Of a DNA stretch of 56,159 nucleotides, positions 1 through 56,159 are shown one piece after another; positions within the stretch are counted from its first letter, which is position 1; each line of letters opens with the position of its first letter. The notes under the pieces were generated by a model. It was given only the letters and a program-made list of their open reading frames with translations. It was not told the origin of the DNA and searched no databases. Source of the DNA: Eubacterium sp. (GTDB taxonomy: Bacteria; Bacillota; Clostridia; Lachnospirales; Lachnospiraceae). The stretch is from assembly GCA_017472565.1 (NCBI GenBank), contig JAFUPY010000121.1, positions 1 through 56,159 of the forward strand. The letters are read 5' to 3'. Position numbers and translations under genes: made by a program.

Positions 1-935
1 CGCTTGTAGTTTTTGTTTGGCATGTTTTGTGCCGTCATCGTAATGATCGCTGCCATCACTGCCTGACCTGGCAAAATACCAAAGTTGTATATCTTATTGG
101 CTGCACCTGCTGCTGCCGCAGAGGCTACGCCATAGCTATTAATCAACGCACCTATCAAGGTAAAGGAAATATTGGTCAGCACAAACTGACACATCTGTGG
201 CAGACCAACTTTAATCAACTGTCCAAGGCACTGTTTGTCAATACGGAATTCCTTTCTGGAGAATCGGAACACCGTAATCTTTTTCTTAATGAAAACAATC
301 ATCATCGCCACACTTAAAATCTGTGAAATCACAGTGGCAAGTGCCGCTCCTGCTGTTCCCATCGGTGTAAATCCAACAAATATAATATCCAGCACCAGAT
401 TGACAATCGTAGAAATGATGGCAAAAATCATTGGCGCCGTGGATTCGCCCAATCCCCTGAGCATGCCATACAGCGCATTATATATGTACACAAATACCGT
501 ACCGCACATATAAACAATCAGATAGCTTCTCGTGTCTGCAAATGCCCTGGTCTCTACATTCAGTCCGTGAAGCAACGGCCCGGAAAAAGCAATTACTACT
601 GCAGTCAGACACAGGCTGACAATCAACGCAAACACCAGCATGCTGTTTGCCGCTCTGGCAATGCCCGCTTTATTTCCTGCGCCAGACATCTGCCCTACCA
701 CGACTGCCTCTGCATTGGAGTAAGCCATGATGACAACCAGCACGATCATAGTAATCTGACCGCCAACACTAACGGCCGCCATGCCTGTAGAACCAAGAAA
801 TCGTCCCACGATAATCATATCTGCAACGTTATAAATTGCCTGCAAAAGGTTTGTAAAAATAATCGGCAAAGCAAAACGATACAACTTTTTTGCTACGGAA
901 CCTGTGGTTAGGTCTCGCATATCACTTTTTCCCAT
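1..935 (-). CDS. MATE family multidrug/sodium efflux transporter, partial
   Basis: The reading frame is open from an ATG at 935 to the left edge of the window, so the C-terminal part is missing. The about 310 visible residues are strongly hydrophobic with several membrane segments and match the MATE pattern: an N-terminal RFALPIIFTNLLQAIYNVADMI stretch is followed by VVGRF, MSGAGN and repeated Ala/Gly-rich helices. MATE proteins export cationic drugs or metabolites using an Na+ or H+ gradient. A purine-rich AGAGAGAAG precedes the start. It is read in the same direction as the copper ATPase gene but separated by 171 nt containing a hairpin, so it is probably a separate transcript. The substrate cannot be predicted. 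Confidence 0.88.
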   Translation of the reverse strand, partial: MGKSDMRDLTTGSVAKKLYRFALPIIFTNLLQAIYNVADMIIVGRFLGSTGMAAVSVGGQITMIVLVVIMAYSNAEAVVVGQMSGAGNKAGIARAANSMLVFALIVSLCLTAVVIAFSGPLLHGLNVETRAFADTRSYLIVYMCGTVFVYIYNALYGMLRGLGESTAPMIFAIISTIVNLVLDIIFVGFTPMGTAGAALATVISQILSVAMMIVFIKKKITVFRFSRKEFRIDKQCLGQLIKVGLPQMCQFVLTNISFTLIGALINSYGVASAAAAGAANKIYNFGILPGQAVMAAIITMTAQNMPNKNYK

Positions 936-1030
936 TGTTCAAACTTCTCTCTTTCACTACTTCAGACTTGCCAATCTTTTCGCAGATACTATTATTTTAA
1001 CGCAAATAAAAATATGTGCAACCAACTATT

Positions 1031-1068
1031 TTGGGCGTGGAAATTGATTTTCTCATCTCCACGCCCAA
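1031..1068 (-). terminator. hairpin downstream of copA, probable terminator
   Basis: TTGGGCGTGG (1031-1040) pairs perfectly with CCACGCCCAA (1059-1068). It lies just past the stop of the copper ATPase gene. The U-rich tail is better on the plus-strand side (TTTTGTCCTTTT) than on the minus-strand side, so termination of copA is plausible but not textbook. Confidence 0.5.
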
Positions 1069-1106
1069 TTTTGTCCTTTTATTTCATTTTCAACAATCGC
1101 TTGCGA

Positions 1107-1316
1107 TTATTCAATCCCAACTACGGTGTAGCCTTCTGCTTCTACGGTTGCTTTCAGCATGTCATCAGCAACATCACCATGCAGTGTTAACACTGCTGTG
1201 CCTGCTTCGTGGCTTGTTACCGCTTCGTCTACCTGTTCTAACGCTTCCAGCGCCTTTTTCACATGTGCTTCACAGTGTTTGCACATCATACCTTCGATTT
1301 TCATTGTTTTTTTCAT
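1107..1316 (-). CDS. possible nested CopZ-like copper chaperone translated from inside copA
   Basis: The last 69 codons of copA form a complete heavy-metal-associated domain with MxCxxC copper ligands ([12 protein letters not shown]), the size of free-standing CopZ. On the minus strand an ideal Shine-Dalgarno GGAGG lies 8 nt before an in-frame ATG at 1316 (GGAGGAAACAACTATG), inside the acidic linker that joins the domain to the pump. Such a site is not needed for making the fusion. I infer dual output, CopA-CopZ fusion plus free CopZ, which resembles E. coli copA, where a chaperone is made from the same gene by frameshifting. Alternatively the site could be a relic of recent fusion of adjacent copA and copZ genes. 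Confidence 0.5.
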
Positions 1317-3740
1317 AGTTGTTTCCTCCGATTCTTTTTCTTCCTTTACGTCCTCTAACAATTCTTTTGCATCATCCGCGATAACTGTTTCTGGCATCTT
1401 TCGTTTTTTATCTTTGCTTGCATCATACATCCGAAACAGGTTCAGTCGCAATGCGTTGGTTACTACGCAGAAGCTGGATAAGCTCATTGCGGCTGCGCCA
1501 ATCATCGGATTGAGCTGCAGACCAAAAACTGGAATCCAGATTCCTGCTGCCAACGGAATGCCGATGATGTTATAAATAAATGCCCAGAACAAGTTCTGTT
1601 TGATGTTGCGTAGAGTGGCTCGGCTCAAACGGATGGCCGCTGGCACATCGCTGAGTCTGCTCTTCATCAAAACAACGTCTGCCGCATCAATCGCCACGTC
1701 TGTACCTGCGCCAATAGCGATACCCATATCTGCACTGGTCAATGCTGGAGCATCGTTGATGCCGTCACCCACCATAGCAACCTTGCCCTGGCGTTTCAAC
1801 TTACGGATCACTGCTTCTTTGCCATCTGGAAGGACACCGGCAATGACCTCATCCACGCCTGCCTGTGCACCGATGGCTTTGGCTGTCTGCTCATTGTCGC
1901 CGGTTAACATAACTACTTTTATACCCATATTTTGCAGTTCGCGAACCGCCTGTGGGCTGTCTTCCTTAATCACGTCCGCTACCGCAATGATACCAAGAAG
2001 TGTTTTATCCTGTGCAAAGAATAAAGGTGTTTTCCCTTGACTTGCAAGGCTGTCTGCCTGCTGTTTCAACACAGTTGGCACGGCAATCTGACTGGTAATA
2101 AACTTCTGGCTGCCGCCGAGGAGTTCAACGATATTGCTGCCATCAGATGTTGACTCTTGCTCATTTTCAGCAATTTCACTTAACAACAGATTCGCTTTTA
2201 ACCCGTTACCTGGAAGTGCCTTGAAATCTGTCACTTCCGCCACATCTATATTTTTCTCGTTTCCATAAGCAATAATTGCCTTTGCCAATGGATGTTCACT
2301 TTTCTGTTCCAATGCAAACGCCATAGAAAGCAGGGTATCTTCATGGATTCCCTCTGCCGGGATAATATCGGTCACCTTTGGTTCCCCGCTGGTGATGGTT
2401 CCTGTTTTATCCAATGCTACAATGTTCATTCTGCCGGTTGTTTCCAGAGAAACCGCAGTTTTGAACATGATACCATGCCGCGCTCCCATGCCATTGCCTA
2501 CCATGATGGCAACAGGTGTTGCAAGTCCTAAGGCACATGGGCAGCTAATTACCAATACCGAAATCGCTCTCGCAAGGGCAAATCCTGGCGTCTGTCCCAC
2601 CAACAGCCAAATCACAAGGGTGATTACAGCAATCACAATAACCGTTGGCACAAAGACTCCAGAAACCTTATCTGCAATTTTCGCAATCGGCGCTTTGGTT
2701 GCCGCCGCATCGCTGACCATCTGAATGATCTGTGACAGTGTGGTATCTTCCCCAACGCGTGTAGCCTGACAACGCAGATAGCCTGACTGATTTACCGTTG
2801 CTGCTGAAACAGGATCTCCCGCTTCTTTGTCCACCGGAATGCTCTCCCCAGTAAGCGCCGCTTCATTTACTGCACTGCTGCCGTCTAAAACCACACCATC
2901 CACTGGAATATTTTCTCCCGGTCTGACTACAAAGATATCGCCCTTTCGAACTTGAGAGATTGGAACCTCTGTTTCCACACCATCTTTCTCAACCACAGCC
3001 GTCTTTGGTGCCAGCTTCATCAAGCTCTTTAGGGCATCTGTCGTCTTTCCCTTAGAGTGAGCTTCCAACATCTTACCAATGGTAATCAGCGTCACGATCA
3101 TGGCTGCTGACTCAAAGTAGAACTCATGCAGAAAATGATGTGCACCCATCAAGTCGCCACGTGTCATGGCACCACTCATGGCAAACAGGGCATACAAGCT
3201 GTAGCCATAGGAAGCTCCTGCGCCCAATGCCACCAGTGTGTCCATGTTTGGCGAGCGGTGAAGCAAGCCCTTAAAGCCATTCACGAAAAACTTCTGGTTG
3301 ATAATCAAAACGGCCGTGGTCAAAAGCAGCTGCAAAAGACCCAAAGCCATGCAATTTTCTTCAAAATAGGATGGTACTGGCCAGCCCCACATGACGTGCC
3401 CCATGGAAAAGTACATCAGCACCAGCAAAAATCCAACCGATGCCAGCAAACGTTTTTTGAGAAGCGGTGTCTCTCTGTCCTTCAACGCATCTTCATCAAA
3501 ACCGGCCGTTTGCCCGTTTGTGTTCTGGGCGTCGGCGCCGCCACTCTTTTTGGCCGCTCCATATCCCGCATTCACAACTGCGGCAATGATTTCCGCCTCT
3601 GTAGCCGTTCCTTCCACGCCCATGGAATTGGTCAACAAGCTTACAGAAACACTTGTTACACCTTCTACTGCGGAAACCGCCTTTTCCACTCTGGTACTAC
3701 ATGCAGCACAGCTCATCCCTGTCACTGAATATTGTTCCAT
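1107..3740 (-). CDS. copA: copper-exporting P1B-type ATPase with N- and C-terminal heavy-metal domains
   Basis: This 877-residue protein pumps Cu(I) out of the cytoplasm. In order it shows an N-terminal heavy-metal-associated domain (GMSCAAC, about residue 8-15), paired membrane helices, the actuator loop TGES, the membrane metal site [11 protein letters not shown], the phosphorylation site DKTGT, the SEHPLAKA histidine-proline motif, and [10 protein letters not shown]. After the last helices and an acidic linker comes a second heavy-metal domain ([12 protein letters not shown]) at the C-terminus, which is unusual: most CopA proteins have only N-terminal ones. That domain has its own ribosome binding site and start codon in frame (1316), so it may also be made alone as a chaperone. 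No CsoR or CopY regulator is adjacent. The ATG at 3740 starts directly at the metal-binding domain. Confidence 0.95.
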
Positions 3741-3834
3741 ATATGTTCCTCACATAAAAAAATATTGAGTTAGTCTTATCAAACCCAAGAACCATTATAT
3801 CTCTTTTATTATCTTCTGTAAAGGTGACTTTTAC

Positions 3835-3869
3835 TCAAAAAAAGGAGTCAGGCTGTTACACCTGACTCC
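3835..3869 (-). terminator. intrinsic terminator of the TRAP/decarboxylase operon 1
   Basis: GGAGTCAGG (3844-3852) pairs with CCTGACTCC (3861-3869) across an 8-nt loop. On the minus strand the stem is followed by TTTTTTTGAG. It lies 15 nt past the amidohydrolase stop codon. Confidence 0.85.
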
Positions 3870-3883
3870 CAATCGGGGGCTTA

Positions 3884-4876
3884 TTATGAAATACCCAATA
3901 AAGTTTCCGCATTTTTATAGTACAACATTTCCCGTTCTGTTTTTGTCAATGGAAGTTCATCCAGAAAATCCAACATCAAGAATGGTTCTTCAAAGGGATT
4001 ATCTGTACCAATAAACATTTTATCAATGCCGCATACTTTCTTGACGCACTCAAATGCTGCCGCGCTTGTATTTCCACTTGTGGAAACCAAGATATTATTT
4101 TTGAAATAGTGGCTTACCGGATGCTCCATTTTATTGGCTTCTGACGGATGTGCATTCAATCGGCTTTCGAAGCGATCCAGATAGAATGGCAATCCCTCTG
4201 CCAGATGCCCAATCATGATTTTCAGATTCGGCAGGCGTTCAAATAACCCGCGTAAAATCATTTTGATTACGGTAATCTGCGTATCTGTGGTAAATCCCAG
4301 ACCAGAACCTGCCAATGGAAAATCAAATCCCGTCAATCGTTCATAAAAAGAACATCTTGGATGAAGATATACGTAAATCCCTAATTCCTCCGCGGTTTTA
4401 AAAACAGGAAAGAATCGTTCTTCATCAAGTCCTTCCTGTAAAAACAGTGCGTGTGCGTGCCATGCAACAAACCCAAGTTCTGTTACGCACCGTTTTAATT
4501 CATCGCAGGCCGCATCAATATCGTGCAATGGCAACGTGGCACTTCCCAGGAATCTGCCCGGATAACGCTTCATATGATCATAAATGTTGTCATTAATCTT
4601 TTTGCACAAAGGCAACGATACTTCAATCGGAAGTTCTTCTGCACCAGGCGCACTGCTTAACACCGCCACATCAATTCCACGATGATCCATATGTGCAACT
4701 CTATGATCATAATCCATATATAACCCTGGCATCAGTCCATTTTGTGGCTGGGCAATTGCATCCGTCCAATGAAGCAGATCATTTTTTGCATCGTACCAGG
4801 GAATGTGTTTTGCACGCGCCATTGCAGATAAAACTTCAGGTATATAAAAATGATACTCAAAGTCATATCGTTTCAT
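3884..4876 (-). CDS. amidohydrolase-family (ACMSD/gamma-resorcylate type) decarboxylase-like protein
   Basis: This 330-residue TIM-barrel protein belongs to the amidohydrolase-2 group, which includes ACMSD and the 2,3-dihydroxybenzoate and gamma-resorcylate decarboxylases. The N-terminal metal motif is E-x-H (E7, H9 in FEYHF) instead of the H-x-H of hydrolytic members; E-x-H or E-x-A is what non-oxidative aromatic decarboxylases carry. Further family marks are YLHPR, GHLAEGLPFYLDR and GTDNPFEEP, the last with the metal-binding Asp. Its ATG directly follows the stop codon of the TRAP small subunit, so it is the last gene of the operon. With a UbiD-like decarboxylase in the same operon, I infer decarboxylation of a hydroxybenzoate-like substrate or intermediate. 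A hydrolase role is not excluded. Confidence 0.8.
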   Translation of the reverse strand: MKRYDFEYHFYIPEVLSAMARAKHIPWYDAKNDLLHWTDAIAQPQNGLMPGLYMDYDHRVAHMDHRGIDVAVLSSAPGAEELPIEVSLPLCKKINDNIYDHMKRYPGRFLGSATLPLHDIDAACDELKRCVTELGFVAWHAHALFLQEGLDEERFFPVFKTAEELGIYVYLHPRCSFYERLTGFDFPLAGSGLGFTTDTQITVIKMILRGLFERLPNLKIMIGHLAEGLPFYLDRFESRLNAHPSEANKMEHPVSHYFKNNILVSTSGNTSAAAFECVKKVCGIDKMFIGTDNPFEEPFLMLDFLDELPLTKTEREMLYYKNAETLLGIS

Positions 4877-5419
4877 CTATTTCACCAACTCCTGTTCCCA
4901 TTTTTCATCTTTTTTTACAAGAGAAATCATACTATTGATAAATTTCAGTACCATTGCAATCGCGAACAGCAACACACCGATTGTCATGCAAAGAGAAAAT
5001 GGCGTAAACGGAATAAACAATACAGAAGATGTAATCTTTCCTTCTATATGCGCGGCTGTCTGCAGCCAGCATGCATAAGTCAGGACAAAACAGAAAATCG
5101 CTACAATTGCACGAACAATGATATTTAAAATCCGTTTTGGAACCTTTGGAAGCTTATCAGTAATGATTGATACTCTTACATGCCCATCATCCAGTTCTGT
5201 AATCGCATATGCAAAAAATACAATCAGGATTAAAAATAACTGTGTAAATTCAAACGTACCTTTTACAAACATATTTAACGGTGTACGTTCTGAAATCAAA
5301 CGCAGGACCACGTCTACGGTTGTAATAACGGTGATAAAGAGCACAGATATCATGGAAATATATGCAAGTATCTTGCTGATTTTATAAAAAGCTGCATACA
5401 CTTTTTTATAATTTTTCAT
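4877..5419 (-). CDS. TRAP transporter small permease subunit (DctQ type), system 1
   Basis: The 180-residue protein has four predicted membrane segments, the usual size and topology of DctQ subunits, with typical loop signatures such as LRL near helix 1 and ELDDGHVRV before helix 3. It pairs with the large permease (5434-6750) and the binding protein (6828-7922) to take up an organic anion using a Na+ or H+ gradient. It lies 14 nt downstream of the large subunit gene. The order binding protein, large, small differs from the more common P-Q-M order. Confidence 0.9.
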   Translation of the reverse strand: MKNYKKVYAAFYKISKILAYISMISVLFITVITTVDVVLRLISERTPLNMFVKGTFEFTQLFLILIVFFAYAITELDDGHVRVSIITDKLPKVPKRILNIIVRAIVAIFCFVLTYACWLQTAAHIEGKITSSVLFIPFTPFSLCMTIGVLLFAIAMVLKFINSMISLVKKDEKWEQELVK

Positions 5420-5433
5420 ATTCTATGACCTCC

Positions 5434-6750
5434 TTATCCATATATCATGTTTGGAATAAACAGTGACAGTTGTGGGAAGATCAGCACAATCGCAATGGCA
5501 ATTACCAACGCCAGGATAAATGGTACCAACCCTCTAAATACCTTGGCTAACGGTACATCCTTGGCAATACCTGCAATAATAAAGGCGTTGATGCCAACCG
5601 GCGGTGTAATCTGTCCCATTTCCATAACCATTACCATAAGAACGCCAAACCAGATGGTATCGAATCCAAGTGACTGGGCAATTGGTAAAAAGATAGGAAC
5701 TAACAATACAATCATTGACAGAGAGTCCATGATGCATCCGAGCACTACATATACCAAAAGAATCAAAATTAAGATCACATATTTTGGAACAGCCAGACCA
5801 GCAATGGTTGTTGCTAACATCGTTGGAAGCATTGTCACTGTCAGGAAATATCCAAAAGCATATGCACCGGTTACAATGAGGAAAATCATAGCAGTGGTTT
5901 TAATTGCTTCAAAAACTGCATGGAAAAATTCTTTCCATTTGCCCCATTTGCGATATAGCATGAACATCATCGCTCCAAAGGCACCAATTGCTCCACCTTC
6001 GTTTGCTGTAAAGAACCCGATAAAAATACCACCGATTACAACCACAAACAAAATCAGGATTGGAATGATCTTTACCAGTGCCTGCATTTTTTCTTTTGCA
6101 GAGAACTTTTCACCCTTTGGTCCTTTTTCCGGTTTTCTAACAACCTGAATGATAATTGCTCCGATATAACATCCCGTCAGTAAAATACCCGGAATAATAC
6201 CTGCTGCAAACAACGCACCAATGGATTCTCCCGATGCAATGCCATACAGGATAAAGCCTACACTTGGCGGAATCAGAATCCCTAAAGTACCACCTGCCGC
6301 AAGACATCCTGTGGAAAGACCATCATCATATTTATAACGTTTCATTTCCGGGAAACATACAACCCCCATGGTAGCAGAGCTTGCAGCGCTGGAACCGCAG
6401 ATTGCTGCAAAACCGGCACTTGCTACGATGGTAGATACCGCAAGACCACCCGGAATACGTCCAAAGAACTTGTAACACGCATCATACAGATCCTTGGACA
6501 ATCCAGATGCAAAGGCAAACTGTCCCATCAATACGAACAGCGGGATAACCGCGAGACTGTAATTAGCCGTTTGCGCAAATGGTACTGATTTCAACATACC
6601 CATACCACCTGTCAAAGATACCGCTGCCACATAACCTACAAAACCAACAATCATCATCGCAAATCCGATATGAACGCCTGCCAGAAGAAGCACAACCAGC
6701 AAGACAATTCCGATGATGGCTAACAATGTCATAGACATGAAAAACGTCAC
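5434..6750 (-). CDS. TRAP transporter large permease subunit (DctM type), system 1
   Basis: This 438-residue membrane protein has about a dozen hydrophobic segments and the DctM hallmarks: PLFVLMGQFAFASG, a GGTLGILIPPS loop, and TPPVGINAFI near the C-terminus. It forms the translocation channel of the TRAP system with DctQ at 4877-5419. A strong hairpin between its gene and that of the binding protein may let the binding protein be made in excess. The substrate is not readable from the permease; the operon context suggests an aromatic or hydroxyaromatic carboxylate. Confidence 0.93.
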   Translation of the reverse strand: MTFFMSMTLLAIIGIVLLVVLLLAGVHIGFAMMIVGFVGYVAAVSLTGGMGMLKSVPFAQTANYSLAVIPLFVLMGQFAFASGLSKDLYDACYKFFGRIPGGLAVSTIVASAGFAAICGSSAASSATMGVVCFPEMKRYKYDDGLSTGCLAAGGTLGILIPPSVGFILYGIASGESIGALFAAGIIPGILLTGCYIGAIIIQVVRKPEKGPKGEKFSAKEKMQALVKIIPILILFVVVIGGIFIGFFTANEGGAIGAFGAMMFMLYRKWGKWKEFFHAVFEAIKTTAMIFLIVTGAYAFGYFLTVTMLPTMLATTIAGLAVPKYVILILILLVYVVLGCIMDSLSMIVLLVPIFLPIAQSLGFDTIWFGVLMVMVMEMGQITPPVGINAFIIAGIAKDVPLAKVFRGLVPFILALVIAIAIVLIFPQLSLFIPNMIYG

Positions 6751-6778
6751 TCCTTTCTATAACACTTCCTATAATGCA

Positions 6779-6805
6779 AATCGCTGCTGCAGCGCAGCAG
6801 CGATT
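6779..6805 (-). other. strong hairpin between dctP1 and dctM1
   Basis: AATCGCTGCTGC and GCAGCAGCGATT form a perfect 12-bp stem with a 3-nt loop. There is no U tract, so it is unlikely to be a full terminator. Such hairpins between binding-protein and permease genes commonly stabilise the upstream mRNA or allow partial termination. That role is inferred here. Confidence 0.65.
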
Positions 6806-6827
6806 CACTGTAGAGGGAGACCCATAT

Positions 6828-7922
6828 TTACTTCGCAATCTTATCCTCGTATTTTTCTACTCTTTCCATCCAGGCATCATACAGCCCCTGTCCATCCGCA
6901 CCATTTGCGGTTACGCTGGCAATCCAATCCTGTGCAACCTGTTCGCCAAGTTCCACTGCTTTCTGCTGTTCTGCATCAGATAAGGAATAAACTTTATCTG
7001 CATTTAATTCCATACAGGAAGCTTTGATATCCTGCCATTTTGTTCCAACGTATTCCAACGCTTTGTATCCAGAGTATTCGTCGATTACTGCCTGAAGATC
7101 TGCTGGAAGGCTGTTGTATGTATCCAGATTCATAACTAAGAAATATGGATTAATGTTCAAATGCCAATCCAGAATATATTCTGCCTGTTCATATAAGCGG
7201 AAGGAATCTACTACGTCCCAACCACAGTTCGCTGCTGCATCAACAACGCCTTTTTCAAGGTTTGTATAAATATCATTGATTGCCATTGTGGAAGGAATTG
7301 CTCCTACAAGGTTTGCAAAGTCTGTGGAAGCGCCACCGATAAATCTGGAGGAAAGGCCTTTCAGATCATCTATGGATTCTACTTTTTTGTCTACTAACAA
7401 TAATGGAGAATCACAGTTTGCATGTAATACGATTACTTTTACGCTGCTCCATTCATCTTTCAGATAATCTGTGGAGTCATACAGATCCCAGAGTGCATAA
7501 CTTGCCTGAAGTGTATCTTCTGCTGTAAATGGCAATGCTCCTACGTCTGTCAGAGGGAATTTACCTGTTGTCATAGATGGAAGACCCCATGCAATGTCAA
7601 CCGCACCAGATTCTACCATGTTGAAGGATTCTGTTGCTGGTCCCAATGTTGCACCATGGAAAATGTTAATATCCAATCTTCCGCCAGATGCTTCTTCTAC
7701 GGCTGCTGCCCATTCTTCCAGGAAACGGCCTGTCGCACCATTTTCAGGATCCTGTGACTGTACTTTCAATGTGATCACATCTCCAGATGCTGCCTGACCG
7801 CCACCGGCGTTAGAACCTGCTGCAGGTGGTGTTTCTGTGTTACCACATGCTGCGAATGTAGAAATCATCAATACAGCCGCAACTACTACGGATAATACTT
7901 TTACAAATCTTTTTTTACTCAT
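6828..7922 (-). CDS. TRAP transporter substrate-binding lipoprotein (DctP type), system 1
   Basis: This 364-residue exported protein captures the substrate outside the cell. I chose the ATG at 7922, which has GAAGGAG upstream and begins a Lys/Arg-rich signal peptide ending in the lipobox STFAAC. The longer frame would overlap the upstream gene. The family marks are an early LKVQSQDPENG strand and central motifs around GLSSRFIGGASTDF, with PSTMAINDIYTNLEKGVVDAA typical of DctP. It follows the UbiD-like gene by 44 nt in one operon, so the ligand is probably the acid that the decarboxylase acts on. Confidence 0.92.
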   Translation of the reverse strand: MSKKRFVKVLSVVVAAVLMISTFAACGNTETPPAAGSNAGGGQAASGDVITLKVQSQDPENGATGRFLEEWAAAVEEASGGRLDINIFHGATLGPATESFNMVESGAVDIAWGLPSMTTGKFPLTDVGALPFTAEDTLQASYALWDLYDSTDYLKDEWSSVKVIVLHANCDSPLLLVDKKVESIDDLKGLSSRFIGGASTDFANLVGAIPSTMAINDIYTNLEKGVVDAAANCGWDVVDSFRLYEQAEYILDWHLNINPYFLVMNLDTYNSLPADLQAVIDEYSGYKALEYVGTKWQDIKASCMELNADKVYSLSDAEQQKAVELGEQVAQDWIASVTANGADGQGLYDAWMERVEKYEDKIAK

Positions 7923-7966
7923 TTTCTCTTCTCCTTCTCTTTTTCTACTATTTTCGAATCTCCCAT

Positions 7967-9436
7967 TTAGAGATTTGGAAACCATTTTGCAGGGTCAAGT
8001 TCGATAAATTTTGCCCGTTCAAACTTATCTTTGAGACGATATGGAACGGTACAGTCAAAAATTGTCTTGCATGTACATCCCACATCTTCCAATAACATGT
8101 TGTATTCCGGTGTCTGTGACGGATCCAGCGGATGACAGCGGATACCCGGAATGGTAACAATATCTTTGTCCGCTTCAAAACGTGTGGTCATTGCCCAAAG
8201 CACATCTTCATAATCAAACGGATCCACATCATCATCTACCAGAATAATCTGTTTCAATTCTGAGAATGCGGCAAAGGCAAGCAATGCCATCTGTTTCTGA
8301 CGGCCCTCGTCACTTCGCATTCTTTTATTCACCTGTAAGATAGCCATCAGCTTACCAACACCGCAGGAACAAACATATACATTTTTCAGTCTTCCCGGAA
8401 GGGCTGTGTCAATCATCTTGATAATGGAAGCTTCTGTTGGAAGACCACACAGAGAAGTATGTTCTTCACTCGGTCCGATGATTGTCTGCATGATTGGGTT
8501 TTCTCTGTAGGAAACGGAAATTACTTTCATCTTGCAGAGTTTCGGAAGGGCTGGTCCGGTATAACCTGGGAACTCAGGCATCGCTTTTCCTGTATGTGTG
8601 ACAGAATCTTCTGCAATGGTTTCATTTGGAAGCAGCATTGCTTCGATGACAAACTCCGCATTTGCAATGCATTTCTGTGGAATGGATGGACAATCTGTAA
8701 TTTCAACCGGTTTCTGTCTGATCGCACCTGCAACACCCAACTCGTTATAGCCAATTGGCGTTGTTGGTGGTTCAAAGCAGGAACCAACATAAATCGCCGG
8801 ATCCAGACCAATATTTACAGACAGCATCAATGGCTCATTCAGTTCACATGCTTTTTCAAAAAATGCACCAATATGTCTTCCACCAGGAACGATATAAAAT
8901 GAAATCGTATCTTTATCCTGAATACACATTCTGTGAATTGTTACATCAGATTCCCCTGTCACCGGGTCATTTGCATAGCAAAGTCCCTGTGTGATAAATG
9001 GGCCACAATCCTCAGGTGTTGCCTGTGCTGCCGGCACATATTTTAAAATATGAAAATCTTCTTCCGTCGCATAATGGGTTACCGTCTGTTTTGCCTTACT
9101 TCTTGGAACTTCCACTGGCCAGATTGGATGTTCCGCACAGTCTTTTAAGAAGTAAGAAATCTCCTCCGGCGTGGTTCCAAGCAGATTTGCGGTTCTTTCC
9201 CTGGATCCCAGGATACCAATCAGGCATCTTGCATCCGGGTGACCCTTAATATTGTTGAACATCAGCGCAGGGCCTTTCTTCGTTGGACGCTTTACAGCTG
9301 CCCCTGCGCCCAGGTATCTATAGACACCTGTAATTTCACAACATGGATCAATTTCCACATCGGTTTCTGCGTATTCTCCCGGCTGAGTTTTCAGATACTC
9401 GATGGCCGATCTTAAATCATAGATATTTGGCTTCAT
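7967..9436 (-). CDS. UbiD-family (AroY-like) aromatic acid decarboxylase 1
   Basis: This 489-residue protein is a UbiD-family decarboxylase needing prenylated FMN. The opening (DLRSAIE, ETDVEIDP, GVYRYLGAGAAVKRPT) closely resembles AroY protocatechuate decarboxylases as I recall them, and the length fits that branch. Visible cofactor and active-site motifs are VTIHRMCIQ followed by GGRHIG (prFMN-binding Arg and His) and AEFVIEAMLLPNE (acidic residues). AroY and relatives decarboxylate hydroxybenzoates reversibly. It is the first gene of the operon, with AGGAGG 5 nt before the ATG, and faces the divergent araC gene. No UbiX prenyltransferase gene is in the window, so the cofactor must come from elsewhere. 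The exact substrate is unknown. Confidence 0.92.
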   Translation of the reverse strand: MKPNIYDLRSAIEYLKTQPGEYAETDVEIDPCCEITGVYRYLGAGAAVKRPTKKGPALMFNNIKGHPDARCLIGILGSRERTANLLGTTPEEISYFLKDCAEHPIWPVEVPRSKAKQTVTHYATEEDFHILKYVPAAQATPEDCGPFITQGLCYANDPVTGESDVTIHRMCIQDKDTISFYIVPGGRHIGAFFEKACELNEPLMLSVNIGLDPAIYVGSCFEPPTTPIGYNELGVAGAIRQKPVEITDCPSIPQKCIANAEFVIEAMLLPNETIAEDSVTHTGKAMPEFPGYTGPALPKLCKMKVISVSYRENPIMQTIIGPSEEHTSLCGLPTEASIIKMIDTALPGRLKNVYVCSCGVGKLMAILQVNKRMRSDEGRQKQMALLAFAAFSELKQIILVDDDVDPFDYEDVLWAMTTRFEADKDIVTIPGIRCHPLDPSQTPEYNMLLEDVGCTCKTIFDCTVPYRLKDKFERAKFIELDPAKWFPNL

Positions 9437-9483
9437 ATAGACCTCCTGTTCTTAAAAATTTCCTCTACTTTTTTGATACTTAC

Positions 9484-9665
9484 ATTATAAAATCAACGTT
9501 TTTTTGCAAACAGAGTCTATCTTGTTCAATATTTTTCCGAGTTTTAAAATATCTTGCAGTTATTTTTACTACCAAACCCCATGTTTTCGTTTTTGTCTTT
9601 TTCTTTTTTTAAATATCTTGCAAAAATATTTTCTAAAAGCTGGAAATCGTCTGAAAAATCTTGCA
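9484..9665. promoter_or_regulatory. divergent regulatory region with four phased ATCTTG(CA) repeats
   Basis: Between the ubiD1 operon and araC1 four direct repeats of ATCTTGCA (the first is ATCTTGTT) start at 9519, 9551, 9615 and 9658. The spacings are 32, 64 and 43 nt, close to 3, 6 and 4 turns of the helix, so all face the same side of the DNA. The last three share an A-rich left and T-rich right flank. A minus-strand -10 TATAAT lies at 9484-9489 without a good -35, as expected for an activated promoter. I infer binding sites for the adjacent AraC proteins. Confidence 0.65.
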
Positions 9666-9724
9666 TTTCCCATTTTTTTAAGCTTAAATTTAAAGTAAGG
9701 TGAGGGGTAAAAAAGGAGGATTTT

Positions 9725-10573
9725 ATGTTTGTTTATAAGTTTGAAACCTCAGAAGAGCATATTTTTGAAGACAATCAACTTCCTTTTCTTGCAAGAATTT
9801 CTTTAAGCAGGGACGATTATCAATGGACATCCCCAATCGATGTGCATAATGACAAGTTAGAAATTGCATTTATAGAGAAGGGCATTGCCTATTATACCAT
9901 TGACATGAATACGGTAACTGCCAAAGCAGGGGAAGTCATCATCATCAATCCGGGAACCCTTCACGCCGTTTCTTCCAGTACATCCGACCCCACCAGTATT
10001 TGGGTCCTCCATGCAAAGGATTTTAAAATCAAAGGTCTGGAGCCTAACATGCTCCTGAAAAACAGAAACTTTATTATTCTTGCCATGAAGGACAACCTCC
10101 AGTTTGTCCAGACATTGGTTAACGAAATCCGTTTTTTATATCAAAAAAGAGGCTTCGAGGCCTCCAAGATCGTTAATTTTGCTTTATGCATGCTAATGTC
10201 TTTACTATATGACATGCAGGAAGACGTGGAATTGATCATCCCGGACTCCTGCGACCATTTTGCAAAGGATATTATGTTGTATCTGAATGAAAACTATATG
10301 CGAAAACTCACCTTAGAAGGCATTGCAAAACATTTTCATATTAGTCCCAGTCACTTATCACACGAATTTACCAAGTATTTTTCCATCTCTCCAATCAATT
10401 ACCTGATCAATCGCAGATTATGCGAAGCAAAATGGAAACTGATAAGTACAAATGACTCTTTGGAGGAAGTAGCCTTTTCCCTGGGATATGATAATGTCAG
10501 TCATTTCAAAAATACATTTACCAAAAGAACCGGCTGTTCTCCATCCAAATACCGGGAACTTTATTCCGACTAA
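9725..10573 (+). CDS. AraC-family transcriptional regulator 1
   Basis: The 282-residue protein has an N-terminal cupin ligand-binding domain (residues about 25-100: VHNDKLEIAFIEKG, GEVIIINPGTLHAV) and a C-terminal double helix-turn-helix (about 180-280: LTLEGIAKHFHISPSHLSHEFTK, NRRLCEAKWKLI, EVAFSLGYDNVSHFKNTFTKRTG, SPSKYR). This layout is typical of activators of catabolic operons. The ATG has AGGAGG 5 nt upstream. It is divergent from the ubiD1-TRAP1 operon, which is its likely target, and is followed by a paralogue of the same architecture. Confidence 0.93.
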   Translation: MFVYKFETSEEHIFEDNQLPFLARISLSRDDYQWTSPIDVHNDKLEIAFIEKGIAYYTIDMNTVTAKAGEVIIINPGTLHAVSSSTSDPTSIWVLHAKDFKIKGLEPNMLLKNRNFIILAMKDNLQFVQTLVNEIRFLYQKRGFEASKIVNFALCMLMSLLYDMQEDVELIIPDSCDHFAKDIMLYLNENYMRKLTLEGIAKHFHISPSHLSHEFTKYFSISPINYLINRRLCEAKWKLISTNDSLEEVAFSLGYDNVSHFKNTFTKRTGCSPSKYRELYSD

Positions 10574-10739
10574 AACTAAAATTATTTGGAACATCATTCG
10601 GAATACCGGACCGTTATTATCTGAATTCCAGGTGTGTTTATTAATCTGGAAATTACATTTCATATACATTCCATAAAATTATTGTTTGCCCGTTTCCTAA
10701 TTAAAATAAGTATATCACTATTTAAGAGGTGCTATTTTC

Positions 10740-11678
10740 GTGATTTCATATGAATTTGAACCCCAAAACCAAAATCTTTCCTACTTTCAGGCCTCAACTT
10801 TTCCTCAAATTGCGCAGGTTTCCAAAACTCATGATGAACATAACTGGTTCGTACCTTCGCATATACACGATGACCAGGTTGAAATCGTCTATGTAGAACA
10901 CGGCATTGCTTACTACTCCGTAGATACCAGACCAATCGAAGTGCTTGCAGGGCAGATTTTGATCATTGACCCGGGAACAATCATCAGCGTAACTACCAAA
11001 GATACCATGCCGACAACCTATTGGGTTTTAAGAGCCACTAATTTTCAATTTCCCAATACCAAACCAAACGGTTTGTTAGAACAGGGGCAAAATTATTCCT
11101 TATTGGAAATTGAAACTTATATTCCGTTTGTAGTCTCTATGTTTCAATTCTTCAAAAATGGTTATGAACACGGTATCACGCAAAGCTCAGACGCCTATCA
11201 ATACGGACTTGCCTCTCTTTTGACTCTGTTATATGAAAAGCAGAAACAGAAAAATACGGAATCCACAGAAAAACATCCCCGCCCGGATCCATTCCTGCAA
11301 AACATGATTCGTTACATAGACAAGCACTTTGCAAGCCCGATTACGCTGCAGTCTTTGGCAGACCATTTTAACGCCAGCAGCAGTTATATCAGCCACCTTT
11401 TTTCTCAGGTGTTTGGTATCTCTCCTATCAACCATGTTATTGATAAAAGAATCTGCAACGCCAAGTGGATGTTAATCAGCACGTTGGATTCGGTGGAAAA
11501 AATTGCTGAAAATGTAGGATATAATAATACGTATTATTTCCAAAAACTGTTTGCACAGAGAATCGGCTGTTCTCCTGCTGATTACAGAAAATTGTACTCG
11601 GAAAATTCCTTTTTCCACAATTATAAAACAGCAAAATCCAGCATCTCGTCTGAAAAAGAAGAGGCCTTGCTTGAATAG
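10740..11678 (+). CDS. AraC-family transcriptional regulator 2 (paralogue of the preceding gene)
   Basis: The 312-residue protein has the same cupin plus AraC-type double helix-turn-helix as its neighbour (HIHDDQVEIVYVEHG, GQILIIDPGTI; LQSLADHFNASSSYISHLFSQ; SPADYRKLYSE). Corresponding stretches align along most of the length, so the two arose by tandem duplication and divergence. The start (GTG or TTG region at 10740) has AAGAGGTG upstream. The extra C-terminal tail (about 25 residues) is encoded by the left arm of the terminator hairpin, which reads through the stop codon. The two regulators could recognise different acids, or one could have taken over another operon. Confidence 0.9.
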   Translation: MISYEFEPQNQNLSYFQASTFPQIAQVSKTHDEHNWFVPSHIHDDQVEIVYVEHGIAYYSVDTRPIEVLAGQILIIDPGTIISVTTKDTMPTTYWVLRATNFQFPNTKPNGLLEQGQNYSLLEIETYIPFVVSMFQFFKNGYEHGITQSSDAYQYGLASLLTLLYEKQKQKNTESTEKHPRPDPFLQNMIRYIDKHFASPITLQSLADHFNASSSYISHLFSQVFGISPINHVIDKRICNAKWMLISTLDSVEKIAENVGYNNTYYFQKLFAQRIGCSPADYRKLYSENSFFHNYKTAKSSISSEKEEALLE

Positions 11679-11695
11679 CCAAGCAAAGCCTCTTC
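11658..11695. terminator. bidirectional terminator overlapping the araC2 stop codon
   Basis: GAAGAGGCCTTGCTTG pairs with CAAGCAAAGCCTCTTC with one mismatch; the TAG stop of araC2 (11676-11678) lies in the loop. T-rich tails are on both sides (TCTTTCTTATTTT on plus, TTCTTTTTC on minus). It separates araC2 from the convergent pnuC gene. Confidence 0.8.
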
Positions 11696-11734
11696 TCTTT
11701 CTTATTTTGAATCTATAAAATAATTCTTTATTTT

Positions 11735-12427
11735 CTATCCATTCTCCTTCTGCCGCCGCTGCATCCGGCGCCAGTTGTAAAATCCATACATGTCATTGAA
11801 CAAAAACATGACAAAACAGACAATCATCGGTGCATAGCTGATATCTTCCATGGAAGCCATGATCCACATGATGATCAACACGATATCGTTGCAGCCATAA
11901 GCTACCGCATAGTAAGGACTTCGCAGCATTAAAAAGCATGCCGCAAGGAAGCTGGTGGCCACGGAAATGGTACTGATTGTTAAGTTCGTAGTATTCGTTG
12001 CTCGAAGGACAAAAAACAATGCGATTGTTACCAACACGGTACAGATTCCAATCCACAAAAATCCTCGTTTTTTCAGCACCTGCACCTTTACTTCTTTTTC
12101 CGCGTAGGGATTTCTTAACCATGTCACAATGGATGCGATCGCGATTGGAAGTGCCATACACAAGAAGGTGATCATCTCACCATAATAGCGGAACTGAAAA
12201 GAAACCAGCGCGTACAGGATACAGAATGCTACTGTGATATACTGACCTGTCACATCTCCCTTTGCCATAAAAATCAGGGCGGATACTCCTACTACGGAAG
12301 ACGCCAGTGTCAGATAATCCCCCTGCCCCGCCAATAGATAGGACGCGGCTACGGCTACAATTGATATGATCCACAGGGTGCGTTCAAATTTTGTTAGATT
12401 TTTAATCGAACTTACAAATGTTTTCAT
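11735..12427 (-). CDS. pnuC: PnuC-like nicotinamide riboside/mononucleotide transporter
   Basis: The 230-residue integral membrane protein has seven or so helices and PnuC-type features: the helix-1 region ERTLWIISIVAVAASY, repeated aromatic/glycine positions in VSFQFRYYGEM, and the C-terminal NDMYGFYNWRRMQRRQ. PnuC proteins carry NAD precursors by facilitated diffusion. I chose the ATG at 12427 because AGAGGAAAAT precedes it; the longer frame has no ribosome binding site. It lies 48 nt downstream of a PanE-like gene and is probably cotranscribed with it. No NAD kinase or NadR gene is adjacent. Confidence 0.85.
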   Translation of the reverse strand: MKTFVSSIKNLTKFERTLWIISIVAVAASYLLAGQGDYLTLASSVVGVSALIFMAKGDVTGQYITVAFCILYALVSFQFRYYGEMITFLCMALPIAIASIVTWLRNPYAEKEVKVQVLKKRGFLWIGICTVLVTIALFFVLRATNTTNLTISTISVATSFLAACFLMLRSPYYAVAYGCNDIVLIIMWIMASMEDISYAPMIVCFVMFLFNDMYGFYNWRRMQRRQKENG

Positions 12428-12475
12428 ATTTTCCTCTTTTGCGAAATTTGTCACATCCGGCATTTGTTTCCATCT

Positions 12476-13414
12476 TTATTCATAATCAAAAGCTCCATCA
12501 TTTTTCTCTTCCAGAGCCTTAATGGCATGATATGCAAACTCGTTGTATGGTGTTGGAATATTCAACTCTTTTCCCAGTCGTATGACTGTGCCGGCAAACA
12601 TATCAATCTCTGTATGTCTCCCAGCGTCTAAATCCTGCAAGGTAGAATAACGGGCGTAAGGTGCCGACACATTGCGTCTTGTCTCCAGACCTGGAAGTTC
12701 CCAGATATCAATCCCCTTGGCCTGAGCAATTGTTGCCACCTCGCCTCGTAGTCCCATCATAATATGACGGACATGTTCACTGTCAAAATATGCCGCCGCT
12801 CCACAGTCCACGATCGCCTGTGGCAAATTGCGACTCACATTAAAAGCAAATTTGTACCAGATATCCTGCATGATATTTTCACTCATCTGATAATGCAGCG
12901 GGGTATCATCAAACAATTCTTTGACCGCCAGCATGCGAGGGCTTGGACTGGATTGTCCGTCTTCGCCAAAGGTCAGCCCCAGTGTAATCTTAGGATCATA
13001 TTTGACAGAAGAGCCTACGCGCTGGGAAGATATCTTCATATTGGAAAAAAGAATCCGCTCCATGCCAATTCGGCTGCCGATAATTTCTTCACTATCCACC
13101 CCATTCAAGGTACTGATAACAATGGTATGCTCTGCCACAATTGCTGCAATATCGTCAAGGATATCCGGCAATGCCGTATACTTTGTCGCAATCAGCAACA
13201 AGTCCGCTCCATGGGCCTCCTGTGGAGTTTTTACATGCAATTTATAATTCTTATCATTGATAAAGATGCCCTCCGTCTTCAGACGGGCTTTTCGCTCATC
13301 CTTGGCAATGATCCAAAGATTTTCTCCCAGTTTTTCCTGCAGTCCCCAGAAAAAATAACTTCCTACAGCGCCAACACCAAGAATAGCTACGGTTTTGATC
13401 TGTTTTTGCTTCAT
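12476..13414 (-). CDS. ketopantoate reductase family (PanE/ApbA) oxidoreductase
   Basis: The 312-residue protein opens with an NADPH-binding Rossmann loop (VAILGVGAVGSYFFWGL) and has the family's IATKYTALPD and TLNGVDSEEIIG segments, with a helical C-terminal domain containing WYKFAFNVSRN, where the catalytic Lys and Asn lie. PanE reduces 2-dehydropantoate to pantoate, but many PanE-like proteins act on other 2-oxoacids. The ATG at 13414 has AAAAGGTG upstream; a GTG three codons earlier is possible. It has no panB, panC or panD neighbours, so the pantoate assignment is uncertain. Its position between two aromatic-acid operons may be accidental. Confidence 0.82.
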   Translation of the reverse strand: MKQKQIKTVAILGVGAVGSYFFWGLQEKLGENLWIIAKDERKARLKTEGIFINDKNYKLHVKTPQEAHGADLLLIATKYTALPDILDDIAAIVAEHTIVISTLNGVDSEEIIGSRIGMERILFSNMKISSQRVGSSVKYDPKITLGLTFGEDGQSSPSPRMLAVKELFDDTPLHYQMSENIMQDIWYKFAFNVSRNLPQAIVDCGAAAYFDSEHVRHIMMGLRGEVATIAQAKGIDIWELPGLETRRNVSAPYARYSTLQDLDAGRHTEIDMFAGTVIRLGKELNIPTPYNEFAYHAIKALEEKNDGAFDYE

Positions 13415-13597
13415 AATTGTCACCTTTTAATATAAATCTGTTTGTCTTACGCAAGTGCTTCTCATTATAACATTTCCCGGCTTACAAGTATACCCAAAAT
13501 CTTTTTCTACAAAAACATCCCCAAACCTGCTTGTGGCATGATAAATGTGTTTCTTTTGGTGCAGCAACTTTTGCTACATTGAAAATGCTGATATTCA

Positions 13598-15043
13598 TTA
13601 CATCCACTCAGATACATCTACATCCATAAATATGGCTCTGGTCATCTCTTCCTTCGCATCAAATGGCACAGTGCAATCATAAATTGCTTTTGTTCCCAAT
13701 CCCTCTGTCCGAATACTTGAATCATAGAATTTCTTCTGGGTTGGATCTGCCTTATGGCAACGAATATTTGAAATTGTACTCATATCCATCTCTGGCTTAA
13801 ATCGAGTGTTAAAAGCCCACATAACATCATTTGGATCAAAAATATCCACATCCTCATCTACAAGGAATATGTTTTTTAATTCCGTGCACGCTCCAAAGGC
13901 TATGAGAGCTGCCTGTTTCTGCTTGCCTTCATCTTCTGCTCCCTCTTTTTTAACCTGCAAGATAGCCATTAGCTTCCCACCGCCACCTGGAGGGCAATAG
14001 ACATTTTTCACTTTTCCTGGCAAAGCTCTGGATGTCATTTGTAAAATACTTGCCTCTTCTGCAATACCTGCCATATTTACATGCTCTTCACTGGCCCCAA
14101 TACACACTTGCATAATCGGATTCGTTCTGCAAGTAATGGCCTTTACCTTAAGCACCGGGAAAACTCTGGCAGCACCATTGTATCCAACAAATTCTGGGAT
14201 TGACCGTCCTGTGTGAGTATGCTGATCTTCAGACACTTTCTCTTCTATGCTTAATTCACCTTCAATTACATACTCCGCATTGGCAATGGCATACTCCTCA
14301 ATGGTTTTGCATTTCACCAACTCGACAGGCTGTTTGCGAATCGCACCAGCAACAGCAAGCTCATCAAAACCAAGAGGTGTTGTTGGCGACTGGAAACAAG
14401 CAGCAATACTAATCGCCGGATCGACACCAATACTAATGGAAATTGGAAATGCTTTGCCAAGTTTCTTTGCTTTTTGATAAAACGCTCCCATGTGCCGAAA
14501 TCCGCCAAATCCAACCGTCATAGTGTCGCGTCCCTGTAGACACATTCTGTGATGAGCAATGTTGGATTCCCCTGTCTCAGGATCATGAGTATAACACAAC
14601 CCCATAGTAATATATGGGCCAGCATCTCGTTCTGTATTCAATGGTGCTGGAAGAATTTTCCTAATATCAAATTCCGGATCATCAGCATAATATACATTCT
14701 CCTGACAAGCAGCCTTTGCATCTATTACAACAGGATTTACCGGATGTTCTACCGCATCCAAAAAAGCATATCCCAAACGTTCTGGCTCGATGCCCAGCAT
14801 AAGACCCACTCTGTCTCGATGACCCAAAAGGCCAATCAGTACACTGGAAGCCTTATACCCTTTTACATTCTTGAACAACATAGCTGGCCCAAGCTGTGTT
14901 GGTCTCTTCACCGTTCCCCCAGCACCAATCCTTCGATAGATGCCCGCGATTTCAGCTCTTGCATCCACAAGGCGATCTGTTTCAAGATATTGTCCATCCT
15001 GCTGTTTTATTACTTCTATTGCACTTCGTAAATCAAATGTCAT
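13598..15043 (-). CDS. UbiD-family (AroY-like) aromatic acid decarboxylase 2
   Basis: The 481-residue prFMN-dependent decarboxylase is a paralogue of the one at 7967-9436. The opening (DLRSAIE, GIYRRIGAGGTVKRPTQ) and active-site stretch (AHHRMCLQ, GGFRHMG, AEYVIEGELSIEE) match position for position. I chose the ATG at 15043 with TAGGAGAAG upstream. It is the last gene of the TRAP2 operon, behind a terminator-like hairpin. This operon and the benzoyl-CoA-reductase-like operon share an operator, so this enzyme may work on the same pathway, for example removing a carboxyl from an aromatic dicarboxylate or its CoA ester, as UbiD-like phthaloyl-CoA decarboxylases do. The substrate is inferred only. 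Confidence 0.92.
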   Translation of the reverse strand: MTFDLRSAIEVIKQQDGQYLETDRLVDARAEIAGIYRRIGAGGTVKRPTQLGPAMLFKNVKGYKASSVLIGLLGHRDRVGLMLGIEPERLGYAFLDAVEHPVNPVVIDAKAACQENVYYADDPEFDIRKILPAPLNTERDAGPYITMGLCYTHDPETGESNIAHHRMCLQGRDTMTVGFGGFRHMGAFYQKAKKLGKAFPISISIGVDPAISIAACFQSPTTPLGFDELAVAGAIRKQPVELVKCKTIEEYAIANAEYVIEGELSIEEKVSEDQHTHTGRSIPEFVGYNGAARVFPVLKVKAITCRTNPIMQVCIGASEEHVNMAGIAEEASILQMTSRALPGKVKNVYCPPGGGGKLMAILQVKKEGAEDEGKQKQAALIAFGACTELKNIFLVDEDVDIFDPNDVMWAFNTRFKPEMDMSTISNIRCHKADPTQKKFYDSSIRTEGLGTKAIYDCTVPFDAKEEMTRAIFMDVDVSEWM

Positions 15044-15065
15044 TTTACTTCTCCTACTTAAAAAA

Positions 15066-15097
15066 GGGAATCGCACTGCTTCCACAATACGATTCCC
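15066..15097 (-). terminator. terminator or attenuator between dctP2 and ubiD2
   Basis: GGGAATCG (15066-15073) pairs with CGATTCCC (15090-15097). On the minus strand TTTTTT follows at once, and the ubiD2 ribosome binding site begins only a few bases later. This is the shape of an intrinsic terminator inside an operon, so ubiD2 is probably expressed at a lower level than the transporter or is conditionally read through. Confidence 0.7.
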
Positions 15098-15149
15098 TGT
15101 ACTGCTTAATCTAGATTATATCAAACAATTCTACATCAAGACAGGTTTA

Positions 15150-16208
15150 TTATTTTGCATTCCAATCTTTAATCAGATCAATCAACTTAAGACCTTTATC
15201 TGTACAGTTCTTAGAAATTTCCTCAAAAATTGTATCTACATCATCCAAAAATGCTGCTTCTTCAGCTTCTGTCAGATAGTATACTTCTGCATTGCCATCG
15301 TAGAACTGCTGTGTGTATTTTTCAAGATATTCCTGACCAATTTTCTGACCTTCTGTTAAGTAAATCTTAGATGCTTCTTCAACCCATGCCTGCTCTTCCG
15401 CTGACAAACTGTTCCATGTATCACCTGCCATAACCATAGACGCAACACTATTTGTGGTATTAAAGAATGTAACATATGGAGCAACTTCATACAGTTTGAA
15501 AGATCCAACTACACCATAAGCGGTTAATGTACCCTGCACCATGTTACGCTCTAAACCAGTTGTAAGATCGCCCATATCCATAGTTGTTGCGGATGCTCCC
15601 CAAAGTTCGAATAGTCTTCCAAGATACTGACCAGCTGAACGATAAGCTTTTCCTTCTAAATCTGCTGGGCTTTTTACTAATTTTTCATTAGAAACGATAA
15701 CTGCCTGGCAGGACTGATTTAATGCCAGATATTTTAAGTTGTAATCAGAATAGATAGAATCTAATGTATCATGAAGAGCTGCTTCAAACTCAATAAAGGT
15801 TGTCGTATCTTCTGTATCTTCATAAGAGAAAACACCTGGTAAATCCATTGCAGCTACATCAGGAATCATAGAACATGCTGTAGATGGTGTAAGATGTGCG
15901 ATGTCTACAGTTCCAGATGTTAATGCTTCAAGAGCTTCTGAGTCTGTTGCAAGTGTTCCGCTGGCATATACCTTTGCTGTAAGCTGTCCACCACTGACTT
16001 CTGCCAGTGCATCTGCAAATGCCTGATATTTGTAATAGTTGTCACTGCCTTCTGGATTACCGATACTGATTGTAAGTTCTCGTGCTTCCCCTGAAGTTCC
16101 AGCCTGTCCTGATGATCCACCAGGTGTTGATTGTTCGTTGCTGCCGCAGCCAGCTAAGCAACCTACTGCTAAACCTGCTGTCAACAAAAGTGCTAAAATC
16201 TTTTTCAT
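15150..16208 (-). CDS. TRAP transporter substrate-binding lipoprotein (DctP type), system 2
   Basis: The 352-residue exported binding protein has a lipoprotein signal (Lys-Lys then a hydrophobic run ending LAGC), then LTISIGNPEGSDNYYKYQAFADAL, a DctP-type opening strand and helix. Middle motifs include GKAYRSAGQYLGRLFELWGASATTMDMGDLTTGLERNMVQGT, which aligns with the ligand-binding segment of DctP proteins. It is clearly different in sequence from the system 1 protein, so the ligands may differ. I prefer the ATG at 16208, which begins the signal peptide; an ATG ten codons earlier (16238) also has AAAGGAG before it and cannot be excluded. Confidence 0.9.
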   Translation of the reverse strand: MKKILALLLTAGLAVGCLAGCGSNEQSTPGGSSGQAGTSGEARELTISIGNPEGSDNYYKYQAFADALAEVSGGQLTAKVYASGTLATDSEALEALTSGTVDIAHLTPSTACSMIPDVAAMDLPGVFSYEDTEDTTTFIEFEAALHDTLDSIYSDYNLKYLALNQSCQAVIVSNEKLVKSPADLEGKAYRSAGQYLGRLFELWGASATTMDMGDLTTGLERNMVQGTLTAYGVVGSFKLYEVAPYVTFFNTTNSVASMVMAGDTWNSLSAEEQAWVEEASKIYLTEGQKIGQEYLEKYTQQFYDGNAEVYYLTEAEEAAFLDDVDTIFEEISKNCTDKGLKLIDLIKDWNAK

Positions 16209-16282
16209 ACCTTCCTTTGCATAGTAATTTATTACCATGCTCTCCTTTCTTTTTTTATTTTGTAAAACCCTTATATCCTAAA

Positions 16283-17644
16283 TTACATAGAATTTGGAAT
16301 AACTAAAGCAATCTGTGGGAAGAAATTCAGGATTGCTAAGCCAAGCAACAATACTGCCACGTATGGGAGAGATCCCTTTATAATAGATCCCATCTCTGCC
16401 TTCGTTGTGTTCTTCAGAACGAACAGGTTCAGACCCACTGGCGGTGTAATCATACCAATTTCAACGCAAAGTGTAGAAACAACACCAATCCACAACGGAT
16501 CAAACCCAAGTGCAACCAATGTAGGGAATACAAATGGAATTGTAAGTACAACCATACTTCCTGGTGACATCAGCATACCAAGCACGAACCAAAGTATATA
16601 CAGAATCAACATTACAACCCATCTGTTAACACCAGATGAAATAATCATGGCTGCAAGATCAGAAGCAATTCCTAATCGTGTGATTACCTGACTTAAGCAA
16701 AGACCGGTAATCATCATAAATAACATCATGGATGATGTACTTGTAGTAGCTACCATTGTATTAAGGAACACTTTTCCATTCATTCGCTTCATAAGCAGAA
16801 GAATGATAATTGCACCAAAAACGCCAATACCAGCGGCCTCTGTAGGCGTTGCAATACCCATATACATACATCCGATTACAATTACAATCAGTGCTACTGC
16901 TGGCAACGCAAGTTTCAAATCATACCCAATTGAAGTCTTTCTCTGGTCCATTTCATTTGGAACAGTTGCACGCTGCTCGTCATCCAGTGCAAACATGCCG
17001 CCTCTAGAAGCATATTTCTCTTCACCAATCAGAGCTGGATTAAAACGTACTCGAATAACGACAGAAACACACATAAGTACTGCCAGCATAATACCTGGCA
17101 ATAAACCTGCCATAAGCAATTTAACGATAGAGGTTTCTGTTAAAATACCAAACTGTACAAATGTTAAACTTGGTGGAATCATGATGCCTAACGTGCCACC
17201 GCCAGCCACCGTGCCAATTGCAAAAGATTTTCTGTAACGTCTCTTTGTCATCTCATCGATGGAAACTTTACCAATCGCTGCTGCTGTTGCTGGAGAAGAT
17301 CCACAAAGTGCAGCAAAGATTGTACACGCTATAGTTGTACTGATAGCTAATCCACCTTTTAATTTCTTAAGCCACTTATTAATAACATAGTATATATCTT
17401 GCGCTATATTCCCTCGCGTCAGGAACTCGGCCATCATGATAAACAACGGTGCAATCAACTGGTTTGCACTTACTACCTGCCCATATGCCGTAGTAGCAAA
17501 CGATGGTACGAATTTCATACCGACAAACATTGCCATACAAACAATTGCAGTAAAACCCATGGAGCCAGAAACAGGAGCACCTATTGCCAAGGTTATAAGC
17601 AAGAGAATAACTACAAAAACGATCATTAAAATCATATCATTCAT
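16283..17644 (-). CDS. TRAP transporter large permease subunit (DctM type), system 2
   Basis: The 453-residue polytopic membrane protein carries DctM signatures: PLFIMMAEFLTRG, GGTLGIMIPPSLTFVQFGI, GMLMSPGSMVVLTIPFVFP and ITPPVGLNLFVLK. A longer central cytoplasmic loop (about residues 200-235, EEKYASRGG) distinguishes it from the system 1 protein. GAGAGGAA precedes the ATG. It lies 23 nt after the small subunit and works with it and the binding protein in uptake of an organic anion. Confidence 0.93.
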   Translation of the reverse strand: MNDMILMIVFVVILLLITLAIGAPVSGSMGFTAIVCMAMFVGMKFVPSFATTAYGQVVSANQLIAPLFIMMAEFLTRGNIAQDIYYVINKWLKKLKGGLAISTTIACTIFAALCGSSPATAAAIGKVSIDEMTKRRYRKSFAIGTVAGGGTLGIMIPPSLTFVQFGILTETSIVKLLMAGLLPGIMLAVLMCVSVVIRVRFNPALIGEEKYASRGGMFALDDEQRATVPNEMDQRKTSIGYDLKLALPAVALIVIVIGCMYMGIATPTEAAGIGVFGAIIILLLMKRMNGKVFLNTMVATTSTSSMMLFMMITGLCLSQVITRLGIASDLAAMIISSGVNRWVVMLILYILWFVLGMLMSPGSMVVLTIPFVFPTLVALGFDPLWIGVVSTLCVEIGMITPPVGLNLFVLKNTTKAEMGSIIKGSLPYVAVLLLGLAILNFFPQIALVIPNSM

Positions 17645-17667
17645 TTTTCTATTCCTCTCTTTCTATT

Positions 17668-18180
17668 TTATAGGTACTGATCTTCTCCGCTCAGTAGATC
17701 CAAAATAATAAAGATTAACGTAATTAACATGAGAATCGTACCGAGCATCATGCCCGCATATAACACAGAAATTGGTATTGGATGTGTTGCCTGTGTCATC
17801 TGGTTATACATCATAGCCTTTTGCGTTAAACCTACAGCACCATACAAAATAACAACAAGGAAAATAAATGTTATAACATACCCAGCAATAGACATGATTC
17901 TACGTGGTATTCTCTTTGCTCCCTTTGTCTTCTTATCAACCCAGTCCTTAACCATGTCTACACCAACATGGGAACCCTCCTGGAACGCGTAGGAACTACC
18001 CAAGAAAATGGACCACACAAGCAAATAGCAACATACATTTAATGACCAGGATGTAGGGCTATTAAACACATAACGCGCAACTGCCTCATAAACAGAGAGA
18101 AATGCAATTACTAATGCCAGCACACCGGCAACTGCAGCAATCGCCTTGTTAATTTTTCCCCATATTTTAGGGTATTTCAT
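17668..18180 (-). CDS. TRAP transporter small permease subunit (DctQ type), system 2
   Basis: The 170-residue protein has four hydrophobic segments and the usual DctQ landmarks (YEAVARYVFNSPTSWS, FQEGSHVGVDMVKDWV). It is the first gene of the Q-M-P-UbiD operon. Two ATG codons lie near the start; I chose 18180 because GGAGG is then 8 nt upstream, whereas the ATG at 18186 would be only 2 nt from it. A palindromic operator lies about 105 nt upstream. Confidence 0.9.
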   Translation of the reverse strand: MKYPKIWGKINKAIAAVAGVLALVIAFLSVYEAVARYVFNSPTSWSLNVCCYLLVWSIFLGSSYAFQEGSHVGVDMVKDWVDKKTKGAKRIPRRIMSIAGYVITFIFLVVILYGAVGLTQKAMMYNQMTQATHPIPISVLYAGMMLGTILMLITLIFIILDLLSGEDQYL

Positions 18181-18290
18181 TTTCATTTCCTCCTTTCTCC
18201 TGAATAAAACTTTGGCCAGCCAATCTTTTATTGTCTATATGTTCATTTTAAAACATCTGAACCTTCAAGCAATTCAATTTGCGTTCTCTT

Positions 18291-18317
18291 ATTCCAAACT
18301 GGAATTAAAAACGGAAT
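18291..18317. promoter_or_regulatory. operator of the TRAP2-ubiD2 operon, shared with the reductase operon
   Basis: The 15-bp palindrome ATTCC-N5-GGAAT (18291-18305) is followed 7 nt later by a third half-site GGAAT (18313-18317). The same arrangement occurs at 26796-26823 before the reductase operon, at nearly the same distance from the first start codon. Further TTCC and GGAA half-sites follow at about 18329 and 18358. The probable reader is the LysR protein encoded at 18440-19372. Confidence 0.7.
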
Positions 18318-18439
18318 AACTTATACAATTCCACAAACTGTCTGTCTTTTTACCATTTGGAATATTTTGTCATCCCTATGCAAAAAACATGAAGTCTATG
18401 CAAATTTAATTGTTCTTTGCATAGACCCCACTATAATTT

Positions 18440-19372
18440 TTATACATTTTGAATAGAAATTTTCCGTTCCAAAGATTCTTGAATAAACAGTTCCGCCGAC
18501 TGGCTTCTTAAATATGCGAGGTAATCTTTTGCACATTTTGACAACACCTCTTTTTTCCTCCAGGCAAGTACATATGAACAATCTCCCATACCCTTTAACG
18601 GAATCTGCTTTGTTAATTTACCTGGATATTTCAGCATCACTGTCTTTGGTGCAATATAGATGCAATCCTCTGTGGATATTAATATCTCAATAGCAGTTGC
18701 CGGATCATTGGTTTCAAACTCAATATCCAATTCATATCCTTCCTTTGCACATACACGCTGACAATGCTCTCCATCCTGGCTTCCCAAAATGATTCTTTTT
18801 CCCTTTAAATCTGACAAAAAGAGCGCGTCTCTTTTAGCCAGTTTTGACTCAACAGAGACTGTAGCAATATAGTAATCCTGCATATAATGTTGCCAGGAGA
18901 ACGTGTTTACATCCAACATGTTTTCTCTACAGAAAGCCAACTCATAATCTCCAGAATTCAAGGCAAACAAAACATTCTTAGTAGCCGCATCGTCAATATT
19001 CAGTTTTACCTCTGGATGAATGCGCATAAACGCCGCAAGAGAGTTAATCAAGCCATAATGAGACATTCGATTACCGCCTACAACCTTTAATTCATAAGAA
19101 TTATATTCTTTTCTTTTGATTTCCTCTAAAGCTATCAAAGATTTATCATATACCTCCAAAATCTCCGCATAGTATCTGAGCATTTTCTTTCCTGCTTCAG
19201 TCAACGCAAACGTTTTACCATTACGATATAATAGAGGGATTCCTAATTCCTGTTCTAAACTCATAATATGTTTAGACACTGTAGATTGAGCAATATATAA
19301 CTGATCAGCCGCCTCTGAAAAATTTCCCAAAGTTGCAACCATGTAAAAACTTTTAAGTCTTGAAATATCCAT
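18440..19372 (-). CDS. LysR-family transcriptional regulator A
   Basis: The 310-residue protein begins with a winged helix-turn-helix (SRLKSFYMVATLGNFSEAAD, QSTVSKHIMSLEQELG, TEAG) and continues with a periplasmic-binding-like effector domain. LysR proteins bind dyad sites upstream of their targets and respond to a small ligand. It lies between the TRAP2-ubiD2 operon and the reductase operon, both of which carry the same ATTCC-N5-GGAAT dyad, so it is the natural candidate for controlling both. It has its own promoter region, since a terminator at 19479-19510 closes the upstream operon. Confidence 0.93.
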   Translation of the reverse strand: MDISRLKSFYMVATLGNFSEAADQLYIAQSTVSKHIMSLEQELGIPLLYRNGKTFALTEAGKKMLRYYAEILEVYDKSLIALEEIKRKEYNSYELKVVGGNRMSHYGLINSLAAFMRIHPEVKLNIDDAATKNVLFALNSGDYELAFCRENMLDVNTFSWQHYMQDYYIATVSVESKLAKRDALFLSDLKGKRIILGSQDGEHCQRVCAKEGYELDIEFETNDPATAIEILISTEDCIYIAPKTVMLKYPGKLTKQIPLKGMGDCSYVLAWRKKEVLSKCAKDYLAYLRSQSAELFIQESLERKISIQNV

Positions 19373-19474
19373 CTCTTTCTTCTCCTGTATTTCATTCTAG
19401 ATGACAACTATTTTTCGCCACGAGTTTCATTATATCATACCCTCTGTCATTATAAAACAATACCCAAAGAATGC

Positions 19475-19510
19475 AAAAAGAATACGTGATATTTGTTTAT
19501 CACGTATTCT
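19475..19510 (-). terminator. intrinsic terminator of the reductase operon
   Basis: AGAATACGTGATA (19479-19491) and TATCACGTATTCT (19498-19510) form a perfect 13-bp stem with a 6-nt loop. On the minus strand TTTTTGC follows. It lies 41 nt past the last gene of the seven-gene operon. Confidence 0.88.
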
Positions 19511-19551
19511 AAAGGGGGGAGAGGTTTTATGAATCACCTATGAGACATATA

Positions 19552-20217
19552 CTAATTAATATCTATGCAATCTATTCTTTTTAAGCCTGGTGCTATTTCA
19601 CAAGGTCCATTAATCATATCTATGATTTGTTCTGCAGGATAATCTGAAAAATGTTCTATCAAAATAAACTTCCCATCTTTTATCTGCAAAACACCAAATT
19701 CAGTATACACTTTAGACACTACATTTCTTCCAGTGATTGGATAATCACACAGCTCCACCAGCTTAGATGTTCCATCCTTCAAAGCACTTTCCATAGCAAT
19801 GATTATCTCTTTCGCTCCTATTGCCAAATCCATCGCACCACCAATACCATTAGCAGGACACCCTGGCAACCGCCAGTTCGCAAAATTCCCCTGACAATCC
19901 ACCTGAAAAGCACCCATTACAGATTTGTCTAAATGTTTTCCGCGAATCATCTGAAAAGACAGCATGCAGTCAAAAAATGATCCACCCACATTATCTTTTA
20001 CAAAATGATTTACAGAATCTCTCATCTCATAATCTCCGAGATCCGCAGGCGTTCCTTCACCGAAACACACAACACCAGATTCTATCTGAATGTAAATCTG
20101 ATACTCCCTTGGTATATACTTCCCTACCAAATATGGGATTCCATGCCCGAAACTGACAAACTCACCATCTGTTAAATCTTGTGCAATTTTCCATGCAATT
20201 CTTTCTCTATCGTTCAT
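19552..20217 (-). CDS. CoA transferase subunit B (3-oxoacid CoA-transferase type)
   Basis: The 221-residue protein matches the beta subunit of class I CoA transferases (AtoA, ScoB, PcaJ). It has FVSFGHGIPYLVGKYIP near the start, a conserved Glu in QIESGVVCFG where the family's SENG catalytic glutamate lies, and GFxVDCQGNFANWRLPG and GAMDLAIGAK segments. It is the partner of the alpha subunit upstream, with a one-base TAATG stop-start overlap. The pair moves CoA between carboxylic acids. In this operon it may activate the aromatic acid or recover CoA from the reduced product. It is the last gene before the terminator. Confidence 0.9.
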   Translation of the reverse strand: MNDRERIAWKIAQDLTDGEFVSFGHGIPYLVGKYIPREYQIYIQIESGVVCFGEGTPADLGDYEMRDSVNHFVKDNVGGSFFDCMLSFQMIRGKHLDKSVMGAFQVDCQGNFANWRLPGCPANGIGGAMDLAIGAKEIIIAMESALKDGTSKLVELCDYPITGRNVVSKVYTEFGVLQIKDGKFILIEHFSDYPAEQIIDMINGPCEIAPGLKRIDCIDIN

Positions 20218-20900
20218 TAGGCACCTACTTTTTGAATCACAATACTGTCTATAAATGGCGCTGGTATAGAAACACCGTTTGGATCCATGGTTCCACCTTC
20301 AACCAACTCCTTTGCTTCAACAACAACATAGTCTGCCGCTGTAGCCATAGCCACGTTAAAATTAGCAGCTACACCTCGATGATGAACATTTCCATATGTA
20401 TCCACAACACTGCCATAAATAAATGCAACGTCCGCTCTCAACGGAAGTTCAAGAAGATACTCTTTTCCCTGAATAGTTATGATTTCTTTCCCGTTTGCAA
20501 CTTCCGTACCGAGCCCGGTCGGCGTCAATACTCCGCCAAGGCCTGCACCTCCAGCACGTATTTTTTCAACAAATGTTCCCATTGGATACATTTCTATTTC
20601 CAATTTTCCTTCTTTGGCCATCTTCATTGCAACATGATTATGTCCAATATAGGAACAAACGATCTTTTTGAACATCCCAGTTTCCACAAGAGCATTTCCC
20701 AAAGCATCTTTAAACACAAATTCAGAGCAGGCATCATTCGTAATCAATGTTAAATTTTCTAATTCACCTGCCCGATATGTTAATGCTCGCACCAAATCAA
20801 ATGGAGCACCACTATAGAAAAACCCTCCTAACATGATACTGTTATTTGATTTTATTTTTGACACAGCTTCTTCTGCAGTAAGTATCTTTTTATTATTCAT
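20217..20900 (-). CDS. CoA transferase subunit A (3-oxoacid CoA-transferase type)
   Basis: The 227-residue alpha subunit of a class I CoA transferase begins NKKILTAEEAVSKIKSNNSIMLGGFFYSGAPFDLVRAL, with the glycine loop typical of AtoD, ScoA and PcaI, and has a GTFVEKIRAGGAGLGGVLTPTGLGTEV segment. I chose the ATG at 20900; a longer frame to 20966 would lie inside the upstream gene. The start overlaps the end of the upstream activator-like gene by 8 nt, so the two are translationally coupled. The partner is the next gene. Confidence 0.91.
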   Translation of the reverse strand: MNNKKILTAEEAVSKIKSNNSIMLGGFFYSGAPFDLVRALTYRAGELENLTLITNDACSEFVFKDALGNALVETGMFKKIVCSYIGHNHVAMKMAKEGKLEIEMYPMGTFVEKIRAGGAGLGGVLTPTGLGTEVANGKEIITIQGKEYLLELPLRADVAFIYGSVVDTYGNVHHRGVAANFNVAMATAADYVVVEAKELVEGGTMDPNGVSIPAPFIDSIVIQKVGA

Positions 20901-21678
20901 TCGCACTCTTCCAATCCACAGCGCATAATGCAGCGCCAATAGCACAGCCGTATTCTGCCATCTCATTTGTAATAAATGAAATACCCTTTTTAGCAGACAT
21001 AGCCTCTACAAAAGCTTCATTTTTACTCAAACCGCCTAGCAGCATGAATTTCTCCTCGTTAGGAAATGTAATATCATTAATGGTTGCGTTTGTCCTTACT
21101 GCCGCCGCATGAATCACTGCCCGCATTACATCTTCTGCAAAAGCGCCTTTGTTCATATGTTCCAAAACATCCATTCTGGCAAATACAGGACAACCATCAC
21201 TAACTTTGATTACATTTTCCCCTCTCAAAGAAGAAACTTTTTCATAATCCCAACCGAATTCATCTGCCAAATTATCAATCATCATGCCTAATCCAGCAGA
21301 ACATTTCTGATTCTGGAAATATTCTGAAATAGTCTCATCCTCATTCATAACAGCGACAAGCACTTCGTCTGCTCCAATATTTGCTACCATTGTTGCGTCT
21401 GGACACAAGTACTTAGCAGCTTTGACCATACAAATCAGTTCTGTCTTTCTAACATCACCAAAAGGAACATTGTACTTACCTTTTCCGGTAACACCGATTG
21501 CTTCAATATCTCTATCTTCAAGCAGAGCTTCTTTAACAGCCACATTCCAAAGTTCTGTCACATTCTGTTCTCGATTGATTCCGCCGGACAGTCCTTGTTT
21601 TTTTATAACAAGTCTATCATCATCAAAAATAACTACTTTGGTATATTTGATACCTACATCAATTCCTCCTGTAATCAT
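20893..21678 (-). CDS. benzoyl-CoA reductase ATPase subunit (BcrD/BzdP-like)
   Basis: The 261-residue ASKHA-fold ATPase of the BadF/BadG/BcrA/BcrD family starts GGIDVGIKYTKVVIF (phosphate loop), and has GVTGKGKYNV and ANIGADEVLV. Two cysteines that bridge a [4Fe-4S] cluster across the ATPase dimer are present: QKCSAGLG and DGCPVFARMD, with LLGGLSKNEAF and GAALCA near the end. Its length is close to BcrD or BzdP. ATP hydrolysis here would drive low-potential electrons into the ring-reducing subunits. I chose the ATG at 21678 because AAAGGAG precedes it. Homologous activators serve 2-hydroxyacyl-CoA dehydratases, but two different ATPase subunits in one operon argue for a reductase. Confidence 0.85.
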   Translation of the reverse strand: MITGGIDVGIKYTKVVIFDDDRLVIKKQGLSGGINREQNVTELWNVAVKEALLEDRDIEAIGVTGKGKYNVPFGDVRKTELICMVKAAKYLCPDATMVANIGADEVLVAVMNEDETISEYFQNQKCSAGLGMMIDNLADEFGWDYEKVSSLRGENVIKVSDGCPVFARMDVLEHMNKGAFAEDVMRAVIHAAAVRTNATINDITFPNEEKFMLLGGLSKNEAFVEAMSAKKGISFITNEMAEYGCAIGAALCAVDWKSANE

Positions 21679-21702
21679 TTTTTCACTCCTTTCATGCAAC
21701 TT

Positions 21703-23025
21703 TTACTCGAATTTGCTAAGCCCCAGACTTTCCATCCAACCATCAAGCTGCTCTAAGAAACGTTTTTCATCCAGATCTGTTCTATCACCTGGCTGGCTTC
21801 CCTCATATGTAAGTACAGAAAGACCTTTCTTACGAAGAAGCATCGCCTGTTCTTTTCTTGTGAACGTACATCCAACACCACTTCTCCAAAGGCCAAAGAT
21901 TGCACCGTCTGCCCGGAAAATATCTGCAAATTCGTAAATTGCTTCTGGGCGCATGTATTCATCCTGTTTAAAGTGCTGTGGAGTTCTCGCATCCGGACCC
22001 ATCATGTACCTTACTGCGTCTTCTCTGGTTTCAATCTTAGTATCCGGACTATATGTCAACATATCTCGACGCTCAATAGAGCCATCAGCTTTTCGTTCTA
22101 AACTTGTTCCTGAAATTGAATGGGAGTACTGTGAACCGAGACATACTGCTCCATACTGCTCCATGTATCTGTAATATTTCAGATAATGCCATGATGGTGG
22201 ATGTGCCTCAATCCAACGAAATCTTTCATTACCCACCGCTGCAATTTTTTCTTCAACTCGCCATGCGACCTCATCTCTCAGCATTCTCCAGAAATTAACG
22301 GTTTCTTCTGGATCTACTTTTGTCAAACCACCCAATGTATAGAACGAATACAGATCTTTTGTTGAAAGCGGCGCTGGGATATTGGTCATTAAAAGAGAAA
22401 CATCTCTAGCGTAGTCTTGAATCTGCTTATTTGCATCCATTGTTTTTATAAGCTTCTCATCATCAAACTTCCTGTCAAAGATTCTTTCAATATCATTAAT
22501 CTGACGTAATGTGCAGTAGGCTCGATGTTCTAACATAGCCTCTTCTCTTGCTTCATCCCGAGGGCCTAAGTACATACACTGATCTGCCATCCACTGTGGC
22601 ACAGGCTCAAAATCTCGAACTTGCACTCCTCGTTTTGCATGTGAATCGCAAACACATGGAAATGGCACTACAAAATCTCTATTAGGAAATGGTTTTCCGC
22701 TGATGTCATAACCTAGAAACTGACCACCCCAACAGTTATTGTGATATCCACAAATTTCTCGGCCCCAACCACGCACTTCACATGCGAGACGACTCTTTCT
22801 GGCAAATGGAGAGGATTTACTTGCAATCATCGCCCCGTCCGGATTATCTTCCAAAACGGTAATATTAGAAAAGCAATCAGACCAATCACCGAAGAAACCA
22901 CAGTTTCCCTGCCCAATCAGATTGTCCTTATTATGTGCAGAATTCTGCCATTTTGCTCTCAGTTCTTTTGCTTTGGCCCAGCTATCGAGGGGTCTGGTTT
23001 TCCATATCTGTCCTTTCTGACTCAT
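21703..23025 (-). CDS. benzoyl-CoA reductase catalytic subunit (BcrB/BzdO-like)
   Basis: The 440-residue protein belongs to the benzoyl-CoA reductase / 2-hydroxyglutaryl-CoA dehydratase D family and matches the BcrB side. The stretch CGYHNNCWGGQFLGYDISGK (cut here) to VPFPCVCDSHAKRG corresponds to the BcrB cysteine region, and AHPPSWHYLKYYRYMEQYG to its EGPPNW segment. Likely cluster cysteines are around 92, 124/126 and 386 (SGVGC). With the 381-residue subunit downstream of it in sequence space (23040-24185) it would form the active site for aryl-CoA reduction. The order A-C-B-D on the transcript, with all four subunits, is that of class I reductases. The real substrate could be a substituted benzoyl-CoA. 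Confidence 0.85.
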   Translation of the reverse strand: MSQKGQIWKTRPLDSWAKAKELRAKWQNSAHNKDNLIGQGNCGFFGDWSDCFSNITVLEDNPDGAMIASKSSPFARKSRLACEVRGWGREICGYHNNCWGGQFLGYDISGKPFPNRDFVVPFPCVCDSHAKRGVQVRDFEPVPQWMADQCMYLGPRDEAREEAMLEHRAYCTLRQINDIERIFDRKFDDEKLIKTMDANKQIQDYARDVSLLMTNIPAPLSTKDLYSFYTLGGLTKVDPEETVNFWRMLRDEVAWRVEEKIAAVGNERFRWIEAHPPSWHYLKYYRYMEQYGAVCLGSQYSHSISGTSLERKADGSIERRDMLTYSPDTKIETREDAVRYMMGPDARTPQHFKQDEYMRPEAIYEFADIFRADGAIFGLWRSGVGCTFTRKEQAMLLRKKGLSVLTYEGSQPGDRTDLDEKRFLEQLDGWMESLGLSKFE

Positions 23026-23039
23026 ACTATATCCCTCCT

Positions 23040-24185
23040 TTATCCCTCAAATTTTGTATTCCATCCTGAAAGATGTGTGACCCCAGGACGAAGCATATTA
23101 ATAAACGCTTCTAATCGCATAGACATATCTTCTTCCTGAAGATGCATATCCCTCTCGAAATACAAGAATGGAATGTTTCTTTCTCTTAACATTTTCCATA
23201 CCGCATAGTTGTCAGACCCATGCAAGTGACAATATATTTGTTTGGAAATAATCACACCATCCACATTGTAATCTTCTGTCAACTCAAAAATATGTTGAAT
23301 TCGTCTTCTCCAGTTGTTATCTTTGATAGGATTATGCGGGCGTCCTAAATACCGCAAGGAAAGCGCCATCAGGCGATCTTTCTGTTCAATTACCTCGTTC
23401 CAAAAATATGAACTTCCTGTATCTAGCTCATCAATAACAATATTGGCACCTAATTTTTCCACCAATTCTTCTAAATCTGTGTTGAAAGTTTCACTTCCCA
23501 CTAACATCAAGCGAATACGGTCTGCATATGGCTCTCTACCTTCGATTTCATCTAAATACGCTTCCAAAATAGAATTTACTTCTGCCTTATCCATGACTTG
23601 GCTTGCCAACACAATATTCATTGCCTCAGATCCCAAAAGCACACTCTTATTCATACGGCGAAGTTCATACATCCTTCTCAGAAGACGACGATTTTTATTG
23701 TATACTGCAATCGCATTATCCAATGCTTCATCTGTAATCGTATTGCCTGTCCACGCTTCCATTTTTTCTTTCAAAACATTCATCTCTGAACGTGCAACGT
23801 CCTTGGAAGTTGGTGCATCTGTGTAGTCTGGCATGAAGAAATAGTGATTAAATATATCTGGTTTGTTGTTAACTGTCACTTCAAAAACATTGAACATCCA
23901 CTGACAGCCTTCCACATTCACAAGTCCATCCACATAATCATATCTTCCTTTGAGAATCTGGTTCACCATGTCCCTAACTGGATAACATGGTGCATACATC
24001 CATTTGTCTGAGATATCATCTTCTTCATGTTCTGCTAAAATCCTTACAGGTAATGCACCTGCTGCATATACAATCTCTTCTGGCATATAAGGTTCAAAAA
24101 AACCTAACACTTTTCCGCCAGTTTTTTCTTTCCAGGCTTTTGCATATTCATGTCTATCATTTACTAACTGTTTAAAATCTACCAT
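23040..24185 (-). CDS. benzoyl-CoA reductase catalytic subunit (BcrC/BzdN-like)
   Basis: The 381-residue protein aligns with BcrC/BadD. It opens KVLGFFEPYMPEEIVYAAGALPV, has WMYAPCYPVRDMV (C67) and NVEGCQWMFN (C94), and a third cysteine in IYCHLHGSDN (about 319), which are the three positions that hold a [4Fe-4S] cluster in this family. An MxxLRxM-like helical segment (LRRMYELRRMN) lies in the middle. GGGGTGA precedes the ATG. It is followed 14 nt later by the BcrB-like gene. 2-hydroxyacyl-CoA dehydratase subunits are related, so biochemical assignment rests on the four-subunit context. Confidence 0.85.
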   Translation of the reverse strand: MVDFKQLVNDRHEYAKAWKEKTGGKVLGFFEPYMPEEIVYAAGALPVRILAEHEEDDISDKWMYAPCYPVRDMVNQILKGRYDYVDGLVNVEGCQWMFNVFEVTVNNKPDIFNHYFFMPDYTDAPTSKDVARSEMNVLKEKMEAWTGNTITDEALDNAIAVYNKNRRLLRRMYELRRMNKSVLLGSEAMNIVLASQVMDKAEVNSILEAYLDEIEGREPYADRIRLMLVGSETFNTDLEELVEKLGANIVIDELDTGSSYFWNEVIEQKDRLMALSLRYLGRPHNPIKDNNWRRRIQHIFELTEDYNVDGVIISKQIYCHLHGSDNYAVWKMLRERNIPFLYFERDMHLQEEDMSMRLEAFINMLRPGVTHLSGWNTKFEG

Positions 24186-24207
24186 TCTTGATTCACCCCG
24201 CTTCCGT

Positions 24208-25101
24208 TTATTCTAATGCATAAAGTGCCGCTCCAATGGCTCCTGCTAACATAGGGTCATATTCGCTGGTAAGAGCAGTTATTTTTAATTCTCGTTCCAA
24301 TCGTTTCACAATTCCTGGATTTTTGGCCAATCCACCCGTCAATCCCAGTTCTGGATAGACAGCCAATTCGCCAACTTCCAACGGCTGCAATTTTCCTACA
24401 ACCCCTAATATTCTCCACGCTATTGCAAACATATGTCCGGCATAAACTTCATTCTCCGTAGTAGTTTCTTCTCTAAAACCAGGGTGGAACATACCCATTG
24501 TCTCTGTCTGTGCATATGCATAACAAGTTGTGCTTACTGGCTCTGGATCACGCTCTACTTCTAGAGACTTTTCGCCAATCTTATCAAGGCTAATCTGTAG
24601 CAATTCGCACAATTCTTCTATGTTGTGTCCCATACCTGTGGCACATTTGTCGTTCACCATAAAATCTCTCACACGATCCCAGCTGTGAAGACGAACAGCT
24701 TTTACCGTCTGTCCTCCCATATCAATAACTGTTGTTACGGAAGGACCGAACATATATCGCGCCCCTTTTCCGTGGCAATGTATTTCGTCCACATATGCAG
24801 ATGCAAAGGCCACGTTTTTATGTCCAAATCCTGTGCACACTACTTTTGTTACATCTTTCAATTCAATATCCAGACCTTCGATAGCTTTATTTATTGCTTT
24901 TTCAGCCGCATTTTTAAAATCCATTCCTGTTTTGATTATGGAATAACACAAAATTTTTCTATCACACATCACAACCGCTTCTGTGCTTGTTGTTCCCACA
25001 TCTATGCCCACGGTAATCTCTTTTGCCGCTTTCCAGTCTACCTCTGAAAAGACTTTTTGGGATTCTTCCCATACGCCATATTTTTTCATTAATCTGTTCA
25101 C
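24208..25101 (-). CDS. benzoyl-CoA reductase ATPase subunit (BcrA/BzdQ-like)
   Basis: The 297-residue ASKHA ATPase has the phosphate loop GIDVGTTST at residues 32-40, TGFGHKNV, VIDMGGQTVKAV, the cluster-bridging cysteines NDKCATGMG (C153) and TTCYAYAQTE (C193), and GLTGGLAKNPG with GAIGAALYALE at the end. At 297 residues it is shorter than Thauera BcrA (over 430) and nearer the Azoarcus BzdQ form. About 28 residues precede the first strand. The start is uncertain: the frame opens with GTG at 25101, and an ATG four codons later is also possible. It pairs with the second ATPase at 20893-21678. Confidence 0.85.
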   Translation of the reverse strand: MNRLMKKYGVWEESQKVFSEVDWKAAKEITVGIDVGTTSTEAVVMCDRKILCYSIIKTGMDFKNAAEKAINKAIEGLDIELKDVTKVVCTGFGHKNVAFASAYVDEIHCHGKGARYMFGPSVTTVIDMGGQTVKAVRLHSWDRVRDFMVNDKCATGMGHNIEELCELLQISLDKIGEKSLEVERDPEPVSTTCYAYAQTETMGMFHPGFREETTTENEVYAGHMFAIAWRILGVVGKLQPLEVGELAVYPELGLTGGLAKNPGIVKRLERELKITALTSEYDPMLAGAIGAALYALE

Positions 25102-25127
25102 ATCCTTTTCTAAGCATTTGAAAACTT

Positions 25128-26696
25128 CTACTTATCAAAACATCCCATGCGACCGCCCTGGAAAATACGAGTATCCATGGTTTTTAAATTCTCACTGAGA
25201 ATTGGTTTGAAGTCCATCTGCGTCAAAACATCTTTCTCCAAATCAACTCCCGGTGCGATTTCTGTTAATACTACGCCTTCTTTTCTTAAATTAAATACGC
25301 AGCGTTCAGTAACGATTACTACTTCCTGTTGACGTTCTCTGGAGTATTTTCCATTAAAAGTAATCTGTTCCACGTCAGAAACAAATTTTGGGACTTCACC
25401 CTCAGAAACAATATGTAAGCCAGATTCATCAACAGTTGCTTTGAATCCTTTCGTTTTGAAATATGTACAGAACACAATTTTCTTACTGGTCTGACTAATA
25501 TCAATAAAACCACCTTGTCCAGCCGGACGTCCGCCAAAACGACTTACGTTTACATTTCCTTCCCCGTCGAGCTGTGCTGCCCCAAGGAATGTAATATCAA
25601 GATTTCCACCATGGTAAAAATCAAACATAGATGGGTGCGCTAAGAAAGCAGTCGGATTGAGTGTAGCTCCAAAGTTTGGTCCTCCTTGTGGTGCTCCACC
25701 AATTGCTCCCAGTTCCAGCGTAAAGGTTACTTTGTCTACAATATTCTCTACTGCTGCCACGTTACCCACACCGGCACCTACGCCTACACCTACATTTACA
25801 ACAGAACCTTCATATAATTCAAACACTGCACGTCTACAAATGATATCTGCCGGAGTCAGCACTCCATCCTGTGGGACTACGCGATTGATTGGACCTTTTA
25901 ATTCGCCACTCATATATGGGTTATACAACGTACCATCTGTCATTCGATGTGTTTCTTCCACATTTTCTGCGATAACTATTGCATCAACTATTTCTGCTGG
26001 AATAACAACATTTTTTGCCGGAATTCCACCCTCATTTACCACGCGTTCAACCTGAACGATTACTTTACCGCCAGATGCTTTTGCCGCAAGTGCAACCTCT
26101 AAAACTTCCAACTTTAATGCTTCTTTTTCAATGCTTACATTTCCGCTTTCATCTGCTGTCGTTCCTCGAATAATTGCTGCTGTAACTGGTTGACTTTCAA
26201 AAAACAACCATTCTTCTTCATCCAGTTCCATCACTCGAACAATATCTTTTGTCGTGATGCTGTTCATTTTGCCACCATCTTGTCTCGGATCAATATAAGT
26301 TCCAATTCCAATTTTTGATAATAACCCTGGTTGTTTTGCAGCAGAACATCTATATAACTGATTCAACACCCCCTGAGGAAGCACATAAGCTTCAATCTGG
26401 TTCTGTTCAATCATATCTCTAACTTTAGGCACAACATCAGGATGAGAGCAAACCACTTTTTTCAGCATCCCCACATGTGCAAAATGGTTATCACCCCAAT
26501 CTTTCTTTGGCACTCCATGTCCGCATCCAGAATATAATGTCAATTCTTTAGGATGACCTGTTTCTAAAAATCGTTCTTCTAATTTTCTTGCAATATATTC
26601 TGGAAATCCAATCAATCCAGCCGCAGTAATCGCAATACAGTCTCCATCTTTTAATAAATTCATTGCGGATTCAACACTCATTATTTTGTTTCTCAT
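25128..26696 (-). CDS. propionate/acetate CoA-transferase-like enzyme (Pct/YdiF type)
   Basis: The 522-residue protein fuses both halves of a class I CoA transferase, as in Pct and YdiF. The N-terminal half has AITAAGLIGFPEYIARKLEERF and YSGCGHGVPKKDWGDNHF. The C-terminal half holds the catalytic glutamate in the ELGAIGGAPQGG motif and a SRFGGRPAGQGGFIDISQ segment. I chose the ATG at 26696, which has GGAGGG upstream; the longer frame to 26777 has none. It is the first gene of the operon, so CoA activation by transfer instead of ATP-dependent ligation is the likely entry step. Acceptor acid not known. Confidence 0.9.
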   Translation of the reverse strand: MRNKIMSVESAMNLLKDGDCIAITAAGLIGFPEYIARKLEERFLETGHPKELTLYSGCGHGVPKKDWGDNHFAHVGMLKKVVCSHPDVVPKVRDMIEQNQIEAYVLPQGVLNQLYRCSAAKQPGLLSKIGIGTYIDPRQDGGKMNSITTKDIVRVMELDEEEWLFFESQPVTAAIIRGTTADESGNVSIEKEALKLEVLEVALAAKASGGKVIVQVERVVNEGGIPAKNVVIPAEIVDAIVIAENVEETHRMTDGTLYNPYMSGELKGPINRVVPQDGVLTPADIICRRAVFELYEGSVVNVGVGVGAGVGNVAAVENIVDKVTFTLELGAIGGAPQGGPNFGATLNPTAFLAHPSMFDFYHGGNLDITFLGAAQLDGEGNVNVSRFGGRPAGQGGFIDISQTSKKIVFCTYFKTKGFKATVDESGLHIVSEGEVPKFVSDVEQITFNGKYSRERQQEVVIVTERCVFNLRKEGVVLTEIAPGVDLEKDVLTQMDFKPILSENLKTMDTRIFQGGRMGCFDK

Positions 26697-26795
26697 AACA
26701 CCCTCCAATCTCAATACTTTTCTCCACTGTACACAATGCTTTTCTTTGATTATAGATTTGTAAAATCTTCCCATCAATTCGTTCTAACTACATGT

Positions 26796-26823
26796 ATTCC
26801 AGTTCGGAATTGAAAATAGGAAT
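26796..26823. promoter_or_regulatory. operator of the CoA-transferase/reductase operon, shared with TRAP2-ubiD2
   Basis: ATTCC-N5-GGAAT (26796-26810) is followed 8 nt later by a third GGAAT (26819-26823). The start codon of the first gene lies 100 nt away. The layout matches 18291-18317 almost base for base in the half-sites and the A-rich spacer. Confidence 0.7.
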
Positions 26824-26854
26824 TTTATTCCCTCTCTTAGAAATGTTGGCAACA

Positions 26855-26882
26855 AAAAACCAGTAGGCAAAATACCTACTGG
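26855..26882 (-). terminator. intrinsic terminator of ddh
   Basis: CCAGTAGG (26860-26867) pairs with CCTACTGG (26875-26882) across a 7-nt loop. The minus strand continues with TTTTTTGTTG. It lies 33 nt beyond the ddh stop. Confidence 0.87.
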
Positions 26883-26915
26883 CTTTTCTTTATAGTCTTT
26901 AATTGTCGTGTATTC

Positions 26916-27902
26916 CTACAGCAGATGTGCTCTCAAATATTCGCCGCTCTGTGCGCTCAGATATGCCGGCGCAATATCAAATACCGTTTTACATCCTGTC
27001 TGTCCTTCATTTGCCAGACGATATGCCGCTCTTGCGTAAGCTACGATTACACTGGAGGTAAATTCTGGATTGGAATCCAGCTTTAAGCTGTACTCAATGA
27101 TGTGGTTGTGTTCGTTGTCCCAACCGGTTTTGCCGGATCGGATTACCATTCCACCATGCGGTATACCGCTGTGATTTGCAATCAGTTCTTCTTCTGTGAT
27201 GAAGTTCACGGTTGTATCATAATCAGCAAAGTAGTTTGGCATCGTTTTGATGGTCTCTTCTACCTTCGCTGCATCTGCGCCTTCTTCTAATACAACATAA
27301 CATTCACGCGTATGTTTCTGGCGGGTTGTCAGTTCTGGATTTTCACCGGAGCGAACGGCCGCAACCGCTGCATCTACAGGAACGGTATACTGCTTACCAT
27401 TCTTAACACCTTCCACACGGCGAATTGCATCAGAATGGCCCTGGCTAACGCCCTTGCCCCAGAATGTATAGTCCACACCCTTTGGCAGGATTGCATTGGC
27501 ATACATTCTGTTTAAGGAAAACATTCCCGGATCCCAGCCTACGGAAATAATGCCTACCTTGCCGGCTGCTTTTGCAGATGCATCAACATTAGCAAAATGT
27601 TCTGGAATTCTTGCGTGTGTATCAAAGCTGTCAACCACGTTGAACATCTTTGCATATTCTGGTGTCTGCACTGGAAGATCTGTTGCACTGCCGCCACATA
27701 AGATAAGCACGTCGATCTTATCCTTCCAATCTGCAATATCCGCCACATTCGCTACTGCAGCTTCTTTTGTCAGGATAGAAACGGATGCAGGATCTCTTCT
27801 TGTGAACACTGCTGCCAGTTCCATGTCGTCATTCTGTTTGATGGCACATTCTACGCCACGACCAAGGTTACCATATCCTAAGATACCGATTTTAATACTC
27901 AT
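26916..27902 (-). CDS. ddh: meso-diaminopimelate D-dehydrogenase
   Basis: The 328-residue NADP-dependent enzyme makes meso-diaminopimelate from tetrahydrodipicolinate in one step for lysine and peptidoglycan. It begins with a Rossmann loop (IGILGYGNLGRGVECAI), then FTRRDP, VLILCGGSATDLP, NVVDSFDTHARIPEHF, ISVGWDPGMFSLNR and FWGKGVSQGHSDAIRR, all characteristic of Ddh, and its length is usual. It has its own promoter region and terminator, so it is a single-gene unit lying between the catabolic operons. Confidence 0.96.
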   Translation of the reverse strand: MSIKIGILGYGNLGRGVECAIKQNDDMELAAVFTRRDPASVSILTKEAAVANVADIADWKDKIDVLILCGGSATDLPVQTPEYAKMFNVVDSFDTHARIPEHFANVDASAKAAGKVGIISVGWDPGMFSLNRMYANAILPKGVDYTFWGKGVSQGHSDAIRRVEGVKNGKQYTVPVDAAVAAVRSGENPELTTRQKHTRECYVVLEEGADAAKVEETIKTMPNYFADYDTTVNFITEEELIANHSGIPHGGMVIRSGKTGWDNEHNHIIEYSLKLDSNPEFTSSVIVAYARAAYRLANEGQTGCKTVFDIAPAYLSAQSGEYLRAHLL

Positions 27903-28075
27903 GTTTATTACCTCCGTAATTGTCGAACCATATAAACATATGTGTCAGGCAATCTTTCTGATGCATACAAAAGCAACGACTCTTTTGCACACAATACTCT
28001 CTTAGTGTTTCTTTAAGGCTTTATTGTATCACTGTAGTAAAGAGATTTCCACACTTTTTTATAATTCCCGAAAAA

Positions 28076-28114
28076 AAGAAGTTCCTGCCAGGCAAACAAA
28101 CACATGGCAAGAAC
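28076..28114 (-). terminator. intrinsic terminator of the propeller/MFS/reductase/VOC operon
   Basis: GTTCCTGCCA (28081-28090) pairs with TGGCAAGAAC (28105-28114) with one mismatch. On the minus strand TTCTTTTTTT follows. It lies 21 nt past the last VOC gene. Confidence 0.87.
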
Positions 28115-28134
28115 CCCCTTTTCTTACTTAATAT

Positions 28135-28557
28135 TTATTTTACGTTCCGCATATCTCCCTCGAAAAGTTCAATCAGGTTCCCGGTTGGATCACTGATGAA
28201 TATTCCATAGGTTCCCCACACATCTGCGGTCATTACGATTTCCACACCCAATTCTTCCAACTCCTTTTTACAAAGTTCTCTGTCTGGAACAGAAAGTGCA
28301 AAATGTTTATTCCCATGAACCATCAAATCTGTGTTGGGATATCTACGCGACTCAGGCAATTGCTTTGCTCCCCTTGCCTCAAACAATTCAAGCACCATAC
28401 CTGGGCCTTCCATATGAGCAGTTTTGACATCAATACCCGGGATTTCATCTCTTACCAGTAATTTGAATCCTAAAACTCTTTCATACCATGCAAGAGATTC
28501 TTCCACAGATGCAACACTCACAGCAAAATGGTTGACGCCAATCTTTGTAATACTCAT
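28135..28557 (-). CDS. VOC-superfamily (glyoxalase/bleomycin-resistance fold) protein B
   Basis: The 140-residue protein has the paired beta-alpha-beta-beta-beta modules of the vicinal oxygen chelate fold: INHFAVSVxxxExSLAWYERVLGF-like opening (GVNHFAVSVASVEESLAWYERVLG), MEGPGMVLELFE, HFALSVPDRELCKKELEELG and FISDPTGNLIELFEG. Metal ligands typical of the fold (His near residue 9, Glu near 57, His near 85 and Glu near 134) are present. Such proteins include epimerases, lyases and dioxygenases. It is the last gene of a five-gene operon and lies 21 nt after a second VOC gene of different sequence. Confidence 0.88.
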   Translation of the reverse strand: MSITKIGVNHFAVSVASVEESLAWYERVLGFKLLVRDEIPGIDVKTAHMEGPGMVLELFEARGAKQLPESRRYPNTDLMVHGNKHFALSVPDRELCKKELEELGVEIVMTADVWGTYGIFISDPTGNLIELFEGDMRNVK

Positions 28558-28578
28558 ACTATCACAACCTGCCAGAGA

Positions 28579-29088
28579 CTAAACCATGATACCCATTGTA
28601 TCAAAGAAGTCTTCCATTTCCGGTGGACAGTCATGTAACTGGAAAATAATGCCGCCAGTTTTGCTTGGGTCTAGGAATGTCATACGAACACCATTTTTGT
28701 ACTGAGAATGCCCAACAACACCAATACCTGCTTTTTCCATCTCTGCGATTGTGTAATCATACTGCTCTCTGGTTACAGAATAACCAAAGTGCCAGATGCC
28801 TTCGCCATGGTTAGCAAGATAGTTTTCTACGATTGGGAACTGCCCATCTGTTGGATCAAATAACTCAAGAACCACATTTCCGCATTTCGCAAGAGCAACT
28901 TTGCATCTGTTTTCCATACCGCCCGCATACTCTCTAAATGCAAAATCATGACCACCATCATTTTCGCCCAGAATGTAGCGGCGCCATGGTCCAATACCCA
29001 TTGCTTCAAAATTCTTAATGGTCTCATCAATATCTTTTACTGCCCATCCTAAATGAGCGATGTTGTTAAATGGTAATTTTGGCAACAT
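28579..29088 (-). CDS. VOC-superfamily protein A, methylmalonyl-CoA-epimerase-like
   Basis: The 169-residue VOC-fold protein begins with NNIAHLGWAVKDIDETIKNFEAMGIGPW, resembling the methylmalonyl-CoA epimerase branch, and has VVLELFDPTDG, GIWHFGYSVTREQ and GGIIFQLHDCPPE. The His and Glu positions of the metal site are kept. I chose the ATG at 29088 with GGAGG 9 nt upstream. Equol-forming bacteria use an epimerase of this branch (dihydrodaidzein racemase) beside an ene-reductase, and here too a VOC gene follows an ene-reductase gene. That makes epimerisation of the reductase product a plausible, unproven role. Confidence 0.87.
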   Translation of the reverse strand: MLPKLPFNNIAHLGWAVKDIDETIKNFEAMGIGPWRRYILGENDGGHDFAFREYAGGMENRCKVALAKCGNVVLELFDPTDGQFPIVENYLANHGEGIWHFGYSVTREQYDYTIAEMEKAGIGVVGHSQYKNGVRMTFLDPSKTGGIIFQLHDCPPEMEDFFDTMGIMV

Positions 29089-29137
29089 AATCATTTACCT
29101 CCAAGTCTTATTCATATTTTTACTCTATTTGCTTTCT

Positions 29138-30370
29138 TTACTTAATACCAAGAAACTCCAATGCAGATGGAATCTTCTGTGCATAATACGGCTCTGTTAC
29201 ACAGCCTGTGTAATTTGGTGTGATGAGTAACAAACTGCATTGATCACAACCAGAACACCACTTAATTTCGTCCTCTTTACCTTCTGCCAATTTCTTTGGA
29301 ATGGCTGCATCACGGAAGCTTTGGCGTCCCAGAGCAATCATATCTGTCACACCATCCTGAATCATCTTGTCACCCCAGAACAACAAACTGTTTTTTTCTG
29401 GCAATACAGCATGAAAGTTTGGCTGTTTTCCATTGGCAAAAATAGAATATCCTCCACCAATTACCACTGTTTCCGGTTTCATATTATCGCGACATACCTT
29501 CTGGAAGTACTGTCCAAGATACGCAATATATGGATCCTCTTTTGAAGGTTTCACCAAATTTAACGTATGCATTGGAGCACCGCAGGTAGTTAAAATATAG
29601 GACGCTCCATGTTCCTCAAGGGTCTTAATCAAATCAATGGATTCTGTCAGATCCATAACTGCACTGTCTGGTCCCATGGTACCCTGTCCGCCTGGGAAGC
29701 CTTCATAAAGCGAAATTTTGGAACCGATAATAAAGTCTGGATCATTCACTGCTGCTTTGATTCGTTCCACCAAGTCAATTGCAAACTGCTTTCTGTTTTC
29801 CCAGGAACCACCGTATTTCCATTCATGCTTATTGAATGGACGCAAAATCTGAGAGCCAAGATAACCTGCGCAAAGTTTCAGATCAATCCCATCTGCCCCT
29901 GCATTGTGCGCAATCACTGCGCCTTCCACCAACTGCTGCATAATCTCTTCTACTTTTTCTTCATCGATGAATTCCGCATGCTCATAGCCTGGCAATGGTT
30001 CTTTTGTTACACGAAGTGCCTTTGAAAAATGAGGGTTACCCAGTTCACCTGCATGTGTCAACTGGAACACAAACACATTATCGCTATTGATGGCTTTCAA
30101 ATGTTTCACAAATTTTGTTAAGGCCTCTTCATTCTCTTTCATGATGCATAACTGATTGTTGCTGGAAACGCATTCTGTCTGGCAGGTAATCGCCTCCAAA
30201 TCAATGAATGCAGATCCGCCTTCAAAAAACTTTTCATATCTTTTATATGTAAGTTCTGAAGGATTGCCGTGTTCATCAGCATCTGTCCCTTCCATTGCAT
30301 TGACTGCAAATCGGTTCGGCACTACTTTATTTCCAATTTTTATAGGTTTTAGCAATGTACTGTTACACAT
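29138..30370 (-). CDS. Old Yellow Enzyme-type flavin/iron-sulfur ene-reductase, barrel-only form
   Basis: The 410-residue protein is the TIM-barrel part of the NADH:flavin oxidoreductase/2,4-dienoyl-CoA reductase family. It has KIGNKVVPNRFAVNAMEG, FVFQLTHAGELGNP, GADGIDLKLCAGYLGSQILRPFNKHEWKYGGSWENRKQF, ALGRQSFRD, and the C-terminal cluster motif C-x2-C-x2-C-x10-11-C (WCSGCDQCSLL...GC). The FAD/NADH-binding half that makes dienoyl-CoA or daidzein reductases about 640-680 residues is absent, so electrons must come from another protein. GGGAGG precedes the ATG at 30370. It probably reduces an activated C=C bond of an imported compound. Confidence 0.9.
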   Translation of the reverse strand: MCNSTLLKPIKIGNKVVPNRFAVNAMEGTDADEHGNPSELTYKRYEKFFEGGSAFIDLEAITCQTECVSSNNQLCIMKENEEALTKFVKHLKAINSDNVFVFQLTHAGELGNPHFSKALRVTKEPLPGYEHAEFIDEEKVEEIMQQLVEGAVIAHNAGADGIDLKLCAGYLGSQILRPFNKHEWKYGGSWENRKQFAIDLVERIKAAVNDPDFIIGSKISLYEGFPGGQGTMGPDSAVMDLTESIDLIKTLEEHGASYILTTCGAPMHTLNLVKPSKEDPYIAYLGQYFQKVCRDNMKPETVVIGGGYSIFANGKQPNFHAVLPEKNSLLFWGDKMIQDGVTDMIALGRQSFRDAAIPKKLAEGKEDEIKWCSGCDQCSLLLITPNYTGCVTEPYYAQKIPSALEFLGIK

Positions 30371-30394
30371 ATATGTACCTCCCAAAACGTATTT

Positions 30395-31645
30395 TTAGCC
30401 TTCTCTACCAATCATTTTATCTTTTGTTACAAGCATTAAGATGAAGGAAAGAACACCACATCCGATCAGAATGTAATACGCACCTGTAATGCTTCCAAAT
30501 ACATTCAGACCAAATGCTACCACTGCAAATGCTGATACTCGTAAAACGTTCGTAATGGTCTGAACAACTTTGGACGCAGCAGCATAATCCCAACGTCCCC
30601 AGATGGTACCAATCATAGATGGTCCAAGGTTACCAATACCACCAACAGAAGAACCTACCATAGCGATACCGATCCATGTAGCGACAGGACTATGAATGCC
30701 AAATGTTATGATTACAACGGCCACCGTATACCAAACAATGAAAATCAGAGAGGTTTTCTTTGTGCCGATTTTCGTATCAAGAATACCCCAGATAAAACTG
30801 CCAACAATACCGATTGCAGACGCAACAGAAAGCTGCATCATTGCTGCTTCCAATGTTGTTCCAAGCTGCATCATTCGTGGAATCCACTGGCCAAGAACAC
30901 CGATTGTAATCATGAAAACAAGACCATAGCTGATTGCCTGGGTCCAGACAACAGGCGTCCTCAACAGACGAGACACTGTCCAAGGACTCTGATATTCTTC
31001 CATTTCTGTTCTGTTCTTTTCGATTTCTTCAATTCCTGCATCAATACCGTCTGGAGCAAGCCCAATCTCTTCTGGTGTATCCTTAACCCAAAAGATAGAT
31101 ACTATACCCAAAACGATACAGGCAATACCAAAGCATGTCAACGTATTTGCTATACCAATTTTACCCATCAGCCCATTAAAAATTGGAGGTGTAAGACAGG
31201 TACTTAAGCACATGCCTGCGGAAGAAATACCAAGAACAAATCCTTTCTTTCTTGGGAACCAGTAATCTGTTAAGGAACCTGTTAATACAGAACCAAACTG
31301 GAATGCAAAGAAGAATACAAAGCAGCAAAGCACAAGATAAACCGCAAAGCTTGGTGATCTGCCAAAGAATAGTGTAAAGATACCTGCGCCTAATAATGAT
31401 AAAACGATAGAAAAACGATTCCCTTTTTTCTGAATCAGCATAGATGCAACGAAAGTACCGATTACACCAGCATAACCTGCGATTGTTGCAACATTAATTG
31501 TTGCAGCATAATCCCAGCCGTACATTTCTACCAGTACTGCTGGCATAATATTGAAAATGTCATTTGTTAAAGCAGCAAAGAAGAAGAACATCAATGCCAC
31601 CTGGATCTGTAAAATCCATCCGTAAGCAAAGCTTTTTTTCGTCAT
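30395..31645 (-). CDS. major facilitator superfamily transporter (OFA-like)
   Basis: The 416-residue protein has 12 predicted membrane segments in two six-helix halves with a hydrophilic central loop (about residues 190-215, rich in Glu). The G-x-x-x-D/R-K/R signature appears as DYWFPRKKGFVLGIS between helices 4 and 5, as in the oxalate/formate antiporter group. The ATG at 31645 has AAAGGAG upstream. It lies 22 nt after the propeller gene and 24 nt before the ene-reductase gene, so it probably carries the substrate or product of that enzyme. Confidence 0.9.
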   Translation of the reverse strand: MTKKSFAYGWILQIQVALMFFFFAALTNDIFNIMPAVLVEMYGWDYAATINVATIAGYAGVIGTFVASMLIQKKGNRFSIVLSLLGAGIFTLFFGRSPSFAVYLVLCCFVFFFAFQFGSVLTGSLTDYWFPRKKGFVLGISSAGMCLSTCLTPPIFNGLMGKIGIANTLTCFGIACIVLGIVSIFWVKDTPEEIGLAPDGIDAGIEEIEKNRTEMEEYQSPWTVSRLLRTPVVWTQAISYGLVFMITIGVLGQWIPRMMQLGTTLEAAMMQLSVASAIGIVGSFIWGILDTKIGTKKTSLIFIVWYTVAVVIITFGIHSPVATWIGIAMVGSSVGGIGNLGPSMIGTIWGRWDYAAASKVVQTITNVLRVSAFAVVAFGLNVFGSITGAYYILIGCGVLSFILMLVTKDKMIGREG

Positions 31646-31667
31646 AACTTGATCTCCTTTCAAGTAA

Positions 31668-32990
31668 TTATTTTGTGCATCTCAATACATAGATGCCATC
31701 ATGGAACGTATCAATAAAGATATTTCCTCTGTTATCTACGATTACGTCCTCTGTTGTAGCCAGATTCGGACCTTCATAGGTATTTTCAAAACACCATTTT
31801 TCCGGTTTTGGAGGAATGTAATATGCGATTTCCTTTGGCACATATGGATCTTCAATATCATAGATACGAAGTCCGGCGTGGAAATAACAACAATATAACC
31901 TGTCATTTCTGTCTTCCAATGCTGGATGATCATGTGGCTCATGAATATTATGAGGGCCAAATGGTCCCTCTACCCCCAATCCACACTCATTGAAGTTCTT
32001 ATAAGGAAAATCCTCTGGTACTTCTGGATATGGGAAGATAGAAATTAATGTTGGATCGCTGACATCTCTGCAGTCAACCATGCCCAACACATTCAATGGC
32101 TGCGCTTTTCCACCTATCATCTCTTTAGAGAGACACGGGAAACGTTCGCCCTCGTTGGTGAAGATCGCATATGGTCGTTTTGACAACGGCCAAACCGTAT
32201 GACATCTTGCACCAGAACACTTTCCACCCAGCAGTGGAAATGTTTTTAACTGTCCCACAATCTGTGGCAAATGAATATCTGAAATATCCAAAATTACCAT
32301 GCCTGCACCATTGTAACCACAATAAACATGATTCCCTTTTACATATGGTGGACCATGTAACCCGGCATAGTCCATTGGAAACTTGGTATTTACCTTATCC
32401 TTCGGTAAAATCCCCTTTTCCCACTGTTCAGGCATCCACCATCTTCCCACTTCAACAGGATTTGTCGGATCTTCAATATCAAGGATTCGATAAATCATGT
32501 TGGAGAAACCATCACATGTAGCCGCAAGATGTACATATCTTCCTCCGTTATAGAAAAATCTGTGTACACCAAGACAAATATTGTCACAAGGTTGTGCTTC
32601 TCCTGCTAGCCATGTGGAAAGTAACTTTGGATTTTCCGGATCTGTTTTTACATCATAAATCTGCAGGCCTGGGATATAAGGATCATCCCAGCCAATATTG
32701 TGTAAAAACTGGATACCTGTTCCTAATGCACAGATCATAAGTCCATCTGCTACCTGAATTTTGTTCACCAACTGCCCCGACATATTCGGTCCTTCTAAAT
32801 AGCGAACAAAACGCATGTTGGCAGGATCTGTAACATCAAGAATTGACACCCCCGGATGTCTGAAATGGGATACATAAAGATAATATTTTCCGTTCACTTC
32901 CTGCATCGCCATCTGAAATCCTGGTCTGTCGTTCAGATCGTGATAACCTATAAGCTCAACGTTCTTGCTATAAGATTTATTCACTTCCAT
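31668..32990 (-). CDS. LVIVD-type beta-propeller protein of unknown function
   Basis: The 440-residue protein contains repeated blade motifs of the LVIVD kind: YLYVSHFRHPGVSILDVTDP, GLQIYDVKTDPENPKLLST, IYRILDIEDPTNPVEVG, AGMVILDISDIHLPQIVG, LRIYDIEDPYVPKEIA. This predicts a beta-propeller of about seven blades. There is no signal peptide, so it is cytoplasmic. Several His and Cys residues (GARCHTVWP, GPHNIHEPHDHPA) could bind a metal. TAGGAGGTGAGG precedes the ATG at 32990. It is the first gene of the operon, which suggests that it is an enzyme or binding protein central to the pathway. I cannot assign a reaction. Confidence 0.85.
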   Translation of the reverse strand: MEVNKSYSKNVELIGYHDLNDRPGFQMAMQEVNGKYYLYVSHFRHPGVSILDVTDPANMRFVRYLEGPNMSGQLVNKIQVADGLMICALGTGIQFLHNIGWDDPYIPGLQIYDVKTDPENPKLLSTWLAGEAQPCDNICLGVHRFFYNGGRYVHLAATCDGFSNMIYRILDIEDPTNPVEVGRWWMPEQWEKGILPKDKVNTKFPMDYAGLHGPPYVKGNHVYCGYNGAGMVILDISDIHLPQIVGQLKTFPLLGGKCSGARCHTVWPLSKRPYAIFTNEGERFPCLSKEMIGGKAQPLNVLGMVDCRDVSDPTLISIFPYPEVPEDFPYKNFNECGLGVEGPFGPHNIHEPHDHPALEDRNDRLYCCYFHAGLRIYDIEDPYVPKEIAYYIPPKPEKWCFENTYEGPNLATTEDVIVDNRGNIFIDTFHDGIYVLRCTK

Positions 32991-33082
32991 TACCTCACCT
33001 CCTATGTTTTTAGTGTTTTTGCACAATATAATTGTAGTATGAGCGTCTATTTTTCGTCCAATCGTTATATGTTCAAGTTGTC

Positions 33083-33098
33083 ATAGCCAAATGGCTAT
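33083..33098. promoter_or_regulatory. perfect palindrome in the lysR/propeller-operon intergenic region
   Basis: ATAGCCAAATGGCTAT is a perfect 16-bp dyad of the ATAG-N8-CTAT LysR type. It lies 57 nt before the lysR start and about 92 nt before the start of the divergent operon, as expected for a LysR box that controls both directions. Confidence 0.75.
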
Positions 33099-33154
33099 AT
33101 GTGTGTTATAGTTAAACAGCAATAATCATTCTCCATAAAAACGAGGTATGTTTT

Positions 33155-34030
33155 ATGAATACACTTCAAATTCACTACTTTTTATCCATAGCAGAACATC
33201 AATCTTTCTCAAAAGCTTCTGCGGTAAATTATGTTTCACAGCCAACATTAAGCAAACATATCAAAAATTTAGAAAATGAACTTCAAATAAAACTTTTTGA
33301 TCGCACAAAAAATCCCATAGAGCTTACACCTATGGGAATGGTTTACCATAAATTATTTACGGATTTTATGGCTGATTTGTCACGCATAAAGAATTCTATT
33401 AAAAAGCAGAATGAAGCTTATGAAGGAACACTCAAGGTGGGTATCCTGACCGGATTCAATCTGCCCGATTTTATCATGGAAAAATTCACAGCATTTCAGG
33501 AAACTTTCCCAAAAACAGAGTTGGCATTTGAAAATCATAATGTAAAGGACATGGTAACGAAACTGAAAAATGGCAATCTTGACACCTGCTTAATCCTTGC
33601 CGATTTTGTTTCACAACAGAATAATGTTAAATACGAGGTTCTTTCTGAAATACCAAAATACTTGGTATATTCAGAAAAAATATTAAAGAAAACAGATCCG
33701 TCTCCTATCTGTGTTTCGGACTTTAGAAACGAAATATTTTTCTGCCTTGGGGAAGAACATTCAGATCCAACCAGAAGACTTATTTTAGAGTATTGTAAAT
33801 ACTATGACTTATATCCAACCATTAAATCGATTCCAAACATGGAATCCGTTATGTCCAACGTGTCCTTTGGAAAAGGCGTTACCATTCTGGATGGATTAAC
33901 ACAATTTAACGAGGCACCTCATATTCGAAAGCTGGAAATTCAACCATGTCACAAGTTATGCCTTGCATGGTTATCCGAAAACGGTAATCCTCTGATTGAA
34001 TTGCTCAAAGATCAATTCATTGAAGCATAA
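33155..34030 (+). CDS. LysR-family transcriptional regulator B
   Basis: The 291-residue protein has an N-terminal winged helix-turn-helix (TLQIHYFLSIAEHQSFSKAS, QPTLSKHIKNLENELQ, LFDRTK) and an effector-binding domain (VGILTGFNLPDFIMEKF, NLDTCLILADFVS, FGKGVTILDG). It is divergent from the propeller/MFS/ene-reductase operon with the dyad at 33083-33098 between. It is therefore the expected activator of that operon. Its effector is probably the imported compound or an intermediate. Confidence 0.93.
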   Translation: MNTLQIHYFLSIAEHQSFSKASAVNYVSQPTLSKHIKNLENELQIKLFDRTKNPIELTPMGMVYHKLFTDFMADLSRIKNSIKKQNEAYEGTLKVGILTGFNLPDFIMEKFTAFQETFPKTELAFENHNVKDMVTKLKNGNLDTCLILADFVSQQNNVKYEVLSEIPKYLVYSEKILKKTDPSPICVSDFRNEIFFCLGEEHSDPTRRLILEYCKYYDLYPTIKSIPNMESVMSNVSFGKGVTILDGLTQFNEAPHIRKLEIQPCHKLCLAWLSENGNPLIELLKDQFIEA

Positions 34031-34132
34031 TTTAAAAAATCCCCTGCCCTGCTTGCTCACAACTCAAACAAGACAACAGAGTAGAGGATTTTTTCTGTCA
34101 CAATATATTTTCGTAGATCATCGTCTTTCTGC

Positions 34133-34699
34133 TTATTTAATATATTTCAATATTTTTGCAGGAACACCTCCTACGATTGCGTTTGAAGGAACATCCTCCG
34201 TCACCACAGCTCCTGCGGCAACAATCGCATTTTCTCCAATCGTTACGCCTGGACACACCACAACGCTTGCACCTAGCCATGCATTTTTCTTCACTGTAAT
34301 CGGTGCCGGGTATGTAGTAGCACGATCTTCTGGCTGAATCCCATGATTCATAGTTGCCAGCACACAATGTGGCCCAATATGCACCTCATCTTCTATTACA
34401 ATTCCGCCTTGATCCTGAAAATAGCAAACGCTATTAATAAACACATTCTTTCCGAACGTAATATTTTTCCCGAAATCCGCATAAAACGGCGGGAACAAAC
34501 GAACAGAAGCATCCACCTCTTTACCCGTCAAGCTAGACAACAGTCTCTGCACTTCCTCTGGCGTATGATAACATCCATTCAATTCAAATGTAATTTTCAT
34601 AGCTTCATTGCTATATTTAACCATGCACGCATGTTCTTCACTGCCTCCTTTTACTGGATTTCGTTCCATAACATACTGCTTAAACTCCATTAATTCCAT
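34133..34699 (-). CDS. sugar/galactoside O-acetyltransferase-like, left-handed beta-helix
   Basis: The 188-residue protein has the Maa/LacA layout: an N-terminal helical cap (LLSSLTGKEVDASVRLFPPFYADFGKNITFG) and hexapeptide repeats ending in AWLGASVVVCPGVTIGENAIVAAGAVVTEDVPSNAIVGGVPAK. Catalytic His is in ATMNHGI. It transfers acetyl from acetyl-CoA to a sugar or similar hydroxyl. I chose the ATG at 34699, with AAGGAGAGG 10 nt upstream; a longer frame to 34750 is open. It is convergent with lysR B. A few weakly paired T-rich bases lie between them. Confidence 0.9.
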   Translation of the reverse strand: MELMEFKQYVMERNPVKGGSEEHACMVKYSNEAMKITFELNGCYHTPEEVQRLLSSLTGKEVDASVRLFPPFYADFGKNITFGKNVFINSVCYFQDQGGIVIEDEVHIGPHCVLATMNHGIQPEDRATTYPAPITVKKNAWLGASVVVCPGVTIGENAIVAAGAVVTEDVPSNAIVGGVPAKILKYIK

Positions 34700-34964
34700 T
34701 GTGGTCGCCTCTCCTTTTCTCATCACTACTTGATATCTCATTGTAGCCATATCGTAACGAGATTTCCATAAAAACTTTATAAATTATTTATTTGACCAAT
34801 AGAAAGCCATGCATTATCATAAATGCGAAGCATAGATTTCTATTTTCTTAGGCAAATATGCCGTTTTTATTTCTAATGTGCAGCCCCGCACTTCCAAAGA
34901 ATTCAAATGCTTTAATACCTTTTCACAATTATTTTAATATGTTACTATGAAAGGAGACTTTTAA

Positions 34965-35861
34965 TTGAAGAAGCAAAAAAAGAATATGGTACCCTTACAG
35001 GATTTGAACCTTACGAGCCGTTTCCTGTACGATGAGGTAATGGAAAGCAGTGAAATTCATCGAGAAGCACTTTCTATTATTTTTGGAAGAGAAATTCCTT
35101 TTTTTAATCAGACAGAATCTGAAAAGGAACTGCGGATTTCCCCGACAATCCGTTCTATCCGTATGGATGTAATTTCTATTGACGAAGAGGACATTGTATA
35201 CAATTCGGAAATGAATGCGGAGCGAAAGACAGATTTGGCAAAGAGAAGCCGATATTACCAGGCATTATTAGATACGAATCTATTAGAACCTGGCATTCCA
35301 AATTACAACTTGTTAAATCAGTCATATATCATTTTGATTACATGTTTTGATTTGTTTGGGTTAGGAAAATATCAGTATACATTTGAACCGATTTGCAAAG
35401 AAACACCAGATTTAAAATTAGAGGACGGTGCAACAAGAATCTTCTTAAATACCCGCGGGAAAAATGATGACGAGGTATCAAAAGAATTGGTGGATTTTCT
35501 CCACTATTTGGAGGATACTACAGACGAACGGGCAGCCGCATCGGGAAGCGAACGTATTCAAAAAATCCATGAACGTGTGCGTAAGGTGAAACTCAGCGAA
35601 GAGATTGGAGTGAAATATATGCAGGCATGGGAAGAAAAATATTACGAAAGACAAGATGGAAGAGAAGAAGGCAAGTATCTAACTTTGATAGCAATGATAC
35701 AGAAGAAAATTCAAAAGGGAAAATCTTTAGAACACATAGCAGATGAGTTAGAAGAAAACATATCCGTCATAGAACCTCTTTATGGTCTGATTTTAGCTAA
35801 TCCAGATGCAGATGAAGAGGATATTTTAGACTTATTTGCCGACGAAGAAGATGACTATTAA
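34965..35861 (+). CDS. Rpn-family PD-(D/E)XK nuclease / transposase-like protein, intact copy
   Basis: The 298-residue protein belongs to the family of recombination-promoting nucleases and PD-(D/E)XK transposase-like proteins common in Lachnospiraceae. It has LTSRFLYDEVMESSEIHREAL, IRMDVISIDEEDIVYNSEMN (probable catalytic Asp and Glu), RSRYYQALLDTN, YIILITCFDLFG and IFLNTRGKNDDEVSKELVDFLHYLEDTT, plus an acidic tail. Translation most likely starts at TTG (34965) after AAAGGAGA; the closest ATG (34948) opens only a very short frame. A second, deleted copy lies 2.5 kb away in opposite orientation with over 90 percent visible identity. Confidence 0.88.
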   Translation: MKKQKKNMVPLQDLNLTSRFLYDEVMESSEIHREALSIIFGREIPFFNQTESEKELRISPTIRSIRMDVISIDEEDIVYNSEMNAERKTDLAKRSRYYQALLDTNLLEPGIPNYNLLNQSYIILITCFDLFGLGKYQYTFEPICKETPDLKLEDGATRIFLNTRGKNDDEVSKELVDFLHYLEDTTDERAAASGSERIQKIHERVRKVKLSEEIGVKYMQAWEEKYYERQDGREEGKYLTLIAMIQKKIQKGKSLEHIADELEENISVIEPLYGLILANPDADEEDILDLFADEEDDY

Positions 35862-35928
35862 TCTATCGTTTTCGAAAGAAATAATTAGTGTTTCTATACT
35901 CCGTATGATTATAAAATAGCGTTAAAAG

Positions 35929-35976
35929 ACAGCAGATGAATCTGTGTATTATCACAGATTCATCTGCTGTTTTTTA
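35929..35976. terminator. bidirectional terminator between the nuclease and ABC genes
   Basis: ACAGCAGATGAATCTGTG (35929-35946) and CACAGATTCATCTGCTGT (35953-35970) form a perfect 18-bp stem with a 6-nt loop and TTTTTT following. The opposite flank has AAAA, giving a T run for the minus strand as well. The two genes are convergent. Confidence 0.9.
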
Positions 35977-35999
35977 TACTCTTAACTTGAAGATAGTCC

Positions 36000-36647
36000 T
36001 TATAAATCCTGCTCCAAAAATCGCTTCACAGAAATTTTATACGCTATTAATGTCAACACTACATAGATCACAACACCCACCACCAGATAAACCAGCTTAT
36101 ATGGCAGATTGCTCATGCCTGGTGTATCAATCACTGTGGAGTAGAATGGTACCAAAATGGAAATGAAGATTTCCGCAAACATAATCACGAACATCAGGAT
36201 GGCTGCAATAAAAAATGGCACACCCGGTTTGGTCACCTTTTTGTAATACATGGTGAAGAAAATCAGGTTGAACACGCCATACATGATCAGGCCCAAGCCA
36301 AACAGGGCTGGGTTTGCGTCCATTCCTGCGGCGTTACCATCTGGATTTAACATAACACTGACGATGCTTAACGGAATCAGTACCGCAAGCTGTATCATTT
36401 CCAAGATAATACACATGGCGAAGCGTGCCTTTACCACATCTCGTTTTGCGATCGGCAGCATCAATGTGTAGACAATATCGTTGTTTTCTCTGCCGTTTAA
36501 GCAGGTGAAATAGATTGCCAGCGTCATGTAGAAAAAGGCGATCGCATAAGGATAGTTTGGAATCACAACGATGCAGGACAGTACAATCATAATTGCTACC
36601 GTTGGATGCATGGCAAGACCGAATTCTTTTTTTATTAATTTACCCAT
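36000..36647 (-). CDS. ABC-2 type transporter permease
   Basis: The 215-residue protein has six hydrophobic segments and no nucleotide-binding motif. MGKLIKKEFGLAMHP is a typical ABC-2 permease opening; a run ENNDIVYTLMLPIAKRDVVKARF after helix 2 is common in BcrB-like and YtrC-like permeases of Firmicutes. Its start overlaps the end of the ATPase gene by 13 nt, so the two are coupled. The substrate (antimicrobial, peptide or lipid) is unknown. Confidence 0.88.
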   Translation of the reverse strand: MGKLIKKEFGLAMHPTVAIMIVLSCIVVIPNYPYAIAFFYMTLAIYFTCLNGRENNDIVYTLMLPIAKRDVVKARFAMCIILEMIQLAVLIPLSIVSVMLNPDGNAAGMDANPALFGLGLIMYGVFNLIFFTMYYKKVTKPGVPFFIAAILMFVIMFAEIFISILVPFYSTVIDTPGMSNLPYKLVYLVVGVVIYVVLTLIAYKISVKRFLEQDL

Positions 36648-37495
36648 ACTGTTTCCTCGCTTTCCAGATGGACCATAATGGACTCAAGGCTTGCTTCCAT
36701 AATGGTTGCCTTGCCCACAAATCTTGGTTCATCTTCTGCTTTTATCAGAGAAACCATGCCGCGGCGGGTTCTTTTTGCACTGATTAAACAGTCCTCTAAT
36801 TCTCCATCCAGCGTACCCTTTTCATAACGAATCATGCTGTATCCGCTGACAAAAGTATCAAAATTGCTATCCGCCTGAATCACACCATCCTTAATGTAAA
36901 TAATCTGATCCGCGCACTGCTCCAGGTCAGAAGTAATGTGTGTGGAAAACAGAATCGTCTTGCCCTCATCACTTAAAAACATGAAAATCTCAAGGAGTTC
37001 TTCACGGGAAACTGGATCAAGACCAGAGGTCGGTTCGTCTAAGATCAGAAGCTCCGCTCTGTGAGAAAGGGCCAACGCCAGAGCATATTTTACCTTCATA
37101 CCAGCAGATAACTGCTTTGGTGTTTTCTTCTCGTCCAGATTAAAAAGCTCCATATATCTGCGATAAGCCTCCTCGTCCCAGTCCTCATAAAAAGACTTGG
37201 TGATGTCAGAGATAACCTTTAATTTTTTGTTTGGATAATAATTAATCCCACTGGAAACAAATCCTACCCGCTGCTTGATTTCCCGCTCATTATCCAGGAT
37301 GTTCTCACCCCAGAAACGGATTTCTCCATTGTCTGGATGTACAAAATGAAACAGGGAATTTAGCGTAGTTGACTTGCCCGCACCATTTCTGCCGATGAAA
37401 CCAGTAATCTTTCCCCGTTCTAAGAAAAAACTCACATCATCCAGCAAGAAGGTGGGAAACTTTTTTGTTAAGTGTTTTACTTCTAAAACGTTCAT
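36635..37495 (-). CDS. ABC transporter ATP-binding protein
   Basis: The 286-residue ATPase shows Walker A GRNGAGKSTT, the Q-loop, signature LSAGMKVKYALALALSH, Walker B ELLILDEPTSGLDP and the switch His in STHIT. The C-terminal extension (about residues 215-286) is of the type found in antibiotic-resistance and YtrB-like exporters. I chose the ATG at 37495, with GAGAGGA upstream. It drives the permease encoded immediately downstream. The GntR-type regulator usual for such pairs is not adjacent. Confidence 0.93.
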   Translation of the reverse strand: MNVLEVKHLTKKFPTFLLDDVSFFLERGKITGFIGRNGAGKSTTLNSLFHFVHPDNGEIRFWGENILDNEREIKQRVGFVSSGINYYPNKKLKVISDITKSFYEDWDEEAYRRYMELFNLDEKKTPKQLSAGMKVKYALALALSHRAELLILDEPTSGLDPVSREELLEIFMFLSDEGKTILFSTHITSDLEQCADQIIYIKDGVIQADSNFDTFVSGYSMIRYEKGTLDGELEDCLISAKRTRRGMVSLIKAEDEPRFVGKATIMEASLESIMVHLESEETVWVN

Positions 37496-37649
37496 TTTCT
37501 TATTCCTCTCAAACATTCAAACGGTTGTCCATTGCTTGCATGAACATCTTCACAAACGCTTTCCTGTCCAGGTTTATGATGATGGTTCTCATATAAAATA
37601 ACACTTTCAGATTGAAAATCCCATGATGTTTTTTAAGATTCCCACAAAA

Positions 37650-37680
37650 ATGCAAAAATACCGCCCATGATGGACGGTAT
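37650..37680 (-). terminator. terminator downstream of the deleted nuclease copy
   Basis: ATACCGCCCA (37658-37667) pairs with TGGACGGTAT (37671-37680) with one mismatch, and the minus strand continues TTTTTGCATTTTTG. It lies 7 nt beyond the stop codon. Confidence 0.8.
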
Positions 37681-37686
37681 CTTCAA

Positions 37687-38368
37687 CTATTCATCTTCCT
37701 CTACTTTGTCATTCGTTAATAATTCCAAAATATCATCTGCACCCGCATCTGGATTTTCAGAGACAATCTCCCAAATAGGCCTGATCGAATCAATTTCTTC
37801 TTCCAGTTCATCTGCGATTCGCTCTAAAGTTTTTCCTTTTTTTATTTTCTTTTGTATCAACTCGATTCGAGTCAAAAGTGCGCCTTCTGCCTTTCCTTCT
37901 TCGCGCCCCTCTTCACGAGCATAATATTTTTCTTCCCATGCCTGCATATATTTCACCCCAATCTCTTCACTGAGTTTCACCTTACGCACACGTTCATGGA
38001 TTTTTTTAATACGTTCACTTCCCGACGCTGCTGCCCGCTCATCCGTTGTGTCTTCCAAATAGTGTAGAAAATCAACCAACTCTTTCGACACTTCATTATC
38101 ATTTTTACCACGGGTATTAAAAAAAATAATTGTATACCGTTTCATCTTCGTCTATCGAAATCACATCCATTCGGATAGAACGAAGCATCGGTGATACCCG
38201 AAGTTCCTTTTCGGATTCTGTTTGATTCAAAAGAGGAATTTCTCTTCCAAAAATAATAGAAAGTGCCTCACGATGAATTTCGCTGCTTTCCATTACCTCA
38301 TCGTACAGGAAACGGCTTGTAAGGTTCAAATCCTGCAGTGGTACCATATTCTTTTTTTGTTTCTTCAA
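37687..38368 (-). pseudogene. Rpn-family nuclease, copy inactivated by an internal deletion
   Basis: The N-terminal 65 or so codons (TTG start at 38368 after AAAGGAGA, then KKQKKNMVPLQDLNLTSRFL) and the C-terminal 140 codons (NTRGKNDNEVSKELVDFLHYLEDTT to the end) match the intact copy at 34965-35861. At about 38118-38125 the frame jumps from VYN to FFNTRGKN. About 250 bp present in the intact copy, encoding the stretch after the catalytic Glu, are missing, and the deletion also shifts the frame. The C-terminal half has since diverged slightly, with an extra repeat AREEGREEGKAEG. Confidence 0.88.
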
Positions 38369-38590
38369 ATGATTTTCTCCTTTCATAGTAACATACAAAT
38401 TTTTTTAAGGAAATAGTTTAAGCAAGAGAATTTCTAGGACATGCATAATCGCATATAAGATATAGAACGGCAAGGACTGCCAGATGAGAAATAGAATTTC
38501 TGATGCTTGATATTTATCTTACTGTTTAACGTAAAATAGGTCAAATTAACTTTCTATAATCCTTGTTTATAATTATTTTAAAATTAGATA

Positions 38591-38626
38591 AAAAAACGAC
38601 TCGTTGCAAGTAAACTTGCACGAGCC
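38591..38626 (-). terminator. intrinsic terminator after the deleted MATE gene
   Basis: On the minus strand GGCTCGT-GCAAGT pairs with ACTTGC-ACGAGTC (one bulge), and TTTTTT follows at 38591-38596. It lies 28 nt past the reading frame's end. Confidence 0.8.
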
Positions 38627-38654
38627 GCTTTATCTCGTCTAACGCGTCCGTCAC

Positions 38655-39676
38655 CTACGCGCTTAATATTTTCTTTTCCATCTTTTTCTTCACCACCACA
38701 TACATAATCAGGCACATGATAAGTTGTGCAAAGGACGATGCCGGTGTTCCAAGTCCAATCATGAACAAAGTTACATTTGGCAATGTGCTCACAAACAGTA
38801 CGATTGGAATTCGTACACAAAACGCTCCAAGTATCCCCTGCAGCATAACGAACAGAGTGTTTCCACAGCCATTGTAGTAACCGATGAAGCAGAATACGAT
38901 GGACACAATAAAGCAGTCGATGGCATATGCCTTCAGATAGTCGTGCGCTGCCACGATGACCGCTGGATCCTGCGTAAAGATATTTGCCAGCAGATCTCCG
39001 TGGAAAAATGCCACCCATGCCATGATGGCACCTGCAACCAGAGATGTGATGATGCCGTAAACCAATGCTTTTCTCGCACGATGCAGCTGTTTTGCGCCTA
39101 TATTCTGGGCAACAAAGGCAGACATAGACTGTGTGTAGGCAATTGGCACCAGCAAAATGAACAGGCATACCTTTTCTCCGATGCCAACACCTGCTGATTC
39201 TACCACGCCAATGTTATTAACTACCATCTGAATTAACAAGAAAGAGAATCCAACCAGCAGATTCGCACATATGACACTGTCTGGGCAAAGGCTTCTTCCG
39301 GCGCTTTCATCCATGTAGAAATCAACTCTGCACCCAGGCCAATAAACAAGGTCATAATAACAGCAAAAATAACAAACAGGAAAATACCGCTGCCTACGGC
39401 GCGGCCAGCCTTCTCATGATTACCTTCACCGATACAGTGACCAACCAGAACCGTAATACCCATGGTCAATCCAGTTACAACAGTAGTAATCGTATGAGTT
39501 ACATTACTTCCTGTGGCAACACCAGACACATCTGCCGTTTCCGCAAATTGTCCAACAATCACCAGATCCACCGCACCATATAGCGCCTGCAAAAACAGGG
39601 CAAATAAAACCGGAAGTGCAAATCCTATCAGTCCCTTTAGGATACTGCCTTCCGTAAAATTTTTATTCTTTTCCAT
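38655..39676 (-). pseudogene. MATE efflux transporter, inactivated by an internal deletion
   Basis: An ATG at 39676 with AGGAGA upstream begins a typical MATE N-terminus (LKGLIGFALPVLFALFLQALYGAVDLVIVGQF) that runs to FAQTVSYVRIC and then leaves frame. A second frame resumes with NLLVGFSFLLIQMVVNNIGVVESAGVGIGEKV and carries on to the C-terminus. The junction is near 39268. The pieces together hold about 350 codons, while MATE proteins have about 450, so roughly 100 codons (the middle helices 5-7) are gone and the remainder is out of frame. Flanking sequence shows no insertion element. Confidence 0.87.
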
Positions 39677-39850
39677 AAAAGTCTCCTGCTGTAGCCAAAA
39701 TTCGACCACATTGCCTAGTATAGTAGGATTTAAAGATAGTTACAAGCAAATTTCTCATAGATATCCCCAAAAGATGTGGTATGATAACACATGAAGAAAT
39801 TGGATTTGCACAAAAATCCCGTTTTTATAACTTTAACCTGGAGCATTCCT

Positions 39851-40663
39851 ATGAAACAACGTTTTGAAACATTAGACACCTACAGAGGAATTGTCATCGT
39901 CAGCATGATAGCCTATCATTTTTTATATGATGTGTTTGTCATCTTCGGTTCCAACTCCTTCTGGTATCGGAACCCGGGCGTTCATGCCTGGCAGCAGTTT
40001 ATCTGCTGTTCCTTTATCATCCTGTCAGGTTTTGTCTGGCCATATGGCAAAAAGAAAAACTTAAAACGAGGCATTATGATCAATCTGCTGGGATTTGTTA
40101 TCACAACCTTCACCCTGATTTTTACGCCAGGACAGGAAATCTGGTTTGGTATCCTGAACTTTCTGGGATGTGCGATTTTGTTGACAATTCCACTGAATGT
40201 CATTGTAGAAAAAGCAACTGGACATGCAGTCCAAAATGCCCTCCACAATCAGATGGTCAGCAAAGCAATGGAAGCCAAAAAATCCCATCCAGTATATTGG
40301 ATAGGACTTATTGTCAGCATTCTACTCTTCCTCCTGTTTCGTGGTGTGAACAGTGGTGTATGGGGATTTGGAGACTTCACTTTGGGACAAGTTCCCGATG
40401 CTTGGTATCAATTTAAAGTGCTGATTCCATTTGGCTTTCCAACAGATAGTTTTTACTCCAGTGATTACTTTGCCATTCTGCCATGGTACTTTTTGTACGC
40501 CTTTGGCTACTTCCTTGGCAGAATCATCGAAAGCAGATCCTGGTTCCATAAAGTTGGACATGTGCGGATACCTGTGCTGAACTGGATGGGAAGAAAAAGT
40601 ATCTGGATCTATATGGTGCATCAGGTGATTTGTTATGGAGTATGTATGTTAATATTCGGATAA
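39851..40663 (+). CDS. DUF1624 family membrane acyltransferase-like protein
   Basis: The 270-residue protein has about seven membrane helices and the DUF1624/heparan-alpha-glucosaminide acetyltransferase-like opening RFETLDTYRGIVIVSMIAYHFLYDVF, followed by CCSFIILSGFVWPYG and, near the end, MGRKSIWIYMVHQVICYG. Proteins of this group are thought to move acyl groups across the membrane; a precise role is not known. I chose the ATG at 39851 with GGAG 7 nt upstream, and not the ATG at 39791, which lacks a ribosome binding site. A structured repeat begins 5 nt after the stop. Confidence 0.87.
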   Translation: MKQRFETLDTYRGIVIVSMIAYHFLYDVFVIFGSNSFWYRNPGVHAWQQFICCSFIILSGFVWPYGKKKNLKRGIMINLLGFVITTFTLIFTPGQEIWFGILNFLGCAILLTIPLNVIVEKATGHAVQNALHNQMVSKAMEAKKSHPVYWIGLIVSILLFLLFRGVNSGVWGFGDFTLGQVPDAWYQFKVLIPFGFPTDSFYSSDYFAILPWYFLYAFGYFLGRIIESRSWFHKVGHVRIPVLNWMGRKSIWIYMVHQVICYGVCMLIFG

Positions 40664-40667
40664 ATAG

Positions 40668-40737
40668 AAAGCTGGGGAAAAATTGGCTCTTACAAACCTT
40701 AAGACGGTTTGCTCGAGGCAATTTTTCTCCCAGCTTT
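40668..40737. repeat. structured intergenic repeat, copy B (bidirectional terminator-like)
   Basis: Read on the minus strand, an outer stem AAAGCTGGG...CCCAGCTTT encloses the core CCTCGAG-CAAACC-GTCTTAA-GGTTTG-TAAGAGC. The core is identical to copy A at 47875-47948, and the outer stem differs in sequence but pairs. It lies between two convergent genes. Confidence 0.85.
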
Positions 40738-40794
40738 TACTACGTTGTGGAGGGATCATTATTTTTCTGCTCCTATTGCAATATTTATGTTCTA

Positions 40795-41211
40795 TTAAAT
40801 GGATTCCTCTTCCACCATCAAATCCGCTATCGTCACCCCATCAAAGAACTCATTGATGAGCGTATTCAGTTTGCTCCACATATTGATGGTTCTGCACTGA
40901 TCAACCCGTTCGCATGGTGTGGCGTCGCACTCCAAACAGGAAACTGGTGCAAGATCGCCTTCGGTGAGACGAAGAATCTCGCCCACCTTGTATTCTTCTG
41001 GAGAACGGGTGAGGCGATAGCCGCCGCCTTTCCCCTGCACGCCTTCGATGTAATTGTTCTTGGCAAGTGCTGGAACAATTCGCTCCAGATACTTCAGAGA
41101 TACACCCTGTCGATTGGCAATATCTTTCATTGGAATGTAGCCTCTATCTCGATTTTCTGCTAAATCAATCATGACGCGAAGTGCGTAGCGTCCTCTGGTT
41201 GAAATCATCAT
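40795..41211 (-). CDS. Rrf2-family transcriptional regulator (CymR/IscR-like)
   Basis: The 138-residue protein has the Rrf2 winged helix (STRGRYALRVMIDLAENRDRGYIPMKDIANRQGVSLKYLERIVPALAKNNYIEGVQGKGGGYRL). Cysteines in SCLECDATPCERVDQC could hold a [2Fe-2S] cluster as in IscR, although the spacing C-x2-C-x4-C-x5-C is not the strict IscR pattern. It is the last gene of the metY-nifS-nifU operon, whose promoter has two dyads that it may bind. Rrf2 genes more often lead such operons, so last place is unusual. Confidence 0.9.
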   Translation of the reverse strand: MMISTRGRYALRVMIDLAENRDRGYIPMKDIANRQGVSLKYLERIVPALAKNNYIEGVQGKGGGYRLTRSPEEYKVGEILRLTEGDLAPVSCLECDATPCERVDQCRTINMWSKLNTLINEFFDGVTIADLMVEEESI

Positions 41212-41236
41212 AACAGCGGTCTCCTTGTCTCATTTT

Positions 41237-41671
41237 TTACATCATACCACAGTGGTCACAATGTGCACAATCCGGAAATTCTTTTGCATCATAAGGGATG
41301 TTATTCTTATCGAAGTAATCCTGCAATGCTTTTTTGATTGCTTCTTCTGCCAGCACGGAGCAGTGTATCTTCTGTGGTGGCAGTCCGTCCAAAGCTTCTA
41401 CCACTGCTTTGTTTGTCAGCGCAAGTGCCTCAGAAACTGGCTTACCTTTGATCAGTTCTGTTGCCATGGAGCTGGATGCAATGGCACTGCCGCAGCCAAA
41501 GGTTTCAAATTTTACATCTTCAATGATGTCATTTTCAATTTTTAAATAAATCTTCATGATGTCGCCACATTTGGCGTTTCCTACTTCACCTACACCGTCT
41601 GCATTTTCAATTGCACCAACGTTACGTGGTTTCAGGAAATGATCCATTACTTTTTCACTATAAAGAGCCAT
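41237..41671 (-). CDS. nifU: iron-sulfur cluster scaffold protein, NifU/IscU N-terminal type
   Basis: The 144-residue scaffold has the three cluster cysteines in GNAKCGDIMKIYL, TFGCGSAIASSSM and KIHCSVLAEEAIK. The extra C-terminal tail DCAHCDHCGMM adds four residues able to bind metal, which is seen in clostridial members. It receives sulfur from the desulfurase encoded just upstream (13 nt) and builds Fe-S clusters for transfer to apoproteins. The many Fe-S enzymes in this window would be users of this pathway. Confidence 0.93.
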   Translation of the reverse strand: MALYSEKVMDHFLKPRNVGAIENADGVGEVGNAKCGDIMKIYLKIENDIIEDVKFETFGCGSAIASSSMATELIKGKPVSEALALTNKAVVEALDGLPPQKIHCSVLAEEAIKKALQDYFDKNNIPYDAKEFPDCAHCDHCGMM

Positions 41672-41684
41672 ATTTTTTACCTCA

Positions 41685-42869
41685 CTAAATTACATGTTCT
41701 AATTTTCCATTTTCAAGATCCCGCCACACTGGGGAAATGCTGCGCAGATATGCAACCACTTCCGTGACTGCCGCAATGGCTTTGTCAATTTCTTCTTCTG
41801 TATTATATGCAGAAAGAGAAAGTCGCAGGGAACCATGGGCAATCTCATGGGGTCTGCCGATTGCCAGCAGCACATGGCTTGGATCTAAGGAGCCGGATGT
41901 GCAGGCAGAACCTGAGGATGCGCAGATGCCTTTGTGGTCAAGGAGCAGCAACAGGGATTCTCCCTCGATTCCTTCAAAACAAAGATTTACATTGTTCGGA
42001 AGTCTATGTGTTGCGTCTCCATTCAGAACAGCATGTGGAATCTTTAAAAGACCATCAATCAATTTATCCCGCAAAGCAGTCAGCTTTTTCGTATGTGCTG
42101 GAATCTGTGCGCAGGCTTCTTCCAGAGCATCCGCCATGCTCATAATGGCAGGAATATTTTCTGTACCAGCTCGCTTGCCTCTTTCCTGGGCACCGCCTTC
42201 AATCAGGTTGGTCAGCAGAATGCCTTTTTTGGCATATAACACACCCACGCCCTTTGGCCCGTGGAACTTATGAGCAGACAGGGATAACATATCAATGTTC
42301 TGTTCTTTCACATCAATCTCAATATGTCCTGCTGCCTGCACCGCATCTGTGTGGAATAAAACGCCTTTTTCATGGCAGATCTGTCCAATCTCTGCAATTG
42401 GCTGTATGGTTCCGATCTCGTTGTTTGCATACATGATGGTCACCAGCGCGGTATCCTCTCGAATCGCATCTGCCACCTGTTCTGGCAGGATAAGACCATT
42501 TTCATGCACATCCAACAGGGTGATTTCAAACCCTTCTTTTTCCAGCTTATTTAATGTATGCAAAACTGCATGATGCTCAAAGGCAGTGGAAATAATATGT
42601 TTCTTCCCTTTTTTCGTTCCAAGGTAAGCAGCGGAAACAATGGCCTGGTTGTCCGCTTCGCTGCCGCCGGAGGTAAACGTGATTTCTCTCGCCTCACAGC
42701 CCAACAGGCGGGCAATCCTTTCCCTGGCATTGGTCAGCGCCTCGTTTGCTTCCTGTCCAATCCTGTGGAGACTGGACGGATTGCCATAGGTCTGTTCCAT
42801 ATAGGGAATCATGGCCTCAATGGCAGATGTGCTCATTTTTGTTGTTGCTGCGTTATCAAGATAAATCAT
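41685..42869 (-). CDS. nifS: cysteine desulfurase (NifS/IscS family)
   Basis: The 394-residue PLP enzyme removes sulfur from cysteine. It shows IYLDNAATTKMS, FTSGGSEADNQAI, the PLP lysine in LSAHKFHGPKGVG, and the active-site Cys in ICASSGSACTSGSLDPSHVL, the group I arrangement with a long flexible loop. It follows metY by 31 nt and precedes the scaffold gene, so cysteine made from sulfide may be channelled into cluster assembly. Confidence 0.95.
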   Translation of the reverse strand: MIYLDNAATTKMSTSAIEAMIPYMEQTYGNPSSLHRIGQEANEALTNARERIARLLGCEAREITFTSGGSEADNQAIVSAAYLGTKKGKKHIISTAFEHHAVLHTLNKLEKEGFEITLLDVHENGLILPEQVADAIREDTALVTIMYANNEIGTIQPIAEIGQICHEKGVLFHTDAVQAAGHIEIDVKEQNIDMLSLSAHKFHGPKGVGVLYAKKGILLTNLIEGGAQERGKRAGTENIPAIMSMADALEEACAQIPAHTKKLTALRDKLIDGLLKIPHAVLNGDATHRLPNNVNLCFEGIEGESLLLLLDHKGICASSGSACTSGSLDPSHVLLAIGRPHEIAHGSLRLSLSAYNTEEEIDKAIAAVTEVVAYLRSISPVWRDLENGKLEHVI

Positions 42870-42900
42870 AATGGTTCTCCTTTAATCTTAGCTTTTCATC

Positions 42901-44190
42901 TTAGATTGCCTTCACTGCGTCAAAGCCACACTGTAAATCTGCAAGGATATCATCAATGTGCTCTGTACCAATGGATAAACGAATGGTATTTGGCTTGATA
43001 CCCTGATCAATCAGTTCTTCTTCTGTAAGCTGGCTGTGAGTTGTTGTGGCTGGATGAATGACCAGACTCTTCACATCCGCTACGTTGGCAAGCAGTGAGA
43101 ATATTTTCAAGTTGTCAATAAATGTATGTGCTTCTTTTGTGCCACCTTTGATTTCAAACGTAAAAATAGAAGCGCCTCCGTTAGGAAAATATTTTTCATA
43201 TAAATCGTGATTAGTATGCCCTGGTAAGGATGGATGATTCACATGTTCTACAAGTGGATGATTTGCAAGGAACTCTACCACTTTTTTTGTATTTTCTGCG
43301 TGACGTTCCAGACGAAGGGAAAGTGTTTCCACACCCTGTAATAACAGGAACGCTGCAAATGGAGATAAGGTTGCGCCTGTATCTCGCAGCAGGATTGCTC
43401 GAATGTATGTAACAAAAGCGGCTGGTCCTACTGCCTCTGTAAAGGTCACGCCATGGTAACTTGGGTTTGGCGCTGCAATAGCTGGATATTTGCCGGATGC
43501 TGCCCAGTCAAACTTGCCGGAATCTACGATCACACCACCAAGTGTTGTGCCATGACCACCGATAAATTTGGTGGCAGAATGAACCACAATATCTGCACCA
43601 TGTTCAATTGGGCGAATCAGATAAGGTGTTCCGAAGGTATTGTCAACCACCAATGGAAGTCCATGCTTGTGCGCTAGTTCTGCCAAAGCGTCAATGTCTG
43701 GGATATCGCTGTTTGGGTTACCCAAGGTTTCAATATAGATCGCTCTTGTGTTGAACTGAATGGCAGCTTCTACTTCCTCCAGGTTGTGAATGTCTACAAA
43801 ACTTGCCGTAATGCCGAAGTTTGGTAATGTATGAGCCAACAGATTGTAGCTGCCTCCATAGATAGTCTTCTGTGCAACGATATGCCCCTCATTCTGTGCT
43901 AATGCCTGAAGGGTATATGTAATTGCGGCTGCACCGGATGCCAAAGCCAGAGCTGCAACACCGCCCTCTAACGCGGCGATACGTTTTTCTAAAACGTCCT
44001 GTGTAGAGTTGGTCAATCTACCATAAATATTACCTGCATCCTGCAGACCAAATCTCGCTGCTGCATGTGCGCAGTCATGAAATACATATGATGTCGTTGC
44101 ATAGATAGGAACTGCGCGTGCGTCAGTTGCAATATCTGGTGTTTCCTGCCCTACGTGAAGCTGTAATGTTTCAAATCTGTAATCGCTCAT
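42901..44190 (-). CDS. metY: O-acetylhomoserine aminocarboxypropyltransferase (sulfhydrylase)
   Basis: The 429-residue PLP enzyme makes homocysteine from O-acetylhomoserine and sulfide. Marks are ETLQLHVGQE, PIYATTSYVFHD, the PLP lysine in VVHSATKFIGGHGTTLGG and the C-terminal MetY segment ATTTHSQLTEEELIDQGI-type (SLVIHPATTTHSQL). AGGAGAG precedes the ATG. Its promoter (-35 TTGACA, -10 TATGGT) is covered by two palindromes. It is the first gene of a four-gene operon with nifS, nifU and an Rrf2 regulator, which couples sulfide assimilation to Fe-S cluster supply. Confidence 0.95.
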   Translation of the reverse strand: MSDYRFETLQLHVGQETPDIATDARAVPIYATTSYVFHDCAHAAARFGLQDAGNIYGRLTNSTQDVLEKRIAALEGGVAALALASGAAAITYTLQALAQNEGHIVAQKTIYGGSYNLLAHTLPNFGITASFVDIHNLEEVEAAIQFNTRAIYIETLGNPNSDIPDIDALAELAHKHGLPLVVDNTFGTPYLIRPIEHGADIVVHSATKFIGGHGTTLGGVIVDSGKFDWAASGKYPAIAAPNPSYHGVTFTEAVGPAAFVTYIRAILLRDTGATLSPFAAFLLLQGVETLSLRLERHAENTKKVVEFLANHPLVEHVNHPSLPGHTNHDLYEKYFPNGGASIFTFEIKGGTKEAHTFIDNLKIFSLLANVADVKSLVIHPATTTHSQLTEEELIDQGIKPNTIRLSIGTEHIDDILADLQCGFDAVKAI

Positions 44191-44211
44191 AATACTATCT
44201 CTCCTCTCATC

Positions 44212-44269
44212 ACCTACTTGTTAGGTTGGTATTACCATAACTCTAATTACCTACCTTGTCAATAGGTAA
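44212..44269 (-). promoter_or_regulatory. metY promoter with overlapping palindromes (Rrf2 operator)
   Basis: On the minus strand TTGACA (44262-44257) and TATGGT (44239-44234) are 17 nt apart. TTACCTA-N9-TAGGTAA (44247-44269) covers the -35, TGGTA-T-TACCA (44227-44237) covers part of the -10, and ACCTA-N5-TAGGT (44212-44226) lies just downstream. All three dyads share the TACCTA/TAGGTA half-site, consistent with repression by the Rrf2 protein of this operon. Confidence 0.75.
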
Positions 44270-44296
44270 ATAATTTTTTTTCAGAAAATTTAGAAA

Positions 44297-44364
44297 GGGA
44301 CCGAAGAAATTTTGCCTCGCGAAAACCGTTTTCAGGTTTTTAAGAGTCAAGATTTTTCGGTCCC
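44297..44364. repeat. structured intergenic repeat, copy C (terminator-like, covarying)
   Basis: Outer stem GGGACCGA...TCGGTCCC, then core CCTCGCG-AAAACC-GTTTTCA-GGTTTT-TAAGAGT. Relative to copies A and B the outer stem is wholly different yet pairs, and the inner stem has changed CAAACC/GGTTTG to AAAACC/GGTTTT, a compensatory exchange. It follows trpB on the minus strand and has TTTCT beyond the stem in that direction. Confidence 0.85.
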
Positions 44365-44397
44365 TCTCTTATTAACTTATAAAATCAAGGTTACTTT

Positions 44398-45615
44398 TTA
44401 TCGAATTCCATAATTTTCAATCACGTAATCCATATCCTTGTCTCCTCTACCAGACAAGTTGATCAGGACAGAACCTTTGCCCATTGTTTTTGCAAGCTTG
44501 ATACCGTATGCTACTGCATGAGCACTTTCGATGGCAGGAATGATACCTTCCATTCTGGAAAGTTCAAAGAACGCATCGATGGTTTCTTCGTCGTTGATTA
44601 CGTCGTATTTTACTCTTCCCATTTCCTGAAGGAATGCATGTTCAGGACCGGAAGATGGATAGTCAAGACCACTTGCTACAGAGTAAACTGGAGCAGGTTC
44701 GCCGTTTTCATCTGTTAACATGATACTGTTAAATCCGTGCATGATACCTTCTTTACCGTATTTCAGGCTGGCAGCATGATCCCCTAATTTTGGTCCGCGA
44801 CCAAGTGGTTCGATACCGTAGATATCTACTGGGTCATTTAAGAATCCAGAGAAAAATCCTGCTGCATTGGAGCCACCGCCCACACATGCAACGATTGCAT
44901 CTGGAAGTTCACCTGTCATGTCGATGAACTGTTCTCTTGCTTCAATACCAACAACGTGCTGGAAATCACGAACCATCAGTGGGAATGGATGTGGTCCTAA
45001 TACAGAACCGATACAGTACATGGAGTTTTCATAATCTTTTGCGTATGCTTCGAATGCTGCATCAACTGCTTCTTTTAATGTCTGCAGACCATGTGTTACT
45101 TCCACTACGTTTGCACCAAGGATTTTCATTCTTGCTACGTTTGGAGCCTGTTTCTTGATATCAACAGAACCCATATAAATGTCACATTCTAATCCAAAGT
45201 AAGCTGCTGCAGTTGCCATTGCCACACCGTGCTGACCAGCACCTGTTTCAGCGATAACTTTTTTCTTGCCCATATATTTTGCCAGAAGCACTTCACCCAT
45301 ACAATGATTCAGTTTATGTGCACCTGTATGGTTAAGATCTTCACGTTTTACATAAAGCTGAACATCACCAAGCTTGTTGGACAGACGCTCTAAGTGAGAG
45401 ATCGGTGTTGGACGCCCCTGGAACTCTTTACGAATTCTACGAAGCTCTGCGATAAATTTTCTGGATTTACAGATGGTAAAGTAAGCATCTGTGATTTCAT
45501 CCATCGCTTTCTGCAGTTCAGGTGATACGTAAGATCCACCATATTTTCCAAAGTATCCCTTTGGATCTGGATAGTTTTTAAAATAAGTGTCAAAATTAAT
45601 TCCGTTGTGTGTCAT
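44398..45615 (-). CDS. trpB: tryptophan synthase beta chain (TrpB1 type), stand-alone
   Basis: The 405-residue PLP enzyme joins indole and serine. It carries [26 protein letters not shown], the PLP lysine in [24 protein letters not shown], and [11 protein letters not shown] chose the ATG at 45615 with GGAGG upstream. There is no trpA beside it, so it may serve indole salvage, which suits a gut organism that meets indole. A T-box leader with a UGG specifier precedes it, so it is expressed when tRNA-Trp is uncharged. It diverges from a TrpB2-type paralogue. Confidence 0.95.
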
Positions 45616-45678
45616 GGTTTTTTCCTCCAAAATAATTTCCTTTTCTTGACTGCTGCCACCGGACGTTTTCTATAAAGT

Positions 45679-45981
45679 AAAAAAGTCCTCGACAGATGTT
45701 GCTTCTGTCAAGGACGAATAAAATCTTATCCGCGGTGCCACCTTGCTTCACGGCCATGACCGTGCCCTTTGGCTGGATACTAACATATCCCGAGCAACTG
45801 ACGTATGCTCCAACGTTGCAGAATACTCTGTGTACAATAGGTAAAAATACACATTTCCTTGCACCCTCGGCGGTCCATTTGACAACTTGTTTCTCACCTG
45901 ACTCTCAGCAACACAGGCTCTCTGTAAAGGCATCATTGCCGTTATCTCCGCTTCAACGGTTTACTTTATGAAATTATTATC
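45679..45981 (-). ncRNA. T-box leader (tRNA-Trp sensing) of trpB
   Basis: On the minus strand the leader contains AGAGAGC, a specifier UGG within AAATGGACC (45877-45875), the T-box antiterminator bulge GGTGGCACCGCGG (45744-45730 region) and a terminator stem GTCCTTGACAGA/TCTGTCGAGGAC (45685-45715) followed by TTTTTT (45684-45679). Uncharged tRNA-Trp would pair with the specifier and the bulge and prevent termination. Confidence 0.92.
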
Positions 45982-46010
45982 TTTATAACATTCTACCAAG
46001 AAGATGTCAA
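45982..46010 (-). promoter_or_regulatory. sigma-A promoter of the trpB T-box transcript
   Basis: TTGACA (46010-46005) and TATAAA (45987-45982) on the minus strand are 17 nt apart, just upstream of the T-box leader. Confidence 0.8.
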
Positions 46011-46079
46011 CACTTTTTTCCTTTCTTCCACATTTTTCACAAAGTTGTCAGACAACTTTCGTTTTTTCTTTATTTTGTC

Positions 46080-46108
46080 TTGACATTTAAAAATTGCGGG
46101 CATATAAT
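46080..46108 (+). promoter_or_regulatory. sigma-A promoter of the trpB2 T-box transcript
   Basis: Consensus TTGACA (46080-46085) and TATAAT (46103-46108) lie 17 nt apart, the strongest promoter match in the window. Confidence 0.88.
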
Positions 46109-46114
46109 GACCGC

Positions 46115-46404
46115 ATCAAAACCGTTGAGAAAGAGTGAGTAAGTCATATCAATGTTTCTACAGAGAGCTGTAGGTGGTGAGATTACAGCGAAATACATAA
46201 GACTGAATGGACTTTCGAGGGCAATCAGAAATAGATGTTATCTAGAGTATGTGCGACGGAGCATGACTCTCCGTAAACAAAAGTCTGCATATGATGGTAT
46301 GCGTAGAGTGGGCGTATTGTAATGATACGCCAAGCCGGGTGGCACCGCAGGTTGATTTTCATCCTGTCCCAGCAGTTACTACACGACTGGGATAGGATTT
46401 TTTT
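46115..46404 (+). ncRNA. T-box leader (tRNA-Trp sensing) of trpB2
   Basis: The leader has AGAGAGCTG, GGTGGTGAGA, a specifier UGG in GAATGGACT (46208-46210), the T-box GGGTGGCACCGCAGG (46337-46351), and a terminator ATCCTGTCCCAG/CTGGGATAGGAT (46361-46398) followed by TTTTTTT. The arrangement mirrors the leader on the other strand. Confidence 0.92.
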
Positions 46405-46468
46405 ATTTCCTTTTATCACAAATATTCCTGTCCCGACATCATAAAATATCTTGAAAGGAGACAGCATT

Positions 46469-47842
46469 ATGTCAGAAAAGAAAATCCCTTACAAAATCTA
46501 CCTGGAAGAAAACGAGATGCCAAAACAGTGGTATAACCTGCGTGCTGATATGAAAAACAAACCAGCACCGCTTCTTAACCCTGGCACATTACAGCCAATG
46601 GCAGCCGAAGAACTAGCTCCTGTGTTCTGTGAAGAACTGATCAAACAGGAATTGGACGACACCACACCATACTTTGATATACCACAAGAAATCCAGAACT
46701 TCTACAAGATGTATCGTCCATCTCCATTGGTAAGAGCCTACTGTCTGGAAGAAAAATTACAGACACCTGCAAAGATTTACTACAAATTTGAAGGCAACAA
46801 CACCAGCGGCAGTCACAAGCTTAACTCCGCCATCGCTCAGGCCTATTATGCAAAGAAACAGGGCTTAAAGGGCGTCACAACAGAAACCGGAGCAGGCCAA
46901 TGGGGAACAGCCCTTTCCATGGCTTGTTCTTACTTCGACCTTGACTGCAAGGTATATATGGTAAAGGTTTCCTATGAACAGAAACCATTCCGTCGTGAAG
47001 TTATGAGAACCTATGGTGCTTCTGTGACGCCATCTCCTTCCATGGATACGGCCATCGGCAGAAAAATTTTAGAAAAACATCCAGGCACCACAGGAAGCCT
47101 TGGCTGTGCCATCTCCGAAGCAGTTGAAGTTGCAACCACTTCTGAAGGTTACCGCTACGTATTAGGAAGTGTTCTGAATCAGGTACTGTTGCATCAGTCA
47201 GTCATCGGTCTGGAAACCAAAGCTGCTCTGGACAAATACGGTATCGAAGCAGATATCATCATCGGCTGTGCTGGCGGCGGTTCCAACCTGGGCGGTCTGA
47301 TCGCACCATTTATGCGAGATAAGATCAAAGGGGAAAAAGACTACCGCATCATCGCAGTAGAGCCTGCATCCTGCCCAAGCCTCACACGTGGTAAATACGC
47401 ATACGACTTCTGCGACACCGGTATGGTTTGCCCACTGGCGAAAATGTATACCCTGGGAAGCGATTACATCCCTGCACCAAACCACGCAGGTGGCCTTCGT
47501 TACCACGGTATGAGCTCCACGCTATCACAGTTATACGATGATGGATTAATGGAAGCAGTTTCTGTAAAACAGACAGATGTCTTTGCCGCCGCTGAAGAAT
47601 TCGCAAGAATCGAAGGCATCCTGCCAGCACCAGAAAGCTCTCACGCAATCAAAGTAGCTATCGACGAAGCCTTAAAGTGCAAAGAGACCGGCGAAGAAAA
47701 AACCATCGTATTCGGTCTTACAGGCACTGGTTACTTCGACATGGTAGCTTACGAAAAATTCCATGATGGCGTTATGGAAAACTATATTCCAACAGACGAA
47801 GAGATCGCAGCAAGTCTGGCGAAACTGCCGAAGGCGGAGTGA
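46469..47842 (+). CDS. TrpB2-type tryptophan synthase beta-like enzyme
   Basis: The 457-residue PLP enzyme belongs to the TrpB2 (TrpB-like) group, distinguished by a longer N-terminal part (PYKIYLEENEMPKQWYNLRADMKNK) and YRPSPLVRAYCLEEKL. The PLP lysine is in NTSGSHKLNSAIAQAYYAKK; TETGAGQWGTALSMA and CAGGGSNLGGLIAPF follow. It makes tryptophan from indole and serine without TrpA, or from O-phosphoserine in some archaea. I chose the ATG at 46469 with AAAGGAG upstream. It is controlled by its own tRNA-Trp T-box and transcribed away from trpB. Two paralogues under matching control may differ in indole affinity. Confidence 0.93.
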   Translation: MSEKKIPYKIYLEENEMPKQWYNLRADMKNKPAPLLNPGTLQPMAAEELAPVFCEELIKQELDDTTPYFDIPQEIQNFYKMYRPSPLVRAYCLEEKLQTPAKIYYKFEGNNTSGSHKLNSAIAQAYYAKKQGLKGVTTETGAGQWGTALSMACSYFDLDCKVYMVKVSYEQKPFRREVMRTYGASVTPSPSMDTAIGRKILEKHPGTTGSLGCAISEAVEVATTSEGYRYVLGSVLNQVLLHQSVIGLETKAALDKYGIEADIIIGCAGGGSNLGGLIAPFMRDKIKGEKDYRIIAVEPASCPSLTRGKYAYDFCDTGMVCPLAKMYTLGSDYIPAPNHAGGLRYHGMSSTLSQLYDDGLMEAVSVKQTDVFAAAEEFARIEGILPAPESSHAIKVAIDEALKCKETGEEKTIVFGLTGTGYFDMVAYEKFHDGVMENYIPTDEEIAASLAKLPKAE

Positions 47843-47874
47843 AACAAAATATAAATTAGGTAAGTAATACACTA

Positions 47875-47948
47875 AGAGAAGCTGGAGAAATATTGCCTCG
47901 AGCAAACCGTCTTAAGGTTTGTAAGAGCCAATATTTTCCAGCTTCTCT
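47875..47948. repeat. structured intergenic repeat, copy A (bidirectional terminator-like)
   Basis: Outer stem AGAGAAGCTGG...CCAGCTTCTCT with TTTTTA following, and the core CCTCGAG-CAAACC-GTCTTAA-GGTTTG-TAAGAGC identical to copy B. It lies between two convergent genes (trpB2 and the activase), so its likely basic role is termination in both directions; the conserved core beyond a simple hairpin is not explained. Confidence 0.87.
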
Positions 47949-47950
47949 TT

Positions 47951-50900
47951 TTATAACTTTTCTCTCGCCACTTCCAGCATCAGCTTAATTCGATTCAGCT
48001 GATTTACCTTACTTGCACTTGGGTCATAATCCACGGCCACAACGTTAGACTGTGGATACAGTTCTTTTACTTTTTTAAAGATTCCTTTACCAACAATATG
48101 ATTTGGCAGACATCCGAATGGCTGCACACAGACAACATTGGATACGCCTTCGTCTATCAGGTCAACAATCTCACCTGCAAGGAACCAGCCTTCTCCACAC
48201 TGGTTGCCCAGCTGGAGGATTTTCTGTGCCTTGGTCTGAATGCCCTGAATATTGGTTGGCGGATGGAAATGTTTACTCTTGCGCAGTTCTTTCATAAATG
48301 GTCTTCTGGACACATCAAAGATCTTCACTGCTGCCTTGGATACAAAAGAGCCTGCCTTGCTTGCACCAAGGTAATCGGTACGGTAAATACCGTTCCAGAA
48401 GCAGTAGTCCATAAACTCTACAAAGTCTGGAATGACAACTTCTGCGCCCTCTTCTTCTAATAGCTCTGCCAGATGGTTGTTCGCCAATGGCATGTATTTT
48501 ACAAGTACTTCCCCAACGATACCAACCTTTGGTTTTTTCAAGTTTTCATCTATTGGAATCTGATCAAACTCACGAATAATCTGTCTGCAGTTCTTGCGGA
48601 ACTTCTTTCTATTGACCTTGTCATTTAACAGATCCTGAATAATAATGTCGTGCCACTTCTGATACAGCGCATCGGTTTCCCCTTTGTTCAACTCATATGG
48701 TCTCATACGATGGGCAACCTTCATCAACACATCCCCATAGATCAGGCTCTGAAGAACCTTAAATCCCATTTTGAAGGTATATTTAAAGCCTGGGTTGCGC
48801 TCCATAAAATTGGTGCTGACGGAAATAACTGGAATATGTCCATATCCCGCATCCTGCAGCGCTTTTCTGATAAATGCCACATAGTTGGATGCTCGGCAGC
48901 CACCACCGGTCTGTACCATCATAACAGCCAACTTGTCCGTGTCATATTCCCCGGACATGACCGCATCTAAAATCTGCCCGGTTGTAATCATTGCCGGATA
49001 GCAGGCATCGTTGTTGACATATTTCAGCCCCATATCCACAACATTCTGACCCTCGTTTCGCATCATTACCAGCTTATTGCCAGTACACTGCAAGGATGCT
49101 TCAAAGAAGTCAAAATGTGGTCTTGTCATTTCTGTGCACAGAATGGTGTAGCCACTCTGGTGCATTTCTTCGGTATATAATACTCGCTCGTAATCGGTGA
49201 TCGGTTTTCTCTCAATCTGTGGATTGTCATCACGAAGTTTGGAAACCGCAATCATGGAGCGAACACGGATTTTTGCCGCGCCCAGATTGTTTACCTCATC
49301 GATTTTCAGCAGGGTATACATCTTTCCAGCCTGCTCCAACAGTTCCTGCACCTGATCGATGGTTACCGCATCCACGCCACAGCCAAAGGAGTTAAGCTGA
49401 ATCAGCTCCACATCATCTCTGGTAGCAACATAAGCTGCCGCATTGTAAAGTCGGGCATGATAGGTCCACTGGTTGGTTGTACGAAGCTTTGTACGGTTCT
49501 GATTCAGTTCTGCAACCGCATCCTCTGTCAGAACTGCCAGATCAAATCCTTGAATCATTTCAGGAATACCGTGGTTGACTTCTGGATCCAGATGATATGG
49601 GCGTCCAGCCAGAACAACACCCTTTTTATGATTGTCTTCCAGCCACTTCAGACAACGTCTGCCTTCTTCCAGCACATCTGCTTTGAACGTTTCAAACTCA
49701 CGCCATGCTGCATGAACAGCAGCTGCCACTTCGTCCTTGCCAATCTGGAAAGTTTCCTGCATATATTCACTGAGACGTTTTTCCACAATTTCTTCTGTCC
49801 CAAAAGACATGAATGGATTGTAGAACGCAATATTCTCCGTTTTTAAACTTTCCACATTGTTCTTGATGTTTTCCGGATAGGAAGTTACCATCGGACAGTT
49901 GTAATAATTCTGTGCTTCCTCGGTCTCTCTGCGTTCATAGTACACGCATGGATAGAAGATGCGTTTCACTCCGTTGGCAATGAGCCATTCGATATGACCA
50001 TGTACCAGTTTTGCCGGATAACACTCTGATTCACTCGGAATACTGTCCATCCCCATCTGATACATCTGCGCACTGGAGTATGGTGACAGCACCACAGAAA
50101 ATCCCAGTTTCGCAAAAAAGGTTGCCCAGAATGGATAGTTTTCGTACATATTCAGCACGCGTGGAATACCAATGACCCCTCTTGGAGCCTCATCCGCCGC
50201 CAATGGTTCATAGGCGAACACGCGCTGTTTTTTGTATTCAAACATATTTGGTGCATCGCTGACTTCCTTGTCCTTTTGCAGACCTCTCTCACAGCGATTG
50301 CCGGAAATATATTTCTGTCCGTTAGAGAACTTGTTCACGGTCAAGCGGCAATGGTTATTACAGCCCTGACAGTAAATCATCTGTGTTTCAAAGGTAAAGT
50401 TTTCTATCTCATGGCGGGACATCATACGACTGGTTCTACCCTGACAGCGTTCTTTTGCAATCAATGCCGCTCCAAAAGCACCCATCAATCCTGCGATCTC
50501 TGGGCGAATCGCATGCTTTCCGGACACAAGTTCAAAACAACGCAAAACCGCATCGTTATAGAATGTCCCACCTTGAGTTACCACATGTTTTCCAAGTGCC
50601 GCTGCATCGGTAACCTTAATTACTTTAAACAGCGCATTCTTGATAACGGAGTAGGCAAGTCCCGCTGCGATATCCGCAACTTCTGCCCCTTCCTTCTGAG
50701 CCTGTTTTACATTGGAGTTCATGAAAACGGTACATCTGGTTCCCAGATCCAATGGTTTCCTGGCCTCTACTGCTTTCTTTGCAAACTCTTCGGCTGTGCA
50801 GCCCAGAGAGTTGGCAAAGTTTTCGATAAAAGATCCACATCCGGAGGAACATGCCTCATTTAAGATGATAGAATCTACACTTCCATTTTTAATTCGGATG

Positions 50901-52189
50901 CACTTCATATCCTGACCGCCAATGTCCAGGATACAGTCCACCTCTGGTTCAAAATATCTGGCTGCATAGTAATGGGCGATGGTCTCAACCTCGCCTGCAT
51001 CCAGACAAAATGCATTTTTCATCAGGATTTCACCGTAACCGGTAGAACAACTGTAGGCAATCTCCGTCTCCTCGTTGATCTGAGACAGCAGATCTGTCAG
51101 CACGTTTTTCACCACCGTTACTGGATCACCCTTATTGCTTCCATAATATGTATATAAAATCTTGTCATCTTCAGACAGAAGTACCACCTTCAATGTGGTA
51201 GAGCCCGCATCAATTCCAAGATAACAGCGTCCTTTGTAATCCTTTAAGTCCGCTTTTTCCAACGCATACTGGCTCTGTCTGTCCAAAAATTCCCTGTAGT
51301 CTGACTCAGATTCAAACAGCACTGGCAACGCGGTCATTTCTGTGGTCTCATCCTTGATGTCCAGCATACGTTCCATAATGCTTCCAAGAGAAACTGCATC
51401 TGCATTTTTGCTCTTTAACGCTGCACCTCTCGCTGCAAACAGATGGGCATTTTCTGGGAAAATACCATTTTCCGGTGTCAGCTTCAGCGTATTTACAAAG
51501 GACTTTTGCAATTCAGAAAGGAAATACAGCGGTCCTCCTAAAAAAACAACCTTTCCCGCAATCTTTCGTCCGCAGGCAAGTCCACTGATGGTCTGATTGA
51601 CAACCGCCTGAAAAATACTTGCTGCCAGATTTTCCTTGGCAACACCGTCATTGATCAATGGCTGAATATCGGTTTTGGCAAATACCCCACAGCGGGCTGC
51701 AATTGGATAAATTTCCTTCGCAGACTTGGCATATTCATTTAATCCTGTAGCATCGGTCTGTAAAAGCGCTGCCATCTGATCAATAAAGGCACCGGTACCA
51801 CCGGCACAAACACCGTTCATACGTTGTTCCACGCCATTGGTGAGAAAGATAATCTTGGCATCTTCACCCCCAAGCTCGATGACTGCATCTGCATCGTCGG
51901 CCAGTTCCCGCACCGCAGTTGTTACTGCAATAACCTCCTGCACGAACAGCACGTCCAGACTTTTGGAAAGATTCAAACCGCCACTGCCAGTAATCGCCAT
52001 AGAACATGGTTTGTCCTTAATCAATTCGTGAATCTCTTCCAATATTCCATATATGGTTTTTCTAACATCAGCATAATGACGCTGGTAAGTCTCATAAAGA
52101 GTAATGCCCTCGCCATTGAGCACAACTGCTTTTGCGGTAGTAGACCCAATATCAATGCCCAAGTAAAATCGTTCCTTCGTACTACTCAT
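47951..52189 (-). CDS. fused 2-hydroxyacyl-CoA dehydratase activase/reductase-like protein
   Basis: This 1412-residue protein joins two ASKHA ATPase domains (YLGIDIGSTTAKAVVL, residues about 1-260; CYLGIDAGSTTLKVVLL, about 318-590), a cysteine-rich stretch (YCQGCNNHC), a DUF2229 region (GIPRVLNMYENYPFW and HGHIEWLIANGVKRIFYPC) and a C-terminal HgdB-like domain (GCGVDAVTIDQ; GGGCRASNYVAF; CVQPFGCLPNHI). ATPase domains carry the cluster-binding KCATGTG-type cysteines (NGVCAGGTGAF, NEACSSGCGSF). Members of this family are widespread in clostridia and their substrate is unknown. It is not in the operon of the reductase at 19.5-26.7 kb but shares its mechanism, ATP-driven electron transfer at low potential. 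Confidence 0.88.
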   Translation of the reverse strand: MSSTKERFYLGIDIGSTTAKAVVLNGEGITLYETYQRHYADVRKTIYGILEEIHELIKDKPCSMAITGSGGLNLSKSLDVLFVQEVIAVTTAVRELADDADAVIELGGEDAKIIFLTNGVEQRMNGVCAGGTGAFIDQMAALLQTDATGLNEYAKSAKEIYPIAARCGVFAKTDIQPLINDGVAKENLAASIFQAVVNQTISGLACGRKIAGKVVFLGGPLYFLSELQKSFVNTLKLTPENGIFPENAHLFAARGAALKSKNADAVSLGSIMERMLDIKDETTEMTALPVLFESESDYREFLDRQSQYALEKADLKDYKGRCYLGIDAGSTTLKVVLLSEDDKILYTYYGSNKGDPVTVVKNVLTDLLSQINEETEIAYSCSTGYGEILMKNAFCLDAGEVETIAHYYAARYFEPEVDCILDIGGQDMKCIRIKNGSVDSIILNEACSSGCGSFIENFANSLGCTAEEFAKKAVEARKPLDLGTRCTVFMNSNVKQAQKEGAEVADIAAGLAYSVIKNALFKVIKVTDAAALGKHVVTQGGTFYNDAVLRCFELVSGKHAIRPEIAGLMGAFGAALIAKERCQGRTSRMMSRHEIENFTFETQMIYCQGCNNHCRLTVNKFSNGQKYISGNRCERGLQKDKEVSDAPNMFEYKKQRVFAYEPLAADEAPRGVIGIPRVLNMYENYPFWATFFAKLGFSVVLSPYSSAQMYQMGMDSIPSESECYPAKLVHGHIEWLIANGVKRIFYPCVYYERRETEEAQNYYNCPMVTSYPENIKNNVESLKTENIAFYNPFMSFGTEEIVEKRLSEYMQETFQIGKDEVAAAVHAAWREFETFKADVLEEGRRCLKWLEDNHKKGVVLAGRPYHLDPEVNHGIPEMIQGFDLAVLTEDAVAELNQNRTKLRTTNQWTYHARLYNAAAYVATRDDVELIQLNSFGCGVDAVTIDQVQELLEQAGKMYTLLKIDEVNNLGAAKIRVRSMIAVSKLRDDNPQIERKPITDYERVLYTEEMHQSGYTILCTEMTRPHFDFFEASLQCTGNKLVMMRNEGQNVVDMGLKYVNNDACYPAMITTGQILDAVMSGEYDTDKLAVMMVQTGGGCRASNYVAFIRKALQDAGYGHIPVISVSTNFMERNPGFKYTFKMGFKVLQSLIYGDVLMKVAHRMRPYELNKGETDALYQKWHDIIIQDLLNDKVNRKKFRKNCRQIIREFDQIPIDENLKKPKVGIVGEVLVKYMPLANNHLAELLEEEGAEVVIPDFVEFMDYCFWNGIYRTDYLGASKAGSFVSKAAVKIFDVSRRPFMKELRKSKHFHPPTNIQGIQTKAQKILQLGNQCGEGWFLAGEIVDLIDEGVSNVVCVQPFGCLPNHIVGKGIFKKVKELYPQSNVVAVDYDPSASKVNQLNRIKLMLEVAREKL

Positions 52190-52422
52190 AAAAAATACCT
52201 TTCAATACTGCCCCGTGGATGTTCCATACATCCTATGAAGCAATTACGTTCTGTATTCAAAAAAATAGTCTTTACCATGTCCAAGTAAAGATGTCGAACT
52301 TTGTCGAAAAAGCCCGTATATCACATCATACCATGGATATGGTAAAGACTCAGTTTGATGTCGGCAAGGATTTGGTAAAGATTTGCCTATCAAAATTTTT
52401 AGTTATGGATTTAACAAACGTC

Positions 52423-54543
52423 TTATTCCTCAAAAACCAATTTATAATAATTATTCTCAATAATAATGGATGACATCTCCATCCGACAGGATACCAGTGT
52501 TTTGATACGATTCACATACGCTTCCTGCTCTTCTGCTGTCATAACCACTCCTTCCGCTGGTGTAAAGGTCTCTGTAAATCGATTGTAAATGCCCTTATCT
52601 GTTTTCCAGGAATTGGAGAAAAAGGCTACCAGACCCTCGGAATCCGATAAAATGTCGGTACCGGAAAGCATTCTGGAATCATATTCCTGCCCTAACAAAT
52701 TCAAAAGCGTTGGCAGGATATCCACCTGACAGCAGACCTTGTCCACTTCCACTGGTTCTTCCATACTTGCAGACCAGATAATCAGGGAACTCTTATAGGC
52801 ATCAAAGTCAATGGCAGATTCATTCAAGCTTTCCAGCGAATCGCTGCCAAAGTCACGTCCTGCAAGTTCCTCCAACACGTCCATATCTGCATATGGCACA
52901 TGGTCTGGAGCCATCACGATCACCGTTTTGTCCGCAATACCTGCCGTTTCTAAAGCTTCCACAAGGCGAGTCAAGCCTTTTTCCAGCTCCAGATTCGCCG
53001 CAAGATAGGCTTTTGTAGTATCGGAATATGGCAAATCTGCCACCAACTCCGCATTTCTCGCAGACATATCATTACCGCCATTACTATATGGCAAGTGTCC
53101 GCTGATGGTCAGATAGTAAATGTTAAATGGTGCGTTTCCAAGATATTCATTCATGGTGGCTTCCACCATATAGTCATCAGACTGCGGCCAGTATTTACTG
53201 CCAGAGTCGTCACGTTCCACCGTCAATGGATTGTCGCACTCTGTGGTCTGTCGCCACTCATAGCCTAGATTTGGATGGGACAGTTCACGGCCATACATAT
53301 TGCTGTTGAAATGATAGCCCGTAGAGGTATAGCCATCGTCAGCCAAAATATTGGCCAGAGTAAATGGCAGATAGGTACCCTGTTTTCCCGTCTCTGTTAC
53401 ACTGACAGGGAAACCGCCCTTTGGATACAGTCCAAGCAGATTCTGACATTCACCACCGGATGTACTGGTAAAATGCAGCGCAGTATAGAAGTTGTTGAAC
53501 ACAAAACCTTCGTTGGCAAGCTTGTACATGGTTGGCGTCAGTTCCTCATCAATCATGTAACCACTAAAGCCCTCTGCGGTAATAAAGATCACATTGTAGC
53601 CTTCAAACATGCCTGTGTATTCATTCTGCATGGTCGGTTCTGTAGCCTGAATAAACGCAGACAGCCATTTCACATCCTGGTTATAATCCCCATCAATAAA
53701 CTGCTGCAGATCTACTTCCATCACATTTGGTTCGTACACAATCTCTTCCACTTCCGGTTCTCTGGTTTCCGCCTCGTCCACAGCAGTTTCCAATGCTCCC
53801 AGATCAATATCCGTTCCTTCCGGTGCACCAAACAGAGAATGCTTCGCATCCAGTCTCAGCATGGTAATAACGCCAAGCTGTTCCACCTGATCATCGGTAT
53901 AGGTATCCATCCGATACAGCTTCTTTGGTGTAAAATCTCCCTCCCATGGATACAGATTGACCAATCCCAGACCAATCACATGAAAGACGATAAAGAATAT
54001 TAAGGTCAGCAAAAAACGTTCCAACCCTGCAAATCGTTTTTTCTTGAAATATTTCTTGCGCGCAATGGCAATAATAGAAAATACTGCTGGCACAATCAGC
54101 ATCAGCACGACCGCCAGCCAGTTTTTCGCCATAGATGCGATAATGGCATCGCCATAATCGCCCAAATGATTCCCCGCCGCTGTATCCAGCGCACTGAACA
54201 ACTGGTAATACTGCTGCAAAATATCCCGACAAATGATTTCCACACCGAACAGAAAACCGATAAAAATACTTAGCGCGCATTTCACGATGCGGTTTACAAT
54301 CTTTGGTAATGCCACACAGATGGCACTCAACAGGAAGCCAAAGGAAAGGGCAAACAGCACATACACCGGCGCATATTCCAGGTTCATATCCATGTAAATA
54401 TGGAAGGCAATTTCCAGATATACCAACAAGATTGGGACGTAAAGAACTTCCCAGAAGATCATCTTGCATTTGCCTTTTGACTTCTTTCTCTTTGTTTCCG
54501 GTATTTTGTTATCATCAGACGTATCTTTTACAGCATCAATCAT
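52423..54543 (-). CDS. LTA-synthase-family membrane sulfatase/phosphoglycerol transferase-like
   Basis: The protein has five N-terminal membrane helices and an extracellular sulfatase-fold domain with NVIFITAEGFSGYMI (metal-binding Glu), TSTSGGECQNLLGLYP (active-site Ser/Thr region), HFNSNMYGRE and VIVMAPDHVPYA. These match the LtaS group, which transfers phosphoglycerol from phosphatidylglycerol to cell-surface polymers. The start is uncertain: the frame is open to an ATG at 54612, but that codon overlaps a TATAAT and has no ribosome binding site; the ATG at 54543 has AAAGG 10 nt upstream. The first option gives 729 residues, the second 706. Confidence 0.85.
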   Translation of the reverse strand: MIDAVKDTSDDNKIPETKRKKSKGKCKMIFWEVLYVPILLVYLEIAFHIYMDMNLEYAPVYVLFALSFGFLLSAICVALPKIVNRIVKCALSIFIGFLFGVEIICRDILQQYYQLFSALDTAAGNHLGDYGDAIIASMAKNWLAVVLMLIVPAVFSIIAIARKKYFKKKRFAGLERFLLTLIFFIVFHVIGLGLVNLYPWEGDFTPKKLYRMDTYTDDQVEQLGVITMLRLDAKHSLFGAPEGTDIDLGALETAVDEAETREPEVEEIVYEPNVMEVDLQQFIDGDYNQDVKWLSAFIQATEPTMQNEYTGMFEGYNVIFITAEGFSGYMIDEELTPTMYKLANEGFVFNNFYTALHFTSTSGGECQNLLGLYPKGGFPVSVTETGKQGTYLPFTLANILADDGYTSTGYHFNSNMYGRELSHPNLGYEWRQTTECDNPLTVERDDSGSKYWPQSDDYMVEATMNEYLGNAPFNIYYLTISGHLPYSNGGNDMSARNAELVADLPYSDTTKAYLAANLELEKGLTRLVEALETAGIADKTVIVMAPDHVPYADMDVLEELAGRDFGSDSLESLNESAIDFDAYKSSLIIWSASMEEPVEVDKVCCQVDILPTLLNLLGQEYDSRMLSGTDILSDSEGLVAFFSNSWKTDKGIYNRFTETFTPAEGVVMTAEEQEAYVNRIKTLVSCRMEMSSIIIENNYYKLVFEE

Positions 54544-54664
54544 TACATTTTCAGCCTTTTTTCTGTTTTTTGTTTCTCTCACGAGCGTATCCCCTAATCG
54601 TATTTTGCCCATTATACTGCATTTAAAGATAAATTAAAATCGTTGCCAGTGTGAATTCTTTGTG

Positions 54665-54697
54665 AAAAAACAACCCGCTACAAACTGTAACGGGTTG
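54665..54697 (-). terminator. intrinsic terminator of the AIM24-family gene
   Basis: CAACCCG (54671-54677) pairs with CGGGTTG (54691-54697); inner CTACA/TGTAA adds further pairs. The minus strand continues TTTTTT (54670-54665). It lies 35 nt past the stop. Confidence 0.87.
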
Positions 54698-54731
54698 CGA
54701 TGGAAAATATACAATATGCGATAGGTACAAT

Positions 54732-55415
54732 TTAATTGCTGCTTGTTGGGAAATATGGTCTTAGTGCTTCTGCTACCGCACTGATTGGCATGGTCTGGAG
54801 CCACACACGGCCTGGACCTGTAATTACAGTATGGAACAGTCCTTCCCCACCGAAGATCATGTTTTTCACACCAGGAACGGTCTGAATATCCATCTGACAG
54901 CTTGCAGACATAGCAGCCAGATTGCCGGTATCAACCACGATCTTCTGACCTGGTTTTAACTCATATTCTACAACACTTCCATCAAATTCCACGAATACAG
55001 TTCCGTTTCCAGAAACTTTTTGAAGCATAAACCCTTCCCCGCCGAACAATCCAGAACCAATCTTCTTGTGGAAGTGCATAGACAGATTGACGCTTGCTTC
55101 CGATGCTAAAAAAGAACGTTTCTGTAAAATAAATTCCTGTCCTGGGCCAACCTGAAATGGACGGATTTCTCCTGGAAATGTGCTTGCAAACGCGATCAAT
55201 CCATTGCCGCCCTGAGAAGTAAAGTTATTCTGGAAAATGGAATCTCCAGAGAACATTCTTCCCAATGCTTTCCCGATGCCACCGTTGGTTGAAGTCTCCA
55301 TCTTCATATTTGGAGACATCCATGCCATGGCACCTCTCTGTGTAATCATTGTTTCGCCGGCTTCTAATGTACAAACAACAACCGGTAATGTTTCGCCCTG
55401 AATCTTATACTGCAT
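54732..55415 (-). CDS. AIM24/TIGR00266 family protein
   Basis: The 227-residue protein is an all-beta AIM24-type protein: MITQRGAMAWMSPNMKMET, FTSQGGNGLIAFASTFPGEIRPF, FLASEASVNLSMHFHKKIGSGLFGGEGFMLQKVSGNGTVFVEFDGS and GLFHTVITGPGRVWLQTMP. These are characteristic and well conserved, but the biochemical role in bacteria is unknown. GGAGGT precedes the ATG. It is a single-gene unit with its own terminator. Confidence 0.92.
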   Translation of the reverse strand: MQYKIQGETLPVVVCTLEAGETMITQRGAMAWMSPNMKMETSTNGGIGKALGRMFSGDSIFQNNFTSQGGNGLIAFASTFPGEIRPFQVGPGQEFILQKRSFLASEASVNLSMHFHKKIGSGLFGGEGFMLQKVSGNGTVFVEFDGSVVEYELKPGQKIVVDTGNLAAMSASCQMDIQTVPGVKNMIFGGEGLFHTVITGPGRVWLQTMPISAVAEALRPYFPTSSN

Positions 55416-55492
55416 ATAAGCTTGACCTCCTTATAGTTTTTTTGTTTTTCAATATAAACATTTATCTACTAGACATAATACTGCACAATAAT

Positions 55493-56018
55493 TTAATATT
55501 TCAATATAATTTTACCCTTATATAACTCGTAAGACAAGATCAGATACTGTCGTTCTTGATAATCGTCATACATGATATCTACCATCTCATCAATCTTCTG
55601 CAAGCGATAAATGATAGTATTTCTATGAACGAACATTGCCTTGGAAGTTGTAGCAATATTGCGCTCATTTACAAGATACATATATAAGGTATATGCCAAT
55701 TGCGTCTTATTCGACCTATCATAATTGAACAACACCTTTAACTTCGGATGACAATACGTTTCCGAACATTCCTTTTGTAGAAAAACATTTGTCATGTGCC
55801 TCAAATAATAATCTGCATATATGTATAGACCAGGACCAAGGTTATCGCCAGCACCAAGTTCTATCGCACGCAATGCTTGCTTATAATACTTATTCAAAGC
55901 AATCAATGATTCAAAGTTATTACTTATTCCTGCATAAATCCCAGCCTCTTTACAAATCACTTCTAACTGTTTATATTTTTTCTCTGTGAAACGCTCTTCT
56001 TTTTGTAAGCAGAAAAAA
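55493..56018 (-). pseudogene. PucR-type regulator, C-terminal part, interrupted by an insertion
   Basis: The frame encodes the end of a PucR/CdaR-like activator: a GGDEF-like segment (AGIYAGISNNFESLIALNKYYKQALRAIELG) and the C-terminal helix-turn-helix (NERNIATTSKAMFVHRNTIIYRLQKIDEMV). Such proteins have about 400-550 residues; here only about 175 remain before 56018, and everything upstream in the frame (56019-56149) comes from what looks like insertion-sequence DNA. The gene's 5' part would be on the far side of the insertion. Confidence 0.7.
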
Positions 56019-56159
56019 GGTTCTTTCCATAGTTGGTTGAAGGTGCAGTAGAAAAGTGCTACAATTAAACAGGGTGATATTGTGGTACAAGCTATTATTA
56101 AAGACTTAGATAAAAACTTAAAATGCGATGGAACGATTATTAAAGACACACAAATAATA
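56019..56159 (+). mobile_element. left end of an ISL3-like insertion sequence (partial)
   Basis: The sequence begins GGTTCTTTCCATAGTTGG, which resembles ISL3-family terminal repeats (GGxTCTTT start). It disrupts the PucR-like gene. A promoter TTGAAG-N17-TACAAT (56037-56065) and the start of a transposase-like frame follow. The right end is outside the window, so the target duplication cannot be checked; AGAAAAAA (56011-56018) would be the candidate 8-bp repeat. Confidence 0.55.
56082..56159 (+). CDS. ISL3-type transposase, first 26 codons
   Basis: A GTG-started frame runs to the window edge and encodes VVQAIIKDLDKNLKCDGT followed by IIKDTQII. The opening resembles the N-termini of ISL3-family transposases, which continue with a zinc-finger motif and a DDE domain. 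Only the leader is visible, so the assignment relies mainly on the adjacent terminal-repeat-like sequence and promoter. Confidence 0.45.
   Translation, partial: MVQAIIKDLDKNLKCDGTIIKDTQII

Follow-up and report, generated by a model that had tools for sequence, protein, structure and literature searches.

Does the operon considered here encode a benzoyl-CoA reductase, a 2-hydroxyacyl-CoA dehydratase or a further enzyme of the same family, and what would such an enzyme do beside its CoA transferases? This question was addressed in the window, i.e., the whole stretch of 56,159 nucleotides that was analyzed, which comes from a Firmicute, and by comparison with related loci in other genomes. Our preferred reading, held tentatively with a probability of about 0.46, is that its product is an ATP-dependent aryl-CoA reductase of a distinct type, which is supplied through CoA transfer and probably serves as an electron sink. 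Such an enzyme may reduce plant-derived aromatic acids.

Gene content of the operon

The operon proposed by the first-pass annotation, with a CoA transferase, two ASKHA ATPases, two reductase-like subunits and a two-subunit CoA transferase, was indeed found complete on the minus strand (Table 1). Its seven co-directional genes are nearly touching, with intergenic gaps of 26, 22, 14, 3, -8, and -1 bases along the operon, and Pfam assigned CoA_trans to three ORFs, BcrAD_BadFG to two and HGD-D to two. The start retained for CtfA (20900) is one choice among several possible starts. The strong terminator announced at the operon end is present as a hairpin followed by a T-run, such sites being no more frequent in the whole region than in shuffled sequences (6 versus a mean of 6.6). 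A step in GC content at the operon was considered and rejected (40%, versus 37-44% elsewhere in the window). The nearest neighbor, locus L043, has the same set of seven genes arranged alike, its N and its O each being 86% identical to those of the window.

Table 1. Features of the operon and its surroundings (positions in the window).
Feature	Position	Strand	Evidence
YdiF/FadX-type CoA transferase "Cat1" (family I, single-chain)	25128..26696	-	Pfam CoA_trans; PDB 2ahu YdiF, E 1.7e-121
ASKHA activase, Q-like (bzdQ type)	24208..25101	-	TIGR03192, 224.4 bits (under the cut-off of 380.2)
N subunit, bzdN-like, presumed to store electrons	23040..24185	-	HGD-D, PDB, NCBIfam, tree
O subunit, bzdO-like, presumed catalytic	21703..23025	-	HGD-D, PDB, NCBIfam, tree
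ASKHA activase, P-like	20893..21699	-	TIGR00241, 135.9 bits (over the cut-off of 125.4)
CoA transferase subunit A (CtfA/AtoD type)	20217..20900	-	TIGR02429, 182.7 bits, above cut-off 128.5; 8k9h_B, E 8.9e-53
CoA transferase subunit B (CtfB/ScoB type)	19552..20217	-	TIGR02428, 207.7 bits, below cut-off 243.55; Pfam CoA_trans above cut-off
Terminator-like hairpin, 13 pairs, then T-run (TTTTTGC)	19479..19510	-	Sequence
Downstream LysR-type regulator, possible regulator of the operon	18440..19372	-	Pfam; association from position only
Downstream Q, M, and P genes of a TRAP transporter that may take up the substrate	15150..18186	-	P by search; Q and M by reading and similarity
VdcC-like decarboxylase of the UbiD family, next to the TRAP genes	13598..15085	-	Tie to the operon by proximity only

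Relationship of the N and O subunits to class I reductases

In unrooted trees, the clade that contains the N and O subunits adjoins BzdN and BzdO, whose crystal structure is known, and the clade and Bzd together are split from all other rows with supports of 100/99 and 100/100 for N and O, respectively. The clade itself (31 N rows and 51 O rows) was supported at 100/100, and the Bzd branch (5 rows) at 100/99 for N and 95/77 for O, the clade being its neighbor and not lying inside it; roots were placed for drawing only, and the term "sister" presupposes a root outside the group of the clade and Bzd. These rows include near-copies from sister MAGs, the 51 O rows amounting to 44 groups and the 31 N rows to 28 groups at 90% identity. 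Partial rows (five O, two N) were excluded before counting, and the O of L052, L055, L057, L061, and L062, as well as one of L044, are outside the 51 (gene caller misses on GC-rich contigs). HadC, DCCP, and MbdN, the latter on a long branch, fell outside the group formed by the clade and Bzd, and the O clade fell outside all 20 other HGD-D rows, which are unnamed or plasmid-borne rows, HadB having been omitted as a partial sequence. True Bcr/Bad sequences are absent from both trees, in which Treekit flagged the meeting of long branches, including that of the O clade and those of the remaining HGD-D rows.

Since the trees place N and O beside BzdN/BzdO and away from HadC, which was placed for N only, both subunits lie outside the 2-hydroxyacyl-CoA dehydratase branch as sampled here. 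The kinship of the N/O clade with class I benzoyl-CoA reductases, the ATP-driven enzymes by which benzoate is dearomatized, rather than with dehydratases, put forward in the first-pass annotation, is thus supported at the sequence level. It named the subunits BcrC- and BcrB-like, but the closest relatives are BzdN and BzdO. The NCBIfam benzoyl-CoA-reductase models gave N 232 bits for a cut-off of 453.8 and O 183.5 bits for a cut-off of 448.6, Q also remaining below its own (Table 1).

Cluster and active-site residues

Both activases carry the two cluster cysteines attributed to them, C153/C193 in Q and C133/C170 in P, kept in 29/29 relatives of at least 240 aa for Q and in 29/29 for P. The nearest solved activase to both is MbdQ (Q versus 9gai_D, E 6.4e-44). 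Three cysteines had been claimed for each of the two other subunits. This is exact for N (C67, C94, and C319), but not for O: it carries eleven cysteines, and those that are invariant in 51/51 clade rows are four, C92, C126, C295, and C386. In N, the positions of BzdN C73, C100, and C327 are kept in all 31 clade rows, while the three other double-cubane cysteines, all missing from the window N, are rare in the clade (C36 in 1/31, C263 in 3/31, C293 in 4/31). Selenocysteine in N was considered and rejected: in-frame stops occur in 5/42 N matches, one of which has two. In L093 and L082 these stops stand at the gene end, because the frames are open for 376 and 375 aa, and the other three matches (in G498 and G506) align up to position 377-379 of 381.

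In O, the BzdO cluster ligands C95 and C128 are kept in 51/51 clade rows, but the C380 position is occupied by Gly, with a Cys three residues later, in all of them. The position of BzdO Glu65 (Asn61 in the window) is likewise Asn in 51/51 clade rows, versus Glu in 5/5 Bzd rows, in 20/20 other HGD-D rows and in HadB. Outside the clade, these standard residues are kept at the Glu65 position in 25/25 family members and at that of the third cluster cysteine in 24/25. Such a replacement of Glu65, together with the displaced third cysteine, indicates that the chemistry may differ from that of BzdO. By contrast, the BzdO His131 position is kept (H129 in the window) in 51/51 clade rows versus 1/20 other HGD-D rows, and Y94 and Y300 correspond to BzdO Tyr97 and Tyr298. 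According to passages of PMC11971306 on BzdO, Tyr97 and Tyr298 are hydrogen-bond partners of the thioester oxygen, His131 sits beside the cluster-bound water, and, in the model, Glu65 protonates ring C3, thereby fixing the diene. The pocket around the benzoyl ring also differs, Gln274 being replaced by Pro in 51/51 rows and the Leu302 position being variable, and the Ser44/Trp46 stretch was placed differently by two alignments. Asp60 and Cys295 are both invariant in 50/50 rows of alignment A4. When the profile of the O clade was compared with that of the N clade, O C295 aligned with the BzdN double-cubane ligand C263, which is a hint only because profile matches between the two clades are weak overall (probability of only 60).

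A 2-hydroxyacyl-CoA dehydratase with two activases, as the shared HGD-D and activase families and the common feeding of dehydratases by CoA transferases could suggest, is very improbable. Indeed, N is separated from the HadC branch at full support, O branches apart from every other HGD-D row (HadB not being in the tree), Asn replaces the Glu found in these rows, and the His129 typical of the reductases is retained. The three cluster cysteines of N do resemble the three cysteine ligands of the beta subunit of the dehydratase HadBC, but two activases follow the class I pattern, unlike the single homodimeric activator of HadBC (passages of PMC11574389). Identity as a dehydratase was rejected on tree position and residues.

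CoA transferases and ring opening

A CoA transferase dedicated to this type of operon is supported by linkage: 15/18 members of the operon-linked YdiF-type subfamily lie within 2.5 kb of O/N, where the background is 1.15% of positions, versus 0/15 for the other CoA-transferase subfamily. The announced lack of ring-cleavage genes is in line with the scarcity of oah, the canonical ring-opening hydrolase, which exceeded its cut-off in 0/18 clade genomes (17 genomes with weak matches, scoring 23 to 75 bits, and one genome with none), a weak form of evidence because these MAGs are incomplete. It exceeded the cut-off in 2/4 Bzd-type Firmicutes, the remaining two having split partial matches. An acetogenic context common to the clade was rejected, CdhC being found in 3/18 clade genomes.

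These observations bear on whether the enzyme could be a benzoyl-CoA reductase forming dienoyl-CoA from benzoyl-CoA, which we regard as unlikely. The proximity to BzdNO in trees, the conserved His131, Tyr97, and Tyr298 positions and the fact that MbdN also lacks C36, C263, and C293 argue for it, but Glu65 and Gln274 are altered, as are the C380 position and double-cubane cysteines, oah stays below its cut-off, and the curated scores are far from reached. Judging by its predicted residues, the enzyme is not an ordinary benzoyl-CoA reductase.

Distribution and gene neighborhood

The scan of named genomes yielded 53 clade loci, of which 28 come from MAGs of three humus-feeding termites (three sample codes), with up to 14 O matches in one MAG. 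O stands without N within 3 kb in 20/64 cases, some of them near contig ends, and Q, P, and N occur together in 16/53 loci, as seen with a crude gene caller and on many cut contigs. None of the papers that searches of the open-licence PMC literature brought up describes the clade in its title or the opening of its abstract; passages of PMC5736913, PMC7946887, and PMC7024585 were also used.

Neighboring genes differ between loci, none that is specific to a substrate being conserved alongside the CoA transferases. The TRAP M subunit of the window is 51-56% identical to that of clade loci L078, L091, L085, and L044, and no TRAP genes occur within the 15 kb stretch of L043, in spite of its matching operon. 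UbiD was rejected as a conserved partner (0/53 related loci, tblastn), and a close relative of the amidohydrolase of the window was likewise found in 0/53 loci. OYE and VOC genes are located upstream in the window. Some clade loci are flanked by URO-D-family (methyltransferase-like), TRAP and Amidohydro_2 proteins, and by one B12-binding protein; an L049 gene resembling the URO-D-like ones fell below Pfam URO-D at E 0.001. URO-D expansion is also seen in operon-free relatives, with 18 matches in G001, of the same genus, the controls in this comparison being relatives of the window unmatched in phylum or habitat.

An enzyme that reduces non-benzenoid CoA esters, for example heteroaromatic ones or cyclic or conjugated enoyl-CoAs, would fit the variable Leu302 position, the Gln274 to Pro change and the OYE and VOC genes, but the URO-D-family and Amidohydro_2 neighbors of some loci and the UbiD of the window suggest phenolic acids, indirectly, and we consider this reading quite unlikely.

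The same loci may also be read, with considerable doubt, as encoding a putative reductive eliminase, which would add a hydrogen atom and an electron to hydroxy- or methoxybenzoyl-CoA, expel the substituent and restore the aromatic ring, with no diene formed. The poor leaving-group quality of hydroxide and methoxide argues against it, and the invariant Asp60 (adjoining Asn61) or Cys295 could stand in as acid. On the other hand, the C3 proton donor of the BzdO model is gone throughout the clade, and the many O copies per genome, some of them without N nearby, together with the URO-D-family neighbors, fit an enzyme set for variously substituted rings. A precedent exists in Thauera, where fluoride at C4 leaves to yield benzoyl-CoA if the anion is less readily protonated at C3 (passage of PMC4992971). 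In its extended form, which seems doubtful to us, a further kind of BCR/HAD enzyme would strip hydroxyl or methoxyl groups, with substrate-specific O sets sharing fewer N, and would serve the disposal of electrons on lignin aromatics by termite bacteria; the ring-protonating glutamate being lost, substituents would therefore be stripped and the aromatic ring restored.

Proposed function

Under the preferred reading of a distinct aryl-CoA reductase, a short-chain acyl-CoA would donate its CoA, through the YdiF-type or CtfAB transferase, to a carboxylic acid that is probably plant-derived and has a substituted aromatic ring. Activases Q and P would use ATP to drive single low-potential electrons into the N cluster and, by analogy with BzdNO and HadBC, these would pass to the O cluster, where the CoA-bound ring would be reduced. 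The product would leave the CoA pool through a second CoA transfer, bypassing the canonical benzoyl-CoA ring-opening pathway, so that the reaction would likely be an electron sink. The substrate class is suggested by neighboring genes in some loci, and we infer both the direction of the reaction and its physiological role. The original overall interpretation is thus retained in part, for class I kinship, the two activases, the dedicated CoA transferase and the lack of a canonical ring-opening hydrolase over its cut-off; Glu65, the C380 position and three double-cubane cysteines are changed, and the N, O, and Q scores are far below cut-offs.

Enzymes of the BCR/HAD family carry out reductions at very low potential. 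The clade constitutes a well-supported adjoining branch with its own CoA transferase; it departs from two active-site residues kept in 25/25 and 24/25 of the other members compared, and its copies are numerous in bacteria from humus-feeding termites. The clade makes testable what determines ring reduction versus elimination, and how humus-derived aromatic residues undergo reduction in anoxic guts.

Comparison with known systems

BzdNOPQ of Aromatoleum sp. CIB (PDB 8s02) shares the four-subunit plan, is closest to N/O by PDB, NCBIfam and tree, and has the His131, Tyr97, and Tyr298 conserved in clade O. The clade is nevertheless separate, with Asn for Glu65, the third cysteine shifted by three residues and an extra invariant Cys295 in O, an N mostly devoid of three of the six double-cubane cysteines, and genomes without oah over its cut-off. 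MbdNOPQ, a 3-methylbenzoyl-CoA reductase (PDB 9g87, 9gai), also has two activases, among them the MbdQ mentioned above, and MbdN resembles the window N in keeping C73, C100, and C327 and lacking C36, C263, and C293, but it branches outside the Bzd and clade group, the comparison covering N and the activases only. HadBC/HadI, the 2-hydroxyisocaproyl-CoA dehydratase (PDB 3o3m, 4eht), has two HGD-D subunits and ASKHA activation, but HadB has Glu at the position of Asn61 and no His at that of His129, and HadC lies on a different branch. DCCP (PDB 6eno) shares the fold family and is a homodimer with one double cubane per monomer. For the catalytic dimer of a class I enzyme, a structure first became available in 2025 (passages of PMC11971306).

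Organization of the operon and its closest copies

The operon comprises, in order, a single-chain CoA transferase, the activase Q, the HGD-D subunits N and O, the activase P, and the CoA transferase subunits A and B, with intergenic gaps of 26, 22, 14, 3, -8, and -1 bases. All of these gene families scored over their Pfam cut-offs, and this, together with the terminal hairpin, confirmed the gene content and terminator proposed in the first-pass annotation. Judged by its N and O subunits, the nearest relative (86% identity) is the Clostridiales MAG MI.B10_7 (locus L043), where all seven genes are kept in identical order. In a Lachnospiraceae MAG (locus L042, 85%), Q, N, O, P, CtfA, and CtfB were found; its contig starts just ahead of Q, so that a CoA transferase in that position would lie outside the sequence.

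Features of the window and of related loci
Feature	Coordinates	Strand	Remarks
Seven-gene operon	26696 to 19552	-	Alternative start: upstream TTG at 26777
13-pair hairpin and T-run	19510-19479	-	Beyond the last gene of the operon
Upstream gene run	26916-33026		Protein over the diaminopimelate dehydrogenase cut-off, two VOC-family proteins, OYE-type flavin reductase, MFS transporter, LVIVD-repeat protein
UbiD-family decarboxylase genes, separate	3884-9436; 13598-18186		Each beside TRAP transporter genes; one set also adjoins an Amidohydro_2 protein
Large activase fusion, 1412 aa	47951-52189		Two activase domains (TIGR00241) at 50459-51220 and 51416-52162
ORF pair	34965-35861; 38117-38398		Nearly identical start (KKQKKNMVPLQDLNLTSRFLYDEVMESS...); second ORF short
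Bzd-type O of genome G147 (locus L041)	9473-10537		Split into two pieces in the assembly
Serial O genes (locus L060)	657-11968		Row of three full O genes, partly interspersed with unrelated O-free stretches of other genes, ahead of a Q-N-O set that runs off the end of the stretch; MAG from a humus-feeding termite

Family placement

The best solved relative of N was BzdN (E 6.9e-63, vs. 1.2e-24 for HadC) and that of O was BzdO (E 8.1e-48, vs. 1.8e-7 for HadB), while both activases were closest to MbdQ, of 3-methylbenzoyl-CoA reductase. In line with this, NCBIfam places N, O, and Q with benzoyl-CoA reductase, at scores far under the curated cut-offs (232/453.8, 183.5/448.6, and 224.4/380.2 bits, respectively). 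In unrooted trees inferred by maximum likelihood (61 sequences of N type and 76 of O type), built without true Bcr or Bad sequences and, for O, without HadB (available as partial letters only), the subunits of the window each fell in a clade of their own (31 and 51 rows; support 100/100). This clade adjoins the Bzd-type sequences (five rows in each tree), to which it is sister only if the root lies outside both groups. The two together are split from all remaining rows, namely HadC, MbdN, DCCP, and the other HGD-D sequences, with support of 100/99 for N and 100/100 for O, the tree program warning that long branches meet, among them the stem of the O clade (2.18 changes per column). A kinship to class I reductases rather than to dehydratases is thereby supported.

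Residue changes in O and N

Residue roles were taken from the BzdNO structure, as described in PMC11971306. Among 51 O subunits (the window and 50 rows at at least 90% coverage, five partial rows being dropped; 44 groups at 90% identity), BzdO residues C95, C128, Tyr97, His131, and Tyr298 are kept throughout. His131 is kept in 5/5 Bzd subunits vs. 1/20 catalytic subunits from other branches. Three positions are changed in all 51: Glu65 is Asn, Gln274 is Pro, and Gly takes the place of C380, the third ligand of the cluster, with an invariant Cys three residues further on. Glu65 was present in all 25 other catalytic subunits compared (5 Bzd, 20 from other branches) and C380 in 24, the sole exception being a cut Bzd sequence. 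An additional invariant Cys of the clade, C295, had no counterpart in any of the 25; it aligns with the double-cubane ligand C263 of BzdN in a profile comparison of just 60% overall probability. Asp60 is also invariant in the clade.

In N (31 rows, two partial rows being dropped; 28 groups at 90% identity), ligands C73, C100, and C327 (BzdN numbering) are kept in 31/31, and C36, C263, and C293 in only 1, 3, and 4 rows, with acidic residues at most C36 and C263 positions. MbdN likewise lacks these three cysteines and HadC lacks C36 and C263, so that reductase activity is compatible with their absence.

The class I benzoyl-CoA-reductase-like reading of the first-pass annotation is partly supported: in its overall plan the operon enzyme works like a class I reductase, but several tested defining features of benzoyl-CoA reductase are lacking, and for this reason it should not be filed as one.

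From a mechanistic point of view, if BzdNO and HadBC are taken as models, the activases Q and P probably pass ATP-driven electrons to N, which would hand them on to O for reduction of a CoA-bound ring, the CoA being presumably acquired by transfer rather than via an ATP-dependent ligase. In BzdO (PMC11971306), a hydrogen atom moves from the cluster-bound water to C4, followed by an electron and then by protonation of C3, thought to be performed by Glu65. The clade-wide loss of Glu65 makes a second outcome a concrete alternative, namely that the enzyme may strip a ring substituent reductively, as the same anion in Thauera expels a C4 fluoride where protonation is disfavored (PMC4992971), although Asp60 or Cys295 could equally serve as a replacement acid.

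Genes that accompany the operon

YdiF-type CoA transferases were compared in 18 genomes, of which four (G494, G507, G508, and G509) had none at the search E-value, and were divided at 55% identity to that of the window. In the set at or above this value, 15/18 lay within 2.5 kb of O or N, vs. 0/15 in the set below it, about 1.15% of positions being this close in the background; the CoA transferase therefore belongs to the system. Close relatives of CtfA and CtfB were found in L042 and L043 only (2/53 loci).

Other neighbors vary, and labels in the locus maps beyond those scored are our reading. A single cluster of URO-D-like genes recurs in eight loci (two members were scanned, both over the URO-D cut-off), and URO-D genes also occur in L082 and L085. 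PF01208 matches were found in 17/18 clade genomes vs. 3/15 relatives; the genus mate of the window, devoid of the operon, has 18. The genome of the window itself has 13 and 12/15 relatives have none, its lineage being rich in this family. A B12-binding protein (L049), TRAP or Opp transporters (some clade loci), Amidohydro_2 proteins near the operon (three loci), and thiolase and SDR genes (L058 and, by reading, L093) were also observed. CdhC occurs in 3/18 clade genomes. The ring-opening hydrolase oah was over cut-off in 0/18 clade genomes, with weak matches of 75 bits at most, and in 2/22 genomes, both Bzd-type.

Within the window, the two UbiD genes, the TRAP genes, and the Amidohydro_2 protein all lie downstream of the operon, and the two UbiD/TRAP sets are a second pointer to the metabolism of phenolic acids on the contig. 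Relatives of the operon-nearest UbiD or of the amidohydrolase were found in 0/53 loci at E 1e-10; as these neighbors are not common to related loci, our confidence in the reading as a distinct ATP-dependent aryl-CoA reductase is slightly lowered. No counterparts of the upstream gene run were seen in related loci, save that L086 has a protein matching the LVIVD one at 31%. Elsewhere on the contig, the ORF pair appears from its sequence to be a gene duplicate, partly truncated.

Distribution and copy number

Among 98 genomes (that of the window and 97 relatives), O matched in the window's own only. Across 398 genomes of the phylum, 42 had some O match at E 0.001 or better; two carried the clade, G303 (with four copies at 63-70%) besides the genome of the window, and another four carried Bzd-like proteins (32-35% identity). 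A scan across named genomes recovered 53 loci, 49 from Bacillota by title, three from Chloroflexota, and one from a MAG labeled Acidobacteriota. Sample codes Nt197, Th196, and Emb289 account for 28/53 by title, a count covering these three codes alone; they denote Neocapritermes taracua, Termes hospes, and Embiratermes neotenicus, which PMC7024585 lists without exception as humus feeders. In whole-genome searches of 17 MAGs, the highest O counts were 14, 12, 8, and 8, with 6, 8, 6, and 5 N matches in the same genomes, partial matches being included and one O of G500 being split in two. With the window included, 20/64 O matches lacked an N at a distance of 3 kb or less; part of these 20 sit close to the end of a contig.

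Comparison with published work

Nothing on this clade was found in open-licence papers searched by title or abstract start. For Chloroflexi, the published class I enzymes of the Bzd type come together with a complete benzoate pathway (PMC5736913). In a human-gut survey (PMC7946887), Bad-type matches were reported without a benzoate-CoA ligase, which, its authors suggested, could mean that the pathway is inactive or that a new type of enzyme does the activation.
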